Part shown: positions 1 to 64,000 of the stretch, one piece after another
How positions within the stretch are numbered: the stretch's first letter is position 1
How the letters are laid out: each line of letters opens with the position of its first letter
Source of the DNA: Nitrosomonas sp.
GTDB lineage: Bacteria; Pseudomonadota; Gammaproteobacteria; Burkholderiales; Nitrosomonadaceae
DNA length: 64,000 nt
Direction: 5' to 3'
NCBI RefSeq assembly: GCF_019752095.1
Contig: NZ_JAIEMO010000034.1
Coordinates: 1-64,000 of the forward strand
The notes under the pieces: model-generated
What the model was told of the DNA's origin: nothing
Database searches by the model: none
The model's input: the letters and a program-made list of their open reading frames with translations, nothing else
Program-made: the position numbers and the translations under genes

Positions 1-3
1 AAT

Positions 4-77
4 GGCGGGGTGGCAGAGTGGTCATGCAGCGGCCTGCAAAGCCGTCTACGCCGGTTCGATTCCGACCCCCGCCTCCA
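4..77 (+). tRNA. cysT: tRNA-Cys (GCA)
   Basis: The cloverleaf is complete. The acceptor stem GGCGGGG pairs with CCCCGCC, the anticodon loop holds GCA in CTGCAAA, the T-arm reads GGTTCGATTCC, and CCA is encoded. It lies 19 bases before tRNA-Leu(UAA), the cysT-leuZ order common in proteobacterial chromosomes, so this end of the window is host chromosome. Confidence 0.97.
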
Positions 78-96
78 TCGATCTAAAATTTCTATC

Positions 97-185
97 GCCC
101 GGGTGGTGAAATTGGTAGACACAAGGGACTTAAAATCCCTCGGGCCGAAACGCCCGTGCCGGTTCGATTCCGGCCCCGGGCACCA
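97..185 (+). tRNA. leuZ: tRNA-Leu (UAA), probable prophage attachment gene
   Basis: Class II tRNA with a long variable arm. The acceptor stem GCCCGGG pairs with CCCGGGC, the anticodon is TAA in CTTAAAA, and CCA is encoded. Phage genes follow within 165 bases and no further host gene is seen, so the 3' end of this tRNA is the likely att site. The matching repeat at the other end of the prophage is outside the window, so this remains inference. Confidence 0.97.
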
Positions 186-230
186 ATAATCAATAAGTTA
201 CACCAAGATTACGCGCTCAGCAAAGTTCAA

Positions 231-262
231 TCTGTTCCGCAAAAAAATAGTCTGTTCCGCAA
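231..262 (+). repeat. Two direct copies of TCTGTTCCGCAA, 20 bases apart
   Basis: The 12-mer starts at 231 and again at 251. It lies between the tRNA-Leu gene and the first phage gene, where integrase arm-type or excisionase sites would be expected. The function is unknown. Confidence 0.5.
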
Positions 263-310
263 TTCCATATAGCTACAATCCATTCTATTGCTAAATTGGT
301 ATACAAAATG

Positions 311-330
311 ACCCGCAGAAGCGGGTTTTT
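311..330 (+). terminator. Rho-independent terminator after the tRNA genes
   Basis: Stem ACCCGC/GCGGGT with an AGAA loop, followed by five T on the plus strand. It would end tRNA transcription. On the other strand it sits just beyond the stop of the leftmost phage gene, but the T-run there is weaker. Confidence 0.75.
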
Positions 331-345
331 CTTGGAAGGCAATCT

Positions 346-795
346 TTAAATTAATTGCCCTGACAAAATAGCCGCCTTACGTGCTTCCACGTCAGTAGTT
401 AAACCTGCCCCATTGATCACAGTCAAAGTATATTCGATCGCATCCTGAATCGATGCCAGACTCATATCCACCTTATCCGTTCTAGGATCATCCAGAATTG
501 ACCAAAAGTCATCAATAATCGGATCGGTTGCTCGTAGCTCCTTGGCTTTGATACGTTCTGGTGATGTAAAGAGTAATTTAAACTTAATCACACCAATAGG
601 TTGGAGAACTTCTGCTTCCGGGGTAGAGTTAGATTCTCCGGCAGACCAAACATCATCATCAAATATCCACCCGGCTTCAACCTCGTTCGGAACCGCCTCG
701 AATTGAGCGGCGATATCCGGATGGAAATAATCAGCCGGATTACCACCCACAACGTCAATAGCTACATTATTAACCAGTCGCGCAAATTTACTCAT
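346..795 (-). CDS. Phage tail-region protein, unknown
   Basis: A 149-residue soluble protein that is last in the minus-strand tail operon. I see no catalytic motif. The N-terminal half (about residues 1-60) is acidic and aromatic, and the C-terminal half is helical with alternating charges. Position after the adhesin gene is where fibre-assembly or fibre-tip accessory proteins are often encoded, but sequence alone does not show that role. The start overlaps the stop of the upstream cysteine-rich gene by 8 bases, so the two are probably translationally coupled. Confidence is high that it is a gene and low for function. Confidence 0.75.
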   Translation of the reverse strand: MSKFARLVNNVAIDVVGGNPADYFHPDIAAQFEAVPNEVEAGWIFDDDVWSAGESNSTPEAEVLQPIGVIKFKLLFTSPERIKAKELRATDPIIDDFWSILDDPRTDKVDMSLASIQDAIEYTLTVINGAGLTTDVEARKAAILSGQLI

Positions 796-979
796 TTTTT
801 AACTCGCCTCTTGTTTTGAATTCACCGCACCATCCATTAGAAAGCATGTAAGGAAAGTGTGAAATTACTTGGTTATCGATCACAACAGGTGTGGCCGGAC
901 CCCTTCTACAAAATCCAGCCTCATTGCCAGAATCAAGGAAATAGATGCAATTTCCGCAACTCTCGTTAATAGTTACCAT
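788..979 (-). CDS. Small cysteine-rich phage protein
   Basis: A 63-residue protein with four cysteines arranged CGNC near the N-terminus, then C-R-R-G-P and a C-terminal G-W-C-G-E-F. The spacing suggests a small metal or iron-sulfur knuckle, but no named family was recognised. The start codon overlaps the end of the upstream glycine-rich adhesin gene (ATGGTAA), and its own stop overlaps the next start, so it is embedded in the tail operon. It may help assembly or stability of the adhesin. That is inference from position only. Confidence 0.7.
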   Translation of the reverse strand: MVTINESCGNCIYFLDSGNEAGFCRRGPATPVVIDNQVISHFPYMLSNGWCGEFKTRGELKNE

Positions 980-1902
980 TCTACGATAACAATCCCGTTA
1001 CCACCTGCTCCGCCAGAACCGGCTGTAGATGTTCCTCCGCCACCTCCTCCTACGCCACCTTTACCTCCGCTGCCCGAGCCTCCGTTCGCACCACCACCAC
1101 CGCCACCGTTGCCACCGACACCACCATCTCCACCGCCAGCACCGCCAGCTCCGTTACCACCAGAGGTTCCCACTGTTTCGTAATGACCGCCACCGCCAGT
1201 AAAGCAATCAAAAGGGAATCTTATTGAGGCACCAATCGGATTAACCGCTCCAACAACGCCGTTTGCATCAGCCCTTCCACCAGCTATGTCTGCGCCACCA
1301 GAGGGCGATGAAACCAGAGTCGAAAAAGGACTTCCACCTCCACTAACAACAGCTCCGGTGTCTCCACCTCCGCAACCACCACCACCGGACGCAGGTGAAG
1401 CGCCAGATTTTCCACCAGTTCCCAATTGCGAACCAGCGCCCCCTCCGCCGCTCCCGGCAGTGGCTCCAGATGCTCCGCCATTGGCCTGGAAATCCCCACC
1501 CGTTCCACTCCCACCCGCAACCGATCCTGAGCCAGAGTTTCCAGCGCCTCCGGTAGCGGATATAAGAGAGTCGAAAGAACTTGTTCCGCCTGATACTGTA
1601 GCCGCGCCACCGGCCCCAACAGTGACCGTATAACTGGCACCTATAGTAACGGCGAATTCTCCGTGAGCATACCCGCCACCGCCACCACCGCCACCAGCAG
1701 CCTTGCCGCCACCTCCACCACCAACCACACGCACTCGAATATTAGCGTCAGGAGCAATGAAAGTTCCTGACGCCCCAAAAACCTGCCACAGGCCACTACC
1801 GAATTCGCCCATATAGCCAGCACCCACAACTTTGGTTGCGTTGATTAATTTACTTTGCTCTTGAACTGAACCTAAGCTCGATTCGCCCGTTAAAAATCTC
1901 AT
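973..1902 (-). CDS. Glycine-rich tail fibre adhesin
   Basis: About 309 residues. From about residue 60 the protein is dominated by poly-glycine runs separated by short S/A/T/N segments, typical of glycine-rich receptor-binding domains that form a polyglycine-II sandwich at the tip of phage fibres. The N-terminal part holds a G-T-F-x-A-P and V-R-V-V-G-G-G-G core seen in this class. The ATG at 1902 is chosen because GAGGAGG lies 9 bases before it; an in-frame start at 1920 would overlap the upstream gene and has no comparable site. Likely role: host-surface recognition. The repetitive DNA makes it prone to recombination and host-range variation. Confidence 0.85.
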   Translation of the reverse strand: MRFLTGESSLGSVQEQSKLINATKVVGAGYMGEFGSGLWQVFGASGTFIAPDANIRVRVVGGGGGGKAAGGGGGGGGYAHGEFAVTIGASYTVTVGAGGAATVSGGTSSFDSLISATGGAGNSGSGSVAGGSGTGGDFQANGGASGATAGSGGGGAGSQLGTGGKSGASPASGGGGCGGGDTGAVVSGGGSPFSTLVSSPSGGADIAGGRADANGVVGAVNPIGASIRFPFDCFTGGGGHYETVGTSGGNGAGGAGGGDGGVGGNGGGGGGANGGSGSGGKGGVGGGGGGTSTAGSGGAGGNGIVIVEW

Positions 1903-1903
1903 T

Positions 1904-2224
1904 TTATAAATCCTCCTCAAACGCCGTGACTCGCGCTATGCAGTTTGCAGTATCTGCACGTAGAACAATCCTTTCCCCTGGGCCCACTATCTCGCCAGTA
2001 ACCTTGTATATGCCGTGTGCCGGTATCAACATGTTGTCGGCTTCTATCAGATCTGCATTAGTTGGGGATGCTGATGTTGAGATATAAACTTTCAAATGAG
2101 CATCGGTAGCACCGTTATTGACAACGTTAATGCTGGCCGTGCGAATCTTTCCTGCAGCAGCTGCACCCGTATCCTGGTTTGAGGCATTCGGTAGCGTTCC
2201 TGACCATATTTTCCCTGACGCCAT
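1904..2224 (-). CDS. Small tail fibre accessory protein
   Basis: 106 residues, no signal peptide, beta-rich composition (I-N-V-V-N-N-G and K-V-Y-I-S-T-S). Located between the collar-domain fibre and the glycine-rich adhesin in one operon. It resembles small beta-sandwich virion proteins in general character, but no family was recognised. Its last codons contain the ribosome-binding site of the adhesin gene, so translation of the two is linked. Confidence 0.75.
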   Translation of the reverse strand: MASGKIWSGTLPNASNQDTGAAAAGKIRTASINVVNNGATDAHLKVYISTSASPTNADLIEADNMLIPAHGIYKVTGEIVGPGERIVLRADTANCIARVTAFEEDL

Positions 2225-2239
2225 TTTTATAAATCTCCG

Positions 2240-2938
2240 TTAAATATTTGCAAAATAGGATCTGGTTGCCGGTTTTCTTGTTAACGCAAGATACGCAACC
2301 AATTCAGCGGCAGTGAGATATTGTGGGTGAGGGTCGACATCGGCTTCATGATCAGCCAAATCAGTATCTTTTGCGTACTGAGGATGCGGGTCGGATGCTT
2401 CAACGTGAGCTTGCAAGTCAGTATCTTTGGCGTACTGAGGATGAGGGTCAGCATCGGCTAAATGCTCGTCCATCCTATCGGTAACATATTGATGCGTCGC
2501 TATCACGATACTGTTATCGACCGTTAAATTGATGGTTGCTGCATTACTGGTTTCAACAATTAACCTATAAATGCTATCCCGCGTCATGCCTTCGGGTAAA
2601 ACAGGCTTTGTTTCAGGCGCCATGTTACCGATATAAATGGCGTTTCCGGCTGCGTCATCGATCCTGAATTCTCGAACAGTGAATCCACCCACATCGGGCG
2701 GCACAACCAATTCAACAATATACCAAGACGGATTGTCTTGATGCAGCGTGATAGAGTTTATCCCCGCCCTGTAAACTTCATTAACAAGTGCCGTGGATGT
2801 TCTGGTTGGCGCTGGCACCGATCCGTTACCATCGCCAAGGGCGACATCGCATAAGACAACAGGCTCACCGTTAACCGCGCCGTAAGCCATTGCAGCAGCT
2901 CCAACGTCAGTAAGTAGTGTGTAGTAAATATTGGCCAT
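2240..2938 (-). CDS. Tail-collar fibre protein (P2 gpH-like N-terminus)
   Basis: 232 residues. The first 130 or so match the phage tail-collar fibre domain (DUF3751): Y-Y-T-L-L-T-D-V-G near the start, D-V-A-L-G-D-G-N-G, and W-Y-I-V-E-L-V-V-P. The C-terminal part has three copies of a D-P-H-P-Q-Y motif spaced about 16-18 residues apart, a known fibre-shaft element. This is the part that attaches the fibre to the baseplate. It lacks a distal receptor-binding domain, so it may act with the downstream small protein and adhesin as a split fibre. Located right after the gpI-like gene, as in P2-like tails. Confidence 0.85.
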   Translation of the reverse strand: MANIYYTLLTDVGAAAMAYGAVNGEPVVLCDVALGDGNGSVPAPTRTSTALVNEVYRAGINSITLHQDNPSWYIVELVVPPDVGGFTVREFRIDDAAGNAIYIGNMAPETKPVLPEGMTRDSIYRLIVETSNAATINLTVDNSIVIATHQYVTDRMDEHLADADPHPQYAKDTDLQAHVEASDPHPQYAKDTDLADHEADVDPHPQYLTAAELVAYLALTRKPATRSYFANI

Positions 2939-2942
2939 GAAT

Positions 2943-3650
2943 TTAGGGTTTTGGATAGATTACATTAATCGAGACGCTTACCATTGCCGCGCCAGTGTTT
3001 AATTGCCAGGAATGTTCAGAAGGTTGCGATGCAGCCGGATAAACGGTTGATATCGTGCCACCAAGCATTGCGGCTCCTATGTAGTTAGTTTTTCTCCAAG
3101 TTGTAAGCAAAGCGAAGTAAAGAACTAATCTTGCAGGGATTATAGAACGCAGTATAGGGTCCATTTTGATGACATTTTCCCAAGTAGTCTTGGAGGCATC
3201 AATTGACACTCTGACCCTGCTTGTAGAAAACCGCGTGTTATCTGACCTTGCAAGAGGCATAAGATCAGTTGGATAATCTTCAGCCTTAGCTTGAGCCATT
3301 TGCTCGACAACGAAAGCGTTCGGAAATAACAGTTGCAGGTATGTTTTGAGGAAGTGAAAGCCGCGCCCGTTCTTGTTTCTTGATTTCCATGCCTTGTACA
3401 GATAGCGGGTTGCGGTTTCTTCTCTTGCGCCATCGATCAAAGCCAATCCATCAACGTTTACCAGTTTTCGTATCAAGTCCATTGAGCCAAGCTGGCCATT
3501 GCCCAAAACGTTTGCATCAAAAGCAGTGCCAGCAATCATCTCTTCAAACAGATCGATGAATAAATTGCGCAGATCGTTTTCAATATCATCGGCAACAAAA
3601 CTATTTTTGAGCGGCGTTAGATTGGGCAACTTCGCATTAGGGAAATCCAT
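2943..3650 (-). CDS. Baseplate protein, P2 gpI-like
   Basis: 235 residues. It lies between the J-like baseplate protein and the collar fibre, the conserved J-I-H order of P2-type baseplates. The N-terminus starts P-N-L-T-P-L-K and contains acidic helical segments like tail protein I, with a long C-terminal beta region. The ATG overlaps the stop of the J-like gene in TAATG, which implies coupled translation. The assignment rests on position and general similarity; no enzymatic motif is expected. Confidence 0.75.
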   Translation of the reverse strand: MDFPNAKLPNLTPLKNSFVADDIENDLRNLFIDLFEEMIAGTAFDANVLGNGQLGSMDLIRKLVNVDGLALIDGAREETATRYLYKAWKSRNKNGRGFHFLKTYLQLLFPNAFVVEQMAQAKAEDYPTDLMPLARSDNTRFSTSRVRVSIDASKTTWENVIKMDPILRSIIPARLVLYFALLTTWRKTNYIGAAMLGGTISTVYPAASQPSEHSWQLNTGAAMVSVSINVIYPKP

Positions 3651-5143
3651 TAATTACCCCACGCCGGCGGCAGGACATTAACCGCCGTAACGGTAACTGT
3701 TAGGCTGGCAGGCGATACAAAACTCCATAGTTCCGGCCGGTATTCCCCTGCGTATTCGGCAATACTTACCTTGATATCCGCATTAGCATCGGATAAAGCC
3801 GGTATTTTTTCTTTCAGTAGAGCGTAAACCCTTTTGTAAAGTGGTTTAACTGTGCCGCGCCTTGATCCGGGCTGAGATTCGCCGTATTCAGCAATGATTG
3901 TTTCAATAATTTTAGACCGCACATCACTTGCAACATAAGCTGCTGATATGGTCGCAGTAATTGTCATTGGTATTTCTGACCGGACCGGAGTCATGAATCT
4001 AACCCGGTAACTGTCATCGGCTGCCAGGATTACGCTACGCACGCCCTTTTGAGTGGCCGTTAAATCCAACTCATTAATAAACGATGGGGCAACCGGCGTT
4101 TCTGGATCAGTCTCTACCAATACGGTTTCTGTACCGTCAGCTGACACGCACGCCACAAATAGCGTATTGATATTGTCAACACTCGCCCCGCGTATCGTTT
4201 CCTCGATGACTTCATTCCAGACCGACAGGAATTGAGTATTGCTGTATGCACGCCGCACCACAAAATCGAACTCACCCAGGAAAACCGCGTTGTGATTGTA
4301 GACGGAAGGGTATTTAACTAGGTCGCGCAAGGTAGTCATGCTAGGTGGATTCTGCCCTTTGTCGAGAAGAGCGCTCATGGTCAGATCAACCAACGATTCA
4401 GTGGGAGAATTCAGATACTCGAAAGAGAATGGCGAGCCCGAAGCTGGCGATATTTCACCGGCTGTACGGGAAATTGTTACGGTTATTACTTTTCCGTCAG
4501 CAGGCTGGATACCAACTATATCGGTCTGCCCAAAACGCACATAAATGCTCTGCCTGTCATCCGCTTCAACGTGGAATACTCGCTCATCCGGCCATGTGTT
4601 GGTATAGCGCTCACGATAAACGTACTCTCCACCTGAATCGCTAACAGAAATGCCGCTCAGGTGACTATCGTCGCTTGGCGCCGGTATCTCTATTGGATAG
4701 AAGGGAGCGCTACCGGAAACCGTATGAGTTATGATTTCTTTCTTTAATTGTATGGCATCGAACGTGCCGGTACCGCCAGCGGCGACAACAGCGGTTGTTT
4801 CAATAATGTAAGGTAATCCGGCTGAATCAATGATTGTTCTGCCGGTGTCCACCGTGAATGCAGTTGTGTTGTTGTTTTTAACCGAAACCCTGACACGCCC
4901 CGGGCTTGCCTTTCTTATCACGCCACGCAACGCGGCATCCGCCAGAACGGTGCCATCGCGCACCTTCTCAAACGGCTCTGCCATTGCGGTCTCTAATTGG
5001 GATGAAAACATGGCCAGCATTGCGGCCATGGCATCGAGGTTTTGTATTATGCGCGGATCACCGGCCTGATACAGCGCTGCAATATCAGGATAATTCGTTA
5101 TCGAGTCAGCAATTGCTTTCTGGAAGTCTGATTTTGTGAGCAT
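3650..5143 (-). CDS. Baseplate J-like protein (wedge)
   Basis: 497 residues, the usual size for the J/gp47 family that forms the baseplate wedge ring. An N-terminal helical arm (residues 1-90) is followed by a beta-rich core with V-Y-R-E-R-Y, R-V-F-H-V-E and Y-V-R-F-G segments and a C-terminal domain ending in V-T-V-T-A. Upstream is the glycosidase-like gene 8 bases away, and downstream the gpI-like gene overlaps. Needed for triggering sheath contraction. Confidence in the family is good. Confidence 0.88.
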   Translation of the reverse strand: MLTKSDFQKAIADSITNYPDIAALYQAGDPRIIQNLDAMAAMLAMFSSQLETAMAEPFEKVRDGTVLADAALRGVIRKASPGRVRVSVKNNNTTAFTVDTGRTIIDSAGLPYIIETTAVVAAGGTGTFDAIQLKKEIITHTVSGSAPFYPIEIPAPSDDSHLSGISVSDSGGEYVYRERYTNTWPDERVFHVEADDRQSIYVRFGQTDIVGIQPADGKVITVTISRTAGEISPASGSPFSFEYLNSPTESLVDLTMSALLDKGQNPPSMTTLRDLVKYPSVYNHNAVFLGEFDFVVRRAYSNTQFLSVWNEVIEETIRGASVDNINTLFVACVSADGTETVLVETDPETPVAPSFINELDLTATQKGVRSVILAADDSYRVRFMTPVRSEIPMTITATISAAYVASDVRSKIIETIIAEYGESQPGSRRGTVKPLYKRVYALLKEKIPALSDANADIKVSIAEYAGEYRPELWSFVSPASLTVTVTAVNVLPPAWGN

Positions 5144-5150
5144 TTTTTAG

Positions 5151-6293
5151 CTATAGAATGTACAGCGGCCGTACCGTTATCAGCCCACCGTCCAATGGCA
5201 GCGTTTTGATAAAGTTGTCGTAATCCGAAAATACCCGCCCCGATGGAGCAGTTAATTTGTATTGGATCAGACACATATTTGCACCAATGTACGCACTGGT
5301 CAGGCGATCATGGAAATCCTGCATGGTATGAAGCGCGCCTGTTGCCGGGTTGATTTCATCAAAATCATCCCCTTGCCACTGCGTAAACTTCGGCAAAATC
5401 CCATTGAAGTCCTGGTAGTAGCGTAGCGCACCCTTTGGCGTTCCTCCCGAGGCCACCGCGTTGGTAGAGGCATTCCAGTGCGTATTGCTTGCACTTAGCC
5501 AAACATGCTGACTTTGAGCGTGATTCAGATACCAATCCTCAGCCAGTTGCTTCGTCTGGTTTAGATCGTGATAAACCGCTGTGTTTTTGAAAGCGGCTTT
5601 CAAATCCTGCACCATCTGAATCCGTCCCGCTTGCATACTGGCAATGGATTCAGGATTCAATGAATGGCCGAATGGTATGGTCACCGTTCCGTAGCTGGAC
5701 TCACTGGTACCGACAAACATAACATCCGGATCATCGTCATACTTGGCAGCGACAGCGGCGAACCACTCTCTGTGCCAGTCCTGAATCATGGTATCGCTGT
5801 ATTGCAGGACATAACCCCTGTTGCCGCTTCCCTGCCCTTGTCCCGGCTCTATGCCCAAACATCCGGCATAACGGGTGTGCGCAGTACCCGTTCCGCTCCA
5901 ACTTCCCTGTACTGATACCAGATGATCTGGAAGTAGCAATCGAACGTCGTTGCCGCCCGTGGTGGGTGAAACATCAAACTCGCGCTGCTGAAACATCAAT
6001 CCAGCCTTAACACCGCGACTTCTCAGATCATCGATCCTGCTATCCAGCTTGGCCCAGTCATAAACGCCGGGTGCGATAACAATTTCACCTGCGCTCAATT
6101 CAAGCTGCACGAATCTCCAATTAGGATTGCCGTCCAGTTTGGATTTGAGGCCACCGATGCCACCCCAGCTATATGCGCCAGCACTATCGAGGTTGTTATA
6201 CGCGGAGCGTGGAAACTTGATTCCGAAACCAGGTATAAATACCTCTTTTCGATTGATCCGGCGTGCAGATCGAGAGAATAACCCGGCGGCCAT
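5151..6293 (-). CDS. Glycoside-hydrolase-like (TIM-barrel) tail protein
   Basis: 380 residues with the look of a clan GH-A glycosidase. Early strands carry W-R-F-V-Q-L-E-L and G-V-Y-D-W-A-K-L-D, where these enzymes position the substrate at the barrel entrance. G-L-M-F-Q-Q-R-E-F follows, then V-M-F-V-G-T-S-E-S-S at about residue 195, resembling the acid/base N-E-P strand. A later T-Q-W-Q-G-D-D segment may carry the nucleophile. No signal peptide. It sits inside the baseplate operon, its start overlapping the previous stop in TAATG, so it is probably a virion enzyme that cuts host surface polysaccharide. The family is not certain, and the general acid motif is not canonical (T-S-E rather than N-E). 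Confidence 0.6.
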   Translation of the reverse strand: MAAGLFSRSARRINRKEVFIPGFGIKFPRSAYNNLDSAGAYSWGGIGGLKSKLDGNPNWRFVQLELSAGEIVIAPGVYDWAKLDSRIDDLRSRGVKAGLMFQQREFDVSPTTGGNDVRLLLPDHLVSVQGSWSGTGTAHTRYAGCLGIEPGQGQGSGNRGYVLQYSDTMIQDWHREWFAAVAAKYDDDPDVMFVGTSESSYGTVTIPFGHSLNPESIASMQAGRIQMVQDLKAAFKNTAVYHDLNQTKQLAEDWYLNHAQSQHVWLSASNTHWNASTNAVASGGTPKGALRYYQDFNGILPKFTQWQGDDFDEINPATGALHTMQDFHDRLTSAYIGANMCLIQYKLTAPSGRVFSDYDNFIKTLPLDGGLITVRPLYIL

Positions 6294-7510
6294 TAGTGCA
6301 CCAACTCTATCAGGCGGCTGCGAACACCTATCAGCTCGTTAACAGAAGCAGCGCTAAAATTAAAAGTTATATCTGCCGCACCGCTACTTGTTTCTACAGC
6401 AAACGCTGCCCCAGGTGCGCCTGTTCCATAACCTGTGGCAGAAGCTATGCTGACGCGAGTCTCCTGTGAGTCTGTTGCGTTTTTGTTGTAAACCTCAACA
6501 GGAATATGCAGAGTCGTTGCCGTGGTGATGTTGGGTGGAGTAAAGATGTCGTTACCACCCAACTTGACAACAACCGTTTTAGCCCCGCTTCCAGAAGCGA
6601 TATAGTTAGCATCAATAATAATGCGGCTATTCGCTCTAAGCGGAGGTGTTTTTGTGGGCTTGAGTTGGCCCGTGGCACCAACTGCGGAAATAATCGGTGC
6701 ATCCGGGGTTCCACCAGGCCAGGGAAAACTGGTCTGGATGTCCGTGGTATTGTTAATGGTAGTTATGGCCAGCAGATCATTTAACTCAAAACCGGTTGAA
6801 GCCGTACCGATATGCAAATTCGCCTTACCATCACACACTCCGCCTGTCAGCCCGTGCGGCCCACTGGCAACCAGTTTGGTGAATCCATCCACATCGCTCG
6901 CAGTCCAGGTTATGCTGGTATTAGGAAAAACAAGAGCATGGGTTTCGTTATCATGCAGTATGGCAACCCTTCCAACCACGTTGTATACACTGCCGTCTGA
7001 CACTGCCAAACACTTTTGCCCGGTAGCGTTACCGCTTATGTTATCAAGAATAACTGCCATGCCCGGATTGGAGACGGCTGGCGGCAAAGATGGATCAGCA
7101 AGATCGGTATAAGTACGGGTTTCTGCGGTATCGTAGTAGGTTAAAACATAATTACCTGCCACAAAATTAACCCCAGAGATATAAACGACACCAATTTTCC
7201 AGTAAGTGGTCTTGAACTCTATTGACGTTATCAGGAAGGTAGCGCGTTTATTTCCAACGCTTTGCTCAAAATACAATCTGCCGCCAACTTCGTAAGCACC
7301 GAAGTCATCAGTCATGTCGTAGCCATCACTGGTAGTGGCGTTGAAATACATAAAATTGGTGCCGCTGACATCTGCATCACTCAATCTGAAATAGCCTCCA
7401 CCGGGATTCTGGTCAGCCGTATTGACGCTATAGATAAAGGGCGGCCCTGCTTTAGGTCCGGTTGGTCCGGCTATCCCTTCCGCTGCGGGGATATTGATAA
7501 ATCTAGGCAT
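6293..7510 (-). CDS. Tail fibre/virion protein with collagen-like start
   Basis: 405 residues. Near the N-terminus there is a short collagen-like G-P-T-G-P-K-A-G-P-P stretch, then beta-rich segments with many T, N and G. No catalytic motif. It lies between two small genes and the glycosidase-like gene in the tail module, so a fibre or baseplate-attached adhesin is likely. Start at 7510 is preceded by GAGGTAAG, a fair binding site. Confidence 0.7.
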   Translation of the reverse strand: MPRFINIPAAEGIAGPTGPKAGPPFIYSVNTADQNPGGGYFRLSDADVSGTNFMYFNATTSDGYDMTDDFGAYEVGGRLYFEQSVGNKRATFLITSIEFKTTYWKIGVVYISGVNFVAGNYVLTYYDTAETRTYTDLADPSLPPAVSNPGMAVILDNISGNATGQKCLAVSDGSVYNVVGRVAILHDNETHALVFPNTSITWTASDVDGFTKLVASGPHGLTGGVCDGKANLHIGTASTGFELNDLLAITTINNTTDIQTSFPWPGGTPDAPIISAVGATGQLKPTKTPPLRANSRIIIDANYIASGSGAKTVVVKLGGNDIFTPPNITTATTLHIPVEVYNKNATDSQETRVSIASATGYGTGAPGAAFAVETSSGAADITFNFSAASVNELIGVRSRLIELVH

Positions 7511-7564
7511 GTCTTACCTCAAAGGTAGTTGTTGACGATAAAAAGTGATATAAAACCGATCTCT

Positions 7565-7861
7565 TTACTGCGATACCTTGTGGATATGGATAACACCCTC
7601 ATCGCCACTGGAAACAAATCCGATTTTGCGATCCTTTCTAACTCTGACGGTTGCGGTCTGGTTCGCTGGTACCAAGTAACCTTTTTTGTTGGCATAAGTT
7701 AATGCGCTCACGTCCTCATCAACCATTAAAGCGAAAGGCACGGTGCCGATCACATCATAGAAGCCACATGGCAGCGCATTGGTGGCACCTGGGGTTGATG
7801 AAAGGGATGGTAATCCTGCAATTTCTTCGTTTCCTTCAATATCGAGGTAATCAGTAGGCAT
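7565..7861 (-). CDS. Small phage structural protein
   Basis: About 98 residues from the ATG at 7861, chosen because AAGGA lies a few bases upstream; an upstream in-frame start would add 24 basic residues overlapping the previous gene. Beta-rich, with V-P-A-N-Q-T-A-T-V-R-V-R and ending in V-I-H-I-H-K. It resembles small capsid or tail decoration proteins in character. No family named. Confidence 0.65.
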   Translation of the reverse strand: MPTDYLDIEGNEEIAGLPSLSSTPGATNALPCGFYDVIGTVPFALMVDEDVSALTYANKKGYLVPANQTATVRVRKDRKIGFVSSGDEGVIHIHKVSQ

Positions 7862-7892
7862 GGTTCTTCCTTGAATTAAGAAATAAAAATAT

Positions 7893-8183
7893 TCACAAGC
7901 CCGGAACCTGAATGCCTTGACCGGCAACTTCAATTACCAAATCAAGTCGATCAGGAGGAGTTTGCACGCTGTATAAATTGACTGATCCGTCAGGGATGGA
8001 CTGTATTACCGGCACATCTACACGTAGTTTCTGCAGCACGGCCTCGGGCTCACCGCTTGATTGAGGGTTTTGCAGGAGTGATTTGATATCTTGGCCGTAA
8101 TCAGAGCCAAGGTAGCCATTGGTTGGAGTTTTCAACCAATGGGAAACCATGTCTTGAATGTCGTTACCGGTAATAGTAGCCAT
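7893..8183 (-). CDS. Possible baseplate wedge protein (gp25/W-like)
   Basis: 96 residues: an N-terminal helical segment, then G-Y-L-G-S-D-Y-G-Q-D, a helix, and a C-terminal strand pair R-L-D-L-V-I-E-V-A. The G-S-x-(Y/F)-G-x-D pattern followed by a paired-strand end is reminiscent of the small gp25/W baseplate lysozyme-like wedge proteins, which usually precede gpJ. Here five genes separate it from the J-like gene, so the call is tentative. Confidence 0.45.
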   Translation of the reverse strand: MATITGNDIQDMVSHWLKTPTNGYLGSDYGQDIKSLLQNPQSSGEPEAVLQKLRVDVPVIQSIPDGSVNLYSVQTPPDRLDLVIEVAGQGIQVPGL

Positions 8184-8225
8184 GCACCGAATACTAAGGG
8201 TGTACGGCTACTGCTTTTGGTGCGG

Positions 8226-8232
8226 TTTTCCT
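8226..8232 (-). promoter_or_regulatory. Weak copy of the CGGAAAA phage motif
   Basis: The minus strand reads AGGAAAA followed by CCGC, 42 bases before the start at 8183. It has one mismatch to the motif seen upstream of other phage operons. Confidence 0.25.
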
Positions 8233-8268
8233 GAAATTGAAGTTATCAGGGGAATTGCGGGTATTGGG

Positions 8269-8685
8269 TTACTTACGTGCGGGGGATTCCATGTCAATAT
8301 CGAAGATCGTCCAGAATTCACCGCTCTCACTGTCCAGCATGAACTGATTGCTATGAATCATCTGTGATTTCAGATATTCAGTGCGAAATTCATCGGCCAT
8401 AATCATGGTTTCGATATCATTATCGCCGTGATAAACATTTTTTATCAGTGGATCGGATTGGTCTCCAAGACGATATCCATTTGCATTCATAACATCCTTG
8501 AGAGCCCACCAGTAAGGACCGTAATCCCGGTATCTCAGCCGGTCCTTACCAAGCCTTTCAGCGATAACACCTAAACCGAAGGCTAACAAGTTTGAGAATC
8601 CACGGTTTGCAACCAGATTCTTTTTGCGCTCATGGATAATGTCGCTGATAACATCTGCGTCAAATAAATATTCAGTGAATTTCAT
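8269..8685 (-). CDS. Phage protein of unknown function next to the DarB-like gene
   Basis: 138 residues, helical, with a central R-D-Y-G-P-Y-W-W-A-L aromatic segment and an acidic end (T-I-F-D-I-D-M-E). No membrane segment. It follows the giant methylase/helicase gene by 15 bases on the same strand and is probably co-transcribed, so it may be a partner packaged with that protein. No family recognised. Confidence 0.65.
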   Translation of the reverse strand: MKFTEYLFDADVISDIIHERKKNLVANRGFSNLLAFGLGVIAERLGKDRLRYRDYGPYWWALKDVMNANGYRLGDQSDPLIKNVYHGDNDIETMIMADEFRTEYLKSQMIHSNQFMLDSESGEFWTIFDIDMESPARK

Positions 8686-8700
8686 TGTAAATATCCCTTG

Positions 8701-11700
8701 TTAGATTTTTGAGAGCGTTCCGTCTACCAAAACAAGAATGTCTGGCGCTGTATTTGGCCTGTCAGCCATTAATTTATCCCATACCGGCTGATAAACATTC
8801 CAAGCCTTGTTCAACTTATCCCACTTGTATCGACCATCTCCAACCTCATCAGCCGCCTCTTTTATGTATTCCTTCCACTCCATAATGATAGGCCATGAAG
8901 TTGTATCAATCCGGATGCCGATTATCTTGGCACCCGCGTCGTCTTGCATGGTGACAGTCTCATTGTCGGTCTGCTGCGAAGCGTTCACTTCCGTCAATCG
9001 TTTTATTGCGGCAGCTACAATCACACGAAACTCATGGGGCAAGTAATCGTCTGACGGGTCCTTGTTCTCATAATCGAACCAGTAAAGTGTTTTGCGCATG
9101 TAATCACTTACCTGTTCGCGTATTTCCTGCTGCGTTCTACCTGTAAGAGCAGCCTCAAAATCATCCGCAGAAATAAGGTTCTTGATGGCTGCACTAAGAT
9201 TGTAAGGAGATCCATCAAAGTCATCTATTGTTAAGGTTAAATTGTTGGCAATCGCATATTCACGCATTGCAGCGATCATGCTAGAACTGTCGATTCCGTC
9301 CGTTTTAACTACCGCAAGACTTGCTGGCGCCACAAATGATCCGTATTGAATCGACTTCACAATAGTTTTTTGTGATTCTTTGATATGCCGCCTTACGACT
9401 GTATTGTCTTTCGTTATTACGAAAGGGAAGTATGGTTGCGGCAGCATGTAGCCGTGGGTCGAGTAGGAAGCCATCATTTCAACTTTTCTTCGCTGCGCTA
9501 TTTCTGGAACGATATCGCTGAGACCGTTATCCAGAAACCCTTTTTCGTTGATCTCATCCTCGATACTGGCCGCGTCATTCAAGAGGGTGTCGTAATCAGC
9601 GGAGCCAGGATAAATTAATTCTCCACCGCCCCGAACGAATTCGACCAGCGGTATCCTGCGGATGCCGTTGTCGTCCTTGATGCCTCTCATGGCGTATCCT
9701 TTTGAAACGTCGAATATAGCCAGTGAACCGTCATTCTGACGAGAGAAGGTGCCGGTAACGATAGGCTTGCCATCAACTACAAAAGCATCGCTTTCAGCCG
9801 TGGCTTTGGCGATTTCAGCCGGGTAACTTCCCTTTTCACTGGCTTGACGCACGAAATTGGCTGTTGACTCATCGATCATGGACTGAGCCATATCAACTTC
9901 CATTTGCCATTCATTCTCTATTTCACTGTCATCGATGGAGTCAACATAGAAACTTGGATACAATTGGCCTTTCAGCATTTCTTCCATTTTTTCATCATTC
10001 AGTCGGCTAACCCTTCTAGCGGCCTGAAAGAAATCATCTATTGAAGTTTCATCCTTTTGATTGTTCTGATTTTGGCTGCGATGACCCTGGTAAATTTTGC
10101 CGGATGATTCTATCTGCCTTCTCATGCCATTAACCCTGGCTTTCAATTCTGACAATATTTGCTTGTTTTTGGCAACTGCAGATTCGGTTGCTTTGGGGTT
10201 ATTAATCCGGTCATTCAAAACCAAAATCTGCTTCTCGTAATTAAACACGCTAATGATTCTGCGGATAACGAATTCAGCCGGGCTTGGATTGTTTTTGAGG
10301 AACGTTCTTTGCTTGCGTATCGTGTCGATATTGATCATCTGTTTTTCACGATTGGTCGTAGCTCTTGCCTCAGCCTCTTTTGCGGCAATGGTTTCCTGCA
10401 GGCGTTTCATTGCATCTGAATCACCAACGGTATCAATCAATGCTTCCATTTGTTCTTTCGACAACCCGCCGGTTACGGCCACCGATCCACCACCATCGAT
10501 ATCCATGACCTGACCAATCCAATCGGCCTTTTTGTTGACCATCGAACGTTTGCTAGTATCGAAGGTGCCGTCCGCGTCGTAGTGGTAAACGTTAACGCGC
10601 TGAGTCTTGTTGCCTTGCCGCACGCCTCGACCATTGCGCTGTTCCAGGCTATCCGGCGTCCATCCAATGGTTAAATGATGAATGGCCTGAGTACCTTTTT
10701 GCAGGTTAATACCCACTTCAGCTTTTTCGTTAGCAATGACAGTCCGGTACTTATTGCCGTCTCCGTTGGCGTTAAAACCATCCTGGACCGCAAGAATTTC
10801 ATCCGGTGAATTATTTGTTTTGCCGGTAATAATCGCTATCGCGCTCGATGGAACCCCGGCACGCTTCGCTAATAATCGCTTGATCTTGTTATGCAATGGC
10901 AGAATGTCGCAGAATATGATTTGCTTTACAATGGATGACGTGCCGCCGTTCTCATCAACTCCCCGCGGGGTTGCCTGTTCATTCTGAAAGTTTTCCAGCA
11001 TAGCGGCCAGTTTTGGCGGTACCGACACATCCAGGTCAAGACCTTGCTTTTCGGCCATATCTTCAAACGCACTTTGGCTGATTGGGTCAATCGTATCGAC
11101 AACAATCCTGTTTCCAGCAATGATACGAGCTCGAACCGCGATCTTTAGCAACTCATAACCGTCGCCCGAAGAGTCTTTCACTATCTTTTTGCCAATAATT
11201 GCATCCTCAGTGGTCATGGGACCAGGCCGGGCACGCTCTTCTGATATTTTCTTGGCGTTGAATGTATCAATAACCGCCTTTGCTTTATCGGCCTGGGGCT
11301 GAATAAAGGTATAGAAAGTTGCACGCTGATCAAGTTCTGGATCGGCTATCAGCATGGTCATTTTGCTAATCAGATTGAATGGATGGCCGATCAGGTCAAT
11401 GTCCTCGCCAAAGTGCCTGGAAACCTCGTTAAAAGCATCCTTGTTACCCCGGTTAGGAACTTTTTCAGTTAACTCATCAATCGCAAAACGAAAGGCTGAT
11501 TTGTACAATTTCAATCGACTGACAATATCTCCGGTCAAAGTTACTTGAGAGGCTTTATCTTCACGGTCAGGCACCACAATTTGTTCGCCCACATCATCTG
11601 CATTTTTGATTGACGCGGTTTCATCAATAGCTTTTCTTAACACCTCAACGTTATTGAGTCCAACAAACACATCCGTGGTACGCGCCACGCCATCCATCGT

Positions 11701-14700
11701 CACGTCATCCTGATTTTCTTTCTGCACGAATATGTTCATGAAATCATCTGCACCCTTGATGCCCAGGCACATATCATTTACACGCTCATGCCCTGAAGCC
11801 AGCGACAACATAGAGTAGATTTCCAGTGGACTATTAGTGATCGGGGTGGCCGTCAGCAGCAGTACGCCGTCGCCCAATGGTGATTTGCCGCGTATGTACC
11901 AGGCTTTGGCTTGCGCATCGACTCCGCGCTTTGCTGCCGGCGCCATGGATAGAAACTTTGCGCTTTTAAAATCGATTGTTTCGGCTGAGTTTTTAAACAT
12001 ATGCGCTTCATCGATCACAATGCTATCTACACCCAGATCCTCAAGATATGGTGCGCTGCCGGTCTTTGATGATAAGACTGACATGAGGCCGGATTGCTTG
12101 CCTTTCGCACGCTCATCAGCTTTTTTATCTTCGCTTGACGAGAAACTTGCATCAGCTTTGCGCAAGAATAGTTCATATTCATGAATTGTTTCTTCGCGCA
12201 AGCGGATGCGCTCGAAGGCTTCCAGTGTCATAAATATTTTGCGGTGCCTGTTTTCCATGACAGATACCAGGTCAGTATCAAAATTGGATGAACTGACCGT
12301 TGCTTTGCCATTTTTATCGAAACGCAAACCGATAAATAGCGAATCATCCATGCTGGCATACGCTCTGGCAGCTTCTTTACGCCAGTTTGACAGAACTGAG
12401 TTCGGTACCACGATGAAAGTTTTATTCTTGACCCCGATACTTTGCACGTACTGAATAGAAGATAGTGCAACGAAGGTCTTTCCTAGTCCGACCCCATGTC
12501 CATTAATACCCTCGAAATTGCGGCTCATACGCCGCACAAAAGCATTCTGGTAGCCGTGCAGCGTAATATCTCCACTCATTCCTGCGATCGCTAGCGGCGA
12601 TTCATCATCAGATTGTCTGAAGCGCAATTTAGAAGGATCACCTGCTTTGGCTTGCATCCTGTCCATGATGGCCTTGTTGCCGCGAACCCAACCGTTAAAC
12701 TGTTCATTGGCAGTCACCACTTTCTTGCGCAGAATGCTCAAACCTTGAGCATCGCTCATATCAAGCTTTGCCCCGCCCAGGGTAATTGTGCCGTTTTTGA
12801 GATAGTCGCCAATACGATTCAGCAATTTTTCATTGTCAGAAAGTTTGCTGCCGGGAACGTTAATATCAACATTCTTGTGCCCGGTTTTTTCATCAAACAC
12901 AACCGAAGCGGAAGGATGAACAAACCGGCGCAGGAATTCAGCTTTTTCCTCGCATGACACGTATGGACTAAAAAGATTGAAGGTCAGTTTGGAAACATCG
13001 ATTTTATCCAACCGACTTTCGGCATCCAGCTTTTGACGCAACAGCTTGGCTCGTATCGTTTCATCCGTTGCCTGTGCAATCTCAGCATCGGACCGACGCA
13101 GGAAATCGGCATAATTGCCGGTGTAGTAATCATCCGCGCGTGTGACATGCCGGCCATCGGGAGAAATACACCAGTTGCTATCCTCAATCGGATTGAAATC
13201 ATGGCCAAATATGCCTTTGGCATCATCCATCGATGCCCATATCGATCTGCTTTTGTAACGTAATCCCTCGAATCCTGAATCAGCCGTTATCTCAAGAGGT
13301 GTCACCGACTGCTGCACATCGCCGCGCCATACCGCAGAGAATCCGGTTTTTTTCTGGTAATGGTTGCCCATTCTCTTCATGGCATCGCGGATTCGTCCTC
13401 CAAGACTTGAAGGTCGACTCTTTGCTGCAGAATAGGAAACCTGCATGGCATCGGATAGAGCGGGATACTCATCGATGTACTTAACGCCGGTTTCTTCGCT
13501 CAAACGCTCATCAAGCACCTGAAATACAGCTAACCCCACGACGCCAGCATTCCAGTATTTTGCGCGGTCTCCATGATCCGGCAGGCGTATGAGCTCATTG
13601 ACTGCGGCACGCATCCAGCCAGGAATATCCAGCGCCTGTGAGGTGTCATTCATGTAATCGAATAATTTCGACGCATCAGCCCATTGGATTCTGTTTTCAA
13701 ATGCGGAATAGGGGTTTGCCAACTTGCCAAGCAATCCCGCCATGTCAACGCTCTCTTCATTACGAGCCATTGGTACCCACCGGCCATCCTGCATTTGCAG
13801 TGTTTGCCCGGATTGAGTAATGGTGTCGCCATCACGGTAAACTATCGGTGATGTTTCGATGGTTCCAAGCAAATCCCACTCGATTCTGGAATCAGGGAAT
13901 CTTCTTAGCATTCTGGCTATTTCCGGCATACTGGCCGGGTTCATAACACGGTCCACGTCACGGAATTTTTCAGGATCCTTTGCAACAAACTCGCCCAGGA
14001 TAAAGCGCTTGCCTTCGGTATTGAAATACTGGCCTTCAATGAAAGTGGTCCACTGCACATTGGATTCAATCAGGGTTTGAGGCGATTGTTCGCGCAATTC
14101 AGCAATCTTATCCAGCGTTTCCCGGTCATATTTACGGAACGCAATTACGTCGGTCATAGTATCCGCACTTGCGGTACCAAAAACCGAATTAGGCAGACGA
14201 TAAGCACCCATAAACTCAGCCATAAAACTTGCTTTCAAGCGCAGCTCTTCTTCTTTACCACCCTTGCCGGACACGCATCGAGGAGGCGTAATAAAGATAG
14301 CCAAACCACCCGGTTTTAGTTTCTCAAGCGACCTTAATATGAAGTAATTTTGTAGCGGCTCTTTCTGGTATCTGTCATCATGTAACTGATTACCACCACG
14401 ATCAGCAACGCCACCAAAAGGCACGTTGGTTACAATCGCATCGTAATGTTCATCAGGAGTCGCAGCTGCTACTTTTTCAAACGGCGATACAGTTGCAACA
14501 TAACCCGGTCCATCGTTCACCAGGCCATTAATCCTGCCTGATGTATCGTTCAATTCAATCGCATCAATAGCCGCGCTCAACGGTGCCGTGGCACCAAAGA
14601 TACCCACACCGGCGCTTGGATCAAGAACTTTGCCGCCCTTGAACCCAAGTTCTTCGAGCAGGGTCCAGATACCCTCAGCTATCGGTTTCGGAGTGTAATA

Positions 14701-15144
14701 CTCATAAGCCGAGCCTTTCTTGCCATCAGCGCCGATCAATGCTCCGCCGGTGCCGGAATATTTGGCCAGCGTTAGCTTCTGTTCACCCGTCAGCTTCTTA
14801 GGATCGATATCACCCGCGTCAATACGTGCAAGTAATTCCATGGCGGCCTGGTTATCCTGCTTTCTTTGAGATTGTTTGCGGTTTGGATCAAACTCGTAGT
14901 ATTGGGAGGTAGGTTCGCGCGGGGCTATAGCATCTTCAATGTCTTGCTGAATTGGGAATTGATCTGATTCTTGTGGCGTCACAAATTCGGTAGATGCCTG
15001 GCTAACCAAACCAAGTCTAACCATTGCCTCAGATTTGACCTTTTGCGCTTGCCGTTTGTCGCTAAATGATGGATTGCTGGCAAGTACCTTGTTCTGTTCT
15101 AATATCGTGTTCTGAACGGATCTTTTTTCTGCGAAAGAAATCAT
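8701..15144 (-). CDS. DarB-like adenine methyltransferase-SNF2 helicase polyvalent protein
   Basis: 2147 residues. Residues 175-184 hold the SAM-binding loop D-P-S-A-G-V-G-I-F-G and 240-243 the catalytic N-V-P-F, an N6-adenine methyltransferase signature. A helicase core follows, with Walker A G-V-G-L-G-K-T near residue 885, V-I-D-E-A-H near 1043, motif III L-L-T-A-T-P, and motif VI Q-R-N-G-R-G-V-R-Q-G near 1506. The remaining 500 residues are unassigned. This order matches phage P1 DarB-like proteins, which are injected with the DNA and protect it from type I restriction. The start has AGGA 8 bases upstream. It likely modifies or guards incoming phage DNA in cis; that role is inferred from the family. 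No frameshift was seen over the whole length. Confidence 0.88.
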   Translation of the reverse strand: MISFAEKRSVQNTILEQNKVLASNPSFSDKRQAQKVKSEAMVRLGLVSQASTEFVTPQESDQFPIQQDIEDAIAPREPTSQYYEFDPNRKQSQRKQDNQAAMELLARIDAGDIDPKKLTGEQKLTLAKYSGTGGALIGADGKKGSAYEYYTPKPIAEGIWTLLEELGFKGGKVLDPSAGVGIFGATAPLSAAIDAIELNDTSGRINGLVNDGPGYVATVSPFEKVAAATPDEHYDAIVTNVPFGGVADRGGNQLHDDRYQKEPLQNYFILRSLEKLKPGGLAIFITPPRCVSGKGGKEEELRLKASFMAEFMGAYRLPNSVFGTASADTMTDVIAFRKYDRETLDKIAELREQSPQTLIESNVQWTTFIEGQYFNTEGKRFILGEFVAKDPEKFRDVDRVMNPASMPEIARMLRRFPDSRIEWDLLGTIETSPIVYRDGDTITQSGQTLQMQDGRWVPMARNEESVDMAGLLGKLANPYSAFENRIQWADASKLFDYMNDTSQALDIPGWMRAAVNELIRLPDHGDRAKYWNAGVVGLAVFQVLDERLSEETGVKYIDEYPALSDAMQVSYSAAKSRPSSLGGRIRDAMKRMGNHYQKKTGFSAVWRGDVQQSVTPLEITADSGFEGLRYKSRSIWASMDDAKGIFGHDFNPIEDSNWCISPDGRHVTRADDYYTGNYADFLRRSDAEIAQATDETIRAKLLRQKLDAESRLDKIDVSKLTFNLFSPYVSCEEKAEFLRRFVHPSASVVFDEKTGHKNVDINVPGSKLSDNEKLLNRIGDYLKNGTITLGGAKLDMSDAQGLSILRKKVVTANEQFNGWVRGNKAIMDRMQAKAGDPSKLRFRQSDDESPLAIAGMSGDITLHGYQNAFVRRMSRNFEGINGHGVGLGKTFVALSSIQYVQSIGVKNKTFIVVPNSVLSNWRKEAARAYASMDDSLFIGLRFDKNGKATVSSSNFDTDLVSVMENRHRKIFMTLEAFERIRLREETIHEYELFLRKADASFSSSEDKKADERAKGKQSGLMSVLSSKTGSAPYLEDLGVDSIVIDEAHMFKNSAETIDFKSAKFLSMAPAAKRGVDAQAKAWYIRGKSPLGDGVLLLTATPITNSPLEIYSMLSLASGHERVNDMCLGIKGADDFMNIFVQKENQDDVTMDGVARTTDVFVGLNNVEVLRKAIDETASIKNADDVGEQIVVPDREDKASQVTLTGDIVSRLKLYKSAFRFAIDELTEKVPNRGNKDAFNEVSRHFGEDIDLIGHPFNLISKMTMLIADPELDQRATFYTFIQPQADKAKAVIDTFNAKKISEERARPGPMTTEDAIIGKKIVKDSSGDGYELLKIAVRARIIAGNRIVVDTIDPISQSAFEDMAEKQGLDLDVSVPPKLAAMLENFQNEQATPRGVDENGGTSSIVKQIIFCDILPLHNKIKRLLAKRAGVPSSAIAIITGKTNNSPDEILAVQDGFNANGDGNKYRTVIANEKAEVGINLQKGTQAIHHLTIGWTPDSLEQRNGRGVRQGNKTQRVNVYHYDADGTFDTSKRSMVNKKADWIGQVMDIDGGGSVAVTGGLSKEQMEALIDTVGDSDAMKRLQETIAAKEAEARATTNREKQMINIDTIRKQRTFLKNNPSPAEFVIRRIISVFNYEKQILVLNDRINNPKATESAVAKNKQILSELKARVNGMRRQIESSGKIYQGHRSQNQNNQKDETSIDDFFQAARRVSRLNDEKMEEMLKGQLYPSFYVDSIDDSEIENEWQMEVDMAQSMIDESTANFVRQASEKGSYPAEIAKATAESDAFVVDGKPIVTGTFSRQNDGSLAIFDVSKGYAMRGIKDDNGIRRIPLVEFVRGGGELIYPGSADYDTLLNDAASIEDEINEKGFLDNGLSDIVPEIAQRRKVEMMASYSTHGYMLPQPYFPFVITKDNTVVRRHIKESQKTIVKSIQYGSFVAPASLAVVKTDGIDSSSMIAAMREYAIANNLTLTIDDFDGSPYNLSAAIKNLISADDFEAALTGRTQQEIREQVSDYMRKTLYWFDYENKDPSDDYLPHEFRVIVAAAIKRLTEVNASQQTDNETVTMQDDAGAKIIGIRIDTTSWPIIMEWKEYIKEAADEVGDGRYKWDKLNKAWNVYQPVWDKLMADRPNTAPDILVLVDGTLSKI

Positions 15145-15167
15145 TGATTGAGTCCTGATGATGGCAA

Positions 15168-15187
15168 TTTATGATCGCTATCATAAA
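15168..15187. promoter_or_regulatory. Palindromic operator candidate
   Basis: Perfect 8-base arms TTTATGAT and ATCATAAA around CGCT, centred about 33 bases upstream of the DarB-like start. The position between the CGGAAAA motif and the start codon fits a repressor site. No regulator was identified. Confidence 0.4.
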
Positions 15188-15213
15188 GACGTAGCAACGC
15201 CTTATTTGCTTGG

Positions 15214-15220
15214 TTTTCCG
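15214..15220 (-). promoter_or_regulatory. CGGAAAA phage promoter motif (DarB-like operon)
   Basis: The minus strand reads CCGGAAAACC, 70 bases before the start at 15144, in the same orientation as the gene. It matches the motif found before other phage operon heads. Confidence 0.4.
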
Positions 15221-15509
15221 GGGAACAACTACGTGCTATTGATCCTTATAAGCGCGTATTTCATTGGTAGAAGTTGAAGGTATAACTTGGTAATTAAGAT
15301 ACGACAAAGTCGCTTGATGTTATCAGCATAGACTTGTATTGGCTCACACGTGATAAGATACTTTCGAACTCAAAGCAGGACCGAATCGTACAGTGAGTAT
15401 TCGACCCGAAACAGACTTATACCTGCATATAAAACATAACTATAATTTGGTGTTAAGCGGACGTTTAATCAATTTTTGTGCATAATTCCGAGCCCCCTAA
15501 CTTTGTCGT

Positions 15510-15923
15510 GTGGCTATTTTGGATACAATCACAAAAGAAAAACGCAGCGAAATCATGAGTAAGGTTCGGAGCAAGAACACCTCTCCGGAGCTCGCTGTCC
15601 GCAAGCTGGTTTTCTCCCTTGGATACCGTTACCGTCTTCACGCCAAAAACCTGCCCGGCAAACCGGACTTAGTTTTCTCGGGCCGCAAGAAAGTTATCTT
15701 CGTGCACGGCTGTTTTTGGCACGGGCACGATTGCACGCGCGGGAGCGCACCTGCGACGAACAAAGAATTTTGGCTTCCTAAGTTGGAAAAGAATAAAGTA
15801 CGCGATGCGGAAACGTTCCGCCTTCTCAATAGTATGAGTTGGAGTGTTTTGGTTATTTGGCAATGCCAAATGAAAGATGAAGACGACTTAAAAACAACAA
15901 TAATCAATTTTTTGAATACTTAG
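15510..15923 (+). CDS. vsr: Very short patch repair endonuclease (Vsr)
   Basis: 137 residues, normal for Vsr. It nicks 5' of T in T:G mismatches made by deamination of 5-methylcytosine. Seen: the N-terminal R-S-x-x-M-S-K-V-R-S-K-N-T region that intercalates DNA, P-D-L-V-F with Asp53 as the metal ligand, and F-V-H-G-C-F-W-H-G-H-D-C (64-75) holding the catalytic His and a zinc-site Cys. The GTG start at 15510 is chosen because the N-terminal conserved segment would be lost from the ATG at 15555. It precedes a MORC-type ATPase by 35 bases on the same strand and shares the cassette with a cytosine methyltransferase, whose deamination damage it would repair. Confidence 0.93.
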   Translation: MAILDTITKEKRSEIMSKVRSKNTSPELAVRKLVFSLGYRYRLHAKNLPGKPDLVFSGRKKVIFVHGCFWHGHDCTRGSAPATNKEFWLPKLEKNKVRDAETFRLLNSMSWSVLVIWQCQMKDEDDLKTTIINFLNT

Positions 15924-15958
15924 TCGTCCGACGACGCATCATTGTTAAGGATAATTTA

Positions 15959-17941
15959 ATGACGGAATTCGCTTTTAAGATCGATTTGAACGTGCTGAAT
16001 CATTTGGGACTGGGGTTATACAGCAGCACGCCTGCCGTTTTAACGGAAATCATCGCCAACGCTTACGATGCCGAAGCGACGGAAGTTACCATTTCCATCG
16101 ATAAAAGCCAGCATATCATTACCATTGCAGACAACGGCCACGGCATGTCCGAAGACGATTTGCAGGGCAAGTTTTTAAACGTCGGTTATGCAAGACGGAA
16201 TTTTTCCGACTTTACGCTTACCGGAATGCGGCGCGTGATGGGTAGGAAAGGTATCGGAAAATTGGCCATGTTTTCGCTGGCCGACATCGTCGATATTTCT
16301 ACACGGCAAAAAGAGAAAGAGGCTTTAGGTGTATCCGTAAACGTTCCAGAGCTAAAAAGCACTATTAATGACCATCAAGAATATAAGCTTAAACCTATAA
16401 CGCCTTCGCATAAGCTGAACGGGGCTCACGGCACCGTTATCCGGCTGTCGGAACTGAATAAATCGATTATCTCGACAACGGAGTCTAATTTAAAACTGCG
16501 GCTATCCAGACGCTTCAGCATCATCGGCAACAGCGGAGATTTGCCGTTCGAAATTTACATTAACGAAGACAAAGTTACAATCGCCGACCGAGGTTTTCAC
16601 GACGACGTCCAATTTTTTTGGAGTTTCGGCGGCGACGAAGCTGACGACAATTTAAAACTGTGTAAGAACCTTGCCGTCGATAAAGATACGAAAGTCCAAA
16701 GAATAATGGTGCTCGACCCTTCGGTTCAGTACGACTGCGGCTTGGCGCTTCGCGGGTATATCGCATCGGTTACCAAACCGAAACAGTTGAAGGAAAAGGA
16801 CACCAACATTAACCAAATTTCTGTTTTCGCCAACGGCCGCGTTTTTCAAGAAGACGTGTTGCCGATTTTAAGCAACAGCGATCATTTCAATAGCTATTTG
16901 GTCGGCGAAATTCACGCCGATTTTTTGGATCAGGATGAGGTAGACAGAGCAACGGCCAGCCGGGAAGCCATCAAGCAGAACGACCCGAAATTTATGGGGT
17001 TGCTCGGCCATTTAAGAACTCAGATGCAAAAAGTGGCAAGTGCCTGGGACGATTGGCGTAAAGCTCTTGGGTACGAGAATCTGCCGGATAAGAATCCGTT
17101 TGTGGAAGAGTGGCTTAACACCCTTACCGACAAGCGTGACAGAAAGTCGGCCGAAAAGTTGATTATGAGTGTTTACAACAATCAATTCTCTTCCAACCAA
17201 GACCAAAACGACGAATACAAAAAAGATTTATATCGAAGTACGGTTATCGGATTTGAGAAACTTAAGGCCAAGAAACAATTGGCAAGACTTGATACAATCA
17301 GCAGTGTTACAAGCCCTGAGTTTCAAGCAATATTTCATTCGCTGGACGATATGGAGGAAACATATTATTGGGATATCACCAATAATCGTCTGCATATCAT
17401 CGAAAAATTTAAAGATATCGTTGATAAAAAAGAGCTTGAGAAAGTCGCTCAAGAGTATCTATTCGAGCATCTATGGCTTCTCGATCCGACCTGGGACAGA
17501 ATTAAAGGTTCCGAGCATCTTGAATTGACGCTGACCGATGAATTAAAGAAAGCGAAACCGGATGCAGACAGCGGAGCCAGAATCGATATCGCTTACCGAA
17601 ACAGCGCTGGTCGCCAGATTATTATCGAACTAAAAAAGCCCGGTATAACACCGGATTTCTATAAATTATTGAAACAGGCTAAGAAATATAAAGATGCCGT
17701 GAAACAGTTTCTTATCGACCATCCCGATACTTTCCACGCTTCGGTAGATGCTATCGATATATGCCTTTTGCTCGAAAAGGATGTTGCGATGGATGAGGAT
17801 CAAAAAGACATGCTTCAGAGCGCCAATGCCAGAATCGTTACCTATAAGGGCTTAATTGAAAATGCGTTCAGAGTGTATCAGGAATATTTGAATGCACATC
17901 AAAAAGCCTCGAAAATCGAGCAATTGGTACAAAAAATCTAA
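15959..17941 (+). CDS. GHKL (MORC/MutL-type) ATPase with nuclease-like C-terminus, probable restriction enzyme
   Basis: 660 residues. The N-terminal GHKL ATPase shows the N-box E-I-I-A-N-A-Y-D (30-37), D-N-G-H-G-M (58-63) and G-R-K-G-I-G-K-L-A (95-103). The C-terminal part near residues 540-560 has R-I-D-I-A-Y followed by I-I-I-E-L-K-K-P, a D...ExK arrangement of the PD-(D/E)xK nuclease fold. Such MutL/MORC-like proteins occur in restriction-modification loci with Vsr and cytosine methyltransferases, and some are annotated as BbrUII/HgiDII-type restriction enzymes. The stop codon overlaps the convergent methyltransferase stop (CTAA). Probable role: ATP-dependent cleavage of unmethylated DNA. 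The specificity cannot be read from sequence. Confidence 0.82.
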   Translation: MTEFAFKIDLNVLNHLGLGLYSSTPAVLTEIIANAYDAEATEVTISIDKSQHIITIADNGHGMSEDDLQGKFLNVGYARRNFSDFTLTGMRRVMGRKGIGKLAMFSLADIVDISTRQKEKEALGVSVNVPELKSTINDHQEYKLKPITPSHKLNGAHGTVIRLSELNKSIISTTESNLKLRLSRRFSIIGNSGDLPFEIYINEDKVTIADRGFHDDVQFFWSFGGDEADDNLKLCKNLAVDKDTKVQRIMVLDPSVQYDCGLALRGYIASVTKPKQLKEKDTNINQISVFANGRVFQEDVLPILSNSDHFNSYLVGEIHADFLDQDEVDRATASREAIKQNDPKFMGLLGHLRTQMQKVASAWDDWRKALGYENLPDKNPFVEEWLNTLTDKRDRKSAEKLIMSVYNNQFSSNQDQNDEYKKDLYRSTVIGFEKLKAKKQLARLDTISSVTSPEFQAIFHSLDDMEETYYWDITNNRLHIIEKFKDIVDKKELEKVAQEYLFEHLWLLDPTWDRIKGSEHLELTLTDELKKAKPDADSGARIDIAYRNSAGRQIIIELKKPGITPDFYKLLKQAKKYKDAVKQFLIDHPDTFHASVDAIDICLLLEKDVAMDEDQKDMLQSANARIVTYKGLIENAFRVYQEYLNAHQKASKIEQLVQKI

Positions 17942-18975
17942 TCGACCGATTCCAAATGTGTCAAGATAGCTTGGCCCTGCTGCCGGATGAATTCAGGGGG
18001 CAAGGCGTTACCAATCATTAGCGCCGCCGAGTCTTTGCCTCTGCGCAAGGAAAAATAGTAATCTTTAGGAAAGGTTTGCAGCAATGCCGCCTCCCTTAAA
18101 GTGATCGCTCTGTTTTCTTCCGGGTGTAAAAATCGACCTTTCGAAGGATTGTGACATCCTCCGGTTATGGTCGGCGAAACATCTTCCCACCGCATTCTGC
18201 CGTATACATCCCTAAATCCGTTCGGATAGCGTTTATGGCATTCCAACCAATATTCTGGCGGCAAGTCCTTTCTGCTTCCGCCGTCTTTGGGAATTAAAGA
18301 AATCAGTTTGCCGATCTTTTCCGAACGCATTTCGGGTAAGTCGTGCAGCGGATCGCCGCTTTCACCGGCTTTCGGTAACCAGGCGATCGCTTCTTTTACC
18401 GTGGCTTTTATTTCGGACGGTTTCGGTTGTTCGACACTACCGAATCGACTGGCTGTAAAAATCATGCGTTTGCGTCTCTGCGGGACACCATAGTCGGCGA
18501 TATCGTCGATACGTAAGCTTGTTGCGTCGATAAGAAAGCCTAAATCTTTAAGTTGCGCGATTGCGTAAGTCATTCTTGTATCTTTCGCAAGCGCCGGGAC
18601 ATTCTCCATCATTATGCACTTCGGTAAAAACACCTTTACCCAGCGAACGAATTCGAAAACAAGTTCGTTGCGCCGATCTTCGGCGCTGGCATGTTTCTTT
18701 CTGGTTCTCAGTGACGAGAAGCCTTGGCAGGGCGGACAACCAGCCAGCAAGGATAATTCTCCGGGCTTTAATCCCAACGCAGACATGACTTCAGTCGGCG
18801 ATAGGTTGCAAATATCGCCTTCCAGTAATAGAGTCTTTTTATGGTTGTGGCGGTAGGTTTCTGCGGCAATGTTAAGCAGTTCGACACCAGCGAGCACACG
18901 AAAACCAGCTTGTTCAAGCCCACATGTCAACCCGCCGGCACCGCAGAATAAATCGATTGCTGTGTATTTTTTCAT
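17938..18975 (-). CDS. DNA cytosine-5 methyltransferase
   Basis: 345 residues with all key C5 motifs: I D-L-F-C-G-A-G-G-L (8-16), IV G-C-P-P-C-Q-G-F-S with catalytic Cys83, VI M-E-N-V-P (Glu124), VIII Q-R-R-K-R, IX with R-E-A-A-L-L-Q-T-F-P, and X with I-G-N-A-L-P-P. It is transcribed towards the ATPase gene and their stops overlap. This leaves the methylase under its own promoter in the following 178-base gap, useful for protecting DNA before the nuclease acts. It forms the M component of the Vsr/ATPase cassette. The target-recognition region between VIII and IX is about 70 residues and its target is unknown. Confidence 0.95.
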   Translation of the reverse strand: MKKYTAIDLFCGAGGLTCGLEQAGFRVLAGVELLNIAAETYRHNHKKTLLLEGDICNLSPTEVMSALGLKPGELSLLAGCPPCQGFSSLRTRKKHASAEDRRNELVFEFVRWVKVFLPKCIMMENVPALAKDTRMTYAIAQLKDLGFLIDATSLRIDDIADYGVPQRRKRMIFTASRFGSVEQPKPSEIKATVKEAIAWLPKAGESGDPLHDLPEMRSEKIGKLISLIPKDGGSRKDLPPEYWLECHKRYPNGFRDVYGRMRWEDVSPTITGGCHNPSKGRFLHPEENRAITLREAALLQTFPKDYYFSLRRGKDSAALMIGNALPPEFIRQQGQAILTHLESVD

Positions 18976-19153
18976 AGCTTATATTGTAGTTGTACCTACT
19001 GGACCATGCAATTACAAACCCAACTCGATTGTGGATTTCTATTCAAATACTGTGATTCTCGTCCATAACGGAACCGTCCACAATTGGTTGATAGCCGACT
19101 GTCAGATCGTATCAAGAATAATTTAGCGCTAATATACATAGGGCGTTTTATTA

Positions 19154-20797
19154 TCATTTGCCGCCACTCTCCGCTGCCGACAATAATGCGGTGAGAACAT
19201 CAGCCGCATCATTCAGTTCTTTATCTAAAGACTCCATCAAACCCGCCTGCTCAATCCTGGCGGCAATCTCATCCAGACGCTCGTTGAATCGATTGATGTC
19301 AGTTTCTGCTTTCAATGATTCTAGTTCTGAAATAAACCCTGACTTGGCGTTATCCTCTGGCGATGCATCTTCGGGAGTTTGGGTCATTTCGGCTGGATCA
19401 TTAATCTCGCTCGATTCGTCACCGGCCTGGGTGCCCTGAGTTTCATCTTCACTGTCCGCGTGTTCAATCTGGCCAAGGGTTTTGGGTGTCCAATAGAAAT
19501 CCAGCTCGACTCCGTGCTGAATTATTTCTTCGATATTGATGTAACCCAATTCGCCCATATCACCAAAGATATCGGCAAGTCCGAACGCCTGGATTTGTTC
19601 ATCCTCCATGTCTTTTTCAGTAATGTACCAATCGCCGGAACCTTTAAAATAGTGCAGATATGCAATCGCTTTATCGTCCATACCATCCTGGCCGTAAGTT
19701 TGCGGCATGTTTTGGATGGTATTGGCTATTTCAATCATTTTATCTATAAAGAATTGCCCCTCTTCGCCCCGAATACCTGACATCACCGCAGAGAATTGCG
19801 CTTCTCCAATAAAACGCTTGAGCAGCGGCATGACTGCATTAACATCATCGATATTGTTGCCTGCTTTCTCTACCTGGTTATCATTGTTCGCTGTCACCTT
19901 TACTCCCAGTGCTTTACGTATCTCGTTAACGCGCTTTACCATTTTCAATTTCTCGATGCCTGACGTGGCCGAAGTGATTCCTGCACGGATATCTCTGAGC
20001 TCTTTAACCAGTTTTAATTTTTGTGTGCCGGAAATTGCAGCGTCCAGCGTTGCCCGGTCATTAGAATCAGATTCAATAGAGTCAAATCCTTCTCGTGGCT
20101 GATTATCAATGTACGGATATTTCTTTTTCATTTCAGGCACGCGCAGAAGGTTTCTTGCACCCGTATGCCGGATTCTCTTTGTCAGGTAATCGCTGATTAC
20201 ACGCGCATCATGTCGATAATCATCAAGTCTCTGCTTTTTTTTTGGCGTGATATCTTCCATGCCTGCCTTGCGATTGATTGCAATATCGATGAGCTCGCGC
20301 AATCTGCGCTTGGCATCCTCTTTATCCATTACCTGCGCGGTAGCGGTCCATCCATAAATTGCTGTTGGCACCTGGGCTTTTTCAAAGTCAGACGCGATAA
20401 ATTCACGGAAGAACTTGATCAGTTGATTGGTCGCCGCTATCGATTTCTTGTCTGCATCTGAGTACACTCCATCCAAAATCTTACTTTCTGCGACCGCTTT
20501 ATCAGTTTGCATAGCGATATCCTCTTGCGTATACGACATAAAATCATCAAATGGAGGGATAACCTCTATCCCGCTATTTAGTGGCTGACAGAATCCATAT
20601 AAATCGGCGGGCGTCAATTTATCGCTATCCAGTAAATATCCTTGCGAACCACTAATTTGATTAATGAATAACCAGTCTTTAAAAAAGCTGATTGCCAATT
20701 CATCGCCGCTGTATTCAATCGTAATGTCCTCATCTTCAGCGAAGATCGCATCGAAATGACCGGCTGGCGTAAGAACCTTATAAACGTTATTCATCAT
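19154..20797 (-). CDS. Polyvalent phage protein with DUF2958-like domain
   Basis: 547 residues. Residues 385-442 look like DUF2958: Y-L-H-Y-F, W-Y-I-T-E, A-F-G-L, E-L-G-Y-I-N-I and G-V-E-L-D-F-Y-W. In the middle, two helical repeats, K-L-K-L-V-K-E-L-x-x-I-R and K-L-K-M-V-K-R-V-x-x-I-R, match a pair in the upstream gene. The C-terminus is acidic and low-complexity. DUF2958 is common in phage and plasmid polyvalent proteins that are delivered with DNA to counter host defences. The start overlaps the previous stop in ATGATGA; the second ATG at 20794 is also possible. Function beyond that is not known. Confidence 0.75.
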   Translation of the reverse strand: MMNNVYKVLTPAGHFDAIFAEDEDITIEYSGDELAISFFKDWLFINQISGSQGYLLDSDKLTPADLYGFCQPLNSGIEVIPPFDDFMSYTQEDIAMQTDKAVAESKILDGVYSDADKKSIAATNQLIKFFREFIASDFEKAQVPTAIYGWTATAQVMDKEDAKRRLRELIDIAINRKAGMEDITPKKKQRLDDYRHDARVISDYLTKRIRHTGARNLLRVPEMKKKYPYIDNQPREGFDSIESDSNDRATLDAAISGTQKLKLVKELRDIRAGITSATSGIEKLKMVKRVNEIRKALGVKVTANNDNQVEKAGNNIDDVNAVMPLLKRFIGEAQFSAVMSGIRGEEGQFFIDKMIEIANTIQNMPQTYGQDGMDDKAIAYLHYFKGSGDWYITEKDMEDEQIQAFGLADIFGDMGELGYINIEEIIQHGVELDFYWTPKTLGQIEHADSEDETQGTQAGDESSEINDPAEMTQTPEDASPEDNAKSGFISELESLKAETDINRFNERLDEIAARIEQAGLMESLDKELNDAADVLTALLSAAESGGK

Positions 20798-22707
20798 GAT
20801 TGTTCACCTGGTAAATTAGCGGCTTCGTTTATAACCGCATATTTAGTTCTAAATCTATTGTAGAGAACGCCGACAATGTTGTTATCATGCGCTCTCGATA
20901 TACGCAGAAAGGCTTTTAAAGTGGTCATATCGCCATGTACCGCTACAGAAGGCGGTATATTTCTGCGATTAGGTTGTTCCGGATAAACGAATGAACCGTT
21001 TTGATGTGTAAAAGCAACTCCAAACCCGTTAGCAATCCGCCTCGTTGAAACATTCTTGAACTTGCCGGTAAATATTCGATAGCCACCCCAAGAACCAATG
21101 TATTTGGCTTTTGGATCATTCAGCCCACCCCACTTGCCAAGCAGATTTCCCTGGTCAATCGGATCAAGATCGCTAAACCAACTATCGCTAACAATCTCAA
21201 TGCCCTCGGAAAGCTTTTGTATGGCTTTTTCGTACTCGGATTGCTCTTTATCGCGGATATCTTGAGATACGTCCTTTGCCTTGTCCTGAATGGATTGAAG
21301 CAGCTTCATGGCCGGGGTTAGATCGGCCTGTAAATATCCAGCCATCAGCGCCGCCATTTCCGGATCTTTGGATGCCAGCATTGCAGCGTCGTATGGATTT
21401 GCCAAATACTGAATTCCCATTGCCCATACTTCGGTGGTTTGATCTCTGTAGACCTTGCCCACATATGGATCGATAAAATCATCCTTGTAGGCGCCTTCAT
21501 TGCTTGCGTATCCACGATTGCCGGTCAACGATCTCAATGAAAACACCTTGTCGCCTTCACGTCTTTTCACTAAAAAGCCATTGGCCGCATACTTGGCGGC
21601 GGGATCAGCTTCAAGATGATGGGCCATTTCATGCCATAAAGTAGTTTTATTGAAGCGATTGCCAGGGTTGATTGATGCATTCTCAAAATGACCAATACCC
21701 TTCGCGTGCGCGCGTCCACTGCGCTCAGATTCAATCTTTATGAGCCTCAGTTTGCCGCCTGAGATCCGATAGAACTCAGCCATATCCCTGCGCACATCCG
21801 CTTCCGGGTACCCTGCTTTTTTGAGTCTCGCTATTGCTGATTTCCCTATTACCTGGCTGTTCGCCCAGGATTCGGCCTGTTCTTGGGTCACTTTTGAGGT
21901 GCCAAGGATAGTTTCTATGATTTTCTTGCCGATTGGTTCCAGGCTTTCTTTCAATTCCTTGACCTGATTTTTTCTGATCTCATGCCTTTGTCTATCAAGG
22001 GATATCAATTTTTCCCAAACTTCTTGCTTTTTAATGGAAGCAACCTCGAACATATTTGAAGCCTTTTCAATTGCTTCCTTGTCATATCCATTGGCTTGAT
22101 TTACCGCTAACAGGTCCGTCAAGGAAAGTCGCAACTTCTCATACTCTTCCTGAGCGGCTTTCTGCTGCGCAAGAATCTCAGGCGTGTCTTGCGGCGGTTT
22201 ATCTGACAATTCTTTGATCGCCACTTCAATTGATTTGATTCTATCTATATCAACATCAAAAACATTGCCAGTTGATTTATAGTGGTCAAAAGCGGCCATT
22301 TCCGCAGAAAAGCCAATGGGAACGCGAAGATCAGCAAAAGCATCCATCCATTCTGATTTAGCGTCCTGATATCCCTCTTTGTTATTCTCGCTTGTGAGCA
22401 TTTTGATTATCTTTTCTACGGTATTTGCTTCGGCTCCGCGCAATGACTCAGGTACCGCAGAAATTCCGTTGCGCAGGTAATCGGTTAGCGTTTTAATTGA
22501 TTCCACAGGGTTAGTTGGATCAATTGACAGGCTTGCAACCGGTTTGATAGCAATCGACAGAAGTTGCCGTATTACACGCACGCGCTTGACCAGGTTAAGT
22601 TTATTTACCCCGGCAACCCCCGGCATATTCTTTCGGATAATCCCGAGTTCAAGAACGAGTTTTAACTTTTCAGACCCGCTCACATCATCAAGAGCCAGTA
22701 GAGTCAT
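20794..22707 (-). CDS. Polyvalent phage protein with HExxH metalloprotease motif
   Basis: About 637 residues from the ATG at 22707, just after the upstream stop; an in-frame start at 22761 would overlap that gene by 50 bases. The first 45 residues hold two helical repeats, K-L-K-L-V-L-E-L-x-x-I-R and K-L-N-L-V-K-R-V-x-x-I-R, shared with the next gene. A coiled-coil-like middle follows. Around residue 357 is T-L-W-H-E-M-A-H-H-L-E, a zinc-binding HExxH, and T-T-E-V-W-A-M-G some 70 residues later could give the third, Glu ligand. Probably a metalloprotease domain in a phage-delivered multidomain protein, cleaving itself, a partner or a host target. The target is unknown. Confidence 0.72.
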   Translation of the reverse strand: MTLLALDDVSGSEKLKLVLELGIIRKNMPGVAGVNKLNLVKRVRVIRQLLSIAIKPVASLSIDPTNPVESIKTLTDYLRNGISAVPESLRGAEANTVEKIIKMLTSENNKEGYQDAKSEWMDAFADLRVPIGFSAEMAAFDHYKSTGNVFDVDIDRIKSIEVAIKELSDKPPQDTPEILAQQKAAQEEYEKLRLSLTDLLAVNQANGYDKEAIEKASNMFEVASIKKQEVWEKLISLDRQRHEIRKNQVKELKESLEPIGKKIIETILGTSKVTQEQAESWANSQVIGKSAIARLKKAGYPEADVRRDMAEFYRISGGKLRLIKIESERSGRAHAKGIGHFENASINPGNRFNKTTLWHEMAHHLEADPAAKYAANGFLVKRREGDKVFSLRSLTGNRGYASNEGAYKDDFIDPYVGKVYRDQTTEVWAMGIQYLANPYDAAMLASKDPEMAALMAGYLQADLTPAMKLLQSIQDKAKDVSQDIRDKEQSEYEKAIQKLSEGIEIVSDSWFSDLDPIDQGNLLGKWGGLNDPKAKYIGSWGGYRIFTGKFKNVSTRRIANGFGVAFTHQNGSFVYPEQPNRRNIPPSVAVHGDMTTLKAFLRISRAHDNNIVGVLYNRFRTKYAVINEAANLPGEQS

Positions 22708-22711
22708 TTTC

Positions 22712-24919
<2,208 letters not shown>

Positions 24920-24952
24920 GGTAAGCCGCTTTAAGGGCAGTATTTCGGTCTG

Positions 24953-24959
24953 TTTTCCG
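24953..24959 (-). promoter_or_regulatory. CGGAAAA phage promoter motif (polyvalent-protein operon)
   Basis: The minus strand reads GCGGAAAACA, 33 bases before the start at 24919. Sigma-70-like boxes TTGTAG (24962-24967) and AATACT (24939-24944) with 17-base spacing flank it, so either reading is possible. Confidence 0.35.
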
Positions 24960-24972
24960 CTCTACAATGCAA

Positions 24973-24994
24973 AAAGCCCGAAATCACCGGGCTT
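24973..24994 (-). terminator. Terminator between the FRG cargo gene and the polyvalent-protein operon
   Basis: Stem AAGCCCG/CGGGCTT with an 8-base loop. Reading the minus strand it is followed by TTTTT (stem end plus T-run). It ends transcripts from the FRG gene and insulates the phage operon downstream. Confidence 0.8.
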
Positions 24995-25115
24995 AAATAA
25001 CGGATATTTCTATAATGTATGGGTTCACATGCAGTCTGACACTTTTGGATTCAAGACACGATAAATTGTACAGTCAGCATTAGATCAAAATTAGACGATT
25101 GAGATAGTGCAAAAT

Positions 25116-26138
25116 TCATTTTACCGGCCATAACGCTTTCTTGTAAGCTAAAAACTCCGCAGCATTGTTAAGAGATGGCATAAGCGTAAGTCTTGAGACA
25201 TCTAAACGGTATAGCAATCGTAGAAGTGGATCAGCCTCAGATGCCGGAAGAGAGAAACGAATTAGAGGATATCTTATATAGTGCGTTCCTGGATCACGCT
25301 CAGCACTTACTGCATCCTCTATGCTTGGCCATCTTCCATTCATCAGAAAGAACCGATTGGCATTATTTATTAGGGTAAATACTCCTCGTTGTGCACGTAG
25401 AAATGAATTATTTGCTCGTGGTGCAGATACAGAACTAATACTTTTGACTGTGCCGAGCAATGGTGTGGCAAGACCAATAACAGCGAACTCAGCATCCATT
25501 CGATTGGTACCAGCTAAAGCGGATGCTTTCTCAGCAGCGAAATACGCAGCGACTAGCGGTGATTCAGTCCAATCTAGAAGACGGGTCGGGACACCATGGT
25601 GCTGAGCTAGCGCCACGCTTGGAAGAAACCGGTGGTCAGGAAACTCTAGGAATTGCTCGACTTCTTCATCTGGGCGACCTGAGCGTATTAAGTTAAGTAA
25701 AGTTTGATGGAGAGAAATGTGGCTATAATCAAGCGGGGTAAATATTCCGACTCGATCAGCAGCTTCTAGAAAAAGTAGTACAGCTCGCAATTCAGCATGC
25801 AAATGCATACCTAAGTATTCCCTAGTATTACCGCCGTCAAGTATTGGTTTATATGGTGGCTGAGGAGTAAATTCCTCTAGAGCGTCATATGTTCGATGTG
25901 CAGCAGGAAGAAGTGGCCAATCTATTCTCGCTTGACCTCTATAAATGTATCCATTGATATATTTTTCGCTAACATCGAAGATACTTTTCGGTTCAAATAT
26001 ATTCTCTTCGAGAAAGCATTCTATCAGTTCACGTGCGTTACTGAAGGAGTGATCAATATCATACATCTGATTCTCTGATCTCATGGTTAAAATGCTTAGG
26101 GTAAAAAGTACGACATCAGGAGCGTCCTGTTGTCCCAT
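25116..26138 (-). CDS. FRG-domain protein
   Basis: 340 residues. FRG domain signature: Y-I-Y-R-G-Q near residue 65, W-P-L-L-P-A-A-H-R, then A-Q-H-H-G-V-P-T-R-L-L-D-W-T near 185 and P-L-V-A-A-Y-F-A. FRG proteins are named for the F/Y-R-G motif and are frequent in mobile islands; the biochemical activity is poorly defined and some are suspected toxins or defence effectors. The first ATG lies inside the end of the upstream frameshifted membrane gene. Starts at 26084 or 26066 would also keep the domain intact, and none has a clear binding site. Lower GC than the surrounding phage genes and an insulating terminator suggest cargo. Confidence 0.85.
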   Translation of the reverse strand: MGQQDAPDVVLFTLSILTMRSENQMYDIDHSFSNARELIECFLEENIFEPKSIFDVSEKYINGYIYRGQARIDWPLLPAAHRTYDALEEFTPQPPYKPILDGGNTREYLGMHLHAELRAVLLFLEAADRVGIFTPLDYSHISLHQTLLNLIRSGRPDEEVEQFLEFPDHRFLPSVALAQHHGVPTRLLDWTESPLVAAYFAAEKASALAGTNRMDAEFAVIGLATPLLGTVKSISSVSAPRANNSFLRAQRGVFTLINNANRFFLMNGRWPSIEDAVSAERDPGTHYIRYPLIRFSLPASEADPLLRLLYRLDVSRLTLMPSLNNAAEFLAYKKALWPVK

Positions 26139-26713
26139 CTGTTAGTAACACACCACGCCATTCCGCATACTCGCGACCCTTTGGTGTTACTATAATTAAC
26201 CCTGATTCCTCAAGTTGTAAGAGGTGATGTGCCTGTAATGCAGATATAATTGCTTTCCGTTCATTCGCCGACGGGATAATTGGTATCCATACTGACTCAA
26301 AATAAGCATACGTCGTGGATTGTGGAAGGCCAATGAGCCAATCAAGAACGTGTTGGGTGCCTCGGACAAGAAAATGATTTAAATACCGATACTCCCAGAC
26401 ATATGCGGTAGCAATATGAGATCGTATTAACTGCTCGATAATTGACCTTTGTTGTGGCGTTAAATCAGAGGGTAATCCTGTGACAGAAACCTGATCATTA
26501 ACATTTGGCTCCAGTATTGGGCTTTTCTTTTCTGTTTGATTGCGGTGTGCTAACTTCAGTGCCGCCAGGTAGTCGAATTTTGGCCACTCGCAGGATTAAT
26601 GCTTTTATATCCTCTCTAAAAATAAGGATGATTAAAATTGTCATAATAGATATAACCATTGGCGCACTAAGTAGTATCTTTAAGTATTCAAGAACAATAT
26701 TCGCCATTTCCAT
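26116..26713 (-). pseudogene. Small membrane protein gene split by a frameshift
   Basis: The first frame gives 71 residues: a hydrophobic segment (P-M-V-I-S-I-M-T-I-L-I-I-L-I-F) followed by R-V-A-K-I-R-L-P-G-G-T, a pattern seen in many small bacterial membrane proteins, then a stop at 26498. The next frame has no ATG, GTG or TTG start near its beginning but stays open for more than 120 codons down to a stop at 26116, with sensible sequence (W-E-Y-R-Y-L-N-H-F-L-V-R-G). Removing one A from an AAAA run near 26540 on the minus strand joins them into about 195 residues. Either a real mutation, a programmed shift, or a sequencing error in a homopolymer. The reconstructed end overlaps the FRG gene start, so they would be one unit. 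Confidence 0.7.
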
Positions 26714-26953
26714 AGTATCTTCCAGTTAACAACTAATTATATAGTTTCCATTATCTTCCATATTTTTTGCTTGAACTGCAACAAAGTTGTTACGTTTAAT
26801 TGACCAAACTATCCTCAAAACGGTTTGAGGCCCCTGACACTGTTAATACTGATTAGTTTTCAAACGTGTGTATTTAAGTCGTGGAATTTGAGCGCATCTC
26901 TTCACAAAAAGAAGTACTATGCTTATTTAATTTTTAGAGAACAGGAGGTTGTT

Positions 26954-29473
26954 TTGGCTGACTTCAAGAAGCGATTAGCGGGCAAGAAGACAGAAAAGCC
27001 TACTAATCCACTAGAACTCTACAACACACTTGACAGAACGCATGATAAGGGACCGCTTCGACCTGCACAAGAATCTGTTTTAAGTGACTGGTTTAAGAAC
27101 TGTCAAACAAAGCGAGATGTCATCGTCAAACTCCATACGGGGCAAGGGAAAACACTCATTGGTCTCCTAATGCTACAATCAAGACTTAATGCTGGATCTG
27201 AACCTGTTGTATATCTATGCCCTGATCATTTTCTTATTGAACAAACTTGCGAACAAGCAAAACAGTTTGGTATAAAAACTTGCACAGCACCGGATGATCT
27301 ACCAGACGAATTTTTGAATTGCGGCAGCATTCTAGTGACTTCTGTACAAAAGTTATTCAATGGCTTAACAAAATTTGGATTGAATCGCCATTCAATTAAT
27401 GTTGATACAGTACTAATGGATGATGCTCACGCTTGTGCTGACCGCATTCGTGAGGCTTGTCGCATTAGAATTCCATACGATCAACCAGCATATAGCGCTA
27501 TGAGAACCTTATTCAGCAATGATTTGGAGCAACAAGGTGTTGGCACTTATGCGGACATCGTGAATGGCAAATATGATGCTTATCTACCTGTGCCCTATTG
27601 GGCATGGTTAGAACGAGAAAGCGAAATTGCAACCATCCTTTCAAAGCACTCCAATAGCAACTATATTAAATATGCTTGGCCTTTACTTAAGAATATTCTA
27701 AAACACTGCCAGTGCGTCATATCAAGTCAGGCTATTGAGATTGAGCCTTATGTGGCACCGCTTGCACATTTTGGGTCTTATTCTAAGGCCAAGCATCGCG
27801 TGTTCATGTCAGCCACCGTAACCGACGATGCCTTTCTTGTTAAAGGATTGCAGTTAGAAACTGACACGATCACACAACCATTGATCTATACAAAGGAAAC
27901 TTGGTCAGGTGAAAAAATGGTAATTTTGCCATCTCTCATTCATGACGATCTTGATCGTGAAATGATCGTAAATACATTTGGCAAACCAAATTCAAAGCGT
28001 ACTTATGGAATAGTGGCATTGGTACCAAGCTTCGCGCGAACAAAGGATTGGGAATCTCTGGGAGCCAAGATTGTCGAAAAAGGTTTTGTTGCCGATGCTA
28101 TTACAACATTAAGAAAAAGCGAATTTGAAAATACCATAGTTCTTGTCAATCGTTATGATGGAATTGATTTACCGGATGAAGTTTGTCGCATATTGATTTT
28201 TGATTCACGCCCATATTCGGAGAGTCTAATTGATCTACTCCAGGAACAGTGCAGACTGAACAGTGAGGCTACACTCATGCGAACAATTCGATCAGTTGAA
28301 CAAGGTATAGGTCGAAGTGTGCGGGGTGAGAAAGACTATTCTGTAATTGTCATCATAGGATCGGATATCATTAGACTTCTTCGCGAAAAAGGATCTCGCA
28401 AATATCTCTCAGCACAAGTGGCAACTCAGATCGAAATTGGACTTGAAATCGCTGAGATGGCAAAGCAAGATATCGAAGAAGATAGCACACCAGAAGAAGC
28501 TTTCAAGACATTGATAAAGCAATGCATCCAGCGTGATCCTGATTGGAAGGCCTACTATGCAGAACAGATGGCAAGAGTTGTTCCTACAAGCGCCAATGAA
28601 GCCGTCTTAAATATTTACGCAGCGGAATTATCTGCCGAACAACAATATATGGCAAGCGATTATGCAGGAGCTAGCAAATCTATACAAACGCTGCTAGACA
28701 GCAATGCTATACATTCAGATGATACTGGTTGGTATTTGCAAGAATGTGCTCGATACCTCTATATGTCGGATCGCGCAGAATCTCAAAGACTTCAAGTAGC
28801 GGCTCATAAGAAGAACCACCTGTTGCTCAAGCCACCAACTGGCGTAACTGTGACAAAACTGACAATCATCAGTCATGGACGAGCTGAACGCATAGTCCAA
28901 TGGATCAGTGGTTTCAGTACCTATCAGGATTTGGATACCACTATTTCCGACATCCTTAGCAATCTCGTTTTTGGAATAAAAGCTGAAAAATTTGAACGGT
29001 CACTCAACGAACTAAGTAAAGCATTAGGGTTTACTGGTGAACGCCCTGACGCAGAATGGAAGGAAGGACCGGACAACCTGTGGGCCCTTGATAATAAGCA
29101 ATATCTGTTAATCGAGTGCAAAAGTGAGGTAGAGGTCTTGCGCGCAGAAATCAACAAGCGCGAGGCAGAACAAATGAATCGGTCCAGTGCATGGTTTGAA
29201 AAGCACTATCCTGGCATGAAGGTTAAACGTTTAATTATTCACCCTGCAGGAAAAATAGAAAGTGCGGCTGCATTTACGCATGAGGTTGAAGGTGTTCGTG
29301 AATCCGATCTGAGAAAATTTGTTAAGGCATGCCGAGATTTCTTCAAGTCGTTCGAATCGCATGACTTTAATGATATATCTTCTCCTCATATACAAAGAAT
29401 GATCAACGCTTATCACCTCGACATATCAGATCTAGTCAGCATTTATTCAAGGAAACTCAAAGATATTAAGTAA
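26954..29473 (+). CDS. DEAD/DEAH-type helicase with C-terminal nuclease-like domain
   Basis: 839 residues from the TTG at 26954, which has AGGAGG five bases upstream; earlier in-frame starts lack a site. Helicase motifs: T-G-Q-G-K-T (about 61-66), V-L-M-D-D-A-H (about 152-158), F-M-S-A-T-V (about 285), and Q-G-I-G-R-S-V-R-G (about 450). Residues 500-640 are helical and repeat-like. Near 705-725, G-P-D-N-L-W followed by Y-L-L-I-E-C-K-S-E fits the D...ExK core of a PD-(D/E)xK nuclease. The gene is divergent from the FRG/membrane pair, and both are AT-rich. Probable defence protein acting on invading DNA or RNA. No established system was matched. Confidence 0.82.
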
Positions 29474-29624
29474 TCAACTCAAGATACACGTAAGGTATAT
29501 TCGTGGCCCCTCTTGGATCGGAGTAATCAGATTAGTTATCAAAGCATTTTCAAGAATTAAATTTTACTCAAAGTTTAAGTTAATTTAGCATGGGGCCATA
29601 TAAGTTCTTTCAGAGCAATAACAA

Positions 29625-30071
29625 TTAACCAGTGTCACACCATCCGCTTCGCTTTCCGCCACTATATGGTCGCGCCAGTCCTTTGCTGATCATGTCAGCG
29701 CCAACATTAATTCCATCCGCAAATACTTCCGCATTTATCCTGAAATATTTATCCCTGGCAACGTTGCGCAATTCGATTTCCTGGGAGTTTAATAATAATT
29801 GTGCAAGGTATGCCCTGGAATCAATGGCGCCAGATTTCTCTTGATCGCACTTACCTCTCAATTCAGGTGCATCTATGCCATTTATCCGCACCGGGATCTT
29901 ACTACACAATATGGTGGGGCAGTCGCCGTCAATATTGATGGTAAAGGTATCGCCGTCATAAACCTTTATGATTGACCCCGGCTTAATTGTTTCACCGGCA
30001 TAAGCCGGGTTATCACATCCAACAATTACTGCCAAAACAAATAAAACAATCGTTAATTTTGCTAATTTCAT
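29625..30071 (-). CDS. Secreted staphylococcal-nuclease-like thermonuclease
   Basis: 148 residues. A signal peptide ends in V-I-V-G-C (Cys19), a likely lipobox. The SNase core is present: V-Y-D-G-D-T-F, R-I-N-G-I-D-A-P-E-L-R-G and A-R-D-K-Y-F-R-I-N-A-E-V-F, with a C-terminal G-L-A-R-P-Y. Calcium-dependent, cutting single- and double-stranded DNA and RNA in the envelope. The ATG overlaps the stop of the DarA-like gene (ATGA). In a phage it could degrade competing extracellular DNA or be lysogen cargo. No immunity protein is needed if exported. Confidence 0.88.
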   Translation of the reverse strand: MKLAKLTIVLFVLAVIVGCDNPAYAGETIKPGSIIKVYDGDTFTINIDGDCPTILCSKIPVRINGIDAPELRGKCDQEKSGAIDSRAYLAQLLLNSQEIELRNVARDKYFRINAEVFADGINVGADMISKGLARPYSGGKRSGWCDTG

Positions 30072-30556
30072 GATGTGACCATTCCTTGTCTGAATTTATC
30101 AATCTCAGCTCTGACCTCGCTAATAGCAACCTTCAAAGCATCCCTTTTACTCGCTAAAACCTGCTCCATCTTCGGTGCAGCCGTGCGTATCCCTGCAGGG
30201 GGTTTGATCTTCACTGCAGCGAGTAACTTCTGGAACTTGGTGCGACCTGAGTCCATTGCAGCAACAATCTCTGATATCGCCTTAACGTGGTCATCCTGGT
30301 TCTTGATGGGTAGAATCTTGTTATTCAGCAACACCTGGAAGATATCGCCGGTCTGTTTTATTCGTAAGATTACTTTCTGTGAATCGGCAAACGTAAGCAA
30401 CATTTCACGGAAACTGATACCGGCGGCACGCTTGGCGGCAGTCAAAACATCTTGCTGAATAACGTGCGCACCGGCACGCGCGAAATATTTCTCCGCTTCT
30501 TTGGCAGCTTTATCCTTGACACTTAAATCGGCAAAACTAAAGAGTATTTTTTCCAC
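30068..30556 (-). CDS. DarA-like anti-restriction protein
   Basis: 162 residues. The stretch F-A-D-S-Q-K-V-I-L-R-I-K, Q-T-G-D-I-F-Q-V-L-L-N and P-I-K-N-Q-D-D-H resembles the domain of P1 DarA-type defence-against-restriction proteins, which are head proteins co-injected with DNA. The C-terminal third is a charged helix. A small single-domain version, fitting the large DarB-like and polyvalent proteins of this prophage. Recognised from memory of the family, so moderate confidence. It lies last but one in the hub/spike operon. Confidence 0.55.
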   Translation of the reverse strand: MEKILFSFADLSVKDKAAKEAEKYFARAGAHVIQQDVLTAAKRAAGISFREMLLTFADSQKVILRIKQTGDIFQVLLNNKILPIKNQDDHVKAISEIVAAMDSGRTKFQKLLAAVKIKPPAGIRTAAPKMEQVLASKRDALKVAISEVRAEIDKFRQGMVTS

Positions 30557-30585
30557 CTTGCAATCCCCCCTTGAATCATTAAAAA

Positions 30586-31095
30586 TTATTCTGGTACGTC
30601 AGTATTCGATGATCCGGACTGAACCCCGCCATGGGTGTGAGTTGACCCCACATTTACATTATTGTGAGTCAGTAAGCTGCCATGAATGGCGGTATTAGCA
30701 GTTACAATCACATTGGCTGCGTTGATTTCCAGCGTTTCAGCGTTCAATTTCATCGTTCCATCGGCTGTGATCTCTATATTCGCATGATGGAACCGCCTCC
30801 AATCAACGGAATTTCCCGATTGAGGGTTGCGATAGCCGGTAATTATGGGATATCTGGAATCACCGCCTATAAAAGCAATCCATACCGTATCGTTCGGCAA
30901 AATCTCGATCTCAGTGGCATTCGCGCCAGTCCGTGATTTATCGCCAATCGGATATTCAATTTCGGCCTCGGGCAACACATCAGAACCATCGGTAATGCCG
31001 GGTATTTCTATTCTGCATGTGCGACGTTCCTGGCTGTACGATCTTACAATCGCAGGATATCTACCCGGCATCTGGCCGTAATTATCTGTAGGCAT
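30586..31095 (-). CDS. Baseplate spike protein (gpV/gp5-like)
   Basis: About 169 residues. An OB-fold start (R-Y-P-A-I-V-R-S-Y-S, D-T-V-W-I-A-F-I-G-G-D and R-Y-P-I-I-T-G) is followed by a short beta-helix with alternating hydrophobic residues and a tip containing T-H-T-H-G-G. The H-x-H at the apex is the iron-binding point of many membrane-piercing spikes. The ATG at 31095 has GGAGG four bases upstream and overlaps the stop of the hub gene (TAATG); an earlier in-frame start at 31119 is less likely. Trimer at the centre of the baseplate. Confidence 0.9.
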   Translation of the reverse strand: MPTDNYGQMPGRYPAIVRSYSQERRTCRIEIPGITDGSDVLPEAEIEYPIGDKSRTGANATEIEILPNDTVWIAFIGGDSRYPIITGYRNPQSGNSVDWRRFHHANIEITADGTMKLNAETLEINAANVIVTANTAIHGSLLTHNNVNVGSTHTHGGVQSGSSNTDVPE

Positions 31096-31994
31096 TATTC
31101 CTCCAAACTTCCAAGCCACAAACGGGTGTATTGATTGCTACCGCTACCATCCGTATCGTTCTCGAACACGTGCGCGGCGGTAATGATGCAAAGCGGTACC
31201 CCGTCCACAAAATTGATTAAGTCACCGGCAGCTAGTCTAGGGTTCAGATTGATCTTTGATATCTTGCTTTGCACAAGGCACCGCGACATATTGCGCAGTC
31301 GTTGCACATTTTTGAATGGCGAAAACCTCACGCTACGCGGCTTTTGTTGGTTGCCCAGTACAACCGCCCCGGATTCATCCAGGGAATAAAACCAGGGTAT
31401 TTCATGGCGTTTCAGGAAGCCGCTATCTACATCGTCAGATGCATTGTTGGGCAGTGTCATAGCTTCTTTTTGCTTGAATAAATCAGGCAAACGAAAGAAC
31501 CTTAACCGGCCATTTTTCCAGCGCACAACGCCACCCTCTTCCTGTAGAGCTCTCGTGATATGAAAACTGGGTGTATCCCCTATGGGGCAATAGAATCTCG
31601 GCACCGGGAAATCGGCATCAATGGCCTTTATATTGGCACCTGCCGCTCGGTAAATGACAGATAGCGTGGAATTTTCTTTGATAATCGCTCTGCTTCGTAC
31701 AAAAACTATGTGATGGCATGAATCCAGTATAGCCGTGATTTGAATGGCTGACATTTCACGATCACCTTGAACCACTCTGTTTATTACTCTATTCGATTTG
31801 ATGATACGCAGTGCATCGCCTGACTCGCCGCCAACAGCCAATAGTTGACCTTCGGTCAGGAATTTTGAGAAATCATCGTCAGTCCTGATTTCAGCTTCCA
31901 ACGTGACAGGTACCGGCGACATATCGGAACGCAAAACAGCGGACTTAATAAGGTCGCCGCGTATCTGCTTGCCATTGGATAGATAAATAATCAC
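31095..31994 (-). CDS. Baseplate hub protein (P2 gpD/gp27-like)
   Basis: 299 residues, immediately upstream of and overlapping the spike gene, the usual hub-spike order. Beta-rich N-terminal domain with V-T-L-E-A-E-I-R and G-D-A-L-R-I-I-K, then a helical linker and a C-terminal barrel with A-G-D-L-I-N-F-V-D-G. The fold assignment follows from position, length and general pattern rather than a strong motif. Confidence 0.65.
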   Translation of the reverse strand: MIIYLSNGKQIRGDLIKSAVLRSDMSPVPVTLEAEIRTDDDFSKFLTEGQLLAVGGESGDALRIIKSNRVINRVVQGDREMSAIQITAILDSCHHIVFVRSRAIIKENSTLSVIYRAAGANIKAIDADFPVPRFYCPIGDTPSFHITRALQEEGGVVRWKNGRLRFFRLPDLFKQKEAMTLPNNASDDVDSGFLKRHEIPWFYSLDESGAVVLGNQQKPRSVRFSPFKNVQRLRNMSRCLVQSKISKINLNPRLAAGDLINFVDGVPLCIITAAHVFENDTDGSGSNQYTRLWLGSLEE

Positions 31995-32006
31995 GGCACG
32001 GTATCT

Positions 32007-32393
32007 TTAGACGGTAACGATAGGCTGATAGAAGGCATTCATTGGCATATTCAGTTCAAGATTAGCGATATCCTGGGCAATCTCGCTGGTAGATCGCCCA
32101 AAAACATCCAGTCCCAAACCCCGCGAAGCCTCTTGATGAATGGCTGATTCTCGCTCAATATAGAGAACAAACAGCGGTTTTATGACTGTCCATTCGGAAT
32201 TGCTTAATTCGGTAACTTCGGTAACAGCAGGGAATGGCGGCTCGATCACATCATTCGTAACGAGCTCCGCAAACCCGGTATAAAATTTGGCAGCAACCAC
32301 CGCCTGGGCAAGCACGGTTGCAGGGTCAAGAACTACGCTGACTGGCCGCTCTGCGGTAAGGTAGTTATCGACCAGTGCAGCAATAGTGTCCAT
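32007..32393 (-). CDS. Phage structural protein of unknown function
   Basis: 128 residues, largely helical, no membrane segment or motif. It sits between the decoration-like protein and the hub gene in the tail operon, with 2- and 12-base gaps. It may be a tail-completion or baseplate-assembly protein. Function not recognised. Confidence 0.7.
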   Translation of the reverse strand: MDTIAALVDNYLTAERPVSVVLDPATVLAQAVVAAKFYTGFAELVTNDVIEPPFPAVTEVTELSNSEWTVIKPLFVLYIERESAIHQEASRGLGLDVFGRSTSEIAQDIANLELNMPMNAFYQPIVTV

Positions 32394-32395
32394 CG

Positions 32396-32755
32396 TTAAG
32401 CGTTTGGCTCAACAATCAGGAAAGCTACATCGCTGGTATCGGTTCCGCTGCTTGAAGTAATCGTGAAGCTGGTACCTGCCGTGCGTGCTGATACGCGAAG
32501 GAATCCAGGCGTACCACCGCCTACTTGCGATGTCAGAAAGATACGGCTATTGGCAGTTACCTTCTCGTTTGCCACAACCGCAGCTCCGCCCACAAGCGTA
32601 ACTACACCCATGGCCTGATCCGCGCCATCTTCGATCATTGGCGTAGCTTTGCCCACGTAATTCAACTCAACATCGGCTGCTGAGATTTGCTGGTTTTCTG
32701 TTGCTCCTGGTGGCGTTACTGATGGCGCGCCAAGGAATGATGGTGCTTTATTCAT
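32396..32755 (-). CDS. Beta-sandwich virion protein (decoration-like domain)
   Basis: 119 residues. The C-terminal 70 residues (G-V-V-T-L-V-G-G, V-T-A-N-S-R-I-F-L-T-S, T-S-F-T-I-T-S-S and V-A-F-L-I-V-E-P) match a beta domain widespread at the C-terminus of phage fibre and virion proteins, here nearly alone. Possibly a capsid or tail-surface decoration. The 39-base gap upstream after the tube gene has no terminator. Confidence 0.75.
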   Translation of the reverse strand: MNKAPSFLGAPSVTPPGATENQQISAADVELNYVGKATPMIEDGADQAMGVVTLVGGAAVVANEKVTANSRIFLTSQVGGGTPGFLRVSARTAGTSFTITSSSGTDTSDVAFLIVEPNA

Positions 32756-32794
32756 TCTTAATACCTCTTTGGTTGGTTGGAAAAACTGAAACTA

Positions 32795-33295
32795 TTAACT
32801 GTAATCCAGTGAGTTACCTGGGATAACTTCGCCGTAGTAATGGAAAAATAACGTACCGGTAAAGATCATGATCTGCGATCTGTTCTCCCAGTCGCGGTCA
32901 GTGTTGTCGATTTGCATAAAACAATCGATGTAACGCTTGGCACGCAGGAATTTTTGCGGCGTTCCCTCGTATACAGTGGCATTGAATTTGCCGCCGCCCG
33001 TCAACAGATTAACCATCATGTTGTCGATCGAACCGGCGATTGTTTCTTCAAATGCAACCTGCCCCTGCATGTAGGTTTTAGCCTGTTGCGGTTGATACGT
33101 TGCCATTCCCAATGGTCCAGGCACTTCAATCTCACCCGCTGGCGAAACAACCGCCCAGGGAACTTGCTTGCAAAGCAGGTAATTCTGCTCAAAACCATCA
33201 ATCTCGCACGTAAAATCGCTTGAAATGATCTTGGCGCCCATTGCTTTGGATGTTTCATGAAACTGCTTTAGATAAGCGGTGTTTGAGACGGCCAT
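32795..33295 (-). CDS. Tail tube-like protein
   Basis: 166 residues, the size of gp19-type tubes, beta-rich with Y-L-L-C-K-Q-V-P-W near the start, and M-I-F-T-G-T-L-F-F-H-Y near the end. It heads the tail operon and has the phage promoter motif upstream, as expected for an abundant virion protein. The sheath gene is some 6 kb away rather than adjacent, which is unusual, so the call is moderate. SD: GAGG seven bases before the ATG. Confidence 0.6.
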   Translation of the reverse strand: MAVSNTAYLKQFHETSKAMGAKIISSDFTCEIDGFEQNYLLCKQVPWAVVSPAGEIEVPGPLGMATYQPQQAKTYMQGQVAFEETIAGSIDNMMVNLLTGGGKFNATVYEGTPQKFLRAKRYIDCFMQIDNTDRDWENRSQIMIFTGTLFFHYYGEVIPGNSLDYS

Positions 33296-33371
33296 GTCTT
33301 TATCCTCATTAGGTCAGTGTCGGTTTCAGATACCTAACTGTATTTCAAACGGATAAACAAAAACCCGGCGG

Positions 33372-33378
33372 TTTTCCG
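33372..33378 (-). promoter_or_regulatory. CGGAAAA phage promoter motif (tail tube operon)
   Basis: The minus strand reads AACGGAAAACC, 77 bases before the tube gene start, in gene orientation. A TATCC-like box lies about 16 bases downstream. Confidence 0.4.
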
Positions 33379-33479
33379 TTATTACATGGCGGCCACGAAG
33401 ATTATTTGAGTGTAGAATTAATTACTATGAACACATGGATTAACCGCAATATTTATGCAGAGGGAATATAGGTAAAAAT

Positions 33480-34109
33480 GTGAGAAATAGTTATTTTTCG
33501 AATTTTCCTGATGCCAAACGGGACACCACCAAGGAAGGTGAAGTTGATATAATTTCAGTTTCAATACCACAACTCCATATAAAGCCACCAGAAATCCCGG
33601 AAATTAGGGAGCCTCCAAACATAACTGAAATTCCTGAAATAGAGTTTATTAGTTTTACTTTTGAAGAGATAAAAAGCAAGACTGATGATGAACTATCAGC
33701 AATTCTATCTGGAGAGTCTTACGCTGATAAGCATTTGTCATCATCAAGTCAAACGCTGATTGCTTGTGAGCTTAGTGATCGGTCGATAAAAAGATTAAAT
33801 ATGCCACATTGGCTTAAGGATTGTGACTTCTGGTTTAAAGTTATCACTATCATCCTGGCTGCGAGTGGTCTATGGATTACCTATCAGAGTCTGGCTTTTC
33901 AAAAAAATCAATCCGTTTCTCCAATGCTTCAATCCGATGATTACTGGAAATTTCAGAAATCCCAAGAAAAATCACAGAAAGACCTTGAATCATTACAACC
34001 ACACCAAAAGTCACAACATAAAACCTCAACCTCCTTATCTCATGAGGAGAATCGCCCTGATTCCTTAAAAACTCATGCGCAAGAAATATCAGAGCGACAA
34101 AAAGAATAA
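33480..34109 (+). CDS. Membrane-anchored cargo protein, unknown
   Basis: 209 residues from a GTG with AGGT upstream. The N-terminus has a proline/isoleucine/glutamate-rich stretch (P-E-I-P-E-I), a helical E-E-I-K-S-K-T-D-D-E-L region, then one membrane segment near 118-138 (F-K-V-I-T-I-I-L-A-A-S-G-L-W-I). The last 70 residues are K/Q/S/E-rich and lie opposite another open frame, so the true C-terminus is uncertain. It is plus-strand and AT-rich inside a minus-strand phage operon: a moron-like insertion. It could be a superinfection-exclusion membrane protein. Confidence 0.55.
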   Translation: MRNSYFSNFPDAKRDTTKEGEVDIISVSIPQLHIKPPEIPEIREPPNITEIPEIEFISFTFEEIKSKTDDELSAILSGESYADKHLSSSSQTLIACELSDRSIKRLNMPHWLKDCDFWFKVITIILAASGLWITYQSLAFQKNQSVSPMLQSDDYWKFQKSQEKSQKDLESLQPHQKSQHKTSTSLSHEENRPDSLKTHAQEISERQKE

Positions 34110-34137
34110 CAAAAACAGCTATAAGATAAAAACTCAT
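33877..34137 (-). CDS. Two-helix membrane protein overlapping an opposite gene
   Basis: 86 residues with two clear membrane helices (I-A-V-F-V-I-L-F-V-A-L-I-F-L-A and V-V-T-F-G-V-V-V-M-I) and a C-terminal coiled coil (I-E-A-L-E-K-R-I). It lies antisense to the end of the plus-strand protein. Antisense of hydrophobic codons gives K/Q/E-rich text, so one of the two is probably a shadow over the shared 230 bases; the well-formed helices here favour this one. Function unknown. Confidence 0.45.
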   Translation of the reverse strand: MSFYLIAVFVILFVALIFLAHEFLRNQGDSPHEIRRLRFYVVTFGVVVMIQGLSVIFLGISEISSNHRIEALEKRIDFFEKPDSDR

Positions 34138-34259
34138 GAAGCACTCTGTCTTTCCAAATATTAATTTAATTGATGGTAATGGCTGGCAAAGTTAGTTAAT
34201 GTGTGTTTTTCCTACTTGTCAGGATGTTACATTGAGCCGCCTTTTCCATGAATAGCGTA

Positions 34260-34787
34260 CTAAGGCGCGTCATACACCTTGGTGCAAACAGTCGCGGATG
34301 ACAGCCCTCCTTTGCGAACGCCGTCATAAACATACTGCGCCCTGAATTTCCACATGTTATCTAAAAGCAGGATATCCGCCAGGAACTTGTCCACCTCTTC
34401 GCGTATTTGCTCATGTGATGCATTTGTTATTATTCTGTCGCCTGGGTCGGTATGGTAAATAACGCCCTCGCCCGGTCGTGATGGCGGCTGAATGATGTCA
34501 ACCTGGATATGCAGCATTTCGTGCCTGAGTAATTCATAACAAGGATCATGCCAACCCATAGCACCCGGCATAAAGTCCCTGGTATCGATGGTAGGACCGC
34601 TCGGACCGTCAGAAGAGTAGCCAGGGGTCAGATAAAACATGCCATCGCGCGTGAGGTTGATGTTGTACAGGTTGATTTCTCTATGTGGCCGCAGGTTGCA
34701 CATCGCCCAAAAAGACTCGACTGAGCGATACTTCTGGCCTTCGATGTAGCGCAACTTACTGGCTCTTGGTATTTGCTGCTGCGACAT
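34260..34787 (-). CDS. DUF1353-like phage protein
   Basis: About 175 residues from the ATG at 34787, preceded by a GGGGGG tract; a further in-frame start at 34838 is less likely. The segment M-F-Y-L-T-P-G-Y-S-S-D-G-P-S-G-P and later W-H-D-P-C-Y-E-L-L-R-H resemble DUF1353, whose conserved D-G-x-S and H-D suggest a peptidase-like fold. It is last in the lysis cassette, so a role in lysis or wall cleavage is plausible. The start overlaps the holin-like gene by 32 bases. Confidence 0.65.
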   Translation of the reverse strand: MSQQQIPRASKLRYIEGQKYRSVESFWAMCNLRPHREINLYNINLTRDGMFYLTPGYSSDGPSGPTIDTRDFMPGAMGWHDPCYELLRHEMLHIQVDIIQPPSRPGEGVIYHTDPGDRIITNASHEQIREEVDKFLADILLLDNMWKFRAQYVYDGVRKGGLSSATVCTKVYDAP

Positions 34788-35103
34788 TTGCAACCCCCCT
34801 TTTATCAACTGTTTGCGGCACAAGGTAGCCAATACCAAAACCTGCCAAAAGTATTTTGAACCCGGTTAACCCATCCAGATAAGATAAGCCACCGGCACCT
34901 GACCACAACATGAATAACGCTGTGACCGCTTTCACTACCGCTTTTTTGTCACCCCACAGATAAATCCCAAGCGTGGCTTTTGAGTCGCCCTCAGCCCATC
35001 TGTTTATGTACGCAAAAAGCATTCCGATGATGCTGGATGCCGCGAACAACGAGAATCTTGCAGCGCTCTCCTTGTCGACGAATAAATCGATTATTTCAGT
35101 CAC
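34756..35103 (-). CDS. Holin-like membrane protein
   Basis: 115 residues with three probable membrane segments: residues 18-35, 55-70 (K-A-V-T-A-L-F-M-L-W-S-G-A) and 78-95 (F-K-I-L-L-A-G-F-G-I-G-Y-L). It is found in a block with an M15 endolysin, a lipoprotein and a coiled-coil membrane protein, the normal content of a lysis cassette. It starts by ATGA overlap with the lipoprotein gene. Confidence 0.7.
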   Translation of the reverse strand: MTEIIDLFVDKESAARFSLFAASSIIGMLFAYINRWAEGDSKATLGIYLWGDKKAVVKAVTALFMLWSGAGGLSYLDGLTGFKILLAGFGIGYLVPQTVDKRGVANVAAANTKSQ

Positions 35104-35618
35104 AGCAAATTACCCGCTATACCGGCCAACACCTGCCCAAGGTAAAGCGCGTCAAGCAATGCCTGGTGTCTATTGCCAGCATCTATCAGCCCGTTAACCG
35201 ATTGATCAATCCTATCCACACGCCCGTGATATTCGTTAAGCAGTGCGCGGTTTGTCTCTGTATATTCGCTCCAATGCGGCTTTACCACTTGCTCTTTGAC
35301 TGCGCGGTATTGCGCTACAATCTTGCGGTAATCGGCCACGAATTCAGTAAACAATGGTTCGCTAGAATCAAGATAGTTGATTGAAGATTTCCACTTATCC
35401 ACAAAGCCGGAATATTGATTGATGGCGTGATCGACAATCAGGCTTTCAGTGCTGCTGAGATTAACGCTCTTGATAGTTTCAGCCACTTGGCCGGACATGA
35501 CCTGATCATTCGCAACCGCAATATTCGCAAGATCACTGGTATTTTTTAATACCGTGCTGCAGCCAGAAAGAATCATGAAACAAACAAGAAAAAGTATTAT
35601 CGATATCGTTTTAAACAT
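35100..35618 (-). CDS. Lysis-cassette lipoprotein, possible outer-membrane spanin
   Basis: 172 residues. Lipoprotein signal with a lipobox ending L-S-G-C. The mature part is helical with coiled-coil character. Position between the two small membrane proteins suggests an o-spanin-like role in fusing envelopes at lysis, but o-spanins are usually shorter. That role is inferred from context. Confidence 0.65.
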   Translation of the reverse strand: MFKTISIILFLVCFMILSGCSTVLKNTSDLANIAVANDQVMSGQVAETIKSVNLSSTESLIVDHAINQYSGFVDKWKSSINYLDSSEPLFTEFVADYRKIVAQYRAVKEQVVKPHWSEYTETNRALLNEYHGRVDRIDQSVNGLIDAGNRHQALLDALYLGQVLAGIAGNLL

Positions 35619-35648
35619 TTCATTTCCTTTGATGGGTTGAGAAATTAC

Positions 35649-35966
35649 CTAAATCTTGAATCCGAGCGAAGCTATCATCTTGATGAACTGATCTATGCCG
35701 CCGGTTACTTTTCCAGCGATTAGCAGTAAAACCATAAGAACGAAGTAGCCGGTCAATGTCGCCGTGATATGTACGCCACGAAAGAAGCCCGATTTCTGTG
35801 ATTTCTCTGCCAGCACATGATCCGCGTTGATCTGCATTTTTAGAGAGAGCGCACTTAATCGATTTTCAAATGATGCTGAATTCGCATCAACCTGCTTTTC
35901 CAGGGCAGAAACACGCGCGTCAAGCGATCCAATATTCATGGTGTGTGGGCAGTTGTTATCCGACAT
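35649..35966 (-). CDS. Coiled-coil single-helix membrane protein of the lysis cassette
   Basis: 105 residues. A coiled coil at residues 13-45 (D-A-R-V-S-A-L-E-K-Q-V) and one membrane helix at about 68-87 (L-T-G-Y-F-V-L-M-V-L-L-L-I-A-G). Resembles phage i-spanin or haemolysin XhlA-type helpers. Good binding site AGGAG before the ATG. Precedes the lipoprotein gene, which would fit an i-spanin/o-spanin pair. Confidence 0.65.
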   Translation of the reverse strand: MSDNNCPHTMNIGSLDARVSALEKQVDANSASFENRLSALSLKMQINADHVLAEKSQKSGFFRGVHITATLTGYFVLMVLLLIAGKVTGGIDQFIKMIASLGFKI

Positions 35967-35976
35967 GACATTTCTC

Positions 35977-36450
35977 CTATTTGATTAATCCGATTTGTTT
36001 ATTTTTGCCATGAATCGTAAGTGTTTGCATTCGATTCCTATCGACGTCATCCAATAGAGAACAATGCACCCAACCTGAATTGGGGTCGCCGCCGCTAACG
36101 TAGTTTTCAAGAATCAATTGATCAAAGGAGAGGTTTTCTGATATCCAGACTGCAAGGTCATAATTCGCTATTCCATCTATTTCAAAATCAACCGCTTGCC
36201 CTGACATGTGCTGTGATGTTTTGCTGCCGTGGATTGCTGTATTCAAGGCAAGGCTTCTGTAACCGCTGTTTATTCTGACCGGCCTCCCAAAATGCTCTCT
36301 GACCGGCTCCAATATGTGGGTGCAAAGCAATAACAAGTTACTCAAAACGCTTTGTGGTGGGGTGTTATCGATACTCAGTTCACTTGCAGTGGAAGAGCGG
36401 ATTAATTCATTCAATGTAAAATGAGGGGTTAATTTTGTATGCATATCCAT
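35977..36450 (-). CDS. Endolysin, M15-type D-alanyl-D-alanine peptidase
   Basis: 157 residues. Peptidase M15 (subfamily M15A-like) core: V-R-I-N-S-G-Y-R-S, then S-Q-H-M-S-G-Q-A-V-D (H81 and D88 as zinc ligands) and W-V-H-C-S with H129 as third ligand. It cuts stem-peptide cross-links of peptidoglycan. There is no signal peptide, so it needs the neighbouring holin. First lysis gene in the cassette. Confidence 0.93.
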   Translation of the reverse strand: MDMHTKLTPHFTLNELIRSSTASELSIDNTPPQSVLSNLLLLCTHILEPVREHFGRPVRINSGYRSLALNTAIHGSKTSQHMSGQAVDFEIDGIANYDLAVWISENLSFDQLILENYVSGGDPNSGWVHCSLLDDVDRNRMQTLTIHGKNKQIGLIK

Positions 36451-36455
36451 TGGAA

Positions 36456-36686
36456 TTATTTCCTTACTGAGTTAGCGATGGTCTTGGCGACAATGCCGCA
36501 CGCACTGATTACGCCATTGAGTCGATTTACGATGGCGATCTGAGTTTTTATTTCTGACTCCCTGCCCTTTTTCCAGTCCTCGAATGGCTTGCCCTTGAAG
36601 AACTTGTTCACATCACTGACCGGCATCGATAAAGCTTCGGTCAACGAGGTGTGGGAATAAATGCTGAGGCTAGACGCCTGGTTCAT
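36456..36686 (-). CDS. Small phage protein overlapping the preceding gene
   Basis: 76 residues, helical. It overlaps the 260-residue gene by 17 bases in another frame. Such overlaps can mark tail-assembly chaperones made by frameshifting, but no slippery heptamer was found at the overlap. Function unknown. Confidence 0.65.
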   Translation of the reverse strand: MNQASSLSIYSHTSLTEALSMPVSDVNKFFKGKPFEDWKKGRESEIKTQIAIVNRLNGVISACGIVAKTIANSVRK

Positions 36687-37452
36687 CAGATTCTCTGCCC
36701 AGGTCTTTCGCCAGTCTTGAGACGCAGGAACGAACCGGAAATCGCGCGGGTGGCAAATTACTTGCCGCCCCTCCTTTTGGTAAGGCTACGAATCCGTCAT
36801 TTGATAATTCGATTCTAAATAGATGATGCAACGATTCGCGGCCAGCCATGTATGCATTCAATAGCGTTGCAAAATCGCTTTCCGGATATCCTGATATGGT
36901 GCGAATTCTATTGGTCAGAAATTCATCGTAGGCACCCTCGCCATCGGATGCACTGAGGATTTCCTCATCTTTGCGCACCAATTGAGCGCCCATTCCACCA
37001 AGCAGCCAATGCAATCGCCCGGTTACACCCTCGACTTCACCTGATATTCGCTCAATTGACTCCGCCATAGCGCCTGTCATGTGCTGAATAAACCAGACAT
37101 CACCGCCAACATCGCCCACTTCGATCTTTTCTTCTGGAATAGGGATATCCGCCGATCCTTCCAGATAATCGGAATACCGGCCATCGCCCACAGAGAAATC
37201 AGGACCATCATCCGAAACAGCAGCCAGGTAATGACAGACAACCATCATTCGTTCTTGAACCGTCCAGTCTGACGGGTTTTCAATTCCTTTGACGGTCGCT
37301 ACTGCCTTAAGTAAGAATGCGGTCGTTACGGCTTCTTCAAGTTGAGAAGGCATGGCAGCAATAGCAATGGACTCGCCAATTGACAGCTCTTTGAGTTGAA
37401 CTGTTAAACGCCTTGTTCTCAGGATTGGGAAATGTACCACCGGGATTCTCAC
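36670..37452 (-). CDS. Phage tail protein, possible assembly chaperone
   Basis: 260 residues from a GTG. An N-terminal alternating region has L-K-E-L-S-I-G-E-S-I, a pattern of tail-assembly chaperones (V-x-L-x-E-L-T-V), followed by a helix V-Q-E-R-M-M-V-V-C-H-Y and a long C-terminal helical domain. The phage promoter motif is 55 bases upstream, so this gene starts its own transcript towards the lysis cassette. Alternative: minor tail or head protein. Moderate confidence it is virion-assembly related. Confidence 0.6.
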   Translation of the reverse strand: MRIPVVHFPILRTRRLTVQLKELSIGESIAIAAMPSQLEEAVTTAFLLKAVATVKGIENPSDWTVQERMMVVCHYLAAVSDDGPDFSVGDGRYSDYLEGSADIPIPEEKIEVGDVGGDVWFIQHMTGAMAESIERISGEVEGVTGRLHWLLGGMGAQLVRKDEEILSASDGEGAYDEFLTNRIRTISGYPESDFATLLNAYMAGRESLHHLFRIELSNDGFVALPKGGAASNLPPARFPVRSCVSRLAKDLGRESDEPGV

Positions 37453-37506
37453 CTTTAATTTCGATAGATGAGATTGTGCGCAATCTGAATCTCAGGATTT
37501 GCTGCT

Positions 37507-37513
37507 TTTTCCG
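37507..37513 (-). promoter_or_regulatory. CGGAAAA phage promoter motif (chaperone/lysis operon)
   Basis: The minus strand reads AGCGGAAAAAGC, 55 bases before the GTG at 37452, overlapping the stop-codon region of the upstream gene at 37515. Orientation matches the gene. Confidence 0.4.
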
Positions 37514-37514
37514 C

Positions 37515-38321
37515 TTACAGCTTGAGCGCGTTGTAATTGACCCAATCATCACGATCGATAGCTGTCAGAGTGGCAAGCGTCATAGGCACCAGCAGTTCAA
37601 CATACCTGCCCTTTGCATCAATGCTCGAACTCATCGGTTCACTTATGGCCTCGATCACCAATGGCGAATAAATGCGGTTTTTGTAGCGCAGTGCAATGGT
37701 CGTAGGCGCAATTGACGGCACCAATGCATCAATGAATCCGCTATTTCCTCTGGCCGCTTGCGCCGATCGTGCAAGAACCGATCCATCCGGCGATAATTTG
37801 ACCGGCAATGCCCACTCCATTAGTTTATTGAAAGGCTCTTCGACTTCCTTAGCCGGATCATTCCACGCTCGGAATATTGCTGTTACCTGAATCTTGACCG
37901 GCGGCATACCGTTGAACACCTGGGTGGAATTCAGCTTAGTTATGCCGGTCCTACCCTCGAATTGACGTACAAAATCATTTGATCGCTGCTGCGCTATCCC
38001 GATAGCACTTTGATCAGGATTTTCATTACCTAAAAAGGCATCAATAACCGGCTGCAACGCCCCGGATTGAAGCATTGCCAGCAACGTTGGCGCGCGTGAC
38101 TCAGGTCCGGCATGTTCAAATGGACTCTGCCAATTTAATGACAATTCCATACTGGCTTCGGTCAGCGGTGCAAATACAGCTTTAGGATCGGTATCCTTGG
38201 ATCTCGCGTACACACCCTCTCTTATTTTCTTGACCTCATAGAAACTTGCTATCAGGTGCGGCGACAATCCATCCCATTGAGACGACAGAGAGTTGGAAAC
38301 AAGGCTGGGCGGCTGATTCAT
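37515..38321 (-). CDS. Phage structural protein, unknown
   Basis: 268 residues, mixed alpha/beta, with V-K-I-Q-V-T-A-I-F-R-A-W-N in the middle and V-E-L-L-V-P-M-T-L near the end. It lies between a terminator and the chaperone-like gene in the sheath/lysis interval, where tail-initiator or connector proteins are expected. No family recognised. Confidence 0.7.
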   Translation of the reverse strand: MNQPPSLVSNSLSSQWDGLSPHLIASFYEVKKIREGVYARSKDTDPKAVFAPLTEASMELSLNWQSPFEHAGPESRAPTLLAMLQSGALQPVIDAFLGNENPDQSAIGIAQQRSNDFVRQFEGRTGITKLNSTQVFNGMPPVKIQVTAIFRAWNDPAKEVEEPFNKLMEWALPVKLSPDGSVLARSAQAARGNSGFIDALVPSIAPTTIALRYKNRIYSPLVIEAISEPMSSSIDAKGRYVELLVPMTLATLTAIDRDDWVNYNALKL

Positions 38322-38339
38322 ATCAAGATACCTATGTAA

Positions 38340-38375
38340 AATGGCGCTGCCACGTGTTAATGCGGCAGCGCCATT
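38340..38375 (-). terminator. Strong stem-loop after the EF-hand protein gene
   Basis: Perfect 12-base stem AATGGCGCTGCC/GGCAGCGCCATT with a 12-base loop, 25 bases past the stop of the gene at 38401. The minus-strand T-run is short (TTTACAT), so termination may be partial and allow some read-through to the next gene. Confidence 0.6.
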
Positions 38376-38400
38376 ATTTTAAACGCGAAATTGTGGCTGA

Positions 38401-39108
38401 TTACTTCAATCCGGTTTTTCTGCGAAGCTTCATTGATTTAGCACGACGCATACGCGCCGTAGCGGAATGGCTCTTCATCCGTGCTTTACGAATCCCAACC
38501 TTTTGCGCAGCACTCAAGCGAACGGTACCGGAGATACGTTTATTGATGCGAACTTTTTTACCCTTGCGGATAACCATTTTCTTTTTGTAAGCAGCGTCCA
38601 TGGTGGCCGGTTCCTGATCGTCATCACCGAACACAAAGTCATCAATATCTGCGCTGGCTTCATCTTCACCTTCCGGCAGCGCTGATGCAACCAGGTCACG
38701 AACACGTTCGGCCACATCACCGTCAAAATCATTTAGCAGTGAATCAGCATCCTCTTCGGTTACACCCTTGCCTGTCAGGTAATCCCAGGCAGCATTGAGT
38801 GCTACATCGAGTACCGCTTGCTCATCCTCGGTAATCTCGCCGTCCTTGTTTTCGTCAGCAATGCCGATCATCATCGCCAGAAGCCGGTCAGCTGAGCTCT
38901 CACCACTGGCAAGATCGTCAGTTTCCACCCATTGCTGAATCACTGCAGCAGCGGCCATCGTGATATCAGCAATAGTGAAGCTGTCGGCGCCGTTCAGTTC
39001 TTTGGCACCGTCATCCTCGTTAGCGGCGTCCAATGTTTGTTTGCTTGATACTTTGGGGTTGTCGATGATTTGTCGACGCAACATTTCGCTGGTTCTTAAT
39101 TGATTCAT
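38401..39108 (-). CDS. Acidic phage protein with EF-hand loop and basic tail
   Basis: 235 residues. Residues 85-96 read D-E-N-K-D-G-E-I-T-E-D-E, a perfect 12-residue EF-hand calcium loop (ligands at 1, 3, 5, 7, 9 and 12, Gly at 6, Ile at 8), followed by a helix. After about residue 165 the protein switches to very basic (K-K-K-M-V-I-R-K-G-K-K and R-K-A-R-M-K-S). Together these look like a calcium-dependent nucleic-acid or virion-binding protein. Downstream of the sheath gene by about 30 bases. A single EF-hand often needs dimerisation. Confidence 0.75.
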   Translation of the reverse strand: MNQLRTSEMLRRQIIDNPKVSSKQTLDAANEDDGAKELNGADSFTIADITMAAAAVIQQWVETDDLASGESSADRLLAMMIGIADENKDGEITEDEQAVLDVALNAAWDYLTGKGVTEEDADSLLNDFDGDVAERVRDLVASALPEGEDEASADIDDFVFGDDDQEPATMDAAYKKKMVIRKGKKVRINKRISGTVRLSAAQKVGIRKARMKSHSATARMRRAKSMKLRRKTGLK

Positions 39109-39139
39109 GATATTTCAGTCCTCTTGGGTTTAACAATGA

Positions 39140-41005
39140 TTAGCGGGTTAGTGTCTGAGTGACAAAAATTTGGCGTGCAACACCGTCATATCTAAGCCAG
39201 TAAGAACAATCGATACGGTCATAGGGGTGAGTTTCGTTTGGCACCACCTCGAATCTCCACGCCTGACCATCCATTCCAGGGTCATTACTTGGAACCAACC
39301 ATTCGGAGGCGACAGCGCCCTCGAATAATTGCGTCAAAGCGTTTTTCAATCGCTTCAAAGCAATCTGCATAGGCAATTGCAATACATCCTTGCCAAGTCT
39401 CGTTACCGCATCGTCAATACTGCTTGCCATGTCAGCCGTTGAAATCAGCTTTCTCAAGCTGTCCTTGACCGGTGCGCTGGTTAATGAATCGCGAAACACG
39501 AACAGACCGCCGCCAGAGAATACTTCCCAGGTTACCGGGTTAATTTTGGCATTGGCCAGGGCATTCAACTCCTGATTGCTGGGCGAATAAGTCTGTACCA
39601 TGCGGGAACGACGGATAGGCCAGTTCTTGTTCGCAACTGGGTAGTTCTTTGGCGCGAACCCTCGTGAGTCTGTTTGAGCATTGCGACCGCACGCATACGC
39701 TATATTCAGTGTAGCGGTACCAAAGTATCCATTCGGGTTTACACCTGCAGGATCGTTTGATTTGACTGGCGCCCAAAAAGCATGGATCAGGTGCGAAGCC
39801 TGGTTTGCCCCAAGATTCAATTGCTCAACAAAGGCAATCGCAGCAGCCGGGTTAAGGTTTCCAGGCACATCGAAACGCAGTTGGCGATTGGTGTCAAACG
39901 ATAACTGAGCAAGCTGCCCTAATAGCGCGGCAGACTGAGAGCCGCCCGATGAAATATAGGTGTAGTTGAATGGCGTGTATTGGAGCTTTTGCCGTGCGGC
40001 CACATAATCATCGTTAGCATAAGCGGTGCCACCTTCAACAAAGCATGTCAAAACAGCCGATTTAGACCATTTTTCAAGACCGCTAGTGTCGTATCCATAG
40101 GCATCTGAACTTGGCTCAACTACCGCACTCGCCCCGGTCACGCCTACCAATACTTCAATCAGATCGGTTTGAGCTGATATCACATCAGGAAGGTATGCGG
40201 AGCCGCCAAAGTCATCCACCGCCTCATCGTCGAGAGAGCCGGTAAATTCATGAATCATCACGCCGGATTTGTCTCTGATACGTAAAGTAATGAAGTCATT
40301 ATCGACCGCAGAGCCGCCGGTTTTCTTCTCATCGGCACGGTATTCAACGATAATTCCATCGTTGAAGCATTCGAGATGCTTCACGGCCATGAAGTAATCA
40401 TCCAACGGCACACCCGAAACGGGCAAGCAAGTTAACGTTGGAGCCGTTGTATATCCGGTTCCGCCCTCAGTGACAGTCACGGAAGTAACAACGCCATCCG
40501 TAAGAACCGGAGTAAGAATCGCTCCGGCACCTGGTCCGCCCACTGTGATGGTTTCCGTTCCATCAAAATCTCTGCCGCCATCAACGACCGTAACGGAAGT
40601 GACTTCACCGGCATTAACAATCGCAGTTAATGTGGCCGCTTTGTTTGATGTTGCGTATACCGGAGTATCGGTTGAGGCGGTTATAACAGCCCATTTTAAT
40701 TGAGCCGCATCAGTTACCAGTCGTTGCACAACCGCCTCATAAGCGCCATTATTAAGCGCTTCAATCACATGCACCCAGGCTTCATTCAAAGCCGAAGTGC
40801 GAATCAAGTCACCCTTACCCAATTTTCTGAGTGCGTTACCGCGATCTACCTTGAAAGGCTTATCTATGCGGCCACGCGCAGAGCGCATCATTATTCCGAA
40901 TAACTGATCCTGATTATCTTGTGACGGAACCTCAGAGTTATCGCGCAGCGGATTAAGCTGCACGCCAGATTCGGAGCCAAGCTGTCTAACGAACGTGGTA
41001 GTCAT
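39140..41005 (-). CDS. Tail sheath protein
   Basis: 621 residues. Sheath C-terminus: R-F-E-V-V-P-N-E-T-H-P-Y-D-R-I, then I-D-C-S-Y-W-L-R-Y-D-G-V-A-R and I-F-V-T-Q. Between about 110 and 200 there is an inserted pair of beta repeats, each with V-T-S-V-T-V-x-(D/E)-G-G, likely an exposed decorated domain. The core ATP-independent contraction machinery of the myovirus tail. Start ATG six bases after the upstream gene. Strong call. Confidence 0.9.
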   Translation of the reverse strand: MTTTFVRQLGSESGVQLNPLRDNSEVPSQDNQDQLFGIMMRSARGRIDKPFKVDRGNALRKLGKGDLIRTSALNEAWVHVIEALNNGAYEAVVQRLVTDAAQLKWAVITASTDTPVYATSNKAATLTAIVNAGEVTSVTVVDGGRDFDGTETITVGGPGAGAILTPVLTDGVVTSVTVTEGGTGYTTAPTLTCLPVSGVPLDDYFMAVKHLECFNDGIIVEYRADEKKTGGSAVDNDFITLRIRDKSGVMIHEFTGSLDDEAVDDFGGSAYLPDVISAQTDLIEVLVGVTGASAVVEPSSDAYGYDTSGLEKWSKSAVLTCFVEGGTAYANDDYVAARQKLQYTPFNYTYISSGGSQSAALLGQLAQLSFDTNRQLRFDVPGNLNPAAAIAFVEQLNLGANQASHLIHAFWAPVKSNDPAGVNPNGYFGTATLNIAYACGRNAQTDSRGFAPKNYPVANKNWPIRRSRMVQTYSPSNQELNALANAKINPVTWEVFSGGGLFVFRDSLTSAPVKDSLRKLISTADMASSIDDAVTRLGKDVLQLPMQIALKRLKNALTQLFEGAVASEWLVPSNDPGMDGQAWRFEVVPNETHPYDRIDCSYWLRYDGVARQIFVTQTLTR

Positions 41006-41011
41006 GGCTCA

Positions 41012-41599
41012 TTAACCTCCGTTTGCTTGCGATTTTGCAGCTTTCTTGTGAGCCGCCTTTTTATGCGGATTCAAGGTTGGCGCAGGTTCGCTTGCTTTTT
41101 GTTTTTCAGTTTCAGCCTCGTCGTCGACTTTTTTATTGTTTTCGTCTTGTTCGTTGCTGACATTTTTTTGATCATGCTCTGGTTCCGGCTCTTGCTCTGG
41201 TTCTGGTTCCTTTTCAGGTTCCTTATCAAGTCCAGGCTGAACTATTGGGTCATTTGGCTTTATGAATAAAGCTCTCTCTACACCCTGAGCATCCACTCTC
41301 TCAAGAGTCATAACAACGTATTGATGCCCATTCAGGACAGCTATTTGCTGCACGCTGCTTGCCATGCGGATGAGCTGATCCAGACTATCCACTAACACTG
41401 TTTTTTCATTCGATCCATCAGAAACGGCAACGCCACGCAGATAAAGCCCACGAACCTCTGACAGGGTAATATCATGTGGCATACGGTTTTTAACCTTCAC
41501 TTTCACCGGGTAATCGCAACCCGAAAAGACCTTGGCTATTAACTCAGCTACCCTTCCCGTGAGGGAAGGAGCGCCAAGTTCGACTTTGCTTATAGTCAT
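41012..41599 (-). CDS. Phage virion-associated protein with E-P-rich tail
   Basis: 195 residues. Residues 1-115 form a folded domain (P-V-K-V-K-V-K-N-R-M-P, Y-V-V-M-T-L-E-R-V). After that comes a disordered acidic E-P/E-Q repeat and a final K-K-A-A-H-K-K-A-A-K basic end. Between the capsid and sheath genes, so possibly a head-decoration or neck protein. No family named. Confidence 0.7.
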   Translation of the reverse strand: MTISKVELGAPSLTGRVAELIAKVFSGCDYPVKVKVKNRMPHDITLSEVRGLYLRGVAVSDGSNEKTVLVDSLDQLIRMASSVQQIAVLNGHQYVVMTLERVDAQGVERALFIKPNDPIVQPGLDKEPEKEPEPEQEPEPEHDQKNVSNEQDENNKKVDDEAETEKQKASEPAPTLNPHKKAAHKKAAKSQANGG

Positions 41600-41645
41600 T
41601 CCTGTACTCCTTTCTCTTATTGCTCGGCTATTGACTGGCTACTGA

Positions 41646-43328
41646 TTAAGGCATATTGGTTATGTTAATCAGTGCGCAACCAAGTGCTGCTTGCTGGAAC
41701 GGGTTAACCGAAGTGAAGTTGCGTGCGTAGAATGCGGCGCCTTGTTTCAGGTCGGCATTCAGTGCCAATGGCAGAACGGTTGGAGGCACAGCATCGCCAA
41801 GAACGAATGGGTTCATCGGAACGCTGGTTGCGCGGCCAAAACCAAGGATTTGTGAAGCGCCGCTTGTCTCAGTAACCACTTTCGGCGTGTAGTACACTTC
41901 GTAGCGACCGAACAGGCGACCCAAGCGAAATATGCAAGGACGTTCTGCGATACCCGATGGCTCGAACACTTCACGCGGCATACCTTGGATGATTGCAGCT
42001 AGGTTTTTGCCCACGTAAATATGGGTTAAGCCGTGATCCATCGTGTCGATTGCCATTTGTTGAGATACCGCACCCAACGCAGAAGCCAGATCGATCATGA
42101 TTTGCGATTTGTTCAATTGCTGTGAACGTGCATCCCAATCGAAGTCAAAGGTAGCCTGGTTGTTTACAGCGATACGCTTGCCTTTTCTCAGAACTTCGTA
42201 ATGACGTTCGTTCGCAAACTGGGTTTGAACAGAAATCACACCTTCACTGTAGGCATCCAGACCCAATTCATTAGCGATTTGAGTGCGACTATCCATCGTT
42301 TGGTAAGTCGTAACTCTCCAGGGCTTTGCATACAATCGGAAAGTATTAACAGCAGTCACGATTGACGGGGTTAATTCAGGCGCACGCTCAAAATCGATAA
42401 AACCCTCAACAACAACCGGAATGGTGTCTGGAAGTTTGGGGGTGGTGGTCAGAGCATAAACGCCGGTATCAGTATTGATTGTTCCACCAATGGCATAGTC
42501 AGTTCCAGCCACGTTAATCGTGCCGCTTACAGCAGAAGCGCCGGTGCCAGATGAATCAACTTCTTTTGCAGCAGGGATACCATTCACATAAACAATTGAG
42601 CGACCGCGCAACAATTTGACGGTAGAGCCGCCAGCGCAGGTGTCATCAGTGTCCTGGATCGTGGTCAGTGCGCCAGTAACAGCACCGGTGCCAGAATCAG
42701 GCAAGCTGCTATTAATGCGCGATGATGTGACATAAGAGTCACCTGAGTTGATACCATCCAGCGAACCGCCCTCAGAGTAACGTCCAAAGGTATCGCCAGC
42801 ACGGTGAGACATAATCGCCAGAATGCCTTCGTTGGATCCGATATCTGCTGGCAGATAGTGAGCAAAGGGAATCGCATCGCCCATCGCTGACAGAATAGCA
42901 ACAACAGCGCGGTTAGGTTGCAATGAGATTTGATCGTGATGGTTTGAATCCGCTGAATCGAGTGTGGGTAACTTATGTTGTCTGCGCACGGTGTCGGTCG
43001 TAGCGTAAGCGGAATGAATCGCTTGCTCAATCACGTCAGCAGGTGCCTCGATCCCATGCTGCGATTCGTACACGCTAACACTATCAAGCAAAGCCTTGGT
43101 AATGCGTGCTGAATCCTTGCTGTCCACGCTATCCAAAAGAACTTGCAGCTTTTCCGGGATCTTTGTGCCGGTATTCTGGTTGCTTGCGGTATCGATAAAA
43201 TCCATCGCAGCAGCGGAATCGAAAGTACCGGACTTAACGGCATTATCTTTGAGATTATCAATAAACACTGCCACTTCTGCAGTCTTATTGTTCAGGTATT
43301 CTTGATGGATATGCTTGATGGTGGTCAT
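41646..43328 (-). CDS. Major capsid protein
   Basis: About 560 residues from the ATG at 43328 (AGAGGA upstream; an in-frame GTG at 43355 is less likely). The first 130 are charged and helical, like a cleavable scaffolding prodomain. The remainder fits an HK97-type capsid with an inserted domain around 200-300 and a conserved-looking C-terminus (A-F-Y-A-R-N-F-T-S-V-N-P-F-Q). The prohead protease a few kb away would remove the prodomain. The gene has its own promoter motif and a long leader. Confidence 0.8.
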   Translation of the reverse strand: MTTIKHIHQEYLNNKTAEVAVFIDNLKDNAVKSGTFDSAAAMDFIDTASNQNTGTKIPEKLQVLLDSVDSKDSARITKALLDSVSVYESQHGIEAPADVIEQAIHSAYATTDTVRRQHKLPTLDSADSNHHDQISLQPNRAVVAILSAMGDAIPFAHYLPADIGSNEGILAIMSHRAGDTFGRYSEGGSLDGINSGDSYVTSSRINSSLPDSGTGAVTGALTTIQDTDDTCAGGSTVKLLRGRSIVYVNGIPAAKEVDSSGTGASAVSGTINVAGTDYAIGGTINTDTGVYALTTTPKLPDTIPVVVEGFIDFERAPELTPSIVTAVNTFRLYAKPWRVTTYQTMDSRTQIANELGLDAYSEGVISVQTQFANERHYEVLRKGKRIAVNNQATFDFDWDARSQQLNKSQIMIDLASALGAVSQQMAIDTMDHGLTHIYVGKNLAAIIQGMPREVFEPSGIAERPCIFRLGRLFGRYEVYYTPKVVTETSGASQILGFGRATSVPMNPFVLGDAVPPTVLPLALNADLKQGAAFYARNFTSVNPFQQAALGCALINITNMP

Positions 43329-43715
43329 TGTCTTTGGTCCTCTGGTTTTGTTCACACACCCGGACTAAAGACCGGGCAACTATTCCCGGAATCAATGCGC
43401 CAAACGTGCACTGACACCGATAGAAGCCCGTATTTTGAGAGTCTAAAAATTGTTAAAACGTGGGATTTTCCGGTTTTAACTGGAAAGGCTTACTTCGCTG
43501 CTGTCTTGAGCGAAAATATGTCCCGTAAGAAGGTAATTATGCAGTTATTTGAAACGGTTTACCTTTATCACGATATTTTCTTAGGGTAAGTAAAAGATCT
43601 TTCCTATCAAAATTTAAGAAAACGCCTACTATTTTTGCGACCCACTAAATCCGTAATATTAAGATGATGAATTTTTCTCATCGTATTATTTATATGATTT
43701 ATTTTAAGAGAATAC
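43329..43715. other. Intergenic region between capsid gene and plus-strand cargo
   Basis: It contains the CGGAAAA motif facing the capsid gene. From about 43580 onwards it is AT-rich and presumably drives the plus-strand cargo block. No RNA element was seen. Confidence 0.6.
43466..43472 (-). promoter_or_regulatory. CGGAAAA phage promoter motif (major capsid gene)
   Basis: The minus strand reads ACCGGAAAATC, about 138 bases before the capsid gene start, in gene orientation. A TAGACT box lies about 20 bases further. The leader is longer than for the other operons. Confidence 0.4.
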
Positions 43716-44063
43716 ATGAAAAAAATTAATAAAGATGAAGATGGTGTTCACAGTTTAAATCTGAGTCAGACCGAAATTATTACGCTTGTATCCGGATATA
43801 TTCCTTATATTGTTTGTGAAGAAGAACCGGAAATTCCTGAGGGTGAATTTCTGTGGATTAAATATGTACCCGCCGAAAATGACATTATCCCTCCTGTTAT
43901 TGACCCGTTCCCATGCCGGATACTCTCGTACGGATGTTTTGCAAACCTTCTTCACATTCTTACGCTTTCCCCTGTTGAGTTTGATTTGGGTTTCAGGAAT
44001 ATGATCGAAGAATTCAAAGAAAATATAAAAAAGGAAGATAAGTACGTTCGTTTCATCATTTAA
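43716..44063 (+). CDS. Small cargo protein, unknown
   Basis: 115 residues, acidic (C-E-E-E-P-E-I-P-E-G), with aromatic and proline residues in the middle. No membrane segment or catalytic motif. AT-rich and transcribed opposite to the capsid operon. First gene of a four-gene plus-strand block. Function not recognised. Confidence 0.6.
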   Translation: MKKINKDEDGVHSLNLSQTEIITLVSGYIPYIVCEEEPEIPEGEFLWIKYVPAENDIIPPVIDPFPCRILSYGCFANLLHILTLSPVEFDLGFRNMIEEFKENIKKEDKYVRFII

Positions 44064-44222
44064 TTGTCACATGCAATCTAATTAATAAGCCGGAACATAC
44101 TTTTACAATCATTGTAGAGGTCGTAGACCGACACTAGAGACATACATGCTTATGTTTTATAGCGATATCTTCGTTTTCTAAAGTTTAATTTAATTACGCT
44201 GGATTTGACAAGGAATTTTATT

Positions 44223-44654
44223 ATGTTAGCAAGTGATTTAATGAGTACAAAGCTTCTTACCATTGGATTAGAAGACAAACTATCTGTAGTTAAGGAAATA
44301 TTTGAAAAAGTGAATATTCACCACTTAGTGGTGATCGAATTAGGAAAAGTTTTTGGAGTTGTCTCAGATCTGGATTTGTTTAAGGCGTTGAGTCCAAATA
44401 TTGGAAAAATGACAGAGACACTTAGGGATGCCGCAACATTAAATAAACGTGTTTACCATATTGTTAGTCGTAATCCTGTCGTACTCCAAACAACTGCAAC
44501 AATTGATGAAGTGATCCAGGTATTTAATACGCATAGTTTTTCATGTATTCCAATCGTTGATCACGACATGAAGCCCCGTGGAATTATTACTCTCAGAGAT
44601 ATCATTAAAGCTCTAGCCGAAAGAAAACTAAAGCTTTATATGAACAGCCATTAA
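44223..44654 (+). CDS. Two-CBS-domain protein
   Basis: 143 residues from the ATG at 44223 (AAGGA upstream); an in-frame TTG at 44205 is less likely. Two CBS motifs: M-S-T-K-L-L-T-I ... H-H-L-V-V-I-E and S-R-N-P-V-V-L-Q-T ... I-P-I-V-D, ending R-G-I-I-T-L-R-D-I. CBS pairs bind adenosine nucleotides and act as energy sensors. As a free-standing protein it resembles AcuB-type regulators. It ends directly at the next ATG. Confidence 0.88.
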   Translation: MLASDLMSTKLLTIGLEDKLSVVKEIFEKVNIHHLVVIELGKVFGVVSDLDLFKALSPNIGKMTETLRDAATLNKRVYHIVSRNPVVLQTTATIDEVIQVFNTHSFSCIPIVDHDMKPRGIITLRDIIKALAERKLKLYMNSH

Positions 44655-45212
44655 ATGAATATAACCTTAAATAATCTGCAATGGGTTAACTATATTGAAT
44701 CTCTACAAGGAGATGACAATCAATCATCACTCTACTCAGAGTGGCGCATTTTTTCTCGTTTTGAAATGCTAGAGAATGGCATACAGCAATTCAAATTTTT
44801 AGGAGGCGAAAAACCAAAAGAATTAATATTTGAATTAAATTTAATGTCTGCCCATAGACACTCGAACGAAATTAAAAAGCATAGATTAGAGAATTCAGCG
44901 GGGGCTTTAGTTTGCTTGGGTGATAAATACAGTAATAATTTTATTGTTAGCGGAATTATAGTCCTCAGGGAGGAAGTCTATGATGAAGTGATTTTGTCCA
45001 CCAGGTCATCGACCTCTTTAGATTCACAACTTATTTTGAGTTTAAACGGCTTGGAACCCCCGAAAGCAGGTAATACCATTCCTATCTGGAATAATGTTAA
45101 AAACAAGAAATTGAGAATTACACATGTGCAGACTAACTTTCATTATGGACACCCTCATTTACCTGATTATTCTACCCATCGCCATTTGGGAGCTTGGCTC
45201 AAATCGATATAG
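44655..45212 (+). CDS. Unknown protein after the CBS gene
   Basis: 185 residues, start codon directly after the CBS protein stop (TAAATG), so translation is coupled. Beta-rich N-terminal half and a C-terminal histidine-containing motif, H-Y-G-H-P-H-L-P-D-Y. No family recognised. AT-rich cargo. Confidence 0.65.
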   Translation: MNITLNNLQWVNYIESLQGDDNQSSLYSEWRIFSRFEMLENGIQQFKFLGGEKPKELIFELNLMSAHRHSNEIKKHRLENSAGALVCLGDKYSNNFIVSGIIVLREEVYDEVILSTRSSTSLDSQLILSLNGLEPPKAGNTIPIWNNVKNKKLRITHVQTNFHYGHPHLPDYSTHRHLGAWLKSI

Positions 45213-45363
45213 CCTTTTATTAAAGAATAACTGAAACATTTTTATTATTTCAAATTATCTATAAATCAATAAATTTTTCAATAGTACACCTACTTCCAGA
45301 CTGGTTTATTTTTCTTTTTTTTGTCGCAAATAACTGTTTATTTTTATCAGACACTTTCAAAAA

Positions 45364-45918
45364 ATGGATACTTTTACAATTCTGCCCAAAGCTTTTGTTC
45401 ATATTGAGCCCAAGCAATTATTGCTGATTTATATTGGTTTCTTATTATTCTTGTTCACTATCTCTGCCTTTTTGCTGAGACATAGGAGAAAATTAGAAAT
45501 TTTCAAGTATAAAACGCTTGGAAAATTGCTTTCGGATGCAGAGCATTCTTTCTACCTTGTTTTAAGACAAGCTTTATTGAATGAAAAATATGAAATATTT
45601 GTGAAAGTTCGCATTGCTGACGTTCTTTTACCAGAGAATGATTTAAATCGAGGGAATTGGAAAAGTGCATTCAACAAGATATCGTCAAAGCATTTTGATT
45701 ATGTTCTTTGCGATAAAAATACCCTTTCAGTAGTTGCAGTTATTGAATTAGATGATAAAAGCCATGATCAAGTCGTAACACGTGCTCGAGATATTTTTAT
45801 AGAGAAAGTTTGTGAAACTGCTGGCTTAAAACTACTGCACTTCCCATACAGAGCTAATTATCATATTCAGTCAGTGCGCGATAAAATCATCAGTTCCCTT
45901 AGTCCCCCAACAATTTAA
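45364..45918 (+). CDS. DUF2726 protein with N-terminal membrane anchor
   Basis: 184 residues. One membrane helix at 18-38 (L-L-L-I-Y-I-G-F-L-L-F-L-F), then the DUF2726 core: L-S-D-A-E-H-S-F-Y, V-K-V-R-I-A-D-V-L, F-D-Y-V-L-C-D, V-A-V-I-E-L-D-D-K-S-H and R-D-I-F-I-E. The D...E-L-D-D pattern fits a PD-(D/E)xK-like nuclease fold. Located next to capsid and neck genes as cargo; a membrane-tethered nuclease would fit DNA-entry defence, but that is inference. Confidence 0.82.
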   Translation: MDTFTILPKAFVHIEPKQLLLIYIGFLLFLFTISAFLLRHRRKLEIFKYKTLGKLLSDAEHSFYLVLRQALLNEKYEIFVKVRIADVLLPENDLNRGNWKSAFNKISSKHFDYVLCDKNTLSVVAVIELDDKSHDQVVTRARDIFIEKVCETAGLKLLHFPYRANYHIQSVRDKIISSLSPPTI

Positions 45919-45922
45919 CAAA

Positions 45923-46405
45923 TCAAATATCCAGATCACCACGGCGATTAGCTACATAGCGCATGGCAAACGGCGGAATATTGATTACCGTCTCGATATC
46001 AACAATCTCAAAAGCCAGCTTCACATCATCAGAAATGACCAGGTACGCGATATCGCGCTTTTTGATAGTGAAATAGCCGGGCATGCCGGAAGGCTCCTCC
46101 GGCTCGATCAGAAAGCGGAACTCACCGGCAAAACCATTATTAGCATCCTGCCTGTCCATCATTGATGAGGCCATGAATGTTTCAGCCTGTAGCGCATATC
46201 CCACGCCAATTGATTCGAAAGTCACGTCCTCTTCATCATCGGCACTCATCACCCCAATGCCGCCCAGGGTAGGCAATCCGCCTGATACACCATCGCCCAC
46301 GCGGTTCACGGTCTTTCTGAAAATCTGGCATTCCCATGTATTAGGATGGTTGATTACGATGTTACGTGTCATTCGAGTTACCGCGCCTGGTACATTATTA
46401 AGCAT
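45923..46405 (-). CDS. Phage head-tail or neck protein, unknown
   Basis: 160 residues, last of the protease-headed minus-strand operon. Mixed beta structure with F-R-F-L-I-E-P-E-E-P and Y-F-T-I-K-K-R-D-I-A-Y. Two bases separate it from the upstream gene. Probably a neck or tail-completion protein by position. Confidence 0.65.
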   Translation of the reverse strand: MLNNVPGAVTRMTRNIVINHPNTWECQIFRKTVNRVGDGVSGGLPTLGGIGVMSADDEEDVTFESIGVGYALQAETFMASSMMDRQDANNGFAGEFRFLIEPEEPSGMPGYFTIKKRDIAYLVISDDVKLAFEIVDIETVINIPPFAMRYVANRRGDLDI

Positions 46406-46407
46406 GA

Positions 46408-47511
46408 CTAACTACCTCCTAGTTTTGCGGCAATCTGTTTGTCTGTCATATTGAATTTACGCAGCACCGCCAAGTCTGACGCTGATAGCTGACCTGATGC
46501 CAGAGCCGCTTCAATTTTTCTTGTGGCAACCGGCTTCCTGACAATTCTCTTGACCTTCTTCGCTGCATCGTGAATGGCCTTCTTTTCCCTTGCTTTTGTG
46601 CGCTCCGCCGCACGCTGCTGGCTTGTTTTGATGCGCGTAGCACTAGCCTTTTGTTTGTCGATTTCCGCTTGCCGGGCAGTGTGTTTGGCCGTGTTATCAG
46701 CCGAAGCGTGCAACTTCTCCATATGTTTAGCAAGAAAGTTGAGCACATTGCCCGATGATTCCACCTCGGCCATGATGCGCAACACGTGCTTGCACGCCAC
46801 GCCTTTAAGATTCGGGTTCCTGATCTTGGGAAACCCCATTTCTTTGCGGCCAGCATTGAAGTTTCCTATCGTGCTGATATAACGGAACCAATAACGATGG
46901 CGACCACAATCACAATCGAAGGCTAGTTTCTGCTTTCTCAGCCAATTAGCCACTTGCTTAGGTGTTTTGCTATCCCTAACCTTGGATGACATCAATCGAT
47001 TAGCGGCTTCTGAGAATGCATTGAATCTGACCGTAACATGGTGCCTGTTCACGTCAGAATCAGGACCGGCGTTGGTAATGAATCTGATCTGCCCGTTCAT
47101 GGCTGAAGCCGGTACCGCCATTGTTATTTGTTTCTTAGCGCGATCCAGATCGGTTTCCGGGGTAAATCCCGGCATTGGTCGTGATGCAGATAAATCGATC
47201 ACCTGGCGTGCGGTTATTCCATCGCCGTTGAAGTTTCTTTGTGCCAGCTTCATGTTGTGACGGAATTGCGCAAGGTCGCTGGTCGTTATGGGCCTGGTCT
47301 TGCCGCCCATAGTCGTCATCAGCACGCGGCTTGCGTCCCATTCACCCTGGACTTCATTTTTTGTGAGGATGATTGATCGGGGCGACTTTTCAGCCGCTTC
47401 GCGTTCCCGCAAATCTTCCTGGGCCCGGCCTTTTGCCTCACCGACATGACCTTTCAGCTTGCCGATATTGCCGATACTGGCTTTTATTCTTCCGAGTATT
47501 AAATTAGCCAT
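46408..47511 (-). CDS. Phage protein with SWIM-like zinc motif
   Basis: 367 residues. Residues near 197-240 show C-D-C-G-R-H-R-Y-W followed by G-V-A-C-K-H-V-L, a C-x-C-xn-C-x-H arrangement like a SWIM zinc finger. The C-terminal 100 residues are lysine/arginine-rich helices. Such a protein probably binds DNA; a similar zinc motif is found in proteins of large phages, but I cannot place it in a named family. Three-gene spacing is tight, which points to a structural or packaging role. Confidence 0.65.
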   Translation of the reverse strand: MANLILGRIKASIGNIGKLKGHVGEAKGRAQEDLREREAAEKSPRSIILTKNEVQGEWDASRVLMTTMGGKTRPITTSDLAQFRHNMKLAQRNFNGDGITARQVIDLSASRPMPGFTPETDLDRAKKQITMAVPASAMNGQIRFITNAGPDSDVNRHHVTVRFNAFSEAANRLMSSKVRDSKTPKQVANWLRKQKLAFDCDCGRHRYWFRYISTIGNFNAGRKEMGFPKIRNPNLKGVACKHVLRIMAEVESSGNVLNFLAKHMEKLHASADNTAKHTARQAEIDKQKASATRIKTSQQRAAERTKAREKKAIHDAAKKVKRIVRKPVATRKIEAALASGQLSASDLAVLRKFNMTDKQIAAKLGGS

Positions 47512-47517
47512 GCGGTT

Positions 47518-47850
47518 TTATTCCGCCCAGGTAGGCGAAAAGTTCTCTCTGTAACTTCCGATGGACTCAAACCCGGTTCGGCGCTTAATGGCGTACAGTT
47601 GACCTTCGGTTGGCAGAATGATGCGCTTTTGTGGTAATGCCTGGTCGATTATATCCAGACCTGCAGCGGCCATGACCGCAAGATACTCATCACGGCGACC
47701 ATAAACGCGCTGAGATACCAGGGAAAGATCGTAGGCTTCATCAGGCTTTGTTTCGTAGAAGATGGCCGTTTCCCACGGCCTGGTTTTATCAGCAAATGTC
47801 CTGACTTCCTTATAGAAATCCTTGGCGGCAACAGAATTATTATCAATCAT
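47518..47850 (-). CDS. Baseplate wedge/LysM-like protein (gp53/gpX-like)
   Basis: 110 residues. The segment Y-D-L-S-L-V-S-Q-R-V-Y-G-R-R-D-E-Y, then I-I-L-P-T-E-G-Q-L, has the LysM-like pattern of T4 gp53 and P2 gpX baseplate proteins: a helix-start Y-D-L-S, Y-G, and a final I-x-L-P. Its C-terminus is arginine-rich. In the head/tail operon with neck proteins. Reasonable but not decisive. Confidence 0.6.
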   Translation of the reverse strand: MIDNNSVAAKDFYKEVRTFADKTRPWETAIFYETKPDEAYDLSLVSQRVYGRRDEYLAVMAAAGLDIIDQALPQKRIILPTEGQLYAIKRRTGFESIGSYRENFSPTWAE

Positions 47851-47858
47851 TGGCAGCC

Positions 47859-48347
47859 CTAAATAGTGATCACCTGGCCGCGCGATAAAGCCAGCAATTG
47901 CTCAGACATATTCAAGGTACTTTCTATGGTTGCGGCTCTTGTCGCATACAGGCATGTGGCCAGCGCGGCAATCTGGCCGCTCGTCACCCCGTCTGCAACG
48001 CGAAACACCGGGCCGGAATTATCAATTCCGTCCTTCTCAATCGACGGCTCAGGATTTGCGCGTGCGGCGCGGTCAGAGATCACCAAGCGAGAACTTTTAC
48101 CATCTGAGGCGATACCGGACTTTAACGAATAAAACGCGGATATCGCCTGTTTGAGCTCAAGATCCTCGAATAGACTATCGCGCGGTATATCGGGGTCGTT
48201 GGTTAAAACAATACAACCATCGCGGCGTTCGGTTCTGTAATCTGCTTCTGCGGCTATAACAAGAATATTTGTTTCGATATCCATGGCTGAAAACAGCGTA
48301 CATGCGCGGCCCCCATAGCCCGAGAACGTAGCCTGAATCTGGATCAT
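47859..48347 (-). CDS. Phage structural protein, unknown
   Basis: 162 residues. N-terminal beta region (I-Q-I-Q-A-T-F-S-G-Y-G-G) and a C-terminal helix. It overlaps the upstream membrane-protein gene by 4 bases (ATGA). Family not recognised. Confidence 0.65.
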   Translation of the reverse strand: MIQIQATFSGYGGRACTLFSAMDIETNILVIAAEADYRTERRDGCIVLTNDPDIPRDSLFEDLELKQAISAFYSLKSGIASDGKSSRLVISDRAARANPEPSIEKDGIDNSGPVFRVADGVTSGQIAALATCLYATRAATIESTLNMSEQLLALSRGQVITI

Positions 48348-48616
48348 TTATGCCTTCTGAATAAATCACCTACCGGCATTAGCCATACCGGCCATGAAAG
48401 CACCATACAGATCAGGTTGTACGGCCAGAAGGCGATAATCGTCATGACAACAACGCCTAGATTACTGGCGATATCCGCCTTCTCATCTGGATCTTTGAAA
48501 CCATAGTGTAGTACTCCCGCCAGGAATATCAGACCAAAGAGAAAATAGTAGGTAGCAATTTCTGAGATTAAATCCCAGTCAATTTCATATAAGATATTCA
48601 TCGTTGAGTCATCCAT
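48344..48616 (-). CDS. Small membrane protein in the head/tail operon
   Basis: 90 residues with two to three membrane helices: 21-38 (Y-Y-F-L-F-G-L-I-F-L-A-G-V), 52-66 (L-G-V-V-V-M-T-I-I-A-F) and 68-82. Embedded in a virion operon, so possibly a cargo or superinfection-type membrane protein, or a helper for DNA entry. Function unknown. Confidence 0.6.
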   Translation of the reverse strand: MDDSTMNILYEIDWDLISEIATYYFLFGLIFLAGVLHYGFKDPDEKADIASNLGVVVMTIIAFWPYNLICMVLSWPVWLMPVGDLFRRHK

Positions 48617-48618
48617 AA

Positions 48619-49362
48619 TTAAGTCACCGTGGTTTGTTTATTAATAGTTTTGGCATCAAAATCAACTTGATCAACTACTGGATACCCGGATGGATCGTTA
48701 ATATTTCCGGGCGTGCCTTTGCCGTCATTGGGTTCATCATCAGCAGGTGCCTTGAACAGTGGCGTGGAGACCTTGAGAGTGAGATCAACAGCCAGAATCG
48801 TGAGATTTTTGGCATCCGTCTTGATAGACATGGCAGGGGAATCGGTAGACTCAATCTGCACCGGCCACATATCATCGAATCCGGCAAAAGTGTACTTCGC
48901 AGCGAATCTGCGGTTAGCCGCAACATCGGTGTATAAAAGGAATTGTGAAGCCAGTGACTTGGCGGTTGGCTCATCGTGAGCGGCGAATACTATCTGAGCG
49001 CGTAAATCACCGGCGATTGCCTGCAGTTTGAACGCACGCTCTTTGAAATCGTCCGGGAATATGAATAAAGCTTCCTCCGATATCTGGCGGGTGTAATCGC
49101 GACCGGATGGTATGTACTCTTCGGCCACAGCGATAATGATCACCGGCATACTTACTGGGTTTGTAGGGGTGTTATCTACATCCTCGCGTTGCCATGCCCC
49201 AAGCATGTCCTCAACCGTATCAACCATGCGCGATGGAGCCCATACAATACTTTCGGGCAATCCTCGCGCTATATATTCATTTAATGATTTGGTTGTAGGG
49301 ATAATACTGGCGTAATACTTGCCCATGTACACGCCCAGCGCTTTCTTTACCGGCTGAAACAT
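48619..49362 (-). CDS. Phage neck/tail protein, unknown
   Basis: 247 residues, alpha/beta. The segment V-S-M-P-V-I-I-I-A-V-A-E-E-Y and F-I-F-P-D-D-F are conserved-looking. It follows the prohead protease by 7 bases. Position after the protease and before the LysM-like gene suggests a neck or tail-terminator component. Confidence 0.65.
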   Translation of the reverse strand: MFQPVKKALGVYMGKYYASIIPTTKSLNEYIARGLPESIVWAPSRMVDTVEDMLGAWQREDVDNTPTNPVSMPVIIIAVAEEYIPSGRDYTRQISEEALFIFPDDFKERAFKLQAIAGDLRAQIVFAAHDEPTAKSLASQFLLYTDVAANRRFAAKYTFAGFDDMWPVQIESTDSPAMSIKTDAKNLTILAVDLTLKVSTPLFKAPADDEPNDGKGTPGNINDPSGYPVVDQVDFDAKTINKQTTVT

Positions 49363-49369
49363 GTGTCAA

Positions 49370-50224
49370 TTACCTTGTGAATTTGTTGAACAAACGACCG
49401 AATGTCGGGTTAACTTCCTGCTCAACAACGGCCTTTTCGACAGGCTCAATAAACCCTGGCAAATTTTCCATTGAGTGAAAATAATCACGATCGTTTTGGA
49501 TCATATTGATAGGGTTCGTAGGCATAACTAACGGTGCTATAGCCACTGAATCAAGGATTGAATTAGCGTCAATCCCCTTACCGGATAATATCGACAGGAA
49601 TTGCTCATTTTCTTGCTGCAAGCGCTCAATGACTGCGCTGGTGACTTCACGTTCTGCATTGATGCTATCTAGCAAGATGATCATTGATTTTGACTGCTCT
49701 TCTAACTCAGCCTCATAAACCTCATCATAGGTGAGCTCACCGGTATTGCCGCTCAGGGCATCATCCAGTGCAACACCACGGAATGAGTTATCCAGAAAGT
49801 TTGGCTGCAGAACATAATCAAAACCGTAAAATTGCGGCCTTTTCTCATCGATTGCCGATGAAAAACCCCCTACTTTCTGATGGAAAAGTTTCTCGGCTAC
49901 CTGACCTGCGGCGGTATCAAGGAATTCCGCTTGATGCTCTACCATGCCGTCCATTGTTACTTTGAGGTGGGTGGTAATGAAAGCCGGTTGCACTGGAACG
50001 TATTTGCCACCGTCCAGACCGCCCTCCGTCGGGTGCATGCCAAAGCGTATTCTTGGAAAATGCCCGTAGTACCCGATCATACCGCGTGAAGCGATGGTTT
50101 CCTGGCATGCATCGCCATTAACGTTATCGAAAATCTTTTGGATATTAAAGTTACGCGCTTGCCCGGTATATTTGCGACCGCGCTCTTTAAGCGAATACCG
50201 GATCATGGGTGTGGTAGTAGGCAT
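49370..50224 (-). CDS. Prohead protease (T4 gp21-like)
   Basis: 284 residues. The stretch A-E-F-L-D-T-A-A-G-Q followed about 15 residues later by V-G-G-F-S-S-A aligns in pattern with gp21-type prohead proteases (E-I-L-D-T-x-x-G-x then G-V-S-S), the Ser being the nucleophile. A His lies earlier in G-Y-Y-G-H-F. The C-terminal 100 residues form a coiled coil, like the scaffold extension of these proteases. It is the first gene of its operon and diverges from the portal gene. It would mature the capsid prodomain. The catalytic assignment is inferred from pattern. Confidence 0.65.
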   Translation of the reverse strand: MPTTTPMIRYSLKERGRKYTGQARNFNIQKIFDNVNGDACQETIASRGMIGYYGHFPRIRFGMHPTEGGLDGGKYVPVQPAFITTHLKVTMDGMVEHQAEFLDTAAGQVAEKLFHQKVGGFSSAIDEKRPQFYGFDYVLQPNFLDNSFRGVALDDALSGNTGELTYDEVYEAELEEQSKSMIILLDSINAEREVTSAVIERLQQENEQFLSILSGKGIDANSILDSVAIAPLVMPTNPINMIQNDRDYFHSMENLPGFIEPVEKAVVEQEVNPTFGRLFNKFTR

Positions 50225-50289
50225 ATTAAAGACTCCATTCAGTGAATTTCTTTAATAATGACGCTTTGATACCGGCTAATTACCTGGTT

Positions 50290-50296
50290 TTTTCCG
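50290..50296 (-). promoter_or_regulatory. CGGAAAA phage promoter motif (prohead protease operon)
   Basis: The minus strand reads CGGAAAA, 4 bases, AGGTA, 9 bases, then TATCAA, 65 bases before the protease start. Its plus-strand twin lies 17 bases away, facing the portal gene. Confidence 0.5.
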
Positions 50297-50313
50297 GTTA
50301 ACCCTGCTTTCTG

Positions 50314-50320
50314 CGGAAAA
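50314..50320 (+). promoter_or_regulatory. CGGAAAA phage promoter motif (portal operon)
   Basis: The plus strand reads CGGAAAA, 4 bases, AGGTA, 10 bases, then TATACAA, about 62 bases before the portal start. Same layout as the opposite-strand copy, which argues for an orientation-dependent element. Confidence 0.5.
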
Positions 50321-50382
50321 TGTAAGGTATTTCACTGCCTATACAACCTAATATCTACGCATCATTTGCCATAGTGTGAAAT

Positions 50383-51972
50383 ATGCCGACCTCAGACAAT
50401 AAACCGTTCAAAAAGCCCGGATTACTCGCAAGTCTTGGAATACCCGGAAAGCGCTGGAAATCAGAATACCTGGACCCTGCTCAGGAAATTCAACCTGCAA
50501 ACACTTTCCTTTATGGGTCAGGCATCACGACTGTCGCCTCTCTGCTTGGATCGGGCAAGAAATCAGCCAGGTCAAGGCAGCAAATCTATAATAAATGGAG
50601 TGAAATGGAGTCTGATGCCGTCGTCTCATCGGCATTGAAGCTACTTGTCACGTCAGCGCTTGGTGGCCATGAAACGAACGGCGATATTGTGTTTATGGAG
50701 GCAACACCTGCAGCAGCCAAGGATAAAAGGCTGGTGCGACTGGTTGAAGAGACTAAGGAAGAGCTGCAACCCATATTCAATAGGATTGCTTTTCAGACTT
50801 CGTACATTGGTGCGGTATTTGGCGATGCTTATGGCCGGGTTTACACGGATAACCGTGGCGTGATCGATGTAAGCACTGATGAAATGGTCAGGCCGCCAAT
50901 GGTTCAGCCTTTTGAGCGCGGAAATCGCACGGTTGGTTATGCTGTATTTACTGGAAGGCGTAACTTTGAGCGGCTGGACGTGTCGCAAATGGCACGCTTA
51001 AAAATGACCCGCACCCAATGGACGCCGCAATACGGTGTGGTTGAGAAATCTTTAAGGATTGCCATTACTGAGGATGATCTTAACGAATTGCCACTCATGC
51101 CCAGTATGGCCGGAGGCTCACTGCTTTACAACGCGGAGGAAGCGTACAACAACTTCAATTCTACACTGCTGGGAATGGTCAGTCAGCGGTGGAAAGCGTC
51201 TCTGGATCACAGAATTGTCGGATTGCAGATGCAAAACATGACCAAAGAGCAGCAAGATCGTTTCATGGCATCAGTTGTTGCGATGTACAAGGATATCAAG
51301 GGAATCGTGGCAGAAGCCATTGAAAACGGCAGATCGATACCTGAAACGGTGACTTCAATACTTCCGATGTACGCTGACAAGCAATTGGTAAATATATCCA
51401 GTGCAGATAAGTCCACCATGCAAAGCATTATAATTGATGATGTGATGATTCACGCGCGACTGCTGTCCGGCGCCATCGGTGTAGACCTCTCCATGCTTGG
51501 ATTTGCTGATCAGTTATCGGGTGGCCTGGGTGACGGTGGCTTCTTTAGAACATCCGCGCAGGCTGCTGAGAATGCCAGGATGATCCGCTCATCACTGGCA
51601 GACATGTACAACCAGATTATTGATATCCACACCATGAAGCGGTACGGCATTGTGTTCAACGAGAGGGACCGCCCTTGGAGTATCAATTTCTACGGCTCAA
51701 TATCCGCACTTGAGGCAGAGAAACAGCGCACAAAATCTGATTCCATGAATTCCGGACTGCTGCTGGCTCAGGCCATACAAATGATGAAAGATATGGGAGC
51801 TACTGAAGAAATAATGACTGAATATCTGACCAAAAACATGATGCTTGATGATAACCAGGCTAAGTTGTTTGCAACCATCGTTCGAGTAAAAGATGAACCG
51901 GAAGGTGATGGTGGTAACTTTAGCGGGGGTTTTGGTGGCAATAAAGGTGGTTTTGGTGGTGGTGGAAATTAA
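50383..51972 (+). CDS. Portal protein
   Basis: 529 residues. A myovirus-type portal by length and content: an early M-E-S-D-A-V-V-S-S-A-L-K-L helix, a central stem region with long helices (E-E-T-K-E-E-L-Q-P-I), and a long wing and crown to R-P-W-S-I-N-F-Y-G. The tail is a glycine-rich G-G-F-G-G. First gene of the plus-strand head/tail operon. Forms the dodecameric DNA channel at the capsid vertex. Confidence 0.85.
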   Translation: MPTSDNKPFKKPGLLASLGIPGKRWKSEYLDPAQEIQPANTFLYGSGITTVASLLGSGKKSARSRQQIYNKWSEMESDAVVSSALKLLVTSALGGHETNGDIVFMEATPAAAKDKRLVRLVEETKEELQPIFNRIAFQTSYIGAVFGDAYGRVYTDNRGVIDVSTDEMVRPPMVQPFERGNRTVGYAVFTGRRNFERLDVSQMARLKMTRTQWTPQYGVVEKSLRIAITEDDLNELPLMPSMAGGSLLYNAEEAYNNFNSTLLGMVSQRWKASLDHRIVGLQMQNMTKEQQDRFMASVVAMYKDIKGIVAEAIENGRSIPETVTSILPMYADKQLVNISSADKSTMQSIIIDDVMIHARLLSGAIGVDLSMLGFADQLSGGLGDGGFFRTSAQAAENARMIRSSLADMYNQIIDIHTMKRYGIVFNERDRPWSINFYGSISALEAEKQRTKSDSMNSGLLLAQAIQMMKDMGATEEIMTEYLTKNMMLDDNQAKLFATIVRVKDEPEGDGGNFSGGFGGNKGGFGGGGN

Positions 51973-51988
51973 CCAATAGTAGGCAAGT

Positions 51989-52900
51989 ATGAGTTTATAT
52001 AACAATGTATCGCAATCACTCTCACGCGGCGGCTTAACCGGGTCAGTAACGGGTGCGGCCAGTTCATTAGGCAACACCATCGGTCAAAGAGCAGCTGCGA
52101 TGATGGGTAATGGAGAACTGGCCAAGGCAACCGGCAGCATCATATCGGCCACAGGCAGAAATGCTGTCATTAATCAGATCAATAAGCACGTTCCTATCAC
52201 GGCAAGACGCGGATTAAACGTTGGCGCCGGAGTCGTGGGGGATATAATGCGCGGCGATGTAAACGCAGCCGGTTTGCGCATACTCGATTCAGGATTGCTC
52301 AATAAACTTCTACCAGGCATGAGCGCTGCAGCTTCCCAGGCGATGTACTGGAATCGACCTTCGCCGCTATTTGGTGGAATCACTCCAACAGAAGCGCTAA
52401 GAATATTTGAGACAATGCAATCAACCAGGTTAGCCAAGAAAAATTTATTCTTGATTGAGGCATCCAGCAAATTGATGGGTGACTGGGTATCGCCCTGGCT
52501 GAATATGTTCGCTACAGAGATTGAGTACGCACCGCTTACCGTGGGTGGAGACAAGCACAGGACAGGCGGATCAGTTATCGATTCAGTTAAAACAGGTGAA
52601 CCGGTTGAAATGCGTATTTCAACTATGGATGATCAGTTCGGTACCATCAAGAAATGGTATGAGATTCATCACAGCAATGCGGTAGCGCAGGATGGTACCG
52701 TTGGATTGCCCTCAATGTATGCCATCAAATTCAATATTGTTCATTCATTTGTTACTCGTGACAGCACGCTCTACGGCGCGTATGAAAGCATCGGGTGGTT
52801 TCGTCCATCCAATCTTGAAATCAGCCTATCCAGACGCGAGGATGCCATGGCAGAGGTACAAATGACGTTCTCGCAAATCGATACCTTTATAAAAGCATAG
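51989..52900 (+). CDS. Tail tube-like baseplate/tube-initiator protein
   Basis: 303 residues. A low-complexity N-terminal half (S-L-S-R-G-G-L-T-G-S) is followed by a beta-rich C-terminal half (about 150-300) that has the look of a tube-fold domain: L-F-L-I-E-A-S-S, E-I-E-Y-A-P-L-T-V-G-G, P-V-E-M-R-I-S-T-M, F-N-I-V-H-S-F-V. This pattern is common to tail-tube initiators (T4 gp48/gp54 type). 10 bases before the tape-measure-like gene. Confidence 0.6.
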   Translation: MSLYNNVSQSLSRGGLTGSVTGAASSLGNTIGQRAAAMMGNGELAKATGSIISATGRNAVINQINKHVPITARRGLNVGAGVVGDIMRGDVNAAGLRILDSGLLNKLLPGMSAAASQAMYWNRPSPLFGGITPTEALRIFETMQSTRLAKKNLFLIEASSKLMGDWVSPWLNMFATEIEYAPLTVGGDKHRTGGSVIDSVKTGEPVEMRISTMDDQFGTIKKWYEIHHSNAVAQDGTVGLPSMYAIKFNIVHSFVTRDSTLYGAYESIGWFRPSNLEISLSRREDAMAEVQMTFSQIDTFIKA

Positions 52901-52910
52901 GAATCTAACA

Positions 52911-54980
52911 ATGGCCGTTAAACATGACAATCAAGGTTTTCTGATTGGGGAATCCGTCGACCTTGATAAAACCTTCACACTTTGGAATGAAATTAAAGAT
53001 GACTTACGAGCAATTCGCACAGCTCTGACCGGCAGTAGTAGTGGCGAAGCTAAGATACCCAAGGCACTACTCAGAAAACCCGAATCTTATTCATCCGCTC
53101 CATCATCAACAATACATCAACTCGCTACTCCACTAGCCAGGGGTGCCGGTAAATCCTCGCTCGGAAGACCAATAACTAAGCAACATAACGATGAAATAGG
53201 TGCGGGTAAGTTTTTGCAGCCGGGCAGCCCTCTCGAACGAAAAGCCATCACTCGAAATGAGATAAATAAAAACGCCACGTCAGCAAACAGAAATACGGCC
53301 ACTGGGCGGTTTGAGAAGAAAAATGATCGCTTCAAAAATCGTAACGTCAGGGATGAAAGTGTTGAAAGTTCTGCCTACTCCAATGAGGAAGGCGGCAGGG
53401 TTTTGAGCGATGCAGCAAACAAAATTGTGAGTGCAATTGGCGATATGGGCGACGGCATGGAGGATACTGACCCTACTATTAAAGCATTCAACGAAGTTTC
53501 TCAGCCGTTATCACGCGGTTATGAAATGCTATCAGTAGGCAATGGGATTGATGAGAAGCGCAAGGAACGATGGTTTCGCCGTATTTTTGGTGAATTGAGA
53601 TTATTTCGGAATGAGGAAACTTTATTCAACAAAGTAGCCAACAGAAGCCTGGGCAATATTGAGGAACACACTGAGGCATCACAAGGCGGCGGTGAAGGTG
53701 GGGACAGCAGTTGGTTATTGCGATACGTCCTCCCGGCAATAGTTGGAATTGGAGCATTATTGGTTGGTTCCGACAAAGGGTTAATGGCCAAACTCTCTGC
53801 TGCTCACGAAAAAACAATGGCGGCAGTCTCCAAACCATTCAAGAATCTTGCAAATAAACTAATATTACTAATTGATGGAGTGTCATCAAAAATTCAGTCT
53901 GCCTGGTCTACTTTCACGGGATTCGTTAAGGATAAGTTAGGAATTGACATTAATAAGGCACTAACACCAGCCGTAGATACCGTAAAGAGCGGCTACCAGG
54001 CAGCAAAAAGTTATGTGTCCTCAGCAATGAGCCGGGCATACGATACCGTAGAAGCCGGTGCCGGTTCCGTTCTGGAATCAGTAATGCCAGCGGGATTTCG
54101 CACCAAAAAAACATTCCACGGCATAAAAGGGGGCGAAGATCTTGGTAAGTATGGCAGCTACACTGAGGCAGAAGCGCAGCGCGTGAGGTCGTTAAAAACA
54201 AGCGCGGTCAATACATCAGCGAACATGAAGGATGGAATGCCGCCTGAGATTCAGGCAAAGATAGCAGCGCAAGCAAAAAAGCATGATCTTGATCCGATTA
54301 TGATGCAAAAAATAGCGGCTATGGAAAGCGGCGGAAATCCGAGCGCTATTAGTAAAACTGGCGCTATTGGTGTATTTCAGTTCACCGGGAAAACAGCTTC
54401 AGGTGTTGGTATCAACAACCGCTTTGATGTCGATCAAAACATTGAAGGCGGCATGAAACTTGCTTTGGAGAACATAGAATCTTTAAGCAAAAGTGGATTG
54501 CCGGTCACAGCCGAAAACCTTTATATGATGCACCAAATAGGACCTCAAGCCGCTAAAGAAGTCATTCGGGGTGCTGAAAAAGGGATATCTAAGAGTGATT
54601 TATCCCGCGATACGCAAGACAAGATGAACTTGAACTACGGTAAGAACAGTAGCACCGCTGCAGAGTACATCAATACAAACAGGACCGCACTGGATAAGCG
54701 CTACGCTTCGGTGGTGGGTGCCTCCATGCCTGGACCTAGCAACACATTCTCTTCGCCCATCAGTTTCAGTGAGGCCAAATCGGTTTTTGCACCGGCACCC
54801 GGCATCCCCTCAATATCGTCAGCAATGCCATCAATACCGGATGCACCGCCTATCATTACACCAGTTGGAAGTATCAGCAGCAAGAAAGACTCAAATAATG
54901 CGGTAATGCCCCAGGAAGTTGGGCAGGATATTAAGGACCGTAGGATTGCGCACATCGTTACCGGCGGGCTCAGTGGCTAG
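52911..54980 (+). CDS. Tape measure-like protein with lytic transglycosylase domain
   Basis: 689 residues. The N-terminal third is disordered and Ser/Asn-rich. A membrane-like helix lies near 266-285 (L-R-Y-V-L-P-A-I-V-G-I-G-A-L-L). Residues about 470-545 are an SLT domain: A-A-M-E-S-G-G-N-P-S-A (catalytic Glu), then S-K-T-G-A-I-G-V-F-Q-F and the downstream Y-M-M-H-Q-I-G. It would open peptidoglycan during DNA injection. It is short for a tape measure of a myovirus tail, so it may be a baseplate hub lysozyme rather than the length ruler. Confidence 0.75.
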   Translation: MAVKHDNQGFLIGESVDLDKTFTLWNEIKDDLRAIRTALTGSSSGEAKIPKALLRKPESYSSAPSSTIHQLATPLARGAGKSSLGRPITKQHNDEIGAGKFLQPGSPLERKAITRNEINKNATSANRNTATGRFEKKNDRFKNRNVRDESVESSAYSNEEGGRVLSDAANKIVSAIGDMGDGMEDTDPTIKAFNEVSQPLSRGYEMLSVGNGIDEKRKERWFRRIFGELRLFRNEETLFNKVANRSLGNIEEHTEASQGGGEGGDSSWLLRYVLPAIVGIGALLVGSDKGLMAKLSAAHEKTMAAVSKPFKNLANKLILLIDGVSSKIQSAWSTFTGFVKDKLGIDINKALTPAVDTVKSGYQAAKSYVSSAMSRAYDTVEAGAGSVLESVMPAGFRTKKTFHGIKGGEDLGKYGSYTEAEAQRVRSLKTSAVNTSANMKDGMPPEIQAKIAAQAKKHDLDPIMMQKIAAMESGGNPSAISKTGAIGVFQFTGKTASGVGINNRFDVDQNIEGGMKLALENIESLSKSGLPVTAENLYMMHQIGPQAAKEVIRGAEKGISKSDLSRDTQDKMNLNYGKNSSTAAEYINTNRTALDKRYASVVGASMPGPSNTFSSPISFSEAKSVFAPAPGIPSISSAMPSIPDAPPIITPVGSISSKKDSNNAVMPQEVGQDIKDRRIAHIVTGGLSG

Positions 54981-55286
54981 TTAAGTTTATTGCTCTTTCT
55001 TAAATTATCTATTAAGAGCATTGCAGCTTTAAAATCACTAATGATTTCATAAATCTTAAAGCAGGATTTACTACTTGCCATATTTTGTCAGCATTGTATG
55101 TTCGGTGTCGCACATACTTTGATGTATTACATAAATATTATGTAAGCGTGCAATTAAAAGCCACGTTCAATTTCGAAAATTTAGCTATTTCACGTATTCA
55201 TAGATCAGCATTTATCTTTCTTTAAACCATATTAAGCCTGTTCAACCTTGAACAGATATTCTTAAAAATTTAAAGGGCAAGATGTC
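54981..55286. other. Intergenic region at the boundary of phage and stress genes
   Basis: It holds a 7-base inverted repeat (TGCTCTT/AAGAGCA, 54991-55020) with a long loop and no T-run, which is at best a weak terminator. The rest is AT-rich and leads into the regulator gene. No other element was seen. Confidence 0.5.
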
Positions 55287-56012
55287 ATGACTTCTACTGT
55301 ACTTCCTTGTAATAACAAACTTCTAAATACTCTACCTGAATCTGATTTCACTGCGGTAATGGATCAGTGTAGATTAGTTAACTTAACAGCTGGAGAAGTA
55401 ATTTATGAGTCATCGGAATATATCGAATCAATCCATTTCCCAGTTAATTGCATCGTTTCTTTAATGTATGAAACATTAGATGGCAAATCGTCAGAAATCG
55501 CCTCTATCGGTAATAATGGCGCAGTAGGAAGCGACCTTATTTTAAGTAACAGTCCCACCATTCATCGAGCCCTTGTTGTACATGACGGCTGGGCATACCA
55601 AATGAAAAGAACTGCAGTACTTGATCAATTTAATAAAGCAGAATTATTTAAATACCAATTGTTAAATTACATTCAGAATCTCACAACGCAAATATCATTT
55701 AATGCCGTTTGCGCCAGATTTCATAAGATAGAACAACAATTTTGTAAATTTCTGCTACTTCATAATGATTGGGTTCCAGGCAAAATATCATTTACCCAAG
55801 AAGCTATTTCTCATCTTTTAGGTGTGCGTCGCGAAACCATTACTGAAATAGCTAGTAATCTACAAAAAGCGAACATAATCGATTACAAACGGGGAGAAAT
55901 TCACATTTTAGATCGCCAGGCACTTGAAGTGCATTCGTGCGAATGTTATCAAGCAATAAAAAACACCTTACATTCTGAAGACGAAAATTACGTGCTGGAT
56001 ACTTGTCATTAA
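55287..56012 (+). CDS. Crp/Fnr-family transcription regulator
   Basis: 241 residues. N-terminal cyclic-nucleotide-like sensor domain (I-H-F-P-V-N-C-I-V-S-L) with no Fnr cysteines at the expected N-terminal positions. C-terminal helix-turn-helix: F-T-Q-E-A-I-S-H-L-L-G-V-R-R-E-T-I-T-E (about 171-190). It resembles Crp-type regulators common in chemolithotrophs rather than phage repressors. It stands at the edge of the stress block and could regulate it. Lower GC than phage genes. Confidence 0.88.
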   Translation: MTSTVLPCNNKLLNTLPESDFTAVMDQCRLVNLTAGEVIYESSEYIESIHFPVNCIVSLMYETLDGKSSEIASIGNNGAVGSDLILSNSPTIHRALVVHDGWAYQMKRTAVLDQFNKAELFKYQLLNYIQNLTTQISFNAVCARFHKIEQQFCKFLLLHNDWVPGKISFTQEAISHLLGVRRETITEIASNLQKANIIDYKRGEIHILDRQALEVHSCECYQAIKNTLHSEDENYVLDTCH

Positions 56013-56040
56013 TAACGGTTAAAATAGTTTAGTAAAAACG

Positions 56041-56070
56041 CTTCGCGCTGGTCAGCGGCGCGACCCTTGA
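56041..56070 (+). repeat. Dispersed 30-base repeat, copy 1
   Basis: The element begins CTTCGCGCTGGTCAGCGG and continues CGCGACCCTTGA. It is one of three related copies, all in the 55-62 kb block, and has near-palindromic arms (CGCGCTG with CAGC-CGCG). REP-like; role unknown. Confidence 0.7.
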
Positions 56071-56187
56071 ACGTGCAGAGGATTAAAGCAGCTTATGATA
56101 GAACCCCTGCGTTTGCGGCAAGCAGCAAAGCCTCGAGGCCCCCTTTAAAGATTTGCTACTAGTAAGGGTTTAAAAAACTTTTTATTT

Positions 56188-56502
56188 TTAAGTTAATATT
56201 TTATAAATTGGATCATCTAGATCAATAAAAGAATAATAATAAAGTTCCTCAGTTCCTGCTTCCACAAGATTATTGCTCAAAGCTATTTGCCAACAGAAAT
56301 TAAAATCGTTATGTGCAGTACTTCTTTCTTTTAGTGGAATAGTTGAGTAGGGATAACAAACTACAAATTGATCATTTAGTTTTGTCCGGATTAATATCGC
56401 AGCTTGCATAATTGCCCTTCCACCAAAATAATTTAGTAACGGTATTGATATCTCTGCTCTAAAGTTTATTTGCGGCAATCCACCCATAATTAATAGCTGC
56501 AT
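56188..56502 (-). CDS. Small protein, uncertain
   Basis: About 104 residues from the ATG at 56502; a TTG at 56520 is possible. No clear ribosome-binding site. Some plausible secondary structure (Q-F-V-V-C-Y-P-Y-S-T-I) but no family. It may be a remnant, as the region upstream looks like decayed coding sequence. Confidence 0.35.
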   Translation of the reverse strand: MQLLIMGGLPQINFRAEISIPLLNYFGGRAIMQAAILIRTKLNDQFVVCYPYSTIPLKERSTAHNDFNFCWQIALSNNLVEAGTEELYYYSFIDLDDPIYKILT

Positions 56503-56520
56503 CGCAGGTATCTGGAACAA

Positions 56521-56866
56521 TGTTTAAACGTTGCGCTTTGTGACCATAGCAAATGCAGTTTGCTTTGCTGGAAACGCATGCAGCAACTTGCGACTAATCG
56601 ACCGCATCAAATAGCATTGAGAGCGATTCTCTTGTGCTTGAAATGCGATGACAGGTTGCGATACCGGCATTACGCTGCCAGGTGCCGATTCGCTTTCCTA
56701 TGTTGATAAATTATTTTTCCCTCTTCATTTGATGCAATCAGGGCAATTGTATCAGCTAGACGGCCAGTAATACGGCCATAAGTAAAAACGACTATAGTTG
56801 GTAAGCGCACAGACTGCGCCTGACAACTGCGATATATTTAGATTTTAAATAATCGAGGTAAACAAA
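56521..56866. other. Intergenic region with possible decayed coding sequence
   Basis: On the minus strand, short protein-like runs appear in more than one frame over about 56530-56710, broken by stops, so this may be a degraded gene; none was identified. At the right end, GAGGTAAACAAA is the ribosome-binding site of the BON protein gene. Confidence 0.35.
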
Positions 56867-57190
56867 ATGAAATCTATAAAACTAATTGTTACTTTGTTCT
56901 TCATCAGCATATTCTTTATTCCTGCCGTTGTTTCTGCAGCTGATTCTAGCGTAGGCGAATTTGTTACAGACTCAGCTATTACTACTCAAATTAAAGCCAA
57001 GTTACTTGGAGAAAAGGATATTGATTCTTTGCACATCAAAGTAGATACAGATAATAATGGGGTTGTGGTACTTACTGGTGCCGTGAAATCAAAAGCCGAA
57101 GAAGAGATTGTGCACAATATTGCGCATTCCGTGGATGGTGTAAAGAAAGTTGTAAACAAATTAATAGTTGATCCAGCGCTATTCAATTAG
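56867..57190 (+). CDS. Periplasmic BON-domain protein (OsmY-like)
   Basis: 107 residues. Signal peptide ending V-S-A|A-D, then one BON domain: I-T-T-Q-I-K-A-K-L, V-V-V-L-T-G-A-V, and G-V-K-K-V-V-N-K-L-I-V. BON proteins bind phospholipid surfaces and are induced by osmotic or envelope stress. GAGG lies 8 bases before the ATG. It stands alone on the plus strand with its own promoter region. Confidence 0.92.
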   Translation: MKSIKLIVTLFFISIFFIPAVVSAADSSVGEFVTDSAITTQIKAKLLGEKDIDSLHIKVDTDNNGVVVLTGAVKSKAEEEIVHNIAHSVDGVKKVVNKLIVDPALFN

Positions 57191-57270
57191 CGCCGATAGA
57201 GGAAACTATTTTTTGCGGAATCTATTTACATTCTAATAAAACCGCCTAGCAGAAAGGAATAAAGGCCAAG

Positions 57271-57306
57271 ATCAATATCTCGGCCGCAACCGACCGAGAT
57301 ATTGAT
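57271..57306. repeat. Perfect 13-base inverted repeat
   Basis: ATCAATATCTCGG pairs with CCGAGATATTGAT around a 10-base loop. It lies about 80 bases after the BON gene. Seven T follow, but 15 or more bases away, so it may be a terminator or an operator. Long and exact for chance. Confidence 0.6.
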
Positions 57307-57420
57307 GTGCAAGCTCAAACTTTTTTTCATTTCAACTATCACACTAAGCTTATTTTCAACAAACTGGCGAATAAAGAAAAATGCTTGAGGGATTGGACTG
57401 CTTACTTCTGCGAGCATATG

Positions 57421-57451
57421 CTTCGCACCAGTCAGCGGGCGTGACCCTTGG
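57421..57451 (+). repeat. Dispersed 30-base repeat, copy 2
   Basis: The element begins CTTCGCACCAGTCAGCGGGC and continues GTGACCCTTGG. It shares order and spacing with copies at 56041 and 61519. Confidence 0.65.
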
Positions 57452-57487
57452 ATGAAATAAAATTAAATGGCAACATTATAGATACAG

Positions 57488-57769
57488 TTATGTTTTCTTG
57501 GCATAAGCAGTGCACCACCCATTAGGACTAACACTGCCTTTCAAAACTTTGCACTCGCCATTAGTTTCTGGTGTTTTACCCGGAATGAATTGCATGCAGT
57601 TACTGCATTGCTCCTCTCCGTTTGGTTCGTCACGATATTTCATTAAACCCTTGGAAGCTTTTGCTGCATGTGCTTGGCCAACTATGCTATTCACAATAGG
57701 AAAAGTGGCTCCTATCGCCATGAATTTTATCATCTTACGCCGCGAGAATTTCTTTTCAAAGTAACTCAT
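57488..57769 (-). CDS. High-potential iron-sulfur protein (HiPIP)
   Basis: 93 residues. A twin-arginine signal (S-R-R-K-M-I-K-F) is followed by the hydrophobic helix and A-H-A cleavage site. The mature part has four cysteines at 55, 58, 73 and 86 in C-S-N-C, G-E-C and G-W-C, the HiPIP cluster ligation pattern. A periplasmic one-electron carrier, typical of chemolithotrophs and phototrophs. The gene is not phage-like. GAGGT lies just upstream of the ATG. Confidence 0.93.
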   Translation of the reverse strand: MSYFEKKFSRRKMIKFMAIGATFPIVNSIVGQAHAAKASKGLMKYRDEPNGEEQCSNCMQFIPGKTPETNGECKVLKGSVSPNGWCTAYAKKT

Positions 57770-58378
57770 GGTCTCACCTCATTAGATTATTATGAAACTT
57801 GCTTTAAAATATGATCAAAACATATTTTTATAATAATAAATGTAGAAACAAGATTGTTCTGTACGATAGCAAACATTTCTACAGTGCTGGTGTTAACTGC
57901 TTGTACCCGGGCAGTCATGATTAACAACATAGCGGTAAGTCTCTTCAGTCGGCAGGGTTCAAGCAGCATGCAACCTTTCGGGTGCATGCTCTTCTAGCCA
58001 TCATCTTCCTGCATAAGAGAACGCATTTTAATTTTATAGTGAATGTATTATAAAATACTATAGGTACCCTCTAAAAATACAGTTTTTGATAATTACTACC
58101 TTAATTAATCAGATAGTTACAAGTGTTTTCTTGCAAAAGAGGTAATTTTTAGAGGTGACATAGATGTAATTTCTTTCGATATGGATCAACTTGTAATCCA
58201 AGAGAAAAAACACTAAACATTTTTATATTTACACCTCCGTACTAGCTCATTAACATTCACTAAATATTACGCAATGCAACCCCACTCTGTTCCGTGTTTT
58301 AATGCACAGAACCAGCCTGGACACGATCATTATCATTACTTTAATTCTTTGCTTTCTCTGCGCAATCAAACGTGGAAG
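57770..58378. other. Long AT-rich intergenic region
   Basis: It contains a hairpin at 57965-57990 (AGCATGCAACC/GGGTGCATGCT, one mismatch, TTTC loop), a strong stem without a T-run. I see no intact gene or RNA otherwise. Confidence 0.5.
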
Positions 58379-58536
58379 CTATAATCGGCCCATCAGCATC
58401 AGAATGAGCAAGATCAACACTATTTTCCAAGGATGCCACTGGGGAAATAACCCCACTCTCTACTGTGTGGCCAAGTTGGAATAGCGCCGATCAATATCAG
58501 TACCAGAGTTATCATTAGTATCGCTCCTGGTGTCAT
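58379..58536 (-). pseudogene. DUF3309 small membrane protein, frameshifted
   Basis: The ATG at 58536 has AGGAG upstream. The protein reads M-T-P-G-A-I-L-M-I-T-L, I-G-A-I-P-T-W-P-H-S, then G-Y-F-P-S-G-I-L-G-K and a stop at 58420. The next frame continues I-V-L-I-L-L-I-L-M-L-M-G-R-L and stops. This is the complete DUF3309 pattern (P-T-W-P-H-S, G-Y-x-P-S-G, final hydrophobic helix and G-R) with one base missing in an A-run at 58423-58426. Adding one A gives 52 residues. Either a real loss or a homopolymer error. Confidence 0.8.
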
Positions 58537-58740
58537 TTTATTTCTCCTAAACTATTCTTTAAAAGATTTGGCTATAAATTATTATCATTTTCAATCTACC
58601 TTTCCTCCGCGCAAAACACCAAATAACCCAACCACGCATGCAACAGTGCCTTCGATCAATAACCATATGGCCTTGAAATAGCACACAAATGGATGTCGAT
58701 TCTTTTTATAGATGTTTCAATTTAAAATGAGGAATTCATA

Positions 58741-58797
58741 GTGAACAAGGCTCAAGTAAAGGGTGAAGCAAAAGACATCATAGGAAAAGTTCGGTAG
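58741..58797 (+). pseudogene. CsbD-family stress protein fragment
   Basis: GTG start with GAGGA upstream; 18 codons read M-N-K-A-Q-V-K-G-E-A-K-D-I-I-G-K-V-R, then TAG. This is the N-terminus of CsbD-like proteins (M-N-K-x-x-V-K-G), which normally reach about 60-70 residues. The rest is missing. It belongs with the stress gene set and is probably a decayed copy. A separate short hydrophobic frame on the minus strand lies near 58600-58680, which I could not name. Confidence 0.65.
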
Positions 58798-58912
58798 TGG
58801 CAACAGATTTTAAAAGTGCTTAGGTGGCAGCAATATAAAAAATTTAGTATTAAAACTATTTTCTGAGTGAGTATACTTTCAACAGAACTGGATTTACAGA
58901 TTACTCAAATAT

Positions 58913-60625
58913 TTACGGAAGAGTGTTTGCCTTTCTCCTAAACTTCTTACTAAACCAGCGCCATACCAGGCCATCCGCTATAACCTCTCCGCTAATTATA
59001 TAACTCAATGCCTTATAATTGCTCAACACAACAGATAATGTATTTCTTGCATTCAACCGTCCACAGAACAATATCTGATCACGATTTTTAATATGAATGC
59101 CCCAATCAGGGAGCAATAATGGGTTGTCATCACGTAGCAACATTAAAGGCATGAGTTCCAGTTTTAAGTCTCGGTTGCCAGGGTCACGCGCCAGATTATC
59201 AAGTGTCACAGTTACTCTCTGAGACAATAAAGTAATTACCGCCGGAGCATGAGAGTCATCAATCATGATCGTCCATGTCTCGGGCACTTGTTCTCCAATA
59301 GTGTTCACTAATCGGCTTATTAATTGATTTGCCCAGCTATTAGTCTGGATACGTACCAGAGATAGAAAACCAGCAAGCAACGGAGATATCATATGCGCCA
59401 AACATTCATGCGCAATAATGTTACTGGGTTGCATCGTAATGTTGGCTTTATAGTGGTCGAATAAAATATCGTTAAAACGCTTGTTCTTACGAATGACTAC
59501 AAATAATTCTGGATTCATTTCTCGCGCAGTTATAACGATAGAAAGGTTGTTTACATCATTATCTGTTCCAGCGACAATGCCAAGAGCATTTTTGATGTCA
59601 GCTTCTTCTAAAGTTTTAGACTCGGTGCCGCTCCCAATAATACACGCTTCACATCCTGTTAATTCCGGATTGGCCTCAATAATAGTGATAGTGATTTCTT
59701 CGCGTTGAAGACTTTTTACGACTGACTTTCCAAAGCGTCCATAACCACATACTACCCATTTGCCAATAGGCGGACAATCTGGGGATTGGAGACTCTGTCC
59801 TGGGATACCAGTAAGCCATTCATGAAGCAGATAAATGCCGAGCGCATGTACTTGCATTGCCAAATGATCCCCGAACAATGTGTATGGGTTAATAATATGA
59901 TCTGTCTTAAAAGACTCCATATTGGCTGCTGTATCAGCATTTTCAGCCCGACCTAGAACCATCAAGGAGGGGTTTATTATTTTGGCTGCAATAGCCACCG
60001 CAAGATTTGCATGATCATTATTAGTCAGTGCTGCGATCCCTGCACACATCGAATGCCTTATCCCAGCCTTAATCAAAACGTCGGGCAGCTCAACATCAGC
60101 ACATAATGCGGGAATATCATACTGATAATCTTCTAGCTCAAGATCGTTGATTCGATCTTGCAGGATTTCGATAACGACAACTCGTATATGCTTGCGATCA
60201 AGTGAATTAACTAACAAACTGCCAGTCTCACCATATCCGCAAATAATATAGAAAGGGTCACGCAGGCGTGTCACAGCTTTAGTAAATCTTGATGTGGTAA
60301 TAGCAATATTTAAGCTAACATCCTGAAACAGCGCGATGATATTACCAATAGCGTAGAACCACGAAATAACTGTCAGATAGATGGAGAATGTCATCCAAAG
60401 ACGTTGGGCTGTACTGAATTCATGCGGCACTTCCCCAAAACCAATAGTAGTAGCGGTGTAACTTATGATATAGAACGCCTGGAACAGCGATAGATAGAAA
60501 ATTTCTCCCTCGATCTCAATACCTGGCATCAGCGTCATTCCAAAAACAGCTATACCGAAGCTGACAATTACTGCGATAAGAGGAGCGCGAATGCGCCGCA
60601 GAATGAGGAAAACGATATTATTCAA
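58913..60625 (-). CDS. Potassium channel with two TrkA-N/RCK domains
   Basis: 570 residues. Two membrane helices flank the pore; selectivity filter T-A-T-T-I-G-F-G-E (57-65). Two NAD-binding RCK domains begin I-C-G-Y-G-E-T-G-S (about 128) and V-C-G-Y-G-R-F-G-K (about 298). It gates K+ flux in response to nucleotides. It is next to a small membrane protein gene, as commonly seen. Chromosomal style, not phage. A useful element for osmotic or ionic adaptation. Confidence 0.9.
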   Translation of the reverse strand: MNNIVFLILRRIRAPLIAVIVSFGIAVFGMTLMPGIEIEGEIFYLSLFQAFYIISYTATTIGFGEVPHEFSTAQRLWMTFSIYLTVISWFYAIGNIIALFQDVSLNIAITTSRFTKAVTRLRDPFYIICGYGETGSLLVNSLDRKHIRVVVIEILQDRINDLELEDYQYDIPALCADVELPDVLIKAGIRHSMCAGIAALTNNDHANLAVAIAAKIINPSLMVLGRAENADTAANMESFKTDHIINPYTLFGDHLAMQVHALGIYLLHEWLTGIPGQSLQSPDCPPIGKWVVCGYGRFGKSVVKSLQREEITITIIEANPELTGCEACIIGSGTESKTLEEADIKNALGIVAGTDNDVNNLSIVITAREMNPELFVVIRKNKRFNDILFDHYKANITMQPSNIIAHECLAHMISPLLAGFLSLVRIQTNSWANQLISRLVNTIGEQVPETWTIMIDDSHAPAVITLLSQRVTVTLDNLARDPGNRDLKLELMPLMLLRDDNPLLLPDWGIHIKNRDQILFCGRLNARNTLSVVLSNYKALSYIISGEVIADGLVWRWFSKKFRRKANTLP

Positions 60626-60679
60626 ATTTGAATCTCAGTGGATTCATAGCTAATTTTGATTAATTGTAGGATTAACTAT

Positions 60680-61054
60680 TTAACGTCGAAGACTAAGCGT
60701 CTCAGCTATTAAAAGAATGACAGAGACAATATTTGCCAGCAAAGCTCCACCTGCTAATGAAACAACATGATTAATCATTGTGTGTTCAGCAGGAGTATCG
60801 CCTACTGCGGCATAAAGAATTGCTGCCACAATAAGTTGCAAATCAGCAACCAAGCTTGTAGATAGGTGAACAGCTCCTATCTGTGTGCGATCTCCAAACT
60901 TTAATACCGTTGCAATGAGATTGACGATAATGGCGGCATACAATTCATACGGATGATGATGTGCGGGATTGTCAATGTCGCCAATGACAAATCCGAAATT
61001 AAGCGTCAAGGCCAGTACAATAAAGAAACCAAAAACCACTTTTTCAAGATTCAT
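60680..61054 (-). CDS. DUF6394-like membrane protein
   Basis: 124 residues. Motif P-A-H-H-H-P-Y-E-L-Y-A-A-I-I-V-N followed by T-V-L-K-F-G-D-R-T-Q-I-G-A is characteristic of this family as I remember it. Three to four membrane helices. It lies upstream of the channel gene on the same strand, 54 bases apart, and probably forms an operon with it. Function unknown, linked to the channel by genomic association. Confidence 0.8.
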   Translation of the reverse strand: MNLEKVVFGFFIVLALTLNFGFVIGDIDNPAHHHPYELYAAIIVNLIATVLKFGDRTQIGAVHLSTSLVADLQLIVAAILYAAVGDTPAEHTMINHVVSLAGGALLANIVSVILLIAETLSLRR

Positions 61055-61569
61055 ATAAAATCTCTTTTAACATTCAATTGGTACGGTATTAAATAATGAA
61101 GGGAAAATCAAATTGATAGGAGTCGCACTTCCAGCGCCACCTTTGATGCCAACAAGTTAATATACTAGACGCAACTTGAAATTAATCGTGCATAAACCAC
61201 AGAATCCTTAATAGTTATTTATTCCAATATATACATACAAAATTTCAAAAAATATAGCAATGGAAAAACAATAAATTAAACATGCCTTACCTTAATAATC
61301 TAATCAATCGATTATCCAGCTTGCTTTATACGCCCCTTAGAGTTCCGACGTGAACGGGTGTCAATAGTGCGGATAGTTCCATTTTCCCCTCTCGCAATTG
61401 ATTATTTGATTATACCTCACCGAATTGAAATCAAATTCTATTTAGCCATAAGAAGGAATACAAATAAAGAAAATACGCGTTAGGGATCGGGCAGCATGCT
61501 CACTTACGGGGTCATACCCTTCGCGCCGGTCGGCGGCGCGAGCCCTGGGGAAGTTGTAGGTTAAATTAT
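61055..61569. other. Intergenic region with dispersed repeat
   Basis: AT-rich until about 61480. It holds the third copy of the 30-base repeat at its right end. No gene or clear RNA was seen. Confidence 0.5.
61519..61548 (+). repeat. Dispersed 30-base repeat, copy 3
   Basis: The element begins CTTCGCGCCGGTCGGCGG and continues CGCGAGCCCTGG. Related to copies at 56041 and 57421; the three bound most of the stress block. Confidence 0.65.
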
Positions 61570-61962
61570 TTAGTTATTTCTCTTAATTTCTTTGAAGTGC
61601 GCTATAGCGATACGTGCGGCATTCCTTGCTGAATCATCATTGTCATAATATCCATTTTCAATAGCCTTCTCCAAACTAACAATGGCCATTGCTAAATGAA
61701 TACGGTTGGCAGACGAAATATACTCTTGATCTTGCACTGAAAGCGCATGACTTATTGCGGTTGTTGAGTGTCTTGCAATTGTTGCTCCATCATCAGCAAT
61801 TATTGAAGCCTCAGAATATCTAATAGCCTGATGTAAATGATTCTCTGCCATACATGCAGATAGAGCTAAGGTTATAATAATTATGATACTGGAATACAGT
61901 AAATCTTGTTGATTCTTAAAATAAATTTTGGATTTGCTACTCATTACATTATTTTCAAACAT
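61570..61962 (-). CDS. SmbP-like small metal-binding lipoprotein
   Basis: About 131 residues from the ATG at 61962; ATG at 61944 and TTG at 61977 are alternatives. Lipoprotein signal ending A-L-S-A-C. The mature part has helical repeats with spaced histidines: H-L-H-Q-A-I-R-Y, R-H-S-T-T-A-I-S-H-A, I-H-L-A-M-A-I-V and A-I-A-H-F. This resembles the small metal-binding protein family first found in Nitrosomonas europaea, where His-rich helices bind copper and other divalent metals. Fewer histidines than the type protein. Confidence 0.6.
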   Translation of the reverse strand: MFENNVMSSKSKIYFKNQQDLLYSSIIIIITLALSACMAENHLHQAIRYSEASIIADDGATIARHSTTAISHALSVQDQEYISSANRIHLAMAIVSLEKAIENGYYDNDDSARNAARIAIAHFKEIKRNN

Positions 61963-62178
61963 TATTATAAGCCCCAATGTAATTTTCTGACTATTTGTAC
62001 ATAAGTATAGAACTCTGAAATTATCCCAATGTTTTAAATAAACTGGTTTTAGCGTCTATTTGTGTTATACCTACTTCTTTAAAGATTTTTAGAAGCAACC
62101 CATCCGTAATTAGTCGTTCCTGTTAAAGTTTTCAATTTATTGTCCGTTATAGCAATTGCATTTGTATTGTATCTCCCC

Positions 62179-62211
62179 TGCCCGACAAGGACTATAGCCC
62201 CTTGCCGGGCA
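62179..62211 (-). terminator. Stem-loop after the large terminase gene
   Basis: Stem TGCCCGACAAGG/CCTTGCCGGGCA (one mismatch) with a 9-base loop, 11 bases beyond the terminase stop. No T-run on the minus strand, so termination strength is uncertain. It separates the terminase transcript from the stress block. Confidence 0.5.
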
Positions 62212-62221
62212 ATCTAAACCG

Positions 62222-63745
62222 CTAAACATCACTAAACATTTCTTCGGTTTTTCTAAGTGCGTTATCGGCGGCAGAACTCGTCATTCCACCCATTCCAGCA
62301 TCCCCCGAGACGATATAACTCACATCCTCAAGAAATGCGAAGCAGACAGCATCCCAAAGATCAGGCGAACTCATGCCATCCCACTCAGTAGCACCCTTGG
62401 GCGGCACCCTAATACGCCCCTTATCAGTGAAGGTTTTAGGTATGCGTGATGATTGATCCAGCATCGCATTCCGATAATCGCTGGTTAGAATCGACAACCG
62501 TCCGTCTTTCGCTGCCCTCGCCGCCTGATGCATAGCTTGTGCTCTTAGATTCAGGTATCGATCCTTATTGATATTCTTGAAGCAGGGATTGCCCCAGTTA
62601 ACGCGGTGAACCACCTTATTCATGTCCTCAAGGTCCTGGCATACGTTGATACCCAGGCCACCGGAGTCAATTACATAGGTAACGTTGGTCAAGTCAGCGC
62701 CATTGTCTGACACATACCCGGCAAACGTATTCGAACGGATTTTATTGGTCAGCAGTGGCACCCGGACCACCTCAACACGGCGTGCATCCGGTCCCATGTC
62801 ACCGTAACCGATTACGCGCACCAATACGCACGCAGATTTATCGCGTAACCCCTCACCTGACGCGATATCAGCGACAACCAGCCAGCCGTAATTCTCATTA
62901 TCCTGGATAATTCTGCCGCGCTTATACATCAATTCGGCCACTCTTAGGCCCATCATGTGCTTGGATGAATCCTGCGGGAATCTGCCTCGTATACGAACGT
63001 TGCGCTCGTCATCGTCGCACTGTTCCCATAGCTCCATAAGTGATGCTTCACTTACAAACGGAGAATCAAACGAATCAAACAACAAATCATTCCACTCGCC
63101 ACCATTTCTTACTGACAGATCGTTATGCGTGCGATAAAAGAAACCGGCATTGCGGGTAGGCTGACTGGTTAGCAGCATACGGTTATGCTCTTCGGTTAAT
63201 GCGCCGGTCAGGGTGGTTATTACCAGGTCAGGAAGGGTTGATGCCTCGTCACCAATGATCAGAAGCCATTCAGCGTGCCGCCCAGCCATCTTGTTAGCGG
63301 TTTTTTCATTGGCTGTCTTGCTTTCAGTGAACCATACCTGCTCATAGCCTATAATTCGGCAGGTTGCATTGGCCAATATTTCAAGATGTTCTGCAATCCA
63401 ACTATGTCTGCCGCGCCGGATTCTTTCATGGGATATTGATATCTCTTTCCATAACGTAGCTTGCAACTGGTCCATATCGTTCGCTGTCAGAAAGGTTACT
63501 GACATCGGGAAACATAATTGATGCCAGAGAACGATGATAGCTATTCCGGCCGTTTTTCCAGTGCCATGACCAGACGCCACGGAAGTACGCGATCTCGACG
63601 GCGAAACAAAAGTAAATAATTCTAATTGCTGGTAAGAAGGAATAACTCCCACGACCTCAGTGGCAAAATTCTCAATGCTACCGGCATAGCGGTCACAAAA
63701 TGGTTTCCACCTGGGATCTTCGGGAAGCAGTAAGCGATCAGCCAT
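62222..63745 (-). CDS. terL: Terminase large subunit
   Basis: 507 residues. ATPase: Walker A G-H-G-T-G-K-T (59-65), Walker B L-L-I-I-G-D-E-A with D166-E167. Nuclease: V-A-D-I-A-S-G-E (D293), Y-V-I-D-S-G-G-L-G (D360) and S-P-D-L-W-D-A-V near 470. It drives packaging of the phage genome through the portal and cuts concatemers. One base upstream of its start is the stop of the probable small terminase. It is separated from the portal by 11 kb and transcribed in the opposite direction. Confidence 0.92.
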   Translation of the reverse strand: MADRLLLPEDPRWKPFCDRYAGSIENFATEVVGVIPSYQQLELFTFVSPSRSRTSVASGHGTGKTAGIAIIVLWHQLCFPMSVTFLTANDMDQLQATLWKEISISHERIRRGRHSWIAEHLEILANATCRIIGYEQVWFTESKTANEKTANKMAGRHAEWLLIIGDEASTLPDLVITTLTGALTEEHNRMLLTSQPTRNAGFFYRTHNDLSVRNGGEWNDLLFDSFDSPFVSEASLMELWEQCDDDERNVRIRGRFPQDSSKHMMGLRVAELMYKRGRIIQDNENYGWLVVADIASGEGLRDKSACVLVRVIGYGDMGPDARRVEVVRVPLLTNKIRSNTFAGYVSDNGADLTNVTYVIDSGGLGINVCQDLEDMNKVVHRVNWGNPCFKNINKDRYLNLRAQAMHQAARAAKDGRLSILTSDYRNAMLDQSSRIPKTFTDKGRIRVPPKGATEWDGMSSPDLWDAVCFAFLEDVSYIVSGDAGMGGMTSSAADNALRKTEEMFSDV

Positions 63746-63746
63746 A

Positions 63747-64000
63747 TTAATCGATCACTTCGCCAGTATCGTTGTCTATGATATGTCCAAGCCTTTCGCG
63801 CCTTGCAATAAGATCATCGCGCCGTTTTGCCGCTTCCAGCATCGCTCGTCGATGAATGTCATCCAGCTCTTCTTTTGGCGGGAATACGTTTAGATTGATG
63901 TCCTCTTTAAGCTCTATCTTGTTTCTCCACTGTTTCGGTCTTCTGTTAAACAACCACATGCGCTGCGCAGATACGTCCGGCGGTATTTGTCGCCTGGCCA
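63747..64000 (-). CDS. Probable terminase small subunit, incomplete at the window edge
   Basis: The frame stays open through the window end. An internal ATG at 63959 would give only 70 residues, but the codons before it (Q-I-P-P-D-V-S-A-Q-R) continue in frame, so the true start is outside. The visible part is arginine-rich and helical (R-R-A-M-L-E-A-A-K-R-R-D-D-L-I), fitting a small DNA-binding packaging protein. The call rests mainly on its place before terL. Confidence 0.55.
   Translation of the reverse strand, partial: ARRQIPPDVSAQRMWLFNRRPKQWRNKIELKEDINLNVFPPKEELDDIHRRAMLEAAKRRDDLIARRERLGHIIDNDTGEVID

Follow-up and report, generated by a model that had tools for sequence, protein, structure and literature searches.

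Late-gene leaders of the prophage

In the gap between the divergent protease and portal operons of a Nitrosomonas prophage, the heptamer CGGAAAA occurs twice, at 50290..50296 on the minus strand facing the protease operon and at 50314..50320 on the plus strand facing the portal operon. Positions refer to the window, the whole 64,000-nucleotide stretch that was analysed (bases 1-64000 of the 103,374-base contig NZ_JAIEMO010000034.1, assembly GCF_019752095.1). The portal copy is followed after 28 nt by the hexamer TAATAT (50349..50354, plus strand; TAACAT in the related contigs G022 and G020), and the protease copy after 29 nt by CATTAT (50255..50260, minus strand). Further minus-strand copies lie before the major capsid operon (43466..43472; 28 nt to CAAAAT at 43432..43437), the gene at 36670-37452 (37507..37513; 28 nt to CACAAT at 37473..37478), the tail tube operon (33372..33378; 29 nt to TACAGT at 33337..33342), the InPase/DarA_N gene (24953..24959; 29 nt to TACCAT at 24918..24923, which overlaps the first ATG of the ORF at 24919) and the DarB-like helicase/methylase gene (15214..15220; 28 nt to TATGAT at 15180..15185). 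The gene at 36670-37452 belongs to PHROG 6830, has a weak PmgB-like match and is followed by an M15 peptidase gene. An eighth site, absent from the initial annotation, carries AGGAAAA (8226..8232, minus strand) 29 nt before TAGTAT (8191..8196) and precedes a 96-aa gene (7893-8183), whose ATG lies 7 nt downstream of the hexamer; AGGAAAA-N29-TAGTAT is kept in the related contigs G061, G022 and G020. As read from the gene map, the eight predicted promoters head the portal, protease, capsid-sheath, 37507 (M15 peptidase), tail tube, DarA-like and DarB-like operons and the tail-region block from 8183 down. At the terminase genes the box was not found.

Islands at 15510, 25116, 33480 and 43716 each lie just upstream of a predicted late promoter. 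The island at 15510-18975, upstream of the DarB-like promoter, has no tblastn matches in six related contigs and encodes a Vsr nicking endonuclease, a HATPase protein matching type II restriction models and a cytosine methylase. Likewise unmatched in these contigs is the island at 25116-29473, which encodes a protein with an FRG domain (PADLOC PDC-S15) and a helicase of 882 aa, almost all of which is covered by its match to the candidate defence model PDC-S28. Small cargo genes (CBS domain, DUF2726 and unknowns) at 43716-45918, between the protease and capsid operons, are partly present in the related contigs G063/L009. From sequence reading, host-like genes (Crp/Fnr-like, BON-like and a TrkA-like channel) occupy 55287-61977 between a late operon and the terminase genes; the proteins encoded at 58913-60625 and 60680-61054 are 92% and 98% identical in the G063 phage contig.

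Placement of CGGAAAA

Both strands of the window together hold 13 copies of CGGAAAA, against 13.6 expected from shuffled sequence (sd 3.8), and a general enrichment of the word is thus rejected. Sense leaders account for 3.0% of window positions when leaders are defined from our own greedy ORF set, and they contain seven of the 13 copies. CGGAAAA ranks first among 3,146 leader 7-mers, with a binomial P of 3.6e-8, or about 6e-4 after multiplication by 16,384 for all 7-mers. Because the total abundance is at the level of chance, the unusual feature of the word is its placement only. The initial annotation had set the chance expectation for a given 7-mer at about once per 16 kb per strand and had judged repeated sense copies in short leaders meaningful. 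The seven copies that it listed are correctly located, and all are sense-oriented in gene leaders. The list was a partial one, as the window contains six more copies, all within ORFs (sense at 4490, 16255, 18317 and 43150; antisense at 16202 and 24527). The whole 103-kb contig contains 23 copies, 7 in leaders and 16 in ORFs. That a 7-mer picked by eye stands before these genes by chance would agree with a total that equals expectation, but its first rank among leader 7-mers and its conservation in relatives leave this reading a negligible probability.

The −10 hexamer and its spacing

A sigma70-like −10 hexamer follows the box after 28 or 29 nt at all seven leader copies of CGGAAAA. The seven hexamers (TATGAT, TACCAT, TACAGT, CACAAT, CAAAAT, CATTAT and TAATAT) have A in the second and T in the sixth position and score 2.9-6.5 with weights based on textbook frequencies. 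None of the 16 ORF copies in the 103-kb contig has a scoring hexamer at 28 or 29 nt; a loose NANNNT is seen at one of them (CACCTT at 100894, score 0.0) and at none of the other 15. Equal density of the motif inside genes had been named in advance as evidence against a promoter. For the bare 7-mer count this condition does apply, but once a −10 is required the leaders give 7/7 and the ORFs 0/16 by score. The pair 28/29 is the best pair of offsets in the prophage contig, G061 and G062, and is tied by 27/28 in G022 and G020.

A TTGACA-like −35 hexamer was searched for 16-18 nt before the −10 at the eight sites, and at most 2 of 6 positions match. An ordinary sigma70 promoter does not describe these sites, as all eight are without a −35 hexamer. 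Promoters of ECF sigma factors have a GGAA motif about 16 nt before the −10, and the 28-29 nt spacing rejects this class as well. With the hexamer set as −12 to −7, the box falls at about −48 to −41. A second part beside the box, at +12 to +17, is weak and variable, and a fixed second half-site was rejected by eye because positions 12-20 are consistent neither as a direct nor as an inverted reading. A box combined with a −10 and no −35 is, as far as sequence can tell, the layout of an activator-dependent sigma70 promoter.

The same promoter could have its box bound by a host protein or, as an UP element, by the alpha subunit of RNA polymerase. The box lies at about −48 to −41, a region to which the C-terminal domains of alpha bind, as do many host activators of class II, and the phage HTH protein described below is assigned by position and co-occurrence alone. 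However, the GG of the box, which is invariant partly by definition, is unlike A-tract UP elements, and a −10 without a −35 suggests a dedicated activator. Furthermore, one box is found in contigs of Nitrosomonas genomes, a Xanthomonas phage and other viral contigs, yet that of Acinetobacter phage ABMM1 differs. Recognition by a host factor is therefore rather unlikely.

Conservation in related contigs

The closest named relatives of the prophage are in Nitrosomonas genomes. Six related contigs were compared: G061, G062, G063 and L009, with about 80% DNA identity around the portal gene, and G022 and G020, with 57-58% portal identity; L008/G063 and L009 derive from one Nitrosomonas strain. CGGAAAA is present in 40/40 mapped leaders (seven genes in the prophage and the six contigs, with not every gene in each). 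The flanks of the conserved boxes often diverge. The hexamer is retained across the mapped leaders, and the spacer varies only between 28 and 29 nt. An extra intergenic CGGAAAA-N28-TATTAT is seen in G022:C5 at 20899 on the plus strand (L014), and no gene start is called closer than 260 nt to it.

The divergent protease and portal copies share, as had been pointed out, the longer layout CGGAAAA-N4-AGGTA-N9/10-TAT(A/C). This extension does not survive as a conserved core, because it is mostly gone in relatives. AGGTA at the portal copy is retained in the four close relatives and lost in G022 and G020; at the protease copy it is kept in G062 only, and the others read AGCTA, AGTAA or GGTAA. TAT(A/C) is retained solely at the protease copy of G062.

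Occurrence in distant phages

Viral contig pieces that contain a strong relative of the HTH gene described below number 48; in these, CGGAAAA-N28/29-YANNNT occurs 31 times, always on the strand of the HTH gene, and 7 times in reversed sequence; the 48 pieces and 31 matches include near-identical contigs such as L061/L062 and L084/L085. The 24 pieces with weak HTH relatives (L098-L121) were rejected as carriers, as they gave 6 full matches against 10 reversed ones and so no excess. NGGAAAA occurs in 44 of 49 non-redundant leaders, taken from the portal, protease, capsid and PHROG-6830 genes of HTH-bearing viral contigs, compared with 3/49 when the leaders are reversed; starts mapped beyond residue 40, too-short leaders and near-duplicates (85% identity) had been left out. 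All 44 boxed leaders have NANNNT at 28 or 29 nt, the best of four offsets, and 28 of them have YANNNT. Selection by a capsid profile yielded 62 non-redundant leaders (76 loci minus 3 truncated leaders and 11 duplicates), of which 39 contain CGGAAAA and 58 contain NGGAAAA, against 3 and 5 in the reversed control. NANNNT stands at 28/29 in 58/58 boxed capsid leaders, with the better of the two offsets taken per site; other offsets give a mean of 5.2 and a maximum of 18. The GG is invariant in these 58 sites, in part by definition because the search word was NGGAAAA. The capsid profile included four capsids from HTH-selected contigs, and the capsid- and HTH-selected contig sets overlap heavily. 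Because the leader rows share ancestry, these counts are not independent events.

The box is missing in 4/62 capsid leaders and 5/49 leaders of the other set. In L177, one of the four boxless capsid rows, the start may be misplaced, having been mapped from residue 192; some other starts were mapped from residues 20-96. L163 and L166 have related capsid genes with leaders that lack the box, and may use another activator.

Xanthomonas phage Rb1 shares 57% portal identity with the prophage. The hexamer accompanies six of its ten CGGAAAA copies, at 29 nt in every case. Of these six, five lie 47-102 nt before a gene (capsid, 41755 beside endolysin, internal head protein, 65072 and tail-collar), and the sixth has no gene start near it. 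Rb1 thus has such sites before five genes and the prophage before eight, so that in both several sites per genome precede late structural operons. AGGAAAA before the Rb1 protease gene and CGGAAAT before 46620 also fit. Rb1 contains 16 copies of [AGT]GGAAAA, and because 3 of the 11 within coding sequences also show the hexamer, single degenerate matches mean little. One of the degenerate copies in Rb1 (L044), GGGAAAA-N29-GATAAT at 689, lies 40 nt upstream of the position where the HTH gene is annotated to start, which may reflect autoregulation or chance. Open-licence PMC articles, a narrow and therefore weak source on this point, yielded none on Xanthomonas phage Rb1 or on a CGGAAAA phage promoter, and among the literature matches listed, no title or opening part of an abstract reports this promoter.

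CGGAAAA was rejected as the box of the more distant Acinetobacter phage ABMM1 (L046/L047; 31% portal identity), with 0/8 copies intergenic and one ORF match with a hexamer. This failure led the search to TGGAACY, which the ABMM1 leaders carry; because it was picked by viewing those leaders, it should be taken as a lead and offers no blind test. TGGAACY is intergenic in 16/28 copies, in a genome that is 8.5% non-coding. NANNNT stands at 28 or 29 nt for 14/16 intergenic copies versus 5/12 coding ones, and the latter fraction indicates that NANNNT is a loose pattern in AT-rich DNA. TGGAACY-N28-NANNNT precedes many late genes of ABMM1, and TGGAACY occurs twice before rusA (59516 and 59559). The word "promoter" has no occurrence in the main text of the ABMM1 paper by word search, and that paper treats another Xre protein as lysogeny-related (PMC10345192).

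Start codons close behind the −10 hexamer

In the ORF at 22712-24919 (InPase/DarA_N), the first ATG overlaps the −10 and a second ATG, at 24910, lies 7 nt after the hexamer. Because of this overlap, the real start is probably 24910. An automatic gene call would likely misannotate this start (window 24908-24919). Consistently, the hexamer is followed by an ATG at 6-7 nt in 10 of 12 DarA-like orthologs (G062, G061, G022, G020, L175, L136, Rb1, L190, L148 and L127), a count that leaves out three rows short of the N-terminus and shows identical leaders once. The two exceptions are L185, without a box, and L167 (34% identity), whose AGGAAAA match has no start behind it. The 96-aa gene has an ATG behind the hexamer in 7/10 cases (the prophage itself, G061, G022, G020, Rb1, L075 and L198), and its box is missing in L156, L153 and ABMM1. 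The position of ATG 6-7 nt behind the hexamer supports the placement of +1 and predicts two leaderless late mRNAs. We consider it quite probable that the DarA-like and 96-aa genes produce such mRNAs, and we infer from the position of the start codons that translation would be leaderless.

The start codons also bear on whether the box is a promoter element at all. Conserved intergenic DNA of phages can be structural, and the box might be a DNA site for packaging, replication or recombination, or an RNA element, next to which the −10 is coincidental. However, the box is oriented with the downstream gene, the hexamer keeps one spacing in 58/58 cases, and a start codon follows 6-7 nt behind it at two genes, so that such a role is very improbable. 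In all likelihood, CGGAAAA is a late-promoter element. The proposal of a phage-specific late promoter or activator site in the initial annotation is thus supported, as far as comparative sequence analysis reaches, by leader placement, conservation, fixed −10 spacing, the missing −35 and the presence of the box in distant phages.

Candidate activator and proposed mechanism

Just outside the window, rusA and the terminase genes flank a minus-strand gene (64644-65279 of the contig) for an XRE-type HTH protein. The gene order is RusA, zinc finger, HTH, terminase small subunit and terminase large subunit, where the small-subunit label is based on synteny with Rb1. Rb1 has the order annotated Holliday-junction resolvase, HTH, zinc finger, terminase small and terminase large subunit; the RusA of the prophage has no tblastn match in Rb1. 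In ABMM1, RusA is followed by HTH, and the large terminase gene is elsewhere in the record. The protein contains an HTH_31/HTH_3 domain (PF13560, 39.2 bits with a cut-off of 27; PF01381, 27.7 bits with a cut-off of 23). A structural model of the L049 homologue (82% identical) has the HTH domain, a 62-residue helix and a further helix, with a mean pLDDT of 81.7 and a pTM of 0.46. The nearest folds of the HTH domain include ImmR, C.AhdI, SinR and P22 c2 by Foldseek (E 0.007 and above) as well as by sequence profile.

The HTH gene co-occurs with the box. Of 33 long records selected by their capsid gene (those of 77 capsid loci in records over 40 kb, except L123, which is the G061 record), 31 encode it, and all 31 have a boxed capsid leader. 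Among the two records in which no HTH gene was detected, the 48-kb G452/L163 is without the box too, and the other (G458/L178), a fragment of 42.6 kb, has TGGAAAA. The protein occurs in one plasmid record at E 1e-10 (Ideonella), and across 369 genomes of the class only in the prophage's own genome at E 1e-30. The recognition-helix block GYxNxSKLxKxE is near-constant in phages with GGAAAA, and ABMM1 reads GTPHKNRMSEIE. In three HTH proteins that are one residue shorter in the following loop, the first C of the box is replaced by G or A. Helix and box appear to change in parallel, but phylogeny alone could give the same pattern, and the evidence that links HTH protein and box is mostly phylogenetic. 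As a rule, XRE proteins act as dimers on operators with two-fold symmetry, and they are often repressors. One strong box with a weak second part counts against an HTH activator, because dimers of this family would be expected on symmetric operators. On balance, position and co-occurrence point to the XRE-type HTH protein as the likeliest activator of the box promoters, with a fair probability.

Another phage protein could play this role: the DksA/TraR-like zinc finger (65300-65488), an HNH-like 236-aa protein or a KilAC antirepressor. The small zinc-finger gene adjoins the HTH gene, and the Rb1 annotation lists two zinc fingers, one of the TraR/DksA type at 89475 and one next to the HTH gene at 1811. 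TraR-like proteins act on RNA polymerase (PMC9239242). By tblastn, however, the zinc finger of the prophage is found only in G061 and G063, though G022, G020 and Rb1 have the box, and the 236-aa protein is found in neither Rb1 nor ABMM1; these results concern only the candidates tested. An activator of this kind is accordingly improbable.

The likeliest reading is that the box is the upstream part of the late promoters in a large lineage of P1-like myophages, at which a phage activator, most likely the HTH protein, would recruit the sigma70 polymerase; we hold this to be probable. The promoter would consist of [C/A]GGAAAA, 28 or 29 nt and a sigma70-type −10 (NANNNT), with no −35. A phage-made activator would bind the box late in infection and recruit host RNA polymerase with sigma70, which would be unable to start there alone, so that the structural operons would be switched on together. 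This activator would most likely be the XRE-type HTH protein encoded at the place of lpa in P1. Transcription starts at these sites, their late timing, the need for an activator and the HTH protein as that activator are all deduced here from sequence. A more far-reaching reading, which we give an even chance, is that this P1-like lineage has an XRE-type HTH protein in place of Lpa whose recognition helix coevolves with the box, GGAAAA being paired with GYxNxSKLxKxE and TGGAACY with the diverged ABMM1 protein, and that the DarA-like gene and the small tail-region gene are deliberately leaderless, a trait conserved across distant phages.

The box is very probably, as judged from these comparisons, part of the switch for virion production in a large, little-studied phage group. 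With the rule [C/A]GGAAAA-N28/29-NANNNT, late operons and start sites can be predicted, and start codons corrected, in dozens of viral contigs that lack annotation. In addition, a candidate activator is named, and these phages would offer a series in which variants of activator and box are naturally paired. The predicted leaderless late mRNAs raise the question of how some virion proteins are translated late in infection.

Comparison with known systems

The Lpa system of P1 serves as the model of how late genes are controlled in its group. The prophage is related to P1 at 24.5% portal identity and 25.1% capsid identity over 60%. In P1, Lpa binds a 9-bp inverted repeat at 11 late promoters (PMC10695390). 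P1 and, by prediction, the prophage have several late promoters scattered over the genome, and the sigma70-like −10 of Lpa-type late promoters is found here too. P1 has lpa just before pacA/pacB, and the prophage has the HTH gene just before the terminase genes. However, the P1 repeat is placed at −22 in record notes, whereas the box of the prophage lies at about −48 to −41 and the spacers of the prophage share no such repeat. The Lpa-type repeat (AAGTnACTT-like, near −22) was accordingly rejected for the prophage sites. The 103-kb contig has AAGTnACTT three times; the eight spacers lack it. A perfect 4+1+4 repeat is present only at the 24959 site among the eight (AAGCGGCTT, with 6/8 letters like AAGTnACTT, lying against the −10) and is not retained in G061 or G022 (GGACGGCTT and CAGCGGCTT). 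The capsid leader of P1 has the annotated −22 repeat, and no box was seen there in P1 or D6. A tblastn search with P1 Lpa (PHROG 1704) in the prophage contig, G061, G062, G063, L009, G022, G020, Rb1 and ABMM1 gave a best E of 3.4, several of these contigs being possibly incomplete phages; the positive control, P1 itself, gave 1.5e-100. Many P1-like phages in viral collections would thus differ from P1 in promoter layout and probably also rely on an activator that is unrelated.

Mu Mor and C bind dyad sites. Middle and late promoters of Mu need one of these phage activators, Mor or C (PMC4461284, PMC4287176). The promoters of the prophage would likewise be activated by a phage protein, and box sequence and protein family appear to differ from those of Mu. 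The closest solved relatives of the HTH domain are restriction-modification C proteins and XRE regulators of the SinR/ImmR type, with weak Foldseek support (0.007 at best). C proteins activate promoters when bound next to the −35. Unlike C proteins, SinR and ImmR, the phage HTH protein is modelled with an added 62-residue helix and a further helix. Lambda CII is an HTH activator that binds around the −35 of promoters without a good −35; it uses direct TTGC repeats, in contrast to the one strong box of the prophage. An activator-dependent late promoter is already known from phages, whereas the box, its place and its probable activator family appear to be new.
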